The notes beneath the pieces were generated by a model. That model made no database searches, was not told the origin of the DNA, and saw only the letters and a program-made list of their open reading frames with translations. From assembly GCA_003599475.1 (NCBI GenBank), contig QZKK01000217.1, positions 1 to 34,379 of the forward strand: a stretch of 34,379 nucleotides of DNA, given 5' to 3'. Position numbers and translations under genes: made by a program. Every line of letters begins with the position of its first letter. Position 1 is the first letter of the stretch. Positions 1 through 34,379 of the stretch are shown piece by piece. The stretch comes from Desulfobacteraceae bacterium (lineage in GTDB: Bacteria > Desulfobacterota > Desulfobacteria > Desulfobacterales > SURF-15).

Positions 1-52
1 GCGGATGCCGCCGCCAGCAGCGCTCCAAGCATAAAAAAACAAGCCTTTTCAT
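1..52 (-). CDS. 5' end of a secreted or lipid-anchored protein (partial, frame unclear)
   Basis: A GGAGG ribosome site followed by ATG (52-50 on the minus strand) opens a basic-then-hydrophobic start, MKRLVFL, typical of a signal peptide. After a run of seven T the frame turns hydrophilic. The hydrophobic continuation MLGALLAAASA is in the next frame, where it has its own ATG at 32-30. One more T would join the two parts into a perfect signal peptide. Only the first 17 codons lie in the window, so the product is unknown. The homopolymer suggests either a sequencing error or translation from the inner ATG. Confidence 0.35.
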   Translation of the reverse strand, partial: MKRLVFLCLERCWRRHP

Positions 53-251
53 GATTATGCCTCCTTTTGTTTCCTCTGATCGATGCCGTAAGCCAGGTAG
101 CTCATACCTTGCGGCCTTTATCTATCGGGGAGAAATCTCCGCTTCCGGATCAAGAGCGGGCGTTATTTCATCAATCGCATCTTTCGGCGTTGAATTTTCG
201 GGATGGAATGTGCCATAATCGCCCGCGCCGTGTAAATCCCACAAATGTAGG

Positions 252-1265
252 ATGTTGATGGGGCTTTCGACAAAAGACTACAGGAAATGTATCGAGCTCA
301 TCGATCTGATCTATTCGGTCTCGTCGGTATCGGATTCGGAGAGCATGTTCCGCATGGTCTGCCGGAGGCTGGAACGGTTGATCGGAATTTCCACCGCGAA
401 CCTGGGAAGGATCAATCCTGAAAAAAGAGACCTTCTGACCGAAGCTCCCTTCTCTTTCAATATCCCGGAGGGATTCTACTTTATCTTCCTTAAACACTAT
501 ATCCGGACACACCCCCTGCTCATGGAACTGCGGGAAAGAAAGTGGAGCGTTCCGTTCAATGCGATATTGTGCCTGAACGACATGGTTACGGATGCACGGC
601 TGCAGGAGACGGAGTATCACAACGACTTTCAATCGAAGATATCGATCTACTACGAGATCGGTTGCGTTCTCGGGACGCAGGGAGACCCCGTGGGCACCGT
701 GGCGTTCCACAGGCCGAAAACAGGCGGCCCCTTTACGGAGCGGGAAAGGCAGATATTGAATATCCTGTTTCCCCATCTTTCCAGGGCCTTTCATATCGGA
801 GACCTCCTTTCGGGGAAGGCATCCTCTCCGGATTGCGGGGTAATAGAAATGGAAAAGGGAGGCAGGGTTTCGTATATGAATGAAGAAGCGAAGCTCGCTC
901 TCAAAGGGATGCCTGCCCACGTGATTCCCGAGCCGGATTTGAAGGGCGAAGCGTCTTTTTTCAGAAACGGCCGTTTTAAGTACCGGGTGCGCACCATTCC
1001 GACGCACTGGAATGCGGTGGAAAAGACCATCCTCCTTGAGCCGTGTTTCGGCCGCGATGACCTTTGTTCCAAGCTTGCCGGATACGGCCTGACAAAGCGT
1101 CAGGAGGAGATTGCAGCCTTTACCGTACGCGGCCTGGCATACAAGGAGATTGCAGATCTTCTCTCGATCCGCGAACAGACCGTCAGGGACCATCTCAGAG
1201 ATATCTTCGAGAAAACGAAGGTGCGGAGCAGAGGCGAATTGACGGCAAAGATCCTGGGACTGTAG
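252..1265 (+). CDS. LuxR-family transcriptional regulator with a GAF-like sensor region
   Basis: Cytoplasmic DNA-binding regulator of 337 residues. The last 60 or so residues form a LuxR/GerE helix-turn-helix: the segment GLTKRQEEIAAF is followed by the helices around YKEIADLLSIREQTVRDH and a terminal TKVRSRGEL stretch, as in response-regulator output domains. There is no receiver domain; residues 1-190 look like a GAF/autoinducer-binding type sensor fold, with no ligand assignable. ATG 252 is followed by a second in-frame ATG at 258 that sits better behind an AGGA box, so the true start may be 258. The gene stands alone; the next plus-strand genes are toxin-antitoxin remnants. The family call is firm, the target genes unknown. 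Confidence 0.85.
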   Translation: MLMGLSTKDYRKCIELIDLIYSVSSVSDSESMFRMVCRRLERLIGISTANLGRINPEKRDLLTEAPFSFNIPEGFYFIFLKHYIRTHPLLMELRERKWSVPFNAILCLNDMVTDARLQETEYHNDFQSKISIYYEIGCVLGTQGDPVGTVAFHRPKTGGPFTERERQILNILFPHLSRAFHIGDLLSGKASSPDCGVIEMEKGGRVSYMNEEAKLALKGMPAHVIPEPDLKGEASFFRNGRFKYRVRTIPTHWNAVEKTILLEPCFGRDDLCSKLAGYGLTKRQEEIAAFTVRGLAYKEIADLLSIREQTVRDHLRDIFEKTKVRSRGELTAKILGL

Positions 1266-1371
1266 CGAATCAGAGGTCAGAAGCCGGAAGCCAGAGGCCG
1301 GTGTTCAGAGGGCAGGCGGCATAGAGCAGAGAAGGAAAGACGTAATCAGAAGTCGGGGTCAACCTCCCGAA

Positions 1372-1398
1372 TTTGCACCTTTGCCGTATAGGTGTAAA
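1372..1398. promoter_or_regulatory. Inverted repeat upstream of the vapB relic, possible operator
   Basis: TTTGCACCT and AGGTGTAAA (8 of 9 complementary) are separated by 9 bases and lie about 40 bases before the vapB start. VapB-type antitoxins usually repress their own promoter through such palindromes. AT-rich sequence that could hold a -10 box follows. The role is inferred from position. Confidence 0.35.
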
Positions 1399-1438
1399 AA
1401 TATTTGTAATGAATGCCACTATGAAGGGGGTGTTGGAC

Positions 1439-1684
1439 ATGTCCCAATTGGCCATTTATATCGACGAACAGCTTGCCGAAAGAATTGAAAAGGCGGTAAA
1501 GGTCTCAGGAAAATCCAAGTCTAAGTGAGTTTCCGACGCCATAAGATCGGTTTTGCAGGACCAGTGGCCGGAAGGCTTTTTCGAACTGGCCGGAAGTTGG
1601 GAAGACGATGCCGGCCCAGATGAGATCCTAAAAGGGATCCGGCGGGGAATGGAAGAAATCGACAGCAGAGAGGAAATTCGCTGA
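1439..1684 (+). pseudogene. vapB: vapB-like ribbon-helix-helix antitoxin, broken by an in-frame stop
   Basis: The frame reads a short CopG/VapB-type ribbon-helix-helix start (MSQLAIYIDEQLAERIEKAV), then KSKSK, a TGA at 1526-1528, then VSDAIRSVL and a normal acidic C-terminal tail ending at a TGA that overlaps the next ATG. In homologues the stop position usually holds Trp (KSKW-V-S-AI), so a TGG to TGA change is the simplest explanation. The total would be 81 codons, normal for the family. Downstream vapC is also destroyed, which fits loss of function of the whole pair. Confidence 0.75.
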
Positions 1685-1704
1685 TGCCGTACCTTCTAGA
1701 TACA
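1684..1704 (+). pseudogene. vapC: vapC PIN-domain toxin remnant (first seven codons)
   Basis: The ATG overlaps the stop of the vapB relic as TGATG, the usual coupling in vapBC operons. The first residues MPYLLDT are the classic PIN-domain start with the first catalytic Asp. Homology then stops abruptly, and the following bases are the 3' end of the oppositely oriented yafQ gene. The rest of vapC was therefore probably removed when the dinJ/yafQ pair arrived or by a deletion at its border. Confidence 0.6.
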
Positions 1705-1716
1705 AGCGGTTTTGGC

Positions 1717-1986
1717 TCATTCGAAAAGATCCGCATGGCTGCCGAGCCGGGTGGGACGCAGCTCGAAATCGGTAATGGTGTAGATAAGCAGCCAATCGGA
1801 CTCCAGATGGCATTCACGAAAATCGCGCCATTCCCCTTTGCGCTTATGATCGCGGAATTCCGGCGGAAGCGGTTCGGGGACGGCAAGTTTTTCCAGCACC
1901 AGCCGAACTTTTTCAAGATCATGTCCTTGTCGTTTGGCCCGTTTCAAGTCCTTGCGAAATTGATTGGTCGGCCTGACCGGCAGCAT
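1717..1986 (-). CDS. yafQ: YafQ-family mRNA interferase toxin
   Basis: Toxin of 89 residues in the RelE/ParE fold. The YafQ signature is clear: a DHK segment, WRDFRECHLESDWLLIY in the core and RLGSHADLF at the C-terminus, which hold the His/Asp/Phe residues used for ribosome-dependent mRNA cleavage in YafQ. Its ATG overlaps the antitoxin stop by one base (TGATG), so the pair is translationally coupled. Full length and intact. Activity is held in check by the DinJ-like partner upstream. It ends only about 12 bases from the vapC remnant, so it sits at a junction. Confidence 0.88.
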   Translation of the reverse strand: MLPVRPTNQFRKDLKRAKRQGHDLEKVRLVLEKLAVPEPLPPEFRDHKRKGEWRDFRECHLESDWLLIYTITDFELRPTRLGSHADLFE

Positions 1987-2243
1987 CAGATCGTTTTGTC
2001 CTTAAAAAGTTCATCAACGCTTTCGTACTTCCTGCCTTTGCCCGCCCTGGCGTCTTCCATTGCCAGCACAGTTTCCCGCCTGGGAATGCGCGGTTCAAAG
2101 GGAAGCCCCTTATGAGCGATGATCTGCCGGTAAAACATTTCATTTGCTGCTGAGATAGAAATACCTAACTCCTTCAGGATCTTTTCCGCCTCTTCTTTGA
2201 CCTCCGGGGTGAGCCGGACATGGGTCATGGCTGTTTTGGGCAT
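1986..2243 (-). CDS. dinJ: RelB/DinJ-family antitoxin
   Basis: Protein of 85 residues with an N-terminal ribbon-helix-helix (THVRLTPEVKEEAEKILKEL followed by GISISAANEMFYRQI) typical of DinJ, and a charged C-terminal tail that would wrap the YafQ toxin. It is the first gene of a two-gene minus-strand operon and overlaps the toxin start by one base. A near-perfect palindrome lies about 20 bases upstream and is likely its own operator. Identification is by family pattern and by the partner gene. Confidence 0.85.
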   Translation of the reverse strand: MPKTAMTHVRLTPEVKEEAEKILKELGISISAANEMFYRQIIAHKGLPFEPRIPRRETVLAMEDARAGKGRKYESVDELFKDKTI

Positions 2244-2261
2244 TTTAACCCCCCTGGCATT

Positions 2262-2282
2262 TGTATACCAATATGGTACACA
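2262..2282. promoter_or_regulatory. Palindromic operator upstream of dinJ/yafQ
   Basis: TGTATACC and GGTACACA (7 of 8 complementary) flank the 5-base centre AATAT, about 20 bases ahead of the dinJ ATG. DinJ-YafQ complexes bind such palindromes to repress their operon. The binding is inferred; the symmetry is seen directly. Confidence 0.6.
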
Positions 2283-2493
2283 TGAGGGACCGGCTTTGTC
2301 AAAGCAATTCTTTATGAAAATTTATGAAATGCAATCGACCAGATGCCCTGATCCGGATCCCAAATCTTTTTTTCCCATTTATTGATGTTGACTCCAACCT
2401 CGGCTATTATGGGGCTTATTGTGGTCCGTGGATAATCGCAGATATATTATGATTTGAGAGAAAACGACACGGGCAAAGAGAAGGAAAGCAGTC

Positions 2494-2814
2494 ATGAAAG
2501 CGGTTGAATTTCAAGAGAGCACCAGACAGCTTCTGGAAGAGCCTTTGCTTGAGGGCGCGAGCCTGGATGCCAAGATACGCATGCTCCTTAGGTCTGAATA
2601 TTTGCGCAGGTTGGGGCGTTATCGCCATGTAGATCGTCTGATGACCAGCAAATACGGGGTGCAATTCAATGAATTTATTGCCCGCCGCATAGTCAAGGAA
2701 AAGGGGTTTTCTTGGGATGTAGAATGCGATGCGATGAGTTGGGAGACGGCTGTCAGCGGAATAAAAACGATGGAACGTAAGCTCAAAGAACTGCTCTCGA
2801 TGGATCATGTATAG
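2494..2814 (+). CDS. Probable TumA-type antitoxin (hypothetical protein)
   Basis: A 106-residue acidic/basic mixed, probably helical protein with no catalytic motif that I recognise. An AAGGAAAG box precedes the ATG. It overlaps the next gene by 8 bases, so the two are translationally coupled. The downstream protein resembles the TumE toxin family, and a small upstream partner of this size in the same operon is the usual antitoxin. The role rests on this position rather than on its own sequence. Confidence 0.55.
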   Translation: MKAVEFQESTRQLLEEPLLEGASLDAKIRMLLRSEYLRRLGRYRHVDRLMTSKYGVQFNEFIARRIVKEKGFSWDVECDAMSWETAVSGIKTMERKLKELLSMDHV

Positions 2815-3163
2815 GATAGACGACCTTTGCGCCGAGGCACAGGAAGCAGTGGACCGGATATGGTTCATTCAAGCCATGGGGCTTGTGGAACGTACGGACT
2901 CCACCGTTTCCATAAGGCTGTCCATCCAGCCCGATCTCTTCGTACAGGTATTCCTTGGTGAATTAACCGGCTCTTTGTACTTTGCTCTGATTGGAAGAGG
3001 ACAACGAATCTTTGGGGCGGATCTGGATTCCGAAGGATGGCACCTGCATCCTTACGATGCTCCCCATCAGCATATTCCATTTCCAAAGGGCTTGGAACCG
3101 AAGCCGTTGTTGAGTTTTCTCTCTTTGGTAGAAGATTTATTAATCCAGTACGATCTATTGTGA
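2807..3163 (+). CDS. TumE-family toxin-like protein (DUF6516 type)
   Basis: A 118-residue protein with the pattern of the TumE family: a beta-strand pair around IRLSIQPDLFVQVFL, a central FALIGRGQRIFGADL and a WHLHPYDAPHQHIPF segment rich in His, followed by a C-terminal helix. The conserved GQRI and the WHxHP box support the assignment. It starts inside the last codons of the upstream small gene. The toxin role is known only for the family; the exact cellular target cannot be read from the sequence. Its GC and codon use look similar to the surroundings. Confidence 0.55.
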   Translation: MYRIDDLCAEAQEAVDRIWFIQAMGLVERTDSTVSIRLSIQPDLFVQVFLGELTGSLYFALIGRGQRIFGADLDSEGWHLHPYDAPHQHIPFPKGLEPKPLLSFLSLVEDLLIQYDLL

Positions 3164-3199
3164 AAAACTTGGAATGTCAAGTTCAAAGCAATCGGGTTC

Positions 3200-3219
3200 G
3201 GGTTTCGGCCTGAAAACCC
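3200..3219. terminator. Small hairpin between converging genes
   Basis: GGGTTT and AAACCC form a 6-bp stem with an 8-base loop in the 62-bp gap between the TumE-like gene and hemW, which converge here. Followed by only short A/T runs, so it is a weak candidate for a bidirectional terminator. Confidence 0.3.
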
Positions 3220-3225
3220 ATTCAG

Positions 3226-4383
3226 TCAAAAGGAGTCGACCAGATACCGGACGACACTTTCCTGTAAAAGAAGCCCCTTGCGGGTGAGCCGGCAGCGGTT
3301 TCCGGTGAATACAAGGAAGCCCTCTGAAGAAAGGGTTTCGATGGGAACACGAAACGTCTCGCTGAAAACGATTCCGAACATCTTTTCAAATCTTTCGATA
3401 TCGATTCCGGCTGAGGTTCTCAAACCGAGGAAGATCGCCTCCAGCATCTGCTGCCGGACAGTCAAAATTTCTTCTCCTGCTGCAGGCGGTTTTCCATCCC
3501 GGATGTCTTCGAGATACCGATCGATATCGGCATGGTTCCAGCGGCGCTTCGGGGGAAGATAGGAATGGGCCGAAGGCCCGAGCCCGATATAGGGTGCAAA
3601 AGACCAGTACTTGCTGTTGTGCCTTGAAATTTTTTCTTCCGATGCGGCATAGTTCGATATCTCGTAATGCAGAAAGCCGCGTGCGGTCAAATCATCGAAG
3701 GCTGTTTCCAACAAATCCGCAGACGCTTTTTCGCCGGGCATGGCAATTCGCCCGGAAGCGATTTCTTTTTCAAACGGGGTTCCCTTTTCCACGGTCAACT
3801 GATAGCAGGAGAGGTGGTCCGGCTTGAAGGACAGCGCCTTTTTCAGGTCTTCTTTAAAGGAAGCTTTCGTCTGCCCGGGAATGCAGAAGATAAGATCCAG
3901 CCCGATGTTGTCGAATCCGGCCTCCATTGCGGATGCAACCGCTGCTTCGGCCTGTTTTGCCGTATGCATCCGGCCGAGGGTCTTCAGGTGACGATCGTTG
4001 AAAGACTGCACCCCGATGCTCAGGCGGTTTGCACCGGCGCTCCGGTATTCTTTCAAACGTCCGGCTTCGACGGTGCCGGGATTGATCTCGAGGGTGATCT
4101 CCGGCCCGGGGCGGATCGAAAACCGGCTGCCGAGCTCTTCCAGCACGGCCCGAATCTCCTTTGGATCCAGAAGAGAGGGGGTCCCACCCCCGAAATAAAC
4201 GGTATCGAAGGAGAAAGGCAGCGGTGCGATCCGCCTGATTTCATCCAGAAGGGCTGCGACATACGAAGATTTGAGCGTGAGGTCGGATACGGAGTAAAAG
4301 CTGCAGTAGAGGCATTTCCGCCGGCAGAAAGGGACATGAATATAGATTCCACCGGGACTGTTACGGGTCGAGCGAGCAGACAT
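3226..4383 (-). CDS. hemW: HemW-like radical SAM protein (heme chaperone family)
   Basis: Radical SAM enzyme of 385 residues from the preferred ATG. The cluster motif CRRKCLYC (Cys20, Cys24, Cys27) is followed by SF rather than the fourth Cys seen in true coproporphyrinogen dehydrogenase HemN, which points to HemW, a heme-binding chaperone that passes heme to haemoproteins. FGGGTPSLL and the later EINPGT and GVQSFNDRHL segments are standard for the family, and a C-terminal HemN domain follows. An upstream TTG (4407) is also open. The gene overlaps the 3' end of korC and is last in the kor operon, a loose association that need not mean shared function. Confidence 0.88.
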   Translation of the reverse strand: MSARSTRNSPGGIYIHVPFCRRKCLYCSFYSVSDLTLKSSYVAALLDEIRRIAPLPFSFDTVYFGGGTPSLLDPKEIRAVLEELGSRFSIRPGPEITLEINPGTVEAGRLKEYRSAGANRLSIGVQSFNDRHLKTLGRMHTAKQAEAAVASAMEAGFDNIGLDLIFCIPGQTKASFKEDLKKALSFKPDHLSCYQLTVEKGTPFEKEIASGRIAMPGEKASADLLETAFDDLTARGFLHYEISNYAASEEKISRHNSKYWSFAPYIGLGPSAHSYLPPKRRWNHADIDRYLEDIRDGKPPAAGEEILTVRQQMLEAIFLGLRTSAGIDIERFEKMFGIVFSETFRVPIETLSSEGFLVFTGNRCRLTRKGLLLQESVVRYLVDSF

Positions 4384-4930
4384 TTTGGGGCCTGTCTTCC
4401 GATGCAAGCTGCATCCCCAGGTCGAGGGCTTTCCGGTTCATCTCCAGAAAGCTTCCCGGGATGCGTTTTTCGAGGACCTTCATGATGGAGTCCGGCTGCA
4501 CCAGTTTCGTCAAAGCGATGACGGCTCCCAGCATACAGATGTTCAAGACGATCGGTTTTCCGATTTTTTCGACTACGGCTTCTGAAAGCGGAAGCTCCAC
4601 CTGCCGGGAATCGACTTTCCGTCCGGCTTTGACATGGCGGGAATCGGTGATCAGCAGCCCTCCCGGACGCACGATCGTGCTGTATTTGTTGTAAGCCTGC
4701 TGAGTCAGGCAGACCAGCACATTCGGTTGGAACACCTTGGGGAAAAAGATTTCCGTTTCAGAAATGATGACATCGGATCGGGTGGCGCCGCCTCTTGCCT
4801 CCGGTCCGTAAACCTGGGACTGCACAGCGATAAGATCCTCAAAGAGAACTGCGGCTTCCGCAAGAATGATGGCGGCCGTAATCACTCCCTGTCCGCCGGA
4901 TCCTGAAAATACGATCCTGCATCTTTCCAT
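4361..4930 (-). CDS. korC: 2-oxoacid:ferredoxin oxidoreductase, gamma subunit
   Basis: A 189-residue gamma subunit of the 2-oxoglutarate/pyruvate:ferredoxin oxidoreductase family. The start CRIVFSGSGGQGVITAA and the segment YGPEARGGATRSDVIIS are the hallmarks of this domain. ATG 4930 overlaps the korB stop by one base (TGATG) and is preferred over the TTG one codon earlier. Subunits D, A, B and C are all present in one operon, so a complete four-subunit enzyme can form in the cytoplasm. It oxidises a 2-oxoacid with CoA and passes two electrons to ferredoxin. Confidence 0.92.
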   Translation of the reverse strand: MERCRIVFSGSGGQGVITAAIILAEAAVLFEDLIAVQSQVYGPEARGGATRSDVIISETEIFFPKVFQPNVLVCLTQQAYNKYSTIVRPGGLLITDSRHVKAGRKVDSRQVELPLSEAVVEKIGKPIVLNICMLGAVIALTKLVQPDSIMKVLEKRIPGSFLEMNRKALDLGMQLASEDRPQNVCSLDP

Positions 4931-5736
4931 CAAGTGCGCCCTTTCATCGCCTTTTGGATGACTTTATTGTACTCGCTGCAATATTCCGGAAGCTCTCTCT
5001 GTACGAAGATCCCCCGCTCGATCAGATCGGGATTCTCCTCTTTCGCCTTGGAACCGATCGGAGCCGTATGCGTTTTATAGAAATTCATCATATCCACCGC
5101 ACCTCCCACCAGGTTTTTCCGGCCGAAATAAGTGGGACACTGGCTCAGCACCTCGACCACCGAAAACCCCCGGTGTTCGATCGCTTTGCACAGGATTTCC
5201 GTCATCTGTTGAACGTGATAGGTCGTGGTCCGGGCCACAAACGTCGCTCCGGCCGCACGGGAGAGCTCGGCCACATCGAAATCGTGATCGATGTTGAGGT
5301 AGGGGGCGGTCGTGGCGCTGGTTCCGTATCCGGAAAGCGGCGAGTACTGGCCCCCTGTCATCCCATAGGTCCGATTGTTCATGACGATTGCGGTGATGTC
5401 GATATTGCGCCTGGCTGCATGGATGAAGTGATTCCCTCCGATTGCCAGCGCGTCTCCGTCTCCCATCGGAACCAGAAGGGTAAGCTCCGGCCGGCTCATC
5501 TTTACACCCGTGGCGAAAGCCAGGGCGCGGCCGTGAATCGTATGCAGGGTATGGACATCCACATAACCGGAAATCCGCGAGGAGCACCCGATCCCGGATA
5601 CCATCACGATATCGTTTTTTTTGATGTTCAACGCATCGAGTGCGCGCAGCAGACCGTTTAAAACGGTGCCGTGGCCGCAGCCGGGGCACCAGAGATGAGG
5701 AAAGAACCTCTCCCGGATGTAATCTTTGATCGCCAT
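4930..5736 (-). CDS. korB: 2-oxoacid:ferredoxin oxidoreductase, beta subunit (TPP-binding)
   Basis: 268 residues carrying the thiamine diphosphate site: GDGD (91-94) followed some 25 residues later by MNNRTYGMTGGQ, the usual magnesium/TPP motif. Cys17 and Cys20 (WCPGCGHG), Cys51 (SGIGCSS) and a later Cys in the CPTYFGRKN segment match the four ligands of the proximal [4Fe-4S] cluster. Family members with an unfused beta subunit and this motif set are most often 2-oxoglutarate-specific, but pyruvate or branched 2-oxoacids cannot be excluded. It sits three bases after the korA stop. Confidence 0.92.
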   Translation of the reverse strand: MAIKDYIRERFFPHLWCPGCGHGTVLNGLLRALDALNIKKNDIVMVSGIGCSSRISGYVDVHTLHTIHGRALAFATGVKMSRPELTLLVPMGDGDALAIGGNHFIHAARRNIDITAIVMNNRTYGMTGGQYSPLSGYGTSATTAPYLNIDHDFDVAELSRAAGATFVARTTTYHVQQMTEILCKAIEHRGFSVVEVLSQCPTYFGRKNLVGGAVDMMNFYKTHTAPIGSKAKEENPDLIERGIFVQRELPEYCSEYNKVIQKAMKGRT

Positions 5737-5739
5737 CGG

Positions 5740-6888
5740 TTAGAATCCCCTCCCCTGAATGAGACGGAGAACTCTCCTGATATCCGTGTCGGTGATAAAC
5801 TCGCCGTCGATTCGATTGGCCAGAAAAACCTTTTCCGGTTTGTCCACAGCCGCTTTGACAGCCTGCAGCATCTGCCCCATGTTCATCTCGACGACAACGA
5901 CATACTTGGCGTTTCTGCACTTGGTGCGGACGATATCCTCCGGAAAGGGCCACAGCGTCTGCAATTCCAGAAGACCCAGACGTTCCCCGCGCGGTCTCCG
6001 GCTTTCGACCACATGCCGGGCGGACCGGGCCGAAGATCCATAGGAGATGATAACGTACTCGGCGTCTTCCAGGTAGTATTCCTTAAAATGCGCAATCTGG
6101 TTGACATTGTTTTCGATTTTATCGACCAGGTGCCGAAGCAGGCCGTGAACGATTCCGGGATTTTCGGAAGGAAACCCCCACATATCATGGTACAGGCCGG
6201 TGACGTTGTACCGGTGCACGCCGCCGAAATCCGACATGGGAAGACGCCCGTCCTCCCGGGGAAGATAGGGATGGTAGTCGACCCCTTCCCGCACCGATGT
6301 CCTCAAGCGCCCTACCAGGGGGATCTCGTCTTTTTCCGGCATGATGAGCCGCTCGCGCATGTGCCCGATGACCTCGTCGAACAACAGGATTACCGGAGTC
6401 CGGTAGGTTTCCGCGATGTTGAAAGCTTCGACCGTCATCCGAAACACATCCTGGTGGTTCGAGGCGGTCAGGGCCACGACGGCGTGGTCTCCGTGCGTTC
6501 CCCATCGCGCCTGGTTGATGTCTCCCTGGCTTACATGCGTCGGCAGCCCTGTCGAGGGCCCGCCCCTCTGTACGTTGACGATCACGCAGGGAATTTCTGC
6601 CATGACGGCATACCCCAGGGCCTCCTGCATCAGGGAAAATCCAGGGCCGCTTGTCGCCGTCATGACCTTGTGGCCGGTCAGGGAGGCGCCGATGATGGCG
6701 CACACGGAAGCGATTTCATCTTCCATCTGGATGAATTTGCCCCCCCGGCGAGGGAGCCGAAAGGAGAGTTGTTCGGCGATTTCGGTGGAGGGGGTGATCG
6801 GGTAGCCGGCAAAAAACTCGAGCCCTGCATAGAGGGCGGCTTCCACACAGACTTCGTTCCCCTGCAGGAATTTAATCTCCTTTTTCAT
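5740..6888 (-). CDS. korA: 2-oxoacid:ferredoxin oxidoreductase, alpha subunit
   Basis: 382 residues from the ATG at 6888; a longer frame reaches 6978 but runs through the upstream korD gene. The segment FAGYPITPSTEIAEQL, the QMEDEIASVCAIIGAS stretch and TSGPGFSLMQEALG are diagnostic of the alpha (pyrimidine-binding) subunit, and the C-terminal half is the transketolase-C-like domain II. There is no fused gamma domain, consistent with korC being separate. The start lies inside the last codons of korD, so translation is coupled. Confidence 0.92.
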   Translation of the reverse strand: MKKEIKFLQGNEVCVEAALYAGLEFFAGYPITPSTEIAEQLSFRLPRRGGKFIQMEDEIASVCAIIGASLTGHKVMTATSGPGFSLMQEALGYAVMAEIPCVIVNVQRGGPSTGLPTHVSQGDINQARWGTHGDHAVVALTASNHQDVFRMTVEAFNIAETYRTPVILLFDEVIGHMRERLIMPEKDEIPLVGRLRTSVREGVDYHPYLPREDGRLPMSDFGGVHRYNVTGLYHDMWGFPSENPGIVHGLLRHLVDKIENNVNQIAHFKEYYLEDAEYVIISYGSSARSARHVVESRRPRGERLGLLELQTLWPFPEDIVRTKCRNAKYVVVVEMNMGQMLQAVKAAVDKPEKVFLANRIDGEFITDTDIRRVLRLIQGRGF

Positions 6889-7096
6889 CTCCCTCTTCCG
6901 TTTCGATTTCGATTGCAAGATCCGGGCATCTGAATTCGCAAAGCCTGCAGCATACGCAGGCTTCCGGCCGGACGGCAACGGCCTTTTCGTCAGGATCCAT
7001 TTCCAGCACGTGTTTCGGGCAGAAATTCACGCAAACCCCGCACCCCTTGCACCACTCCCGATTGATGAGGTGACATTTCAACTTGGGCTTCGCCAT
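6872..7096 (-). CDS. korD: 2-oxoacid:ferredoxin oxidoreductase, delta subunit (2[4Fe-4S] ferredoxin)
   Basis: A 74-residue ferredoxin-like subunit. Two complete cluster motifs are visible: Cys16, 19, 22 and 26, and Cys47, 50, 53 and 57. The ATG at 7096 follows a GAGAGG box at good distance; an upstream in-frame start at 7132 lacks such a site. It is the first gene of the kor operon and overlaps korA. It carries electrons from the catalytic subunit to external ferredoxin. The 299 bases upstream separate it from a divergent kinase gene and must hold both promoters. Confidence 0.92.
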   Translation of the reverse strand: MAKPKLKCHLINREWCKGCGVCVNFCPKHVLEMDPDEKAVAVRPEACVCCRLCEFRCPDLAIEIETEEGDEKGD

Positions 7097-7395
7097 TTGA
7101 TTCCTCTCAAAAAAATTGCCGGCGCCAGGCACTCACGGCGATGACAGACGCTGAATAATGAATGGATAGATTGACATATCGACCCGATTTCGTCAAGGGA
7201 AACAGAGTGCTGAAACAGAGTGCCGGCTAGGTACATCCGGAGGATCCCTCCGGAGCAGGCCCATCTCAGGAAAAAGATTGGCATTCCGCTTGCGCTCTAT
7301 GTTATAAAGTCTGGCATCTCTCATCTATTCGCGCCTGGATCTATCGCGCTTGGATCTATTCACCGGATCTTTCGATATCGCCTGACGGGGCGGTT
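7097..7395. other. Divergent intergenic region between korD and a histidine kinase gene
   Basis: No convincing gene. The two flanking operons face away from each other, so promoters for both lie here. Near-tandem copies of GGATCTAT occur at about 7336-7360 (CTGGATCTATCG, TTGGATCTATTC) followed by CGGATCTTTC. No clear -24/-12 element was found. Confidence 0.5.
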
Positions 7396-8634
7396 ATGAA
7401 TTCTGACTCGATTATCGAAACATTCTACCGTGTTTTTCGGGACATCAGCACCTCCATCCATTCCGGCACCAGCGTGAAAGAGGTGTTGGATTTTGTCGTC
7501 AAAAAAACCACCGAGGCTTTAAAGGCCAAGGGGGCGATTTTGCGTATCCTCAATCTCGAAACCCATGAGTTGGAATTGGGTGCATCGTTCGGGTTGAGCG
7601 AACACTACCTTTCGAAAGGACCGGTTTCCAGCGAGAAAATCATCACGGATCTATGCAGGCTGAACCGGGTCATCATCATCGAAGATGTTCTGCGGGACCC
7701 GCGCGTGATGTATCCGATGGAGGCATGGGAGGAAGGGATCCGAATGGTGGTGGATGTCCCGCTTACCCTCGGGAACAATGTGGTGGGGATTCTTCGCGTT
7801 TCGTTTCCCGGACACCGTCCATTTTCAGAGGAAGAGCTCAATTTTGCCGTATCCATCGCAGAGCAGGCCTCGCTGGCCATCGATAAGGCCCGGTTGATTG
7901 AAGCCAAACAGGCAGAATACGATCATCTGGCCCTTCAGACCGAAAAGCTTTCGGCCCTCGGACGAATGGCCGCAGCGATCGCCCACGAAATCAACAATCC
8001 GCTGGCCGGTATTCTCCTCTACAGTTCCAATCTCATCAAAAAAGTTCCGCAGGGGAGTTCGCTCAGGGAAGGGCTGGAGGTGATCGTCCGGGAAACCATC
8101 CGTTGCAAAAGCATCATTCAGGAGCTTCTGGAGTTTTCCCGCGACCGGGAGCCGATGAAAAACCCAGCCGATCTCAATGGCATCATCGAAAAGGCATTGA
8201 GGATTCTGGAAAATGAGCTCCGGCTCCGGCACATCCGAGTGGAAAGGCGGCTTGCCCGAAAGATGGCAAGGGTTCTTCTGGATGAAAACCAGATCGAGCA
8301 GGTGTTCGTAAACCTTCTCCTCAATGCCGCTCAGGCGATCCGGGAAAACGGCATCATCATGGTTCAAAGCGAAATGGACCCGAGTCGAAACCTTGCACGG
8401 GTCTTGTTTTCAGATACCGGTTGCGGGATTCCGGAGGAGCACCTTTCAAAGATCTTCGAGCCGTTTTTTTCGACGAAGCAAAAAGGGACCGGGCTCGGAT
8501 TGGCCGTAAGCTACGGGATTATCCGAAACCACGGGGGAAACATCCAGGTCAACAGCCGCCCCGGGCAGGGGAGCTGCTTTACCATCGAGCTGCCGGTTTT
8601 CAACCAACACGAAGCAATCGCGTATGAAGAGTAG
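7396..8634 (+). CDS. Soluble GAF-domain sensor histidine kinase
   Basis: 412 residues without membrane segments. Residues 20-165 form a GAF sensor domain. The dimerisation box [12 protein letters not shown] carries the phospho-accepting His197 in the form common to NtrB-like kinases. The ATP-binding core is complete: N box with Asn310, G1 box DTGCGIP (340-346), F box FEPFF (354-358) and G2 box GTGLGL (364-369). It ends 2 bases before a sigma-54-dependent response regulator, so the two form a two-component pair. The signal sensed by GAF is unknown; in this context a redox state or a carbon-source metabolite would be plausible (inference). Confidence 0.93.
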
Positions 8635-8636
8635 AA

Positions 8637-10067
8637 ATGGATGACCGAACCCTGAAGATCCTGATCATCGACGATGAGCTTGTCATCTGCGACGGGTGCC
8701 GCTTGGCACTGTCGGAAGAAGGGTATGCCGTCGAATCTTCCCTGTCCGGAATCTTCGGATTAAAAGCCGTCCTCGGCAAAGATTTTGATATCGTTTTACT
8801 GGATATGAAGCTGCCCGACATCGACGGGATGGAGGTTTTGAGGAGGATTCGAAGAGAGAAACCGGGTGTCTACGTGATCGTGATGACCGGCTATTCCACC
8901 GTCCGGAATGCGGTCGAGGCAATGAAAGTCGGCGCTTTCGACTATCTCGCCAAGCCTTTCTCAGGTGAAGAGCTCGTCATTTCAGTTCAGCGCGCGGCCG
9001 AAAAGAAGCGTCTAATCGAAGAGAATCTGGCGCTTCGGAAAGAACTGATCGATCGATTCGGTTTCGGCAGCATCGTCGGCGAAAATCCCCGGATCCTGGA
9101 AATATTCAATGAAATCGAAAAGGTTGCCCCGGCGGACAGCACGGTTCTGCTCTGCGGGGAAAGCGGGACCGGAAAAGAACTGTTCGCGAGGGCCATTCAT
9201 GCGCACAGTAAACGGGCGATCCGCCAGTTCGTTGCCGTGGACTGCAGCACCCTGACCCCCTCGCTTCTGGAAAGCGAGTTGTTCGGACACGTCAAGGGAG
9301 CTTTTACCGGAGCCGTCGAGAATAAAGCCGGTATCTTCGAGATTTCAAGCGGCGGCACCCTCTTTTTGGATGATGTGGCCAATTTGAGCATGGACATCCA
9401 GGCAAAACTTTTGCGGGTTCTGGAATCGCATGAATATAAACCGGTCGGATCGGGCGTTTTCCGAAAGGCGGACGTTCGGATCGTTGCCGCGACCAATACG
9501 AATCTCAGGCAGATGGTCGATCAAAAAACGTTCAGGGAGGATCTCTACTATCGGTTCAATGTTTTCCCCATATACCTGCCCCCCCTGCGGGAGCGGAAAG
9601 ACGATATTCCGAAGCTTGCGTATCACTTTTTGAGGCATTTCTGCAGAAAAACCGGAAAGCGAATCAAGGGATTTACCGATGAAGCCCTGGAAGCATTGAT
9701 CCAGCATGAGTGGCCCGGCAATGTGCGGCAGCTAAAAAACACCATTGAACGCCTGGTGATCCTGGCGGATGGAACCACTCTGGATCTGCTCATCATCCTG
9801 GAGCATCTGCAGAGGAAAAACTCCTGGAAAGAGGATGCGGTTCCGGAAACACTCGATGGGCTGAAAGAGATCAAACGGCATCTCGTGGAAGACCATTTCG
9901 GTCGGATCGAAAAGGCATTCGTGGTAAAGGCCCTCAAGGCTGCCGGCGGCAACGTGACTCGGGCTGCAGAGAAAGCCGGCATGCAGAGGTCCAATTTCCA
10001 TTCCTTGATGAGGAAGCATCACGTGTCAGCAGAAGATCCCGAAAATCCTAAGCAGCCATCGAGTTAG
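8637..10067 (+). CDS. Sigma-54-dependent response regulator (NtrC family)
   Basis: 476 residues in three parts. The receiver domain (1-120) has the acidic pocket IDDE and phospho-acceptor Asp56. The AAA+ domain has Walker A GESGTGKE (174-181), the sigma-54 contact loop GAFTGA (221-226), Walker B around TLFLDDV (241-247) and a downstream arginine-rich sensor region. The C-terminus is a Fis-type helix-turn-helix (NVTRAAEKAGMQRSNFHSL). All key residues are present, so it should activate RNA polymerase with sigma-54 when phosphorylated by the kinase encoded just upstream. A candidate -24/-12 promoter lies about 490 bases downstream, ahead of the formate dehydrogenase operon. Confidence 0.95.
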   Translation: MDDRTLKILIIDDELVICDGCRLALSEEGYAVESSLSGIFGLKAVLGKDFDIVLLDMKLPDIDGMEVLRRIRREKPGVYVIVMTGYSTVRNAVEAMKVGAFDYLAKPFSGEELVISVQRAAEKKRLIEENLALRKELIDRFGFGSIVGENPRILEIFNEIEKVAPADSTVLLCGESGTGKELFARAIHAHSKRAIRQFVAVDCSTLTPSLLESELFGHVKGAFTGAVENKAGIFEISSGGTLFLDDVANLSMDIQAKLLRVLESHEYKPVGSGVFRKADVRIVAATNTNLRQMVDQKTFREDLYYRFNVFPIYLPPLRERKDDIPKLAYHFLRHFCRKTGKRIKGFTDEALEALIQHEWPGNVRQLKNTIERLVILADGTTLDLLIILEHLQRKNSWKEDAVPETLDGLKEIKRHLVEDHFGRIEKAFVVKALKAAGGNVTRAAEKAGMQRSNFHSLMRKHHVSAEDPENPKQPSS

Positions 10068-10141
10068 AGGTTTCAGTGTTCAGTGTTCAGGTTTCAGCCG
10101 GTGATTTTTACGAAAAGTCTGAAACCCGAAACCTGAAACCT
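10068..10141. repeat. Inverted repeat of the TTCAG/CTGAA type
   Basis: AGGTTTCAG at 10068-10076 is perfectly complementary to CTGAAACCT at 10133-10141. Partial copies sit inside the arms (GTGTTCAGTGTTCAGG on the left, TCTGAAACCCGAAACC on the right), giving a long imperfect hairpin starting at the stop codon of the sigma-54 activator gene. It may act as a terminator or be a dispersed repeat. Confidence 0.7.
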
Positions 10142-10550
10142 AAAAATGCAAATTCCTGTACGATCAAGTTAATCCGCAGATTCCACCGATTCACACAGAT
10201 TCGACAACTCGTCATCCCGCCTCGGCCACACGGCGATCTGCAACCTGACCATTTTTAACCACGAAAAACACGAAAGACACGAAAATTAATCGAGAGCTCT
10301 TCTAAGGCATTCTTTCGTACATCTCATGTGTATCGGGGTTTAACCTGACGGACTGATTCTGTATATCCTCTTATACACCTGCCATCCTTTTGGAATCGCG
10401 ATGAAATCCATTCCTCCTTCACTTGAGACCGTATAACGGGATATACAGTGATCCTCGGTTCATCCAGGTCAATGCGCAACTTCACTCTTCATAAGAATTT
10501 AATATTATATCAAATAATCATTTTCAAAGAATCTGCTCCGGCTTCCGTTA
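10142..10550. other. Repeat-rich gap with a possible decayed short gene on the minus strand
   Basis: At about 10260-10285 the sequence shows a reiterated ACGAAA-type unit (CACGAAAAACACGAAAGACACGAAA). On the minus strand, 10340 to about 10410 encodes MDFIAIPKGWQVYKRIYR and a few more residues up to a stop, with a good AAGGAGG ahead of the ATG. Upstream coding-like sequence continues in a different frame (RIDLDEPRITVYP). This looks like a frameshifted remnant of a small protein, but I do not recognise the family. No RNA gene is apparent. Confidence 0.3.
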
Positions 10551-10551
10551 T

Positions 10552-10568
10552 CCGGTATGCAAGTTGCT
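10552..10568 (+). promoter_or_regulatory. Candidate sigma-54 (-24/-12) promoter
   Basis: CGGTAT, five bases, then TTGCT: GG at 10554-10555 and GC at 10566-10567 are separated by exactly 10 bases, the invariant spacing for sigma-54. The -12 half matches the consensus TTGCW; the -24 half is partial. It lies about 50 bases ahead of the response regulator that opens the formate dehydrogenase cluster and downstream of a sigma-54 activator gene. The motif is seen directly; its use is inferred. Confidence 0.4.
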
Positions 10569-10619
10569 CTTAGGGATCTCAGAGGGCAGGGCAACGTCAA
10601 TTCAAAAGGAGGAACGCTC

Positions 10620-11297
10620 ATGGGCTCCAATCCAGAAATCCTTTCAGAGCTGCCTCCCCATATTCTCCTGATGGAAGATGAAGAAAATGTCGGCCGGGGG
10701 CTTCAGATAGTTTTGACCGAAGCAGGTTACCGCGTGGACTGGGCGACCAGCGGCATGGGAGCGCTCGAAAAAATCAGGCAGAAACCGTTTGATCTCCTGA
10801 TGGCGGATCTCCGATTGCCGGATATCGACGGATTGGATGTCGTCAAACAGGTCAAGCAGCAGCGGCCGGAGACAATCGTCATCGTGATTACCGGATATGC
10901 CGGAATCTCTTCGGCTGTGGATGCCATGAAGGCCGGAGCGTCCGACTATCTTACCAAGCCTTTTGCGGAGGACGAAATCATCGCCGCCGTCGGGGAAGCA
11001 TTTCGGGCCAAAGAGGTGCAGCGCATAAAAAAATCTTCGACATTCGATTCCGAGGAGGGAAAGCTCATCGAAAAGCGGGAAGTGATCCGTGTGCTGGACC
11101 GGGCATCCCGGGATGAGCGTTTCTGGCGTGCGCTGTTGGAGGTCGGATCGGATGCACTGGACGGTTACGGCCTTACCCTTGAAGCGAAAGCGGCGATTGT
11201 TTCCGGGGATTTGAGCTGGATCCGCAAAAATATCGGAGAGCTGAACGAGCGCCGGCTTGGGTGGATTCGAAGCCGCCTGGAAATGGAAAAGTGGTGA
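10620..11297 (+). CDS. Response regulator with a C-terminal module shared with the formate dehydrogenase
   Basis: 225 residues from an ATG behind AAGGAGG. The receiver domain (about 12-135) has the acidic pair near residue 20, phospho-acceptor Asp63, ITGYAG and the Lys of DYLTKPF. It lacks a DNA-binding or enzymatic output domain. Residues 156-225 instead form a helical module (VLDRASRDERFWRALLE, then GLTLEAKAAIVSGDLSWI, ending RLEMEKW) that is closely similar to the last 72 residues of the formate dehydrogenase alpha subunit encoded three genes downstream. It leads an operon with NuoE-like and NuoF-like genes. A role in sensing or docking to the enzyme complex is an inference. Confidence 0.85.
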   Translation: MGSNPEILSELPPHILLMEDEENVGRGLQIVLTEAGYRVDWATSGMGALEKIRQKPFDLLMADLRLPDIDGLDVVKQVKQQRPETIVIVITGYAGISSAVDAMKAGASDYLTKPFAEDEIIAAVGEAFRAKEVQRIKKSSTFDSEEGKLIEKREVIRVLDRASRDERFWRALLEVGSDALDGYGLTLEAKAAIVSGDLSWIRKNIGELNERRLGWIRSRLEMEKW

Positions 11298-11309
11298 AAG
11301 GAGAGGCAA

Positions 11310-11831
11310 ATGGCAAAATCTACGGACGGAATCGCTTGTGATGAAAATCCGCCGGAAATGGAGAGAAAACTGGCCGAAATCCGGAACGAATTCGAGGGCA
11401 AGCGGGAAGAGCTGATCCCGATGCTTCAGAAGGTTCAGGCGGCTTTGGGGTATCTGCCCGAGAAAGCGCTCCTTGAGATCGCCCGGTGGTCGAAGCTTCC
11501 GCCGGCCGCCGTATTCGGGGCGGCGACCTTTTACACCCAGTTCCGGTTTCATCCCGCGGGAAAGCACACCCTTCGGATTTGCTGTGGAACGGCCTGCCAT
11601 GTGAAGGGATCCGATCGGATCCTCAACGATATCGAATCCTTTCTCGATATCGGGCCTGGGGAGACCAGCCAGGATCGAACATTTACGCTGGAGACCGTCG
11701 CCTGCTTCGGCTCCTGCGCATTGGCCCCCGTGGTTCTTTTGGACTCGGCCGTCAAAGGACGCATGAGCGCCTCGAAAACCCGAGAGGTCATCCAAAAGAT
11801 TCAAGAGAAAGAGGATCATTTTAAAAGATGA
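11310..11831 (+). CDS. NuoE-like [2Fe-2S] subunit of the NAD-linked formate dehydrogenase/hydrogenase type
   Basis: 173 residues with a thioredoxin-like [2Fe-2S] fold. The cluster ligands are Cys91 and Cys96 (CCGTACHVKG) and Cys132 and Cys136 (CFGSCALAP). The helical N-terminal part (EELIPMLQKVQAALGYLP) and the GAATFYTQF segment are typical of NuoE/HoxE/HydC proteins. A clear AAAGGAG precedes the ATG. It should pass electrons between the flavin subunit and the dehydrogenase. It is followed by a 324-base gap full of repeats before the NuoF-like gene, unusual within such an operon. Confidence 0.92.
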   Translation: MAKSTDGIACDENPPEMERKLAEIRNEFEGKREELIPMLQKVQAALGYLPEKALLEIARWSKLPPAAVFGAATFYTQFRFHPAGKHTLRICCGTACHVKGSDRILNDIESFLDIGPGETSQDRTFTLETVACFGSCALAPVVLLDSAVKGRMSASKTREVIQKIQEKEDHFKR

Positions 11832-11869
11832 ACATCGAACATCGAACATCGAACTTCCAACATCGAATG
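11830..11869 (+). repeat. Short tandem direct repeat (GAACATC units)
   Basis: Three perfect 7-base units GAACATC are followed by degenerate copies (GAACTTC, CAACATC). The block begins at the last codons of the nuoE-like gene. An inverted partial copy, CATCCGATGTTT, occurs about 45 bases further on. This looks like a simple-sequence expansion; no CRISPR-like spacers are present. Confidence 0.7.
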
Positions 11870-11997
11870 AAAAGACAAAGATCCAATACCGTTTCCGGGG
11901 AATGGAATCGTTCATCCGATGTTTAGCCTTTGTGGCTTCGTGACTTAGTGCTCCATTTCATAATTTCGGTGACGTATGGATTGGACCTACTGAAAAA

Positions 11998-12085
11998 ACC
12001 ACAGAGCACAGAGACCACAGAGAAGAAAAATGTATGTAAAAACAGATTCTTCGTCTTCTCTCTGTGAACTCTGTGTCCTCTGTGG
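11998..12085. repeat. Long imperfect inverted repeat of the CACAGAG type (hairpin)
   Basis: The left arm begins ACCACAGAGCACAGAGACCA and continues to an AGAAGAA stretch. The right arm is its near complement, ending CTCTGTGTCCTCTGTGGT. The arms are about 30-38 bases with a few bulges and the loop about 20 bases. It separates the nuoE-like gene from the nuoF-like gene. Each arm is itself a repeat of a CACAGAG unit. A role in mRNA processing, termination or mobility is not determinable. Confidence 0.75.
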
Positions 12086-12155
12086 TGAATCTGATACGCC
12101 ACAATAATTACGCATGCATGTACTTAGTGGCCGAGCTATTACAAGGAGGGGCGTC

Positions 12156-14006
12156 ATGAATTTTGCCGAGATAAGGGCGAAGGCGGAGCGGCAGTGGGAG
12201 CTTCTGGAAAATCTTCCCCAACCCGTCATCCATATCGGAATGGGGACATGCGGTAAAGCGGCCGGTGCCGCCGAGGTTCTGGAAGCTGCCAGGCAGACTC
12301 TGAAAGAGACCGGGGTCTTGGGGCGCATCCTTCAGGTGGGGTGTATCGGAATGTGCTACCTGGAGCCGCTGATGGCCGTCCGGAAACCGGGAAGACCGTT
12401 TGTCTTATACGGGGATCTCAATCCGGAGAGAACCGAAAAAATCCTGACCGGCTACCTCCTCGAAGATGATGCCGCAAGCCGATCGGCCGTATGCACACTG
12501 GGCGAGGGGAGTATCGACGGGATTCCCCGTTTCGTGGACCATCCGATGGTGAAACACCAGGTGCGCATCGCCTTGCGGAACTGCGGTCTGATCGACCCGG
12601 AAAACATCGACCATTATATCGCGCGCGGGGGGTACAGCGGCCTCCAAAAAGCGCTTTCCATGAAACCGGAGGCGGTTGTCGCGGAGGTAAAGGCGTCCGG
12701 TTTGCGGGGGCGGGGGGGTGCAGGCTTTCCGACGGGGATGAAGTGGGAGTTTGCGCGGAATGCCCCCGGAAAAGACAAGTACATCATCTGCAATGCAGAC
12801 GAGGGGGATCCGGGTGCATTCATGGATCGATCCCTGCTCGAAAGCGATCCGCACGCGGTTCTGGAGGGGATTTTGATCGGCGCTTATGCGATCGGAGCGG
12901 AGGAGGGATATATCTATGTGCGTGCGGAATACCCGCTGGCCATCGAGCGGCTGATCACCGCAATCGATCAGATGGAGGCCTATCAACTGATCGGAGAAGA
13001 GATTCTCGGAGGCCGATTCCGGTTCCATCTCCACATCAAGGAGGGAGCCGGGGCTTTCGTGTGCGGCGAAGAGACCGCGCTGATCGCCTCCATCCAGGGC
13101 GGACGCGGCATGCCCAGCGCACGGCCCCCGTTTCCCGCCCAGTCCGGCCTTTGGGGAAAACCGACCAATATCAACAATGTGGAAACCTTCGGCAACGTTT
13201 CGGCCATCCTTCAGAAAGGGGCATCCTGGTACGCCGGTTTCGGAACGGAAAAGAGCCGGGGAACCAAGACCTTTTCTCTGGCGGGAAAGGTTCAACGGAC
13301 CGGCCTGATCGAGGTTCCGATGGGGATTCCCCTGGGGGAGATCGTTTATGACATCGGAGGCGGAGGTGCAAAAGGGAAAACGCTGAAGGCCGTTCAGTCG
13401 GGGGGGCCTTCCGGCGGCTGCATTCCGATGACGATGCGGGATCTTCCGGTCGATTATGAGTCCCTGGCCGCAGCGGGTTCGATCATGGGATCCGGCGGGC
13501 TGGTAGTCATGGATGAAGACACCTGCATGGTGGATATCGCCCGCTACTTTCTCACCTTCACCCAGGCGGAATCCTGCGGCAAGTGCATGCCCTGCCGGCT
13601 GGGCACCAAGCAGATGCTCGATATCCTGGAGGATGTCTGTGCAGGAAGAGGCAAGTCAGAGGACATCGAATTGCTGGAGAATCTGAGCGAGGCGGTCAAA
13701 AAGGGCTCGCTGTGCGGACTCGGTCAGACGGCTCCGAATCCGGTGCAAACGACCCTCCGGTATTTTCGGGGCGAATACGAATCCCATATCCTGGATAAGA
13801 AGTGCAGATCCGGTGTCTGCAAACCGCTGTTTCACTATGAGATCGATCCTGAAAAGTGCAACGGCTGCACGGCATGCGCCCGGAAATGCTCGGTGCAGGC
13901 GATTACAGGCGAGAAAAAGCATGCGCATCGCATCCAACAGGACAAATGCATCCGATGCGGCGAATGCTATCAGGCATGCAAATTCGAAGCGGTTCGGATC
14001 GCATAA
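12156..14006 (+). CDS. NuoF-like NADH-binding flavoprotein with added Fe-S domains
   Basis: 616 residues from an ATG behind AAGGAGG. In order: an N-terminal thioredoxin-like [2Fe-2S] domain (GTCGKAAGA near 30-40 and VGCIGMCYLEP), the FMN/NAD fold with GRGGAGFPTGMKW and the NADH loop NADEGDPGAFMD, an SLBB region, the [4Fe-4S] site ESCGKCMPC, and a C-terminal ferredoxin with two cluster motifs (CNGCTACARKC, CIRCGECYQAC). This build is typical of the flavin subunit of multimeric NAD-dependent formate dehydrogenases and [FeFe]-hydrogenases, some of which bifurcate electrons with ferredoxin. It is followed 13 bases later by the formate dehydrogenase subunit. Bifurcation here is possible but unproven. 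Confidence 0.93.
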   Translation: MNFAEIRAKAERQWELLENLPQPVIHIGMGTCGKAAGAAEVLEAARQTLKETGVLGRILQVGCIGMCYLEPLMAVRKPGRPFVLYGDLNPERTEKILTGYLLEDDAASRSAVCTLGEGSIDGIPRFVDHPMVKHQVRIALRNCGLIDPENIDHYIARGGYSGLQKALSMKPEAVVAEVKASGLRGRGGAGFPTGMKWEFARNAPGKDKYIICNADEGDPGAFMDRSLLESDPHAVLEGILIGAYAIGAEEGYIYVRAEYPLAIERLITAIDQMEAYQLIGEEILGGRFRFHLHIKEGAGAFVCGEETALIASIQGGRGMPSARPPFPAQSGLWGKPTNINNVETFGNVSAILQKGASWYAGFGTEKSRGTKTFSLAGKVQRTGLIEVPMGIPLGEIVYDIGGGGAKGKTLKAVQSGGPSGGCIPMTMRDLPVDYESLAAAGSIMGSGGLVVMDEDTCMVDIARYFLTFTQAESCGKCMPCRLGTKQMLDILEDVCAGRGKSEDIELLENLSEAVKKGSLCGLGQTAPNPVQTTLRYFRGEYESHILDKKCRSGVCKPLFHYEIDPEKCNGCTACARKCSVQAITGEKKHAHRIQQDKCIRCGECYQACKFEAVRIA

Positions 14007-14019
14007 AGGAGGAACTTCG

Positions 14020-16944
14020 GTGAAAACACTCCAATTGAACATCGACGGGAAACAGGTTTCAGCCCCTGAAGGAGCCACGGTTTTAGAAGCGGTCCGGGAG
14101 GCGGGAATCTATGTGCCCACCCTGTGCCACGATCCGGAATTGAAGCCGTTCGGCGCCTGCCGGTTGTGCATCGTCCAGATTGAAGGGCTGCGGGGGCTGC
14201 CGACATCCTGCACGACCCCGGCCAGGGACGGCATGGTGGTCCGGACCGAGACCGAAGAGATCCAGAGAATCCGGCGCGCGATCGTGGAGATGGCGATTGC
14301 GAATCACCCGTACGACTGCCTGGTTTGCAGCAAAAGCCGGGACTGCGAATTACTGGCCGTCGCCGGGTACGTGGGTGCGAGAAAAGAAGCCGTGGACCGC
14401 CTGCGGCGGGGGGCTGTAGATAAAGAGATCGATACATCCAACCCCGCATTCGATTTCGATCCGAATAAATGCATTCTCTGCGGCAAATGCGTGCGCACAT
14501 GTCAGGAACTTCAGGGGGTCGGAGCGATCGATTTTTCCTACCGGGGCTACCGGACCCGGATCAGTCCGTTCGGGGGGAAACCCCTGTTGGAATCGATTTG
14601 TCAAAGCTGCGGGGAGTGCGTGGAGCGGTGCCCGACTGGAGCGCTGGCACCTAAAACGGCCATTTTCGCGCAGAGAGAAACCCGCACCCTCTGCCCGTAC
14701 TGCGGGGTTGGCTGCGGCATATACATCGGGGTTCGCGGGCGAAAGGTCGTTTCTGTCCGGGGCGATAAGGAAAGCCCCGTCAACCAGGGCGCCCTTTGCG
14801 TCAAGGGACGCTATGGGCTCGATTTTGTCAATCATCCGGACCGGCTCACCCGCCCCTTGATACGGAAGGAGGATTCGCCGAAAGAAAGCGCATTGAAGGA
14901 TCCCCGCCAGGCATTTCGGGAAACCGGCTGGGATGAAGCGCTGGATTGGGTGACCCGCCGCCTTTCGCAGATCCATGCACAGGATGGAGCCGATGCGGTG
15001 GGAGTGCTCAGCTCGGCCAAGTGCACCAACGAAGACAACTACGTGATCCAGAAGTTTGCGCGCGCCGCCCTAGGCACAAACAACGTGGACCATTGCGCCA
15101 GGCTGTGCCATGCTTCGACAGTCACTGCAGCGCTCGCCGCCTTCGGAGACGGGGCCATGAGCAACTCCATTTCCGATGTCGACAAGGCGGACCTTCTTTT
15201 TGTCATTGGATCCAACACCACCGAATGCCACCCCGTCATCGGAAGGAAGATCAAACAGGCAGTTCGATCGAACGGCGCGAAGCTGATCGTTGCAGATCCT
15301 CGGGCAATCGAGCTGAGCGAGCTTGCATCCGTCCACCTCGATCACCGGCCCGGCACGGATGTGGCGCTGCTGAACGGGCTCATGCACGAAATTCTGGAAG
15401 CGGGTCTTTACGATCAGTCGTTTGTAAGGAGCCGTTGCGAAGACTTTGAGGGATTTCAAGCCTCGCTTGAGCCTTATACTCCGGTGCAGGTCGAGCGGAT
15501 CACCGGCGTTGCGGCGGAAAAGCTCCGGAAGGCCGCAGAGCTCTTCGGCAAAGCGGAGCGGGCAATTGTCCTTTATGGGATGGGAATCACCCAGCACACG
15601 ACCGGAACGGACAATGTCAAGGCGGTTGCAAACCTTTTGATGCTCACCGGGAACCTGGGCCGCGAAGGGACCGGGTTCTCCCCGCTTCGAGGGCAGAATA
15701 ACGTGCAGGGTGCCTGTGATCTGGGTGCGCTTCCCAATGTGTATCCGGGTTATCAGCGCGTCAACGATCCCGCTTCCAGGGCGAAATTCGAGAAAGCCTG
15801 GGGGTGCCGTTTAAATGAGAACCCGGGCCTGACGCTCACGGATATGTTTCGGCTTGCCCGAGAAGGGGAACTGAAAGCCATGTACGTGGTGGGGGAAAAT
15901 CCGATGCTCAGCGAGCCGGACCTCCGGCATGCCAAAGAGGCGATGGCCAGGCTCTCGCTTCTGGTCGTCCAGGATATTTTCCTGACCGAAACGGCCCAGC
16001 TTGCCGATATCGTTCTTCCCTCTGCCTGCTTTGCCGAAAAAGAAGGCACCTTTACCAATACCGAACGACGCATCCAGCGTGTGCGCAAGGTCCTTGAGCC
16101 GCCCGGCGAAGCCCGAGGGGACTGGGAAATCGTTGCAGAAATCGCCTCGCGCCTGGGTTATCCCATGCCCTATGCCGGCAGTTCCGAGATCATGGAAGAG
16201 ATTGCCGGGCTGACTCCCATTTACGGGGGAATTTCCTACGGACGCCTGGATGCAAACGGAGGTGTCCAGTGGCCCTGCTGGGATAAGGATCATCCGGGCA
16301 CCCCCATCCTGCACCAGGGGAAATTTACCCGCGGCAGGGGTAAATTCCATGTGGTTCAAGACAAACCACCCGCCGAGCTTCCCTCCGCCGATTTTCCGCT
16401 GCTTTTGACCACCGGAAGAGTCCTCCAGCATTGGCATACCGGGAGCATGAGCCATCGGTCCCGGGTTCTAGAGATCCTCTCACCGGAGAGCTGTGTGGAA
16501 ATATGCCCTTCCGATGCCGCCAGGCTCGGCATTCGACAAGGAGACGTGATCACCCTGAGCTCGCGCAGGGGAAAATTGCAGACCCGGGCCAAAGAGAACT
16601 GGCGAGTCTCTCCAGGCCTTGCTTTTATGGCATTTCACTGGGGGGACGCACCGGCCAATCTCTTGACCAACCCCGCAGTGGATCCACTGGCAAAAATCCC
16701 CGAGCTGAAGGTATCCTATGCCAGGATCATCTTGAGCGTGCTGGAAAAGGCCGCGGCGGACAATACGTTCTTTGCGGCTCTTGCAGACGATCCGACGAAG
16801 GCTCTCCGCTCCTTCGATCTCACTGCGGAGCAGCGTGCCGCACTGGCCTCCGGAGATATTTCAGCGATCGAAAAGTGGGTGGGCCCCCTGGAAGAACGCC
16901 TGAAGGTGTGGTTGAAAGCCCGGTTGGAGATGGAACACTGGTAG
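14020..16944 (+). CDS. NAD-linked formate dehydrogenase alpha subunit (Mo/W-bis-MGD, Cys type)
   Basis: 974 residues from the GTG at 14020, which follows AAGGAGG; the open frame extends upstream only through the previous gene. The N-terminus is NuoG-like: [2Fe-2S] ligands Cys36, 47, 50 and 64, the His-Cys3 site HPYDCLVCSKSRDC, and two [4Fe-4S] motifs. The catalytic part has the CPYCGVGCG cluster site and the active-site segment VDHCARLCHAST, where Cys363 (codon 15106-15108) occupies the position held by selenocysteine in many homologues. A molydopterin-dinucleotide-binding domain follows (LLTTGRVLQHWHTG). Residues 903-974 are an extra module shared with the upstream response regulator. It oxidises formate or reduces CO2 in the cytoplasm with the NuoE/F-like partners. 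Confidence 0.93.
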   Translation: MKTLQLNIDGKQVSAPEGATVLEAVREAGIYVPTLCHDPELKPFGACRLCIVQIEGLRGLPTSCTTPARDGMVVRTETEEIQRIRRAIVEMAIANHPYDCLVCSKSRDCELLAVAGYVGARKEAVDRLRRGAVDKEIDTSNPAFDFDPNKCILCGKCVRTCQELQGVGAIDFSYRGYRTRISPFGGKPLLESICQSCGECVERCPTGALAPKTAIFAQRETRTLCPYCGVGCGIYIGVRGRKVVSVRGDKESPVNQGALCVKGRYGLDFVNHPDRLTRPLIRKEDSPKESALKDPRQAFRETGWDEALDWVTRRLSQIHAQDGADAVGVLSSAKCTNEDNYVIQKFARAALGTNNVDHCARLCHASTVTAALAAFGDGAMSNSISDVDKADLLFVIGSNTTECHPVIGRKIKQAVRSNGAKLIVADPRAIELSELASVHLDHRPGTDVALLNGLMHEILEAGLYDQSFVRSRCEDFEGFQASLEPYTPVQVERITGVAAEKLRKAAELFGKAERAIVLYGMGITQHTTGTDNVKAVANLLMLTGNLGREGTGFSPLRGQNNVQGACDLGALPNVYPGYQRVNDPASRAKFEKAWGCRLNENPGLTLTDMFRLAREGELKAMYVVGENPMLSEPDLRHAKEAMARLSLLVVQDIFLTETAQLADIVLPSACFAEKEGTFTNTERRIQRVRKVLEPPGEARGDWEIVAEIASRLGYPMPYAGSSEIMEEIAGLTPIYGGISYGRLDANGGVQWPCWDKDHPGTPILHQGKFTRGRGKFHVVQDKPPAELPSADFPLLLTTGRVLQHWHTGSMSHRSRVLEILSPESCVEICPSDAARLGIRQGDVITLSSRRGKLQTRAKENWRVSPGLAFMAFHWGDAPANLLTNPAVDPLAKIPELKVSYARIILSVLEKAAADNTFFAALADDPTKALRSFDLTAEQRAALASGDISAIEKWVGPLEERLKVWLKARLEMEHW

Positions 16945-16973
16945 AGAAACGGTCGAATGGATCTGTGAACCGC

Positions 16974-17504
16974 CTACGCACCCTGTTCAGGCCGCCGGAT
17001 CACCAGAACCGGTATCGGGGTATTCCGTACGACTTTTTTTGCCGTACTGCCGATCAGGACATCGGCAATGGCGCCGCGGCCATGCGTTGCCATCACGATG
17101 AGATCGCAGTTTTGCTCCTTTGCCGTCTCGATGATCGTTTCAGACGGCTCCCCGGATTCGATGAGGATATCGTCTGTAACAAAGGTTTGATCTTCGGCCT
17201 TTGCTTTTGCCTGTTCGGCAAAGGCGGTGAGGATTTCCTTCATTGCAAGGTAATCTCTGCTCTTGCCGATCAGCTTCTCCCGTGCATCCGAATAGTGTTT
17301 TTTTTTGATTTCCCTCCATGTTTCGGTGTTGATCATCGACGAGACGAACTGCTCACCCGGAAATTCCGTAAGGACATGTAAAATGGTGATGCCGGCGCCG
17401 TATACGTTGGCCAGGCTGACTGCGTAAGAGAAGGCATGGGCGGCGCTTTCGGACAGGTCGGTTGCAAAGAGGATTTTTTTGATTTTGATATTGGTCAGTA
17501 CCAT
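16974..17504 (-). CDS. Universal stress protein (UspA family)
   Basis: 176 residues, single Usp domain. The start KKILFATDLSESAAHAFSYA and the ATP-binding loop THGRGAIADVLIGSTAKKVV (G-2x-G-9x-GS) match the ATP-binding class of Usp proteins. ATG 17504 follows AAAGGAG at 8 bases and is preferred to the longer frame. It converges on the formate dehydrogenase gene with a gap of only 29 bases and has no obvious operon partner; the flavodoxin-like gene lies 275 bases upstream on the same strand. The cellular role is probably persistence under energy limitation (family knowledge, not shown here). Confidence 0.92.
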   Translation of the reverse strand: MVLTNIKIKKILFATDLSESAAHAFSYAVSLANVYGAGITILHVLTEFPGEQFVSSMINTETWREIKKKHYSDAREKLIGKSRDYLAMKEILTAFAEQAKAKAEDQTFVTDDILIESGEPSETIIETAKEQNCDLIVMATHGRGAIADVLIGSTAKKVVRNTPIPVLVIRRPEQGA

Positions 17505-17779
17505 GGCCTTATCTCCTTTCGAGGGAGCCCACAGGGTGAGTGGAAATGCAGTTGTTCGCTGTTTGGACAAGTCCTCCGAGGAATACTTGTGATGATGATT
17601 GAAGTAAGTATCTGATACGACATTCCCTCTTGAATCGTCCCATGTAGTTATCCCGAAATGTGCATTTTGTCAATATCGCCGATCCAAGCTCAAGTAAGCC
17701 GCTGCATACGATTGGCAGTGAAGAATACCACGATTTACGCCGGATATGGGTGGATCGTCTCAGCGGACCGCTGGCTCAG

Positions 17780-18583
17780 TCAATGAATGTAGATTTCGGG
17801 CTCCTTTCGATCGCGGCAGGTTTTATATAGCCTCTCGGATGCCTCCTTGAACGGAGCGGCGTCGAATACCCTCGCTCGAGTCGGACAGTTTTTGATGCAT
17901 GCACAACATGAAATACAGCCGTCCGAATCGGTCGTCACCGTATCGTTTACTCGAATCACTCCGGTCGGACAGACCTCTGCACATGTTCCGCATAGAATAC
18001 ATCGGCTTTCTTCAGTTGCGGGGGACATCCTCGGGCGGGCCTTCCGCTCTTTATAGGGATGATTTCCCGGCACTTTCAAGGGGGGTATCTCTTTTATCGG
18101 GTCGATTTCGCTGAGTCTTTCACGGATCCTTTTTCCGAATGCCTTCGCTTTTTCAAGATCGGCCTCATCAGGCCGCTGGAAAGCAATCGGCATGGCATCG
18201 GTTGAAAATGAATGTTCGCCGATAAATGCGCCGGCTGCAACCGGAGCAAATCCCGCCGCCTCAGTGATGTGCTTCAGCTCAAGAAGCGCATCCTCATAAG
18301 CTCTATTTCCATACAGGACAACGATTGCGGCAGGGGTCTTGCCTGCTTTGAGCAGGTTTAACCTGTTTACCGCTTCCAGTGCGATCCGGCCTCCATAAAC
18401 GGGGGCTCCGATAATGACGAAATCATCGTGCATTTCCCCAATCGGTTGCGTCTTCATCGAAGCCGGCGTCAAATCCAGGGGTTCGACCTTGTCGGCCTGA
18501 ATTCCCAGGGAGATGCCTTCGATGATTTTCTTTGTGGTTTCAGTCGGCGAAAAATAAATCAGTCTTATCGATTGGATATCCAT
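17780..18583 (-). CDS. Flavodoxin-like/2[4Fe-4S] ferredoxin fusion (EFR1 type)
   Basis: 267 residues. The N-terminal flavodoxin-type domain has the FMN phosphate loop YFSPTETTKKI and the later GAPVYGGR and VLYGNRAYEDA loops. The C-terminal 70 residues hold two full cluster motifs, CILCGTCAEVCP and CISCCACIKNCP. Proteins of this EFR1-like architecture act as soluble electron carriers that join one- and two-electron chemistry in anaerobes. The ATG at 18583 lies behind GAGGAT; an upstream in-frame start (18793) would add 70 residues of repeat-derived sequence and is unlikely. The gene is alone between repeat-containing gaps. Confidence 0.88.
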   Translation of the reverse strand: MDIQSIRLIYFSPTETTKKIIEGISLGIQADKVEPLDLTPASMKTQPIGEMHDDFVIIGAPVYGGRIALEAVNRLNLLKAGKTPAAIVVLYGNRAYEDALLELKHITEAAGFAPVAAGAFIGEHSFSTDAMPIAFQRPDEADLEKAKAFGKRIRERLSEIDPIKEIPPLKVPGNHPYKERKARPRMSPATEESRCILCGTCAEVCPTGVIRVNDTVTTDSDGCISCCACIKNCPTRARVFDAAPFKEASERLYKTCRDRKEPEIYIH

Positions 18584-19254
18584 ATCCTCAATCCTTTCCG
18601 GCGTATGATCATGGAGACCGCTGCATTTGAGAGGTATTTTCCAAATGTGAACTCGGCCGATTATGATAAAAGAATCGAAGGTAGGCAAGATAATTTCCTG
18701 GGAGCTAAAAATTTTTCGCGCAGAGGCGCAAAGGCGCAGCCTTTGAATCCCCTGAACGCCTGCGATTTTTCGGTTGACAGCGATTCTGTTCATCGGTATA
18801 GCTTATTCATCAACATACAAAGGTACAAAGGGATGAAACAAATTCGATTTATTTTTACACCATTAATATGAGGAATCGTTAGAGGACCCGGGCGGTTCTC
18901 CGGACGGTATCTCCCCCCATCCATGCCCTGACCTTCAGGCCTTCTTTGCGTCAGCCGCATGGAAGTGCGGTGAGACGTGAAGGAGGTTTCTCTCCGAGAA
19001 AATCCTTTACCGCCGGTTTTTGAATCGATTTTAGAACCTCTGGATTGTCGTTTTCATTTCCGGGGTTCCATCGCCGCGGAGCGGCTTTGTGCGGTCTGAC
19101 ACGCTTCCAAATCGATATGCCACCATCGAAGGAGGAAAAGCATAGGCGACCCCTACAGAAGCCTATTGTTTGATCTTCAGCCATGACAGCAGGAAGCAGG
19201 TTTGGAAACTTAGCGTTTTCAGGAATTTACCGGATCATCCGTCAACGGAACGAC
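18584..19254. other. Intergenic region without a supported gene
   Basis: About 670 bases between divergent genes. At about 18715-18742 it holds a short reiterated GCGCAGAGGCGCAAAGGCGC unit of the kind seen in other gaps of this window. Small open frames exist on both strands but none has a ribosome site with recognisable protein sequence. Promoters for both flanking genes should be here. Confidence 0.5.
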
Positions 19255-20469
19255 ATGAAACCGGAAAACATCAGGCGATCTCCGCGTCTACGATTGGATA
19301 CCCCGCTTGAAAGCAAACTGAATCTGATTGCAGAAAATTGCACCCACTGCAATCTATGCGCGAAGCAGTGCGAATTCATTCGCAGGTACGGCAACCCCGG
19401 GAAGATCGCGGCGATTTTCGTACCGGGTGATCGGAAGTTCCAAAGGCTTCCCTTCGAATGCAGCCTCTGCGGGCTTTGCGGGAGGGTGTGCCCGGCAGGC
19501 CTGAACCCCTCGGACATGTTTCTCGAGATGCGCAGGGATTATGTATGCCGATGCGGCGAGAGCTTTCCGGAGCATAGGAGTCTCCTCGATTATGAGCGGC
19601 GCGGCACCTCCAGACGATATTCTTACTATGCGATGCCCAAAGGGTGCGACACGGTTTTTTTCCCCGGCTGCACCCTGACGGGAACCCGCCCGCGGCAGAC
19701 GCTGCGGCTTTTCGATTACCTGAAAGGGCAAATTCCCCATTTGGGCATCGTTCTGGATTGTTGCTGCAAACCGTCGCATGACCTTGGGTGCGACGCGCAT
19801 TTCAAATCGCTTTTTCACGAGATGAAGGATTATCTCTTAAAAAATGGAGTGAAAAAAGTTCTGGCAGCATGTCCGAACTGCTACCAAGTACTCAAGCAGT
19901 ACGGCAACCCCATTGGCGTTGAATCGGTATACGAAGTGATGAGCAGAAACGGCCTTCCCGCCAAAAGAGACATGAAGGGCTCGGTCTGCATTCACGACCC
20001 TTGTGCAGTCCGGGTCGAGTCGGGCATTCATGAGGCCGTCCGCCGCCTGGTGAAAGGTACGGGGCTCAGCATGGAGGAAATGACCCATTCCAGAGAAAAA
20101 ACGATTTGTTGCGGGGAAGGCGGCGGCGCCTGTTCCGTGAATCCGGAATTAGCCGGAAAGTGGTCTTCGCTGAGAGCGGAAGAGGCCGGCGGCCGGAGAA
20201 TCATCACCTACTGTGCCGGGTGCTACAGCAGCTTAAGCAGAGCAAATCCTACCAGCCATATCATCGACTTGATCTTTGAGCCGGAGGCTGCTCTCTCGGA
20301 CAAGGTGAAAGTGTCCCGTTCACCGTTTACCTATCTCAATCGTCTCCGTCTGAAAAAGCGGTTGAAACAAACCGTAGACGCCGCCGTCCGACGGGAACGG
20401 GAGCCCACGGCAGCCCCGAAGAGGCTCCATCGGATCATGATGAGAAAAGGAACAAAGGAGCCGCTGTAA
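19255..20469 (+). CDS. HdrD/GlcF-like (Fe-S)-binding protein with two CCG domains
   Basis: 404 residues. Residues 25-90 hold two ferredoxin [4Fe-4S] motifs (CTHCNLCAKQC and CSLCGLCGRVCP). Two CCG-type cysteine-rich regions follow: FFPGCTL with LDCCCKPSHDLG and ACPNCYQV, then HDPCAVR with TICCGEGGGACS and YCAGCY. This arrangement is that of HdrD, GlcF and related reductase subunits which bind a non-cubane or [4Fe-4S] cluster and act on thiols, disulfides or quinones. No membrane partner is adjacent, so it is probably a soluble electron-transfer subunit. The start at 19255 is chosen for the point where homology begins; an upstream ATG at 19183 is open. Confidence 0.83.
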   Translation: MKPENIRRSPRLRLDTPLESKLNLIAENCTHCNLCAKQCEFIRRYGNPGKIAAIFVPGDRKFQRLPFECSLCGLCGRVCPAGLNPSDMFLEMRRDYVCRCGESFPEHRSLLDYERRGTSRRYSYYAMPKGCDTVFFPGCTLTGTRPRQTLRLFDYLKGQIPHLGIVLDCCCKPSHDLGCDAHFKSLFHEMKDYLLKNGVKKVLAACPNCYQVLKQYGNPIGVESVYEVMSRNGLPAKRDMKGSVCIHDPCAVRVESGIHEAVRRLVKGTGLSMEEMTHSREKTICCGEGGGACSVNPELAGKWSSLRAEEAGGRRIITYCAGCYSSLSRANPTSHIIDLIFEPEAALSDKVKVSRSPFTYLNRLRLKKRLKQTVDAAVRREREPTAAPKRLHRIMMRKGTKEPL

Positions 20470-20589
20470 TGCTTTCGGGGGAAAAGTATTTAGGATGAAA
20501 GGAGGTCAAGGTAATTTTTCGTAAAGGGGCAGCATAGGACTCACGTGAAGCATTTCATATCAAAAATAAGGTTTGGTTGGAGATTAAAA

Positions 20590-21018
20590 ATGACCAAGAA
20601 GATATTTTTCAGCTTTTTCGCGTTTCTGTCCGTCGCCGTTTGCGGGTGGGCGGCTTCTTCCGGCGGATACAACTATATTTCAGCCGAAGATCTCCAAAAA
20701 AGGATCGACGGGAAAGACCCCATGATCCTTGTCGATATCTGCCCGGTGGAGCAGTTTGCCAAAGGACACATCCCGGGCTCGGTCGAAACGAACGCCTACC
20801 CTATTCAAACGGAAGAAGAGAAGGCGCGTCTGGCAAAGGCATTGCCGAAGATCGAGTCCTCATCCGATGGTGTCGTCATCGTCTGCCCGAAGGGAGGGGG
20901 AGGGGCGAAAAAGACCTACGATTTCTACAAGTCCAAGGGAGTCGATGAAAAGAGGTTGCTCATCCTGGAGAAGGGAATGGGCGGCTGGCCTTATAAAACA
21001 GAGAGCAAAAGCAAATGA
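20590..21018 (+). CDS. Exported single-domain rhodanese
   Basis: 142 residues. A signal peptide is evident (KK, then a hydrophobic stretch FFSFFAFLSVAVCGWAA with a likely cut near residue 21). The rhodanese domain follows: LVDICPVEQFAKGHIPGSV is the substrate-pocket region and Cys99 in VIVCPKGGGGA is the persulfide-bearing residue with a glycine-rich loop. GGAG precedes the ATG. It would transfer sulfane sulfur, or selenium in principle, in the periplasm. It is about 90 bases upstream of the double-cubane reductase gene and may be in the same transcription unit; a functional link is inferred only. Confidence 0.88.
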   Translation: MTKKIFFSFFAFLSVAVCGWAASSGGYNYISAEDLQKRIDGKDPMILVDICPVEQFAKGHIPGSVETNAYPIQTEEEKARLAKALPKIESSSDGVVIVCPKGGGGAKKTYDFYKSKGVDEKRLLILEKGMGGWPYKTESKSK

Positions 21019-21111
21019 TGGTCGATCGTTGAATCATTTCCTGGTTGCTCGGATTTCCCTCTTTCCGCTTCAGGAACCGGATTTTCGAGCATCGATCAAA
21101 GGAGGCGAAAA

Positions 21112-22389
21112 ATGAGCGAAGGTTATAGAGACATGTGGGAAAAGCTGGGGCTCGATCTCCAGGCGCACGATGCGCTGCTTTCCGTGTTGGGCAATGCTTA
21201 TCGGGACATCTTCCTGGCGCAGAAGGGTCGGCCCGACGCGATGGGCTATTTCGATTTCGTCATGGGCGAGGTCCACGGGCTGCGGATCAAGGAGCTCATC
21301 GAAGAAAAGGAGGCCGGCCGCAAGATCATCGGGACATATTGTGTATTCGTTCCGGAGGAGATCGCACTTGCCGGCAACGCCACGATGGTCGGGCTTTGCG
21401 CAGGCGCGGACTTCGCCGTGGAGGAGGTGGAGAAGTTGCTCCCGCGCAACACCTGCGCGCTGATCAAATCCACCTTCGGCTTCAAGCTGGGCAAGGTCTG
21501 CCCTTACCTGGAGGTCTCCGATATGATCGTCGGGGAAAATACCTGCGACGGCAAGAAGAAGGCCTATGAGACCCTCGGCTGTCTCTGCGAAAATGTTTAT
21601 GTCATGGACATGCCCCAGACGAAGTCGGCCGAGGGGCGGGCGCTTTTGAAGGCCGAATACGACCGCTTCAAGACGGCGGTGGAGAATCTGACCGGGGTCA
21701 AAATCGATGCGGGCCGGCTCAAGGAGGCCATCCGGACCGTAAACGAAAAGCGAAAGGCCATCCACCGGCTGTCGGCTCTCCGAAAGGCGGATCCGGCACC
21801 GATTTCCGGGCTCGATGCGCTTCTCGCCAACCAGGTCTTTTTCTACGACAACCCGAAACGTTTCACCGATTCGGTCAACAAGATCTGCGACGAGCTGGAG
21901 AGCCGCATCGAAAGGAAGCAAGGGGTTTTCCCCAAGGGCGCCCCGCGCCTTCTGATCTCCGGATGCCCCATGGCCGTTCCCAACTGGAAGCTTCCCTGGA
22001 TCGTCGAGACCTCCGGTGCGGTGATTGTCGGGGAGGAATCCTGCATCGGCGAGCGCGGGTCCAGGAACCTTACCGATGGTTCCGGTTCAAGCGTAGAGGA
22101 GCTCATGGATGCCGTGACGGATCGCTATTTCAAGATCGACTGCGCAATTTTTACGCCCAATCCGGACCGGTTGGACCACATCGTGGAGATGGCCAAGGCC
22201 TACCAAGCCGACGGCGTGATTCACTACGGCCTGCAGTTCTGCCAGCCCTATTTAATGGAATCCATTCCGGTCGAGAAAGCCCTGGAGGAGAGAAATATTC
22301 CATGTCTTCGGATCGAAACCGATTACAGCATGGAGGATGTGGGTCAGTTGAAGACCCGGATCGAGGCTTTTATCGAGCAGCTTCGATAG
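21112..22389 (+). CDS. Double-cubane-cluster reductase / 2-hydroxyacyl-CoA dehydratase family (HgdB-like), copy 1
   Basis: 425 residues of the HgdB/BcrB/BcrC superfamily. The segments IIGTYCVFVPEEIALAGNA, LLPRNTCALIKS, GKVCPYLEVSDMIVGENTCDGKKK, ISGCPMAVPNWKL and GEESCIGERG resemble the double-cubane-cluster proteins rather than classical 2-hydroxyglutaryl-CoA dehydratase or benzoyl-CoA reductase. In that group a [8Fe-9S] double cubane is reduced at very low potential by an ATP-driven activase. The activase gene follows 19 bases downstream, supporting an active system. The ATG follows AAAGGAGG. Substrate unknown; family relatives reduce small molecules in vitro. A CoA-ester substrate cannot be excluded. 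Confidence 0.85.
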   Translation: MSEGYRDMWEKLGLDLQAHDALLSVLGNAYRDIFLAQKGRPDAMGYFDFVMGEVHGLRIKELIEEKEAGRKIIGTYCVFVPEEIALAGNATMVGLCAGADFAVEEVEKLLPRNTCALIKSTFGFKLGKVCPYLEVSDMIVGENTCDGKKKAYETLGCLCENVYVMDMPQTKSAEGRALLKAEYDRFKTAVENLTGVKIDAGRLKEAIRTVNEKRKAIHRLSALRKADPAPISGLDALLANQVFFYDNPKRFTDSVNKICDELESRIERKQGVFPKGAPRLLISGCPMAVPNWKLPWIVETSGAVIVGEESCIGERGSRNLTDGSGSSVEELMDAVTDRYFKIDCAIFTPNPDRLDHIVEMAKAYQADGVIHYGLQFCQPYLMESIPVEKALEERNIPCLRIETDYSMEDVGQLKTRIEAFIEQLR

Positions 22390-22408
22390 CTGCGTTCGGG
22401 AGTTTGCG

Positions 22409-23182
22409 GTGAGTATGCGCTTTGCGGGAATAGACATCGGCTCGCGCACGATTGAACTCGTGGTGGTGGATGAAGCGGGGGGTATCGTTTGCAGCCTTCA
22501 GGCAGACACCGGATTCGATCCCATGAAAGAGGCCAAAAAACTGATCCATGGAGTCGCCTATGATCGCATCATGGCTACCGGCTATGGCCGCAGCCTGTTT
22601 GAGATCTCCTTTGAAGCGCCGACGGTAACGGAAATCAAAGCCCATGCCACGGGGGCAAGAGCTTTTTTCCCCGATGCCCGGGCCGTGCTGGATATCGGTG
22701 GACAGGACAGCAAGGCGATCTCTCTTTTTGAAAACGGCAGGGTGAAAAAGTTCGAGATGAACGATCGCTGTGCCGCCGGAACCGGAAAATTCCTGGAGAT
22801 CATGGCAAAGACCCTGGGTTTTGACATCGAATACTTCGGCCGGGAAGCGCTCCGAACCGATAAAGAGCTCAATATTTCAAGCATGTGCACCGTTTTTGCC
22901 GAATCCGAGGTCACGTCTTTGATTGCCAAAGGAAAAAACAGGCGGGAAATCGCCCGGGGGCTGCACGCCAGCGTGATCCGCCGGGCAGCCGGCATGATCA
23001 ACCGGGTGTCACCGGAGGGGGATATCGTCTTTACCGGCGGGGTGGCCAAAAATCCATGCATGCGCGCTCTTCTTGAAGAAAAACTGGGCCGGCGCATTCT
23101 GATCCCGGAAGATCCGCAGTCGGTCGGAGCCCTGGGGGCGGCACTGTTGTGCAAGGGGGTGCCTCAATGCGAAATGGAATGA
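22409..23182 (+). CDS. ATP-dependent activase of the BadF/BadG/HgdC family
   Basis: 257 residues with the actin-like ATPase fold: FAGIDIGSRTIELVV (first phosphate loop), LDIGGQDSKAI, and the adenosine-binding FTGGVAKN. Cys121 (NDRCAAGTGKFLE) and Cys160 (SSMCTVFAESE) supply the four thiolates of a [4Fe-4S] cluster shared across the dimer. It hydrolyses ATP to push one electron at a time into the double-cubane reductase. It lies between two such reductase genes, so one activase could serve both. GTG 22409 is used; an ATG two codons later is an alternative. Full length. Confidence 0.92.
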   Translation: MSMRFAGIDIGSRTIELVVVDEAGGIVCSLQADTGFDPMKEAKKLIHGVAYDRIMATGYGRSLFEISFEAPTVTEIKAHATGARAFFPDARAVLDIGGQDSKAISLFENGRVKKFEMNDRCAAGTGKFLEIMAKTLGFDIEYFGREALRTDKELNISSMCTVFAESEVTSLIAKGKNRREIARGLHASVIRRAAGMINRVSPEGDIVFTGGVAKNPCMRALLEEKLGRRILIPEDPQSVGALGAALLCKGVPQCEME

Positions 23183-23208
23183 TCAATTTATCATTATAAG
23201 GATTCCAA

Positions 23209-24348
23209 ATGAACCGAACCGTCATGAACGCGCTGCAGCAGGCGACCGAAGAAAACCTGGAGGATCTCGCAAAGGCCAAGACCGAGGGGCGGGCCGTGAT
23301 CGGTTTTTATTGCCTCTATTCTCCTACAGAAATCGCGGTGGCGGCCGACGCCATACCCCTGCCGCTTTGCGGCACACGCAACGACCCGATCTCTGCGGCC
23401 GAGGAAATCCTGCCGCGCAACCTCTGCCCCCTGATCAAGAGCAGCTTTGGCTTCGCGGCAACGGATACATGCCCTTTTTTTCGATGCTCCGATATCATCG
23501 TCGGAGACACCACCTGTGACGGCAAAAAGAAAATGTTCGAGCTTCTCTCCCGGTACAAAACCACACATGTGCTGCAATTGCCTCAGAGCCAGGACCCGGC
23601 AACATCCCTGCCGCTCTGGCATTCGGAACTGGAACGCTTCAAAAAGATCATCGAGGCACATACCGGTACGGAGATCACCGGCAAGCGGCTTCGGGCCGCC
23701 ATCCGGCTAATGAACCGCGAACGCGCAGCCCGCAGAGCCCTCATGGATGTGAACAAAGCTGAACCTGCACCGCTCATGGGCTCGCAACTGATTGAGATCA
23801 TGTTCAAAGTGGGGTTCCTTGCGAACAAGGAAAAAGGGATTTCCCTGATTGAATCGGTTGTGCTCGAGGCCCAGAAAGGAGCATTCCGGTCGGAAGACTC
23901 AGGGATCGCGAGACGCAGACGGATTTTGCTTTCCGGTGTGCCGGTCGGGCTGGGCAGCGACAAGGTGGTAAAAATCGTTGAGCAGAGCGGCGCCGACGTC
24001 GTGGCTTTTGAAAGCTGCTCAGGTTACAAGCAGGCGTTTTCGGTAAACGAGGATGAAGATCCCATGGAAGCGCTGGCAAAGCAGTACCTTGCCACACCTT
24101 GCTCGGTGATGAGCCCCAACCCCGGTCGCTATGGGCTCCTGAAAGAGATGGTTCGCGAATTTTCCGCAGACGGAGTCATCGATCTCACCTGGCAGGCCTG
24201 TCATACGTATAACATAGAGGCATACCGCACAAACGAATTTATACAGGAAACCTTCGGGTTTCCGACGTTGCATCTGGAAACCGACTATGCGGAAAGTGAC
24301 ACCGAGCAACTCCGGGTGCGCATCGAGGCCTATCTGGAGATGCTCTAG
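23209..24348 (+). CDS. Double-cubane-cluster reductase family protein, copy 2
   Basis: 379 residues, paralogous to the gene before the activase but shorter by about 40 N-terminal residues. Conserved blocks: GFYCLYSPTEIAVAADA, LPRNLCPLIKSSFGF, DTCPFFRCSDIIVGDTTCDGKKK, FESCSGYKQAF, TPCSVMSPNPGR and WQACHTYNIEA. It resembles the YjiM/double-cubane group most closely. The GCP tripeptide of copy 1 is GVP here, a difference that may reflect substrate pocket changes. AAGGA precedes the ATG. The two copies may form a heterodimer as HgdA/HgdB do, or two separate homodimers with different substrates; the sequence alone does not decide. Confidence 0.83.
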   Translation: MNRTVMNALQQATEENLEDLAKAKTEGRAVIGFYCLYSPTEIAVAADAIPLPLCGTRNDPISAAEEILPRNLCPLIKSSFGFAATDTCPFFRCSDIIVGDTTCDGKKKMFELLSRYKTTHVLQLPQSQDPATSLPLWHSELERFKKIIEAHTGTEITGKRLRAAIRLMNRERAARRALMDVNKAEPAPLMGSQLIEIMFKVGFLANKEKGISLIESVVLEAQKGAFRSEDSGIARRRRILLSGVPVGLGSDKVVKIVEQSGADVVAFESCSGYKQAFSVNEDEDPMEALAKQYLATPCSVMSPNPGRYGLLKEMVREFSADGVIDLTWQACHTYNIEAYRTNEFIQETFGFPTLHLETDYAESDTEQLRVRIEAYLEML

Positions 24349-24383
24349 ACCGAGAACCCACAACTGTAATTGAAGGAGAAAAG

Positions 24384-25382
24384 ATGAAAGCAGCCATTCG
24401 CTTCGTTCAGATCACCGCTCTAGGAATCCTGTTGAGCACCCCTTCTTTCGGCGCAGGTCCGAACCTGACGCCTTCAGGCAAAGGCATCACCATCTGGTTT
24501 GATACCGGCGGTCCGGCAGGGGGACCGTACAATACCATCGTCCAGAACGGTGCCGCGCAGGCTGCAGCCGATATGGGCTGTGATGTCAAATGTCTGTACT
24601 CCGATTGGAACCCGGAAAAGATGATCGAAAACTTCAAGACGGCTCTGGCCGCCCGGCCGGATGGTATCGTCGTCATGGGGCATCCCGGAGACGATGCCTA
24701 TGCTCCTTTCATAAAGGAAGCCGTCGATGCCGGTATCCTGGTGACTTGTGTGGATACGGATCTTCCCAAGACTCGGGAAAAGTATAAGTCAAAAGGATTC
24801 GGTTCCATCGGAACGGATCCGGAAGTGATGGGTGCCACCCTGGCAAAGGAGGCACTGATCCGATCCGGAGTCAAAAAAGGAGAACGGGCTTTCATCTGGG
24901 GGTTGAAACGTCTGGAAGAACGGGGACGCCGGGCCCGGGCCATGATTCGTACCCTTGAGAAAGCCGGATTGGTCGTGGATTACATCGAGATCAGCCCCGA
25001 GGTCGACAAGGACACGGCCATGGGCACCCCCATCATCACCGGTTATCTGGCCGGCCATCCGGACTGCAAAATGATGCTGATCGATCATGGAGCACTGACA
25101 TCCCAGATGGAAAATTTCCTGAAAGCGGCCGGGATCAAACCGGATGAGATCTTCGTGGGCGGTTTTTCACTGTCTCCGGCCACAGCAACGGCCATCGAAA
25201 ATGGATACGTCGACCTGGTTTCTGAAATGCAGCCCTATCTGCTGGGGTACCTATCGGTGGCGCAAATTGTTTTGACAAAAAAATATGGATTCACAGGGCT
25301 TACGATCGATACCGGCGGCGGACTCGTCAACAAGGACAATATCGGCCTGATCGCCCCGCTGGCCAAAAAAGGCATTCGGTAG
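24384..25382 (+). CDS. Periplasmic substrate-binding protein (RbsB/Peripla_BP_4 type)
   Basis: 332 residues. A signal peptide is clear (KAAIRFVQITALGILLS, cut near SFGA). The two-lobed binding fold of ribose/xylose-type binding proteins follows: ITIWFDTGGPAGGPYNTI, the NPEKMIENFKTALAARPDGIV block, GHPGDDAY and a C-terminal GGFSLSPATATAIENGYVD. It is first of a complete importer set with the ATPase 3 bases and the permease about 800 bases downstream. The family is usually annotated for sugars but also carries autoinducers and other small polar molecules. Its place directly after the double-cubane genes suggests that it may deliver their substrate. Confidence 0.9.
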   Translation: MKAAIRFVQITALGILLSTPSFGAGPNLTPSGKGITIWFDTGGPAGGPYNTIVQNGAAQAAADMGCDVKCLYSDWNPEKMIENFKTALAARPDGIVVMGHPGDDAYAPFIKEAVDAGILVTCVDTDLPKTREKYKSKGFGSIGTDPEVMGATLAKEALIRSGVKKGERAFIWGLKRLEERGRRARAMIRTLEKAGLVVDYIEISPEVDKDTAMGTPIITGYLAGHPDCKMMLIDHGALTSQMENFLKAAGIKPDEIFVGGFSLSPATATAIENGYVDLVSEMQPYLLGYLSVAQIVLTKKYGFTGLTIDTGGGLVNKDNIGLIAPLAKKGIR

Positions 25383-25385
25383 TCC

Positions 25386-26174
25386 ATGGAAAGCAGCCGT
25401 ATGAATGGCCTATCTCCCCTGCTGAGTTTGCGGGAAATCTCCAAATCGTTCAACGGAGTGACGGCGCTTAAATCGGTCAGTCTGGATCTTTTCCCCGGAG
25501 AGATCCTCGGTTTGGTGGGAGACAACGGCGCGGGAAAATCGACGCTGGTCAAAGTCGTGTCCGGCGTCCATGCGCCGGACACCGGCCACCTTACCGTCGG
25601 CGGCCAGCGGGTGGACTTTAAAAGCTACGATGCGCGCCGTGCCCGCCGATTGGGCATCGAAACCGTGTTTCAAGATCGTTCCCTGGGCGAGAAGCAACCC
25701 CTCTGGCGTAACATCTTCGTGGGGCGGCCGATCACAAACCGGCTGGGCTTTATCCGCGTCCGGGAGCAGAAAAGGGTCACCTTGGAGATACTCAATCGCC
25801 ATGTCGGTCTGCGAGGGGCGGGGATCAGCGCCGATGCACCCGTCCGCCATCTGTCCGGCGGCGAGCGCCAGGGCATGGTCATCGGGCGGGCCATGTATTT
25901 CGATGCCAGGATCATCATCCTGGACGAACCCACCACCGCCCTTTCGCTAAAAGAGGTGGAGACGGTGTTGTCGTTTTTCGATGCAATTGCGGGCAGGGAT
26001 AAAGCGTGCATTTATATTTCCCACAATTTGAGTCATGTATATCGCTTATCCCACCGCATTGTCCTGATGGACAGAGGGAAAGTAGCCGGTGAATATCACA
26101 AAAACGATTTGTCGCTCGATGAGCTCGGCGCCAACCTCATGCGGCTTCATTCAAGCGTTGATGGAGGACGATAA
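25386..26174 (+). CDS. ABC importer ATPase (single nucleotide-binding domain)
   Basis: 262 residues with Walker A GDNGAGKST, Q-loop at VFQDRSLGEKQ, signature LSGGERQG, Walker B RIIILDEPT and the H-loop in IYISHNLSHVY. All catalytic residues are intact. Ribose-type systems usually use an ATPase with two fused domains of about 500 residues; here a single domain would have to work as a homodimer, as in the FrcA/XylG-short class. ATG 25386 or 25401 are both possible. The stop overlaps the permease ATG by one base (TAATG). Confidence 0.93.
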   Translation: MESSRMNGLSPLLSLREISKSFNGVTALKSVSLDLFPGEILGLVGDNGAGKSTLVKVVSGVHAPDTGHLTVGGQRVDFKSYDARRARRLGIETVFQDRSLGEKQPLWRNIFVGRPITNRLGFIRVREQKRVTLEILNRHVGLRGAGISADAPVRHLSGGERQGMVIGRAMYFDARIIILDEPTTALSLKEVETVLSFFDAIAGRDKACIYISHNLSHVYRLSHRIVLMDRGKVAGEYHKNDLSLDELGANLMRLHSSVDGGR

Positions 26175-27136
26175 TGTCGCCTTTGGTCGTATTGCGGCGG
26201 TTCAGGCTCCAGGCGGGCATCTTCGGCGTCTTGATTTGCCTGTTGGGGGTATTTACTATCTTGAGTCCCGTGACATTTCTGTCCGCGCGCATCTACATCT
26301 CCTTTATGTCGACGATTCCGTTCGTCGCGATTTTGGCCCTGGGATTGACTTTCCTTGTGATTGCCGGAGAATTGGATCTGTCTTTCCCTTCGATTATGGC
26401 CGTCGCCGGCCTGACTTTCGCCGACATTTTTCTTGGCACCCATAACCCGTTTCTGGGCATGATCGCAGCCCTTTGTGTCGGCGGGCTTGCCGGATGGATC
26501 AATGGGCTTTTGGTGGTAAAGGTGGGCATACCGTCGATAATCGCCACAATCGGAACACAGTTTTTCTGGCGGGGATTATCGGCCCTGCTGGCTGCGGGAC
26601 TTGCCCGAAATATCGTTCAGGTGCGGGATACCGTCCTTCACCACGCCTTTGTGGGGCGTATCGGAGGTCTTGTCCCGGTCCAGAGCCTGTGGTGTCTTGG
26701 TATCGCCGGTGGACTGGCGCTGTTGTTGAATCGGCATATGTTCGGCGATCAAGTGCTGTTTATCGGTGACGACATCCGTACTGCGCGCCTGATGGGGATC
26801 AACACCGATAGGGTCCGGATGCTTCTTTTTGTTTTCATGGGTATATTGAGCGCCTTGGTCTCGGTAATGGTCTGCATGGAAATGGCAAACTGGTGGCCCA
26901 CGCAGGGGGAGGGCTACCTGCTGCTGGTTTTTGCCGCGATTTTCATCGGCGGCACCTCCGTCTTCGGGGGAGAGGGGACGGTCTTCGGAACACTCATCGG
27001 TGGCATTATCATCGGCATTATCGAAGCCGGGATCATCAGCGCGGGGCTTTCCGGGTTTTGGACGCGTCTGGTGCATGGGTTCATTATTGTGGCTTCGGTG
27101 TCGGTCTATGCCACGGTATTCAAAACAGGAAGATAG
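26174..27136 (+). CDS. ABC importer permease (RbsC/BPD_transp_2 type)
   Basis: 320 residues, largely hydrophobic, with eight to ten membrane segments (for example FGVLICLLGVFTILSPVTFL and PFVAILALGLTFLVIAG). The conserved GELDLSFPSIMAVAG box after the second or third helix and the cytoplasmic loop around DDIRTARLMGINTDRVR (ATPase contact) match the RbsC family; GGTSVFGGEGTVFGTLIGG is the usual late motif. Translation is coupled to the ATPase gene. One permease would act as a homodimer. It is the last gene of the reductase/importer run; an 85-base gap follows. Confidence 0.92.
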   Translation: MSPLVVLRRFRLQAGIFGVLICLLGVFTILSPVTFLSARIYISFMSTIPFVAILALGLTFLVIAGELDLSFPSIMAVAGLTFADIFLGTHNPFLGMIAALCVGGLAGWINGLLVVKVGIPSIIATIGTQFFWRGLSALLAAGLARNIVQVRDTVLHHAFVGRIGGLVPVQSLWCLGIAGGLALLLNRHMFGDQVLFIGDDIRTARLMGINTDRVRMLLFVFMGILSALVSVMVCMEMANWWPTQGEGYLLLVFAAIFIGGTSVFGGEGTVFGTLIGGIIIGIIEAGIISAGLSGFWTRLVHGFIIVASVSVYATVFKTGR

Positions 27137-27221
27137 ATATCGTTATATTGAGATGAAATCCTGTCGGTTTTAACGATTTGTTAATAAACAACAAAGTAGA
27201 TCAGCTACGGCTCAGTCTGCG

Positions 27222-27731
27222 ATGAAACATGTGCACATCAGCGCGAAGGTCGAGCGGCGTCTCAAAGATCTCGAAAAATCCGGAAAAGAGGGCTATGGGC
27301 TGGCACGAAGGACACACATCATTCTCGATAGTCTCGCAGCCGGAGAAATTCGGCACCCGGTGAACGCAGTAGGCAGTCAGACAAAGTATGGTGAGAAACG
27401 GATCAAGAAGTGCCGAAAATACGACCTCGGATGCGGCTACCGCCTGATTACGCTGCAGCGGGGCTTGAAGATTTTTATCCCCTTTTTAGGGACGCATGAC
27501 GAATGTGAGCGGTGGCTGGAAAAAAACAGCCGGCTGAAAGAGATCGCGGCCGGGAAGGGGAAAGTATTTCGGATCCCTGACGATTCACAGCCGCAGCAAA
27601 GCCCGGCAAACACCGATTCCGCGGATATCGAAGAGGATTCCGACGACGAGCCGACGTTGAAATTAAGCGATCGGCAGTTGCGGCGTGTATTTTGCGGACT
27701 GGTCGAAGCCGGCAGGAAGCGCGCTTCATGA
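27222..27731 (+). CDS. RelE/HigB-like protein with an acidic C-terminal tail
   Basis: 169 residues. The first 100 resemble RelE-superfamily toxins: a helical start (KVERRLKDLEKSGKEGYGLA), then strands with KYGEKRIKKCRKYDLGCGYRL and IFIPFLGTHDECERWLE, the last a usual terminal pattern of such proteins. The rest is a linker with acidic runs (DIEEDSDDE) and a short helix. No antitoxin gene is adjacent on either side, so it may be an orphan or a non-toxic relative. The assignment is by fold pattern only. It has weak ribosome-site evidence. Confidence 0.5.
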   Translation: MKHVHISAKVERRLKDLEKSGKEGYGLARRTHIILDSLAAGEIRHPVNAVGSQTKYGEKRIKKCRKYDLGCGYRLITLQRGLKIFIPFLGTHDECERWLEKNSRLKEIAAGKGKVFRIPDDSQPQQSPANTDSADIEEDSDDEPTLKLSDRQLRRVFCGLVEAGRKRAS

Positions 27732-27827
27732 GATTTTAAATTTCAGGAGAATGCTTCGGCGATTTGGAAAAGAATCGGGTATGCTTTGAAATTTGATCTT
27801 GGATTCGACAAAATGTTAAGCAACGAA

Positions 27828-28058
27828 ATGAAGTTCATTTTTGTATGTCCGACCCGAAACAGGGTGTTCGAGAGCGCGGATTTCAAAGTCCTCGAAAACG
27901 GGGGCGTAATAACCGATGCGGCCGGAAACAAAACCCTGGATGCCCGGGTGGCATTGACCGAACCGTGCCCTTTCTGCGGCAGCAGGCATGTATACCCTGC
28001 CGGTGAATTGGCTTGCCCGTTTGGCATATCCGGTTTCAAAGGGAGAGGAGTGACGACG
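27828..28058 (+). CDS. Small zinc-ribbon-like hypothetical protein, in frame with selD
   Basis: Starting at ATG 27828 (another ATG lies at 27813) the frame reads MKFIFVCPTRNRVFESADF, then a strand-rich middle, then CPFCGSRHVY and ELACPFG. Three Cys-containing boxes suggest one zinc ribbon. I know similar small proteins as stand-alone hypothetical genes in anaerobic Desulfobacterota, ending soon after CPFG. Here no stop codon follows: the frame runs without interruption into the selD ATG at 28059 and on to its selenocysteine UGA. It may be a separate protein that lost its stop, a fused N-terminal domain of SelD, or a frame open by chance. The ribosome site is weak. Confidence 0.5.
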
Positions 28059-29108
28059 ATGGGAGATAAAAAGAAAATACGCCTGACGGAGTGGGTCGCA
28101 GGTGCCGGCTGAGCCTCCAAGATGTCTCCAGGGGACCTGGACAAGGCACTGTGCGGAATGGCTTTCCCGACCGATAAAAACGTGATCGTCGGCTTGGACC
28201 GGGCGGACGACGCCGGTGTTTACAAAATTTCAGAGGAGGTGGCGCTGGTCCAGACGGTGGATTTCTTTACACCCATCGTGGACGATCCTTACTGGTTCGG
28301 GCAGATTGCCGCCGCCAACGCGCTGAGCGATATCTACGCCATGGGCGGAATCCCCAAGACCGCCATGAATCTCGTGGCCTTTCCGGTCAAGCAGATGGAT
28401 CTGTCGGTTCTGCGCCGGATCATACAGGGGGGGATCGACAAAATCGCCGAAGCGGAAGCGGTTCTTATCGGCGGTCACAGCGTGGAGGACAAGGAGCTCA
28501 AGTATGGTTTGTCCGTAACCGGGATCGTGCACCCGGCCCGGGTGCTCACCAAGAAAAACCTGCACCCGGCGGACCGGCTGGTTCTGACCAAACCGCTCGG
28601 CACAGGTATCGTAAATACCGCCATCAAGGCGGGGATGGCTTCCGAAGATCTCACGGGCAGGGTGACTCGGTTGATGGCGACGCTCAATCGGGACGCCGCC
28701 CGAATCATGTCGCGCTTTGATGTCCATGCCTGCACCGATGTCACGGGCTTCGGCCTGCTCGGGCATCTTGCCGAGATGGTATCCGGATCGCACATGAGCG
28801 TGCGGGTTTTTTCGGACCGGGTTCCGGTGATTGCGGAAGCTCTGGAATTTGCCGCCATGGGGCTCATCCCGGCCGGTGCCTATAAAAACAGGGAGTTCAG
28901 GGAATCGATGGTCGATTTTGAGAAAGCTGTAGAGCGCACCCGCAGGGATGCATTGTTCGATCCCCAGACCTCGGGGGGGTTGCTGATCGGCGTAAAGGGT
29001 GGTCAAGCCGCTGAGCTCGTTTCGGCCCTGAAGAAGGCGGGAATCTGCGATGCCGCAGAGATCGGGATTGTACTGAACGGTCCGGAAGAAAAAATATTTG
29101 TCGTATGA
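28059..29108 (+). CDS. selD: Selenide, water dikinase (selenophosphate synthetase), selenocysteine-containing
   Basis: 349 residues when the in-frame UGA at 28110-28112 is read as selenocysteine (residue 18). ATG 28059 follows AGGAG at 8 bases, and the product starts IRLTEWVAGAG-U-ASKMSPGD, which aligns with the E. coli start where the same position is catalytic Cys17 and the next Lys is essential. Downstream are VDFFTPIVDDPYWFGQIAAA, the ATP-binding ALSDIYAMGG and TDVTGFGLLGH, all normal for SelD. A stem-loop begins 11 bases after the UGA as in bacterial SECIS elements. It makes selenophosphate from selenide and ATP for selenocysteine tRNA. yedF follows 44 bases later. The rest of the Sec machinery is not in the window. 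Confidence 0.93.
28124..28142 (+). promoter_or_regulatory. SECIS-like hairpin for UGA recoding in selD
   Basis: GT-(CT)-CCAGG, loop GGA, CCTGG-AC: a 7-bp stem with a 2-base bulge, or a 6-bp perfect stem at 28127-28141. It starts 11 bases after the UGA, the spacing of the E. coli fdhF element, with a G-containing loop and a bulged pyrimidine in the same area. SelB would bind it. Function inferred from form and place. Confidence 0.65.
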
Positions 29109-29152
29109 GAGATTGAGAGAGTTGAGATAGCATTCGCAAAGGAGAAAATAAC

Positions 29153-29749
29153 ATGAAGGAAATCGATGCCCGCGGGCTGGCCTGCCCAGCCCCCGTGCTT
29201 CAGACCAAGGCCGCTTTGCAGGAGGAAAAACTCCGGGGCGTTAAAGTGGTGGTCGACAACGCGGCCTCGCAGCAGAACGTGCAGCGGTTCTTGGAATCGC
29301 AAGGGTTTCAGACGGCGCTTGAACGGGATGGGGCCGACTACCTGGTCGTAGGAACGTGCGGTTCAGGACCGATGGAGAAACCTCGATTATCTGCAGCGGG
29401 GGAAGGCGATGAAAAAAAGATCATGGTCGTATGCGCCACCGACCGGATGGGGTTCGGAGACGATGTACTGGGCTTGAAGCTGATGGTCAATTTTCTGCGC
29501 ACGCTCAAAGAGATGGGCGGCGAGCTGTGGCGCCTGGTATTTGTGAACAACGGGGTAAAACTGACCATCGACGGTTCGGAGGTGCTCGACGACCTCAAGG
29601 CATACGAAAGAGGAGGCTTAAAGATTATGGTCTGCGGGACCTGCCTGAATCATTTCGACCTTCTGGAGAGAAAGCAGGTGGGCGAGACCACCAACATGCT
29701 GGACATTGTCACCGCCATGCAACTGGCCGACAAGGTCATCAGTGTATGA
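29153..29749 (+). CDS. yedF: Selenium metabolism protein YedF (TusA-DsrE fusion)
   Basis: 198 residues. The N-terminal TusA-like domain has the persulfide site LACPAPVLQTK with Cys11. From about residue 85 a DsrE-like domain follows (KIMVVCATDRMGFGDDVLG, ELWRLVFVNNGVKL, VCGTCLNHFDLLERKQVGETTNM). This two-domain form is the selenium-associated YedF that co-occurs with selD across bacteria. A strong AAAGGAG precedes the ATG, and the gene lies directly after selD, so co-expression is likely. It probably handles sulfane sulfur or selenium donors for SelD; the exact reaction is not settled for the family. Confidence 0.92.
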   Translation: MKEIDARGLACPAPVLQTKAALQEEKLRGVKVVVDNAASQQNVQRFLESQGFQTALERDGADYLVVGTCGSGPMEKPRLSAAGEGDEKKIMVVCATDRMGFGDDVLGLKLMVNFLRTLKEMGGELWRLVFVNNGVKLTIDGSEVLDDLKAYERGGLKIMVCGTCLNHFDLLERKQVGETTNMLDIVTAMQLADKVISV

Positions 29750-29804
29750 CATCGTAAACATCTTCGAATCGATGATTATGCTCCTAAAACATAGAACGGG
29801 TTTA

Positions 29805-29882
29805 CCATTTTTCGGCTTTACCTGAGGAGGCGATTGGCGTGCCTTCCCGGGCTGGGAGGCACGGAATAAGGCCGAAAAATGG
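29805..29882. repeat. Two-tier inverted repeat between yedF and hdrCB
   Basis: An outer stem of 16 bp, CCATTTTTCGGCTTTA with TAAGGCCGAAAAATGG (one G-U pair), encloses an inner hairpin GTGCCTTCC with GGGAGGCAC. No T tract follows on either strand, so a simple terminator is unlikely. The remainder of the 359-base gap (29750-30108) holds further short complementary stretches (for example TTGGATT and GATCCCAA), but no gene or RNA that I can name. Confidence 0.7.
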
Positions 29883-30108
29883 GATCTGGGATTGATCCTT
29901 CGATAGTTTCCCCATTTTTCTCGCCGAGATTGGATTCTTTTTTTAGATCCCAATTCGCCGATTGTTTTCTCTTCCTTCTTCGGTGCCGGAGCAGGATCGG
30001 AAAGCATACCTCTGGATGAAAAGCTCTCGTTGACATTTTCGGCTCCGCTGCTGCGGAAGACCCGCGACGCTCTCGAGGGCACACGGGAAGGGAGTAAAGG
30101 AGTTGCCG

Positions 30109-31420
30109 ATGGATGATGCTGCAATAATTATCGGAAAAGGAAAAAAGAAGATCTTTTTTGAAAAAGTCAGGGGAATGCTTCCGGATGGCGGCAATTTAAA
30201 CCTCTGCCTGACCTGTGGAGCGTGCGCTTCCGGGTGTCCGGCCACGGGTCTGGAAGGAATGGACCCAAGGAAATTTCTGCGCATGGCCGCAATGGGTCTC
30301 GACGATGAAATCACGGAGCATCCGTGGGTGTGGATGTGCAGCATGTGCACGCGCTGCACCTACGCCTGTCCGATGGGGATCAATATCGCGGGGCTGGTTT
30401 TCGAAGCCCGAAAGCTGTGGCCCAGGGAAAAACGGCCGAAGGGAATCCTCGGATCCTGTGATATGGCCCTGCGGAACGCCAGTTGCAGCGCGATGGGCAC
30501 CCCGGAAGAAGATTTCCGGTTTGTCGTGGAGGATGTGCTGGCGGAGGTACGGGAAACGCAACCCGGATGGGAGAGCCTCCAGGCGCCCATCGATAAAAAA
30601 GGGGCGCATTTTTTCCTAAGCCAGAATTCCCGTGAACCGGTGACGGAGCCTGATGAAATGGTTCCGCTGTGGAAGATTCTTCACCTGGCCGGCGCAGACT
30701 GGACGTACAGCTGCACGGGATGGGGGGGGGGAAAACTACTGCATGTTCCTTGCAGACGACGAAAGCTGGAAAAAGATTACCACTATTACGCTGAAAGCCG
30801 CGGAGGATCTAGGTTGCAGGGTTTATCTGAATACGGAATGCGGTCATTCCACCTACTCGGTCTGGATGGGGCAGAAGCGGCATAAGATCGAAACCGATCT
30901 GGAAATCGCGCCCATGGTCCAATACTATGCAAAATGGATCCGTGAGGGGAAACTCAAAGTGAGCCCTCTTTGGAACAAAGACCTTAAAGTCAAGTTCACG
31001 GTCCAGGATCCCTGCAACCAAGTGCGGAAAGGCTTCGGGGATGCCCTTGCAGACGACCTGCGCTTTATCACGACTGCCTGCGTGGGCGAGGAAAACTTCA
31101 TCGATACCTACCCGAACAAATCCAACAATTACTGCTGCGGCGGCGGAGGCGGCTATCTTCAATCCGGATATAAAGACGCCCGCCTGGCCTACGGGCGGCT
31201 GAAGCATGAACAGATTGCAGCCACTGGCGCAAGCTATGTGATTACCCCCTGCCACAACTGCCATGCCCAGATCGAAGAGCTGGGACAGCACTACGCAGAC
31301 GGCACATACCGGGCCGTCCACCTTTGGACGATCATCGCGCTTTCACTTGGAGTTCTGGCGGAAAACGAGCGCGCATACCTGGGACCGGATCTGATCGATG
31401 TGAATCTTCCCGGAGCTTGA
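30109..31420 (+). CDS. HdrC-HdrB fusion protein, frame broken at a G10 tract
   Basis: If one G of the run at 30722-30731 is removed the gene reads through as 436 residues, the normal length for this fused family. The HdrC part has Cys33, 36, 39, 43 and Cys77, 80, 83, 87 for two [4Fe-4S] clusters. The HdrB part has CCG motifs around NTECGHS, DPCNQVRKGFG, NNYCCGGGGG and CHNCH. As given, the first frame ends at 30885 and the second runs from before the G tract to 31420; the join would read TGW-GG-ENYC, while homologues usually show two residues between W and ENYC. AAGGAG precedes ATG 30109. The HdrA-like gene follows directly. Probable role: electron transfer to a disulfide or related acceptor. 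Confidence 0.85.
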
Positions 31421-31462
31421 TGCATTCATTCTGTTTGGTCCCGATATATATGAGGGAAAACG

Positions 31463-34379
31463 ATGGTCAAAGAAAAAAAAGAGGTCGTAGGTTCCGTCAT
31501 GGTGGTCGGAGGAGGCATCGCCGGCATCCAGGCGGCCCTGGACATGGCCGATTCCGGCTATTTCGTGTATTTGATCGAGAGCAAATCCGCCATCGGCGGG
31601 GTGATGGCCCAGCTTGACAAGACTTTCCCGACCAACGACTGCTCCATGTGCATCATTTCCCCCAAGCTCGTTGAAGCGGGGCGTCATTTGAACATCGACC
31701 TTCATACGTTGACGGAGGTCGAGGAGGTTTCCGGCGAGGCCGGAAAATTCAAGGTAAAGCTGCGTCGCAAGCCCCGGTTTGTAGATTTGAACAAGTGCAC
31801 GGCCTGCGGCGAGTGTGCGAAGGTTTGCCCCATCGATACACCCAATTTGTTCGACGAGGGGCTGAGTGAACGAAAGGCTGCCTACAAGCTCTATCCACAG
31901 GGCATGCCCGGCGCTTTTGCCATCGAAAAGCGCGGCATGCCTCCCTGCAAGGCGACATGTCCTGCGCACGTGAGCATTCAGGGCTACATCGCACTGATCA
32001 ACCAGGGCAAATACCGGGAGGCTTTGGATCTGTTCCGCCAAGTGCATCCGTTTCCCGGTGTTTGCGGACGCGTGTGCCACCATCCGTGCGAGGAGCACTG
32101 CGGCCGAAGCGACGTGGACCAGCCTCTGGCGATCCGGGAACTTCATCGTTTTCTGTCCGACTGGGAATCGACCCAAGAGCGTAATACAGCCCCTGAAACC
32201 GTGGATGCTCGGGATGAGAAAGTGGCGATCGTGGGATCGGGGCCGGCGGGCCTGTCGGCAGCCTATTTTCTGGCACAAAAAGGCTATCGGGTGCATGTAT
32301 TCGAAAAGCTTCCCGTTGTGGGCGGCATGATGGCCGTGGGCATCCCCGAATACCGACTTCCCCGGGGCATCCTGGATCGGGAAATCGGGATGATCCGGAA
32401 AATCGGTGTGGAGATTGAAACCGGCGTGACCTTCGGCGTGGACATCACCCCGGAAGACCTCAGAGCCGACGGATACCGGGCGGTGTTTCTGGGCGTCGGC
32501 CTTCATAACGGCAGGCGGCTCGGTGTTGAAAGCGAGGATGCGGCGGGTGTCCTGCAAGGCGTCGATTTTCTCCGGGACGTGGCCCTAGGCAAGGAGGTTT
32601 TTGTCGGCAGGGACGTTTTGGTCATCGGCGGCGGAAACGTCGCAGTGGACGTCGCGCATACCGCCAAGCGGAAGGGCGCCGTAAACGTCACGATGATCTG
32701 TCTTGAAAAGCGCGAGGAAATGCCGGCATGGGAGCACGAAATCCATGAGGCCCTGGAAAGCGGGATCCGGATCGCAAACGGCTTCGGTCCAAAGCAGTTT
32801 TTGATCGGCAAAAACAAACGGGTGGCGGGAATCGAGTTCAAAGCCTGCTCGGCCGTGTTCGACGAAAAAGGCCGGTTCAATCCCCGGTATGATGAAAACC
32901 GGTGTACGCCGTTTGGGGCAGATACGGTCATTATCTCCATCGGCCAGAGTGCCGGCAGCGAGGCGATCAAAAGCATGAGGCTTGAGACCACACCTGCCGG
33001 AGGAATCAAGGCAGATCCTGTAACCGGTCAAACCTCGATGGATTGGGTTTTTGCGGGCGGCGATGCCGTTTCCGGACCCAAATCCGTTGTAGAGGCGGTG
33101 GCGGCCGGCAAAAATGCAGCAGAAAGCATCCACCGGTTCATCAACGGCACGGATCTGACCCTGGACCGGGTAGCGGGCCAAGAAAAGAAATGGTCATATG
33201 TAAAGCCAGAAACTCTCGTAAAGACGGTAAAGCCCCGGGTGCCCGTGCGCTGCCTGGATCCTGCGGCCAGGGGGGGCAATTTTTTGGAGGTCTCGCTTGG
33301 ATATAGCGAGGCCGAGGCCCGGCAGGAGGCCAAACGTTGTCTTCGCTGCGGCATCTGCTCGGAATGCTATCAGTGCGTCAAGGCGTGTCTACCCGGAGCG
33401 ATCGACCACACCCAAGTAGAGGAAATCATCAAGGTGGAGGCGGGCGCGATCATCCTGGCACCGGGATTTAAACCCTTTGACCCTTCCCGTTTCGCTTCTT
33501 ACGGCTACAGCAATCATCCCAATGTCGTAACAAGCCTCGAGTTCGAAAGGATCCTTTCTGCATCCGGGCCCTTCCAGGGCCATCTGGTCCGGCCTTCGGA
33601 TCATCGGGAGCCGGGGAGAATCGCGTGGCTCCAGTGCGTCGGCTCCAGGGACATCAACCAATGCGACCACAGCGGGTACTGCTCGTCTGTCTGCTGCATG
33701 TACGCGGTCAAGCAGGCGGTTATCGCCAAGGAACACAGCCGTGCCGCTCTCGATACAGCCATTTTTTATATGGACCTTCGAACCATGGGCAAGGAATTCG
33801 ACCGGTACGCAAAACGAGCGGAAGAGCACCGTGGCGTCCGGTTCGAGCGCGCCCGGGTGCACACGGTGCTTCCGCAAGCCGATGAATCTCTCAGGCTGCG
33901 TTGGGTGAAAGAGTCCGGGGCGCTGATGGAAGAGACTTTCGACATGGTCGTTTTGTCCATCGGCCTTTCCCCCGATGAGGAAGCCACGACGTTGGCCGAG
34001 AGGCTCGGAATCGATCTGAACATCCATCGGTTTGCCCGTACCAGGGATCTTGCGCCGGTTGCGACAAACCGTGAGGGGATCTATGTCTGCGGCGCCTTTC
34101 AGGGCCCCAAAGACATCCCCCAATCGGTCATGGAGGCGTCGGCTGCCGCAGCCGCAGCTAGCGGAATCCTCGCGCCCGGCCGGGGAACCCGCGTGAGGGT
34201 AAAGGATCTTACCCCCGAAATCGACGTCGCGCAACAGGTGCCGAGGGTGGGCGTCTTTGTTTGCAACTGCGGCATCAATATCGGGGGTATCGTCGATGTC
34301 CCCGCCGTTTGCGGGCACGCTTCCAAGCTGCCCCATGTGGTACATGTGGAGGAAAACCTGTTTACATGCAGCCAGGACA
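31463..34379 (+). CDS. HdrA-like flavoprotein with an inserted NfnB/GltD-like module (3' end cut)
   Basis: 972 codons are visible and the frame is open at the window edge. The N-terminus has the HdrA FAD fold (VVGGGIAGIQAAL) and the flavin-linked GGVMAQLDKTFPTNDCSMC segment, then a ferredoxin site CTACGECAKVCP. From about residue 150 a GltD/NfnB-type insert appears: PCKATCPAHVSIQGYIALI, VCGRVCHHPCEEHCG, and two dinucleotide folds (VGSGPAGLSAAYFLAQKG and VIGGGNVAVDVAHTAKR) for FAD and NAD(P)H. The HdrA part then resumes with CLRCGICSECYQCVKAC, SVCCMYAVKQAVIAKEH and CNCG. Such fusions give HdrA its own NAD(P)H-oxidising unit for flavin-based electron confurcation or bifurcation with HdrBC. The position that is selenocysteine in some HdrA is Cys here. 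Confidence 0.9.
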   Translation, partial: MVKEKKEVVGSVMVVGGGIAGIQAALDMADSGYFVYLIESKSAIGGVMAQLDKTFPTNDCSMCIISPKLVEAGRHLNIDLHTLTEVEEVSGEAGKFKVKLRRKPRFVDLNKCTACGECAKVCPIDTPNLFDEGLSERKAAYKLYPQGMPGAFAIEKRGMPPCKATCPAHVSIQGYIALINQGKYREALDLFRQVHPFPGVCGRVCHHPCEEHCGRSDVDQPLAIRELHRFLSDWESTQERNTAPETVDARDEKVAIVGSGPAGLSAAYFLAQKGYRVHVFEKLPVVGGMMAVGIPEYRLPRGILDREIGMIRKIGVEIETGVTFGVDITPEDLRADGYRAVFLGVGLHNGRRLGVESEDAAGVLQGVDFLRDVALGKEVFVGRDVLVIGGGNVAVDVAHTAKRKGAVNVTMICLEKREEMPAWEHEIHEALESGIRIANGFGPKQFLIGKNKRVAGIEFKACSAVFDEKGRFNPRYDENRCTPFGADTVIISIGQSAGSEAIKSMRLETTPAGGIKADPVTGQTSMDWVFAGGDAVSGPKSVVEAVAAGKNAAESIHRFINGTDLTLDRVAGQEKKWSYVKPETLVKTVKPRVPVRCLDPAARGGNFLEVSLGYSEAEARQEAKRCLRCGICSECYQCVKACLPGAIDHTQVEEIIKVEAGAIILAPGFKPFDPSRFASYGYSNHPNVVTSLEFERILSASGPFQGHLVRPSDHREPGRIAWLQCVGSRDINQCDHSGYCSSVCCMYAVKQAVIAKEHSRAALDTAIFYMDLRTMGKEFDRYAKRAEEHRGVRFERARVHTVLPQADESLRLRWVKESGALMEETFDMVVLSIGLSPDEEATTLAERLGIDLNIHRFARTRDLAPVATNREGIYVCGAFQGPKDIPQSVMEASAAAAAASGILAPGRGTRVRVKDLTPEIDVAQQVPRVGVFVCNCGINIGGIVDVPAVCGHASKLPHVVHVEENLFTCSQD

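What the first reader, a model, noticed from the sequence alone, without database searches (positions are those of the whole stretch)
21112..27136. Double-cubane reductase pair, activase and complete ABC importer in one run
Two paralogous double-cubane-type reductases flank a single ATP-driven activase, and a binding protein, ATPase and permease follow with gaps of a few bases to tens of bases. The reductase system can make very strong reducing power, and its natural substrates are largely unknown. Linked import suggests an external small molecule. This is the best candidate in the window for an undescribed pathway.
Basis: partly seen in the sequence, partly recalled or inferred. Interest (0 to 1): 0.75.

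Follow-up and report, generated by a model that had tools for sequence, protein, structure and literature searches.

The report
Likely organic-selenium import and reduction operon
A run of bacterial genes joins a sugar-type importer to two ATP-driven iron-sulfur reductases right beside selenium-handling genes, which suggests a way to take up an organic selenium (or sulfur) compound and break it open, and gives a concrete clue to the unknown natural job of these reductases.

Summary
Window 21112-27136 encodes DCCP1, activase, DCCP2, binding protein, ATPase and permease (gaps -1 to 35 bp); both reductases pass NCBI's double-cubane model. What was missed: selD (with an in-frame UGA) and yedF follow on the same strand. 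Elsewhere DCCPs sit by selenium genes: 7 of 10 Se/S-carrier genes in 16 genomes lie within 10 kb of a DCCP, 0.09 expected; SelD itself does not (0 of 19). In Aeromonas one run reads DCCP-activase-Se/S carrier-importer-GH4 glycosidase; importer plus GH4 without adjacent DCCP occurs in Photobacterium, Kistimonas, Arcobacter. Best explanation: import of a sugar-like organoselenium (less likely organosulfur) compound and ATP-driven reductive release of selenide. The DCCP-selenium link is in print as putative; I found no report of the importer link. Ligand and chemistry are inferred; there are no binding, activity or growth data.

The parts
19183..20469 (+). Iron-sulfur CCG-domain protein; best NCBIfam hit is the C-terminal half of 'diclust_near_Sec' (below cut-off); possible electron carrier, first gene of the run
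   Evidence: Fer4_17, CCG; NF045663 230.3 bits vs cut-off 530; gap to next gene 75 bp; 48% homologue beside a rhodanese and a DCCP2-activase pair (that DCCP2 broken in two frames) in L127
20545..21018 (+). Rhodanese-domain protein with a signal-like N-terminus (read by eye)
   Evidence: PF00581 44.3 bits; gap to DCCP1 93 bp
21112..22389 (+). DCCP1, double-cubane-type reductase (long form, like solved 6eno)
   Evidence: NF040772 476.7 > 350; PDB match; eight conserved Cys
22409..23182 (+). Activase: ATP-dependent reductase of the DCCPs
   Evidence: TIGR00241 227.5 > 125.4; PF01869
23209..24348 (+). DCCP2, double-cubane-type reductase (short form)
   Evidence: NF040772 475.1 > 350; eight conserved Cys
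24384..25382 (+). Periplasmic sugar-type binding protein (CUT2-like)
25386..26174 (+). ABC ATPase, single domain
   Evidence: PF00005; below every equivalog cut-off among the 25 shown of 188 hits
26174..27136 (+). Permease, BPD_transp_2
   Evidence: PF02653 110 bits
27222..27731 (+). ORF169, YafQ/RelE-like predicted fold; relatives also lie beside selenium genes
28059..29108 (+). selD, selenophosphate synthase, with an in-frame TGA at 28110-28112 read as selenocysteine; the frame is open upstream to 27786, so the start is unsure
   Evidence: TIGR00476 360.2 > 125 for 28122-29108; SelD with one in-frame TGA in related genomes
29153..29749 (+). yedF, selenium-metabolism sulfurtransferase-like protein
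   Evidence: TIGR03527 207.3 > 110

Best explanation
This is probably an organoselenium acquisition unit. The binding protein, ATPase and permease take up a small sugar-like compound that carries selenium (or, less likely, sulfur). The activase uses ATP to push low-potential electrons into the double-cubane clusters of DCCP1 and DCCP2, which reductively break carbon-selenium bonds. The released selenide goes by way of YedF (and, in relatives, a Se/S-carrier protein) to SelD, which makes selenophosphate for selenoproteins. Two DCCPs could serve two C-Se bonds. In Aeromonas, which has one DCCP in its run, a GH4 NAD-dependent glycosidase, an enzyme class known to split S-glycosides, could do the other cut. 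Shown: gene content, reductase family, recurrent reductase-importer linkage, recurrent DCCP-selenium-gene linkage, GH4 linkage, shared binding-protein signature. Inferred: the ligand, the bond that is cut, the order of steps and the flow of selenium.
Against: SelD itself is near a DCCP only in the window: 0 of 19 SelD genes over cut-off in the 16 genomes. No Se/S carrier or YedE was found in the window, and among the DCCP-importer loci held a Se/S carrier was found only in L002, L010 and L011 (in the L003 genome one lies about 13 kb from a DCCP). GH4-importer loci without an adjacent DCCP (L009, L012, L015, L016) have no SelD, YedE, YedF or Se/S carrier over cut-off within 10 kb, so the importer's selenium link rests on its DCCP-linked members. 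L013 (Photobacterium aquimaris) has the importer with neither DCCP nor GH4 beside it. A. finlandensis has the run but no SelD over cut-off; it does have SelB over cut-off, so this may be a gap. PF11823 is named Se/S, so sulfur is not excluded. The GH4 subfamily is called alpha-galactosidase and may simply serve sugar catabolism. [quoted passage not shown]
Confidence: 0.45

Rival explanations
1. Organosulfur version: the importer takes up a thiosugar or thioglycoside and the DCCPs (or GH4) break C-S bonds; the Se/S carrier carries sulfur. Selenium genes are near because selenium runs on the same chemistry.
For: PF11823 is named Se/S carrier; A. finlandensis has the run without SelD over cut-off; GH4 cleaves S-glycosides (PMC10628242, passages); a 5-methylthioribose binding protein shares the fold.
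Against: The window's host is close to Desulfobacterota, many of them sulfate reducers that live among sulfide and hardly need such salvage (recalled, inference). The curated selenium families YedE, YedF and LysR_Sec lie by DCCPs, and selD follows the run.
Confidence: 0.2
2. Plain carbohydrate or polyol catabolism: the importer takes up a glycoside or sugar as carbon source and the DCCPs reduce or deoxygenate it or its aglycone; the selenium genes are neighbours for another reason.
For: Closest solved folds and profile hits are sugar-binding proteins; a GH4 glycosidase follows the importer in 6 of the first 16 loci (L009-L012, L015, L016; alpha-galactosidase subfamily, L015 below that cut-off) plus one Photobacterium plasmid record; distant relatives of the importer sit beside other genes such as MtaA/UroD-like proteins.
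Against: No sugar kinase, isomerase or aldolase was recognised among the genes of the window's run; the Se/S carrier lies inside the Aeromonas run; DCCP-selenium linkage is far above expectation.
Confidence: 0.2
3. The DCCPs serve selenium redox chemistry on inorganic or protein-bound selenium, and the importer, though co-transcribed, brings something unrelated to their substrate.
For: DCCPs lie by selenium genes with no such importer beside them in Photobacterium marinum, Kistimonas, Desulfobacula C43 and E. coli.
Against: Repeated linkage to this one importer in several gene orders; two other DCCP loci lie beside other ABC importer types (L126, L127), as if DCCPs often follow uptake.
Confidence: 0.15

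Closest known systems
DCCP / DCCP-reductase of Carboxydothermus hydrogenoformans (PDB 6eno, 7yyl; organism recalled and named in PMC7306483)
   Same: Same family over nearly the whole length; both window reductases pass the double-cubane model and keep the Cys set; one activase.
   Different: Two paralogues and a linked sugar-type importer; natural substrate unknown for both.
E. coli yjiM-yjiL-ytiA
   Same: HGD-D reductase, activase and Se/S carrier in a row, as in Aeromonas.
   Different: No such importer in the 20 kb looked at; one reductase. No selenium phenotype seen: 3 papers of the held library name both yjiM and yjiL (listing; passages of one).
Selenium clusters with DCCP: type I mlp gene clusters (PMC10418091) and the Slackia cluster of Lin et al. 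2015 (PMC5322559)
   Same: DCCP or HGD-D subunits and activase among SelD, YedF, Sec lyase, DUF3343 (passages; section 9 part 1).
   Different: Those works name methyl-selenide methyltransferases and YedE; the parts I saw name no sugar-type ABC importer or GH4.
CUT2 sugar importers (RbsABC, AraFGH and kin)
   Same: Same binding-protein fold, ATPase and permease families.
   Different: ATPase has one domain only (262 aa); no listed equivalog cut-off is met.
Benzoyl-CoA reductase / 2-hydroxyacyl-CoA dehydratase
   Same: Same superfamily and activase logic; BzdN also holds a double cubane (PMC11971306, passages).
   Different: Far below their equivalog cut-offs.

Membership tests
Double-cubane cluster protein (DCCP) | Score above the curated equivalog cut-off NF040772 (350 bits) | tested here: met
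   476.7 (DCCP1) and 475.1 (DCCP2)
Double-cubane cluster protein (DCCP) | Conserved cysteines of the DCCP type | tested here: met
   Eight Cys columns 22 of 22 rows incl. both window proteins; C96 and C130 are 0 of 5 in non-DCCP relatives. That six of them bind the cluster is recalled.
Double-cubane cluster protein (DCCP) | [8Fe-9S] cluster present; ATP-dependent reduction with activase | not testable with these tools
   Needs purified protein
2-hydroxyacyl-CoA dehydratase (HadBC type) | Equivalog score | tested here: not met
   HadC 105.6 and 93.3 vs cut-off 700
Benzoyl-CoA reductase | Equivalog score | tested here: not met
   BzdN 86 and 67.6 vs 453.8
CUT2 sugar importer | Type I sugar-binding protein with BPD_transp_2 permease | tested here: met
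CUT2 sugar importer | ATPase with two fused ABC domains (recalled as typical) | tested here: not met
   One ABC_tran domain, 262 aa
Named CUT2 system (ribose, rhizopine, arabinose, allose and others) | Any listed equivalog cut-off | tested here: not met
   rhizopine SBP 92.1 vs 420; RbsB 19.9 vs 337; AraG 167.4 vs 689; GguB 138 vs 450; for the ATPase 25 of 188 hits are shown
Selenium-metabolism cluster | selD and yedF next to the run | tested here: met
   TIGR00476 360.2 > 125; TIGR03527 207.3 > 110; same strand, selD ATG 922 bp and selD frame 649 bp after the permease end
Selenium-metabolism cluster | YedE in the window | tested here: not met
   No tblastn hit of the L002 YedE in the window
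Selenium-metabolism cluster | Se/S carrier (PF11823) in the window | tested here: not met
   Six-sequence profile against window ORFs of 40 aa or more: best E 29
Organoselenium importer | Binds and imports a selenium compound | not testable with these tools
   Needs binding and uptake assays; I know of no reference family (recalled)

The most novel reading that the evidence does not exclude
A dedicated high-affinity ABC importer for selenosugar-like compounds works with a nitrogenase-like, ATP-driven double-cubane reductase that cuts C-Se bonds to feed selenophosphate synthesis. Two DCCPs make two cuts, and GH4 does the sugar-side cut in Aeromonas and kin. This would be the natural role of an orphan metalloenzyme family found from E. 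coli to sulfate reducers.
Probability: 0.3. Interest if true: 0.9.

Novelty: new variant of a known kind. Interest (0 to 1): 0.66.

Why it matters
The physiological role of the double-cubane reductases is described as unclear (PMC11971306, passages), and a 2022 review states that no high-affinity selenium transport system has been identified (PMC9312934, passage). If this reading is right, one gene run answers both. It also makes the question testable in an ordinary laboratory strain, because E. coli K-12 carries the reductase-activase-carrier triad yjiM-yjiL-ytiA.

Tried and rejected
Own-genome analysis: no whole genome is held for this window. The list is not strictly ordered by identity: L014 (51%) is in the first 16 and L019 (52%) is not. 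Viral contigs gave no relative. Plasmids gave two records.

Selenocysteine in a DCCP: an in-frame TGA in DCCP1 of L003 was checked and rejected; the gene is frame-shifted there and the TGA falls in the shifted part, not at a conserved Cys. A second such case (G012:C43, part of a broken DCCP2) was not examined. SECIS-like fold after the selD TGA: no better than shuffles (z -0.76), inconclusive.

The first DCCP tree is invalid: minus-strand rows were translated on the wrong strand. It was replaced and not used.

The first selenium-marker count used some markers taken from the DCCP loci themselves (Sec-lyase-like, Se/S carrier, LysR, YedE, YedF). It gave 7 of 16 DCCP regions, 0 of 17 non-DCCP HGD-D regions (several short) and 2 of 20 hand-picked regions (weak generic hits; not truly random). 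I rely instead on curated families placed genome-wide. The probabilities treat related genomes as independent and so overstate.

A two-sequence Se/S-carrier profile was weak and was replaced by a six-sequence one. Promoter and terminator scans: counts as in shuffles, no use. The E. coli ygfI and Calderihabitans expression data are compatible with a selenium role but decide nothing. Literature: searches; the DCCP structure papers, the ChemBioChem review and Haft and Gwadz 2023 are not held.
Full report
What is there. Six genes on the + strand run from 21112 to 27136: DCCP1, activase, DCCP2, binding protein, ATPase and permease, with gaps of 19, 26, 35, 3 and -1 bp. Both reductases pass NCBI's double-cubane equivalog model (476.7 and 475.1 bits, cut-off 350) and fall far below the benzoyl-CoA reductase and hydroxyacyl-CoA dehydratase cut-offs. 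DCCP1 is like the solved DCCP (6eno, 7yyl) over nearly its whole length; DCCP2 is a short form. Eight cysteine columns are kept in 22 of 22 DCCP rows, and two of them (C96, C130 of DCCP1) are absent from 5 of 5 non-DCCP relatives. So both should carry a double cubane; the cluster itself cannot be tested here.

The run is longer than reported. An iron-sulfur protein and a rhodanese precede it (gaps 75 and 93 bp). ORF169 follows 85 bp after the permease, then selD and yedF, all on one strand. That call listed an in-frame stretch before selD as a separate gene; the selD frame is open from 27786, 54 bp after ORF169, but the homologous start is ATG 28059, 327 bp after it. yedF follows 44 bp after selD. 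Whether all this is one transcript is not shown. selD has an in-frame TGA at 28110-28112, as do many SelD genes of the related genomes. The closest named binding proteins and loci are from Desulfobacterota such as Desulfococcus and Desulfobacterales, so the host is most likely one of these.

Is the importer really tied to the reductases? In the first 16 of the list (L001-L016) a DCCP lies within 10 kb in 10: L001-L008, L010, L011. In 8 it is a same-strand run; in L003 a DCCP is adjacent but on the other strand, and in L007 it is 5 kb away on the other strand. In the other 64 loci tblastn found none; some of those contigs are short. Gene orders differ: DCCP1-ACT-DCCP2-importer (window, L002), ACT-DCCP2-importer (L001, L008), ACT-importer-DCCP2-DCCP1 (L004, L005), importer-DCCP2 (L006), DCCP-ACT-Se/S carrier-importer-GH4 (L010, L011). 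In the DCCP tree the importer-linked short forms fall in three branches (supports 100/99, 100/100 and 86/92), mixed with forms that lie by selenium genes without this importer. Repeated linkage in different orders is good evidence for shared function.

Selenium. In the 16 genomes behind L001-L016 I placed curated families genome-wide and compared them with the DCCPs over cut-off. The Se/S carrier PF11823 has 10 genes; 7 lie within 10 kb of a DCCP (0.09 expected) and 8 within 15 kb. YedE: 2 of 5 within 10 kb, 3 of 5 within 15 kb. YedF: 2 of 10. SelD: 0 of 19. The expectation treats genomes as independent, which overstates the odds, but 7 of 10 is far from chance. Examples: Photobacterium marinum cysteine-desulfurase-type enzyme-DCCP-activase-Se/S carrier-YedF (L125); Desulfobacula LysR (passes the selenium-metabolism LysR model)-DCCP-another ABC importer-YedE-SirA-Se/S carrier (L127); E. 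coli K-12 yjiM-yjiL-ytiA, where ytiA is PF11823 (48.9 bits, cut-off 25). Among 14 control genomes the DCCP and PF11823 models ring in the same two, E. coli and M. jannaschii. Of the 25 genomes tested, 11 of 12 with a DCCP over cut-off have SelD over cut-off against 6 of 13 without (p 0.02, relatedness ignored). SelB is over cut-off in 15 of 16, including A. finlandensis, which lacks SelD over cut-off. Not every importer locus shows it: among the DCCP-importer loci held, a Se/S carrier was found only in L002, L010 and L011, and none in the window.

This link is not new in print. PMC10418091 calls DCCP provisionally linked to selenium metabolism and draws it in its clusters (passages). PMC5322559 lists 2-hydroxyglutaryl-CoA dehydratase subunits and a CoA-enzyme activase among the associates of YedE, YedF, LysR_Se and DUF3343 (section 9, part 1 of 2 read). 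In E. coli, yjiM and yjiL fall by 6.9 and 5.3 log2 units in a ygfI mutant together with formate hydrogenlyase genes (PMC9068703, table passages). In Calderihabitans a LysR-like gene lies in the DCCP/DCCP-reductase unit, which is lowered under CO (PMC7306483, passages). Both fit, neither proves.

Most likely mechanism. Uptake of a sugar-like organoselenium compound; ATP-driven reductive cleavage by the DCCPs; selenide passed to YedF and SelD. The uptake and the reductase-selenium pairing are supported by linkage; the ligand, the bond and the order are inference. The sulfur version and plain glycoside catabolism remain real rivals (0.2 each). GH4-importer loci without an adjacent DCCP show none of the four curated selenium families over cut-off within 10 kb, so the importer alone does not point to selenium.

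Novelty. The reductase family and its putative selenium role are known. I found no report of this importer with DCCPs, nor of DCCP, Se/S carrier, importer and GH4 together, in the searches and 106 of a library that lacks most subscription papers. I rate it a new variant of a known kind, with high interest because it makes two open questions testable.

Noticed in passing
window 30103-31420: HdrC/HdrB-like iron-sulfur gene split into two overlapping frames at a run of ten G (from 30722); in L002 and L003 the relative is one frame (439 and 431 aa). Sequencing slip or a broken gene; relatives lie near the importer/DCCP loci in L002, L003 and L007 too.
   Followed up: partly
window 27222-27731; L002 12754-13242; L003 5703-6200; L130 9373-9852: Unnamed protein with a YafQ/RelE-like predicted fold that sits beside SelD or YedE, or in the same locus as YedE, in four Desulfobacterota loci.
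   Followed up: partly
window 27786-28058: The selD frame stays open upstream for 91 codons with a CPxCG-type motif and no Pfam hit; an N-terminal extension or a late start.
   Followed up: no
L126 2511-3401 (amino-acid-type binding protein; a look-alike by eye in L003 6250-7203); L127 8196-12549: Other ABC importer types also lie beside DCCPs: a family-3 (amino-acid) binding protein, and a system whose ATPase is nearest to SaoA and the nitrate/taurine type (below cut-offs).
   Followed up: partly
L014, L017, L018, L019: More distant versions of the importer (49-52% identity) are neighboured by UroD/MtaA-like proteins; the two tested (both from L017) are methyltransferase-like but below cut-off.
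   Followed up: no
L182 8669-8926 (E. coli ytiA): The 'uncharacterized' E. coli YtiA is a Se/S-carrier family protein directly after yjiM-yjiL.
   Followed up: yes
window 7396-16944: Sensor kinase and sigma-54 regulator (7396-10067), then a NuoF-like protein (12114-14006) and a molybdopterin oxidoreductase with no in-frame TGA (formate-dehydrogenase-like by eye).
   Followed up: no
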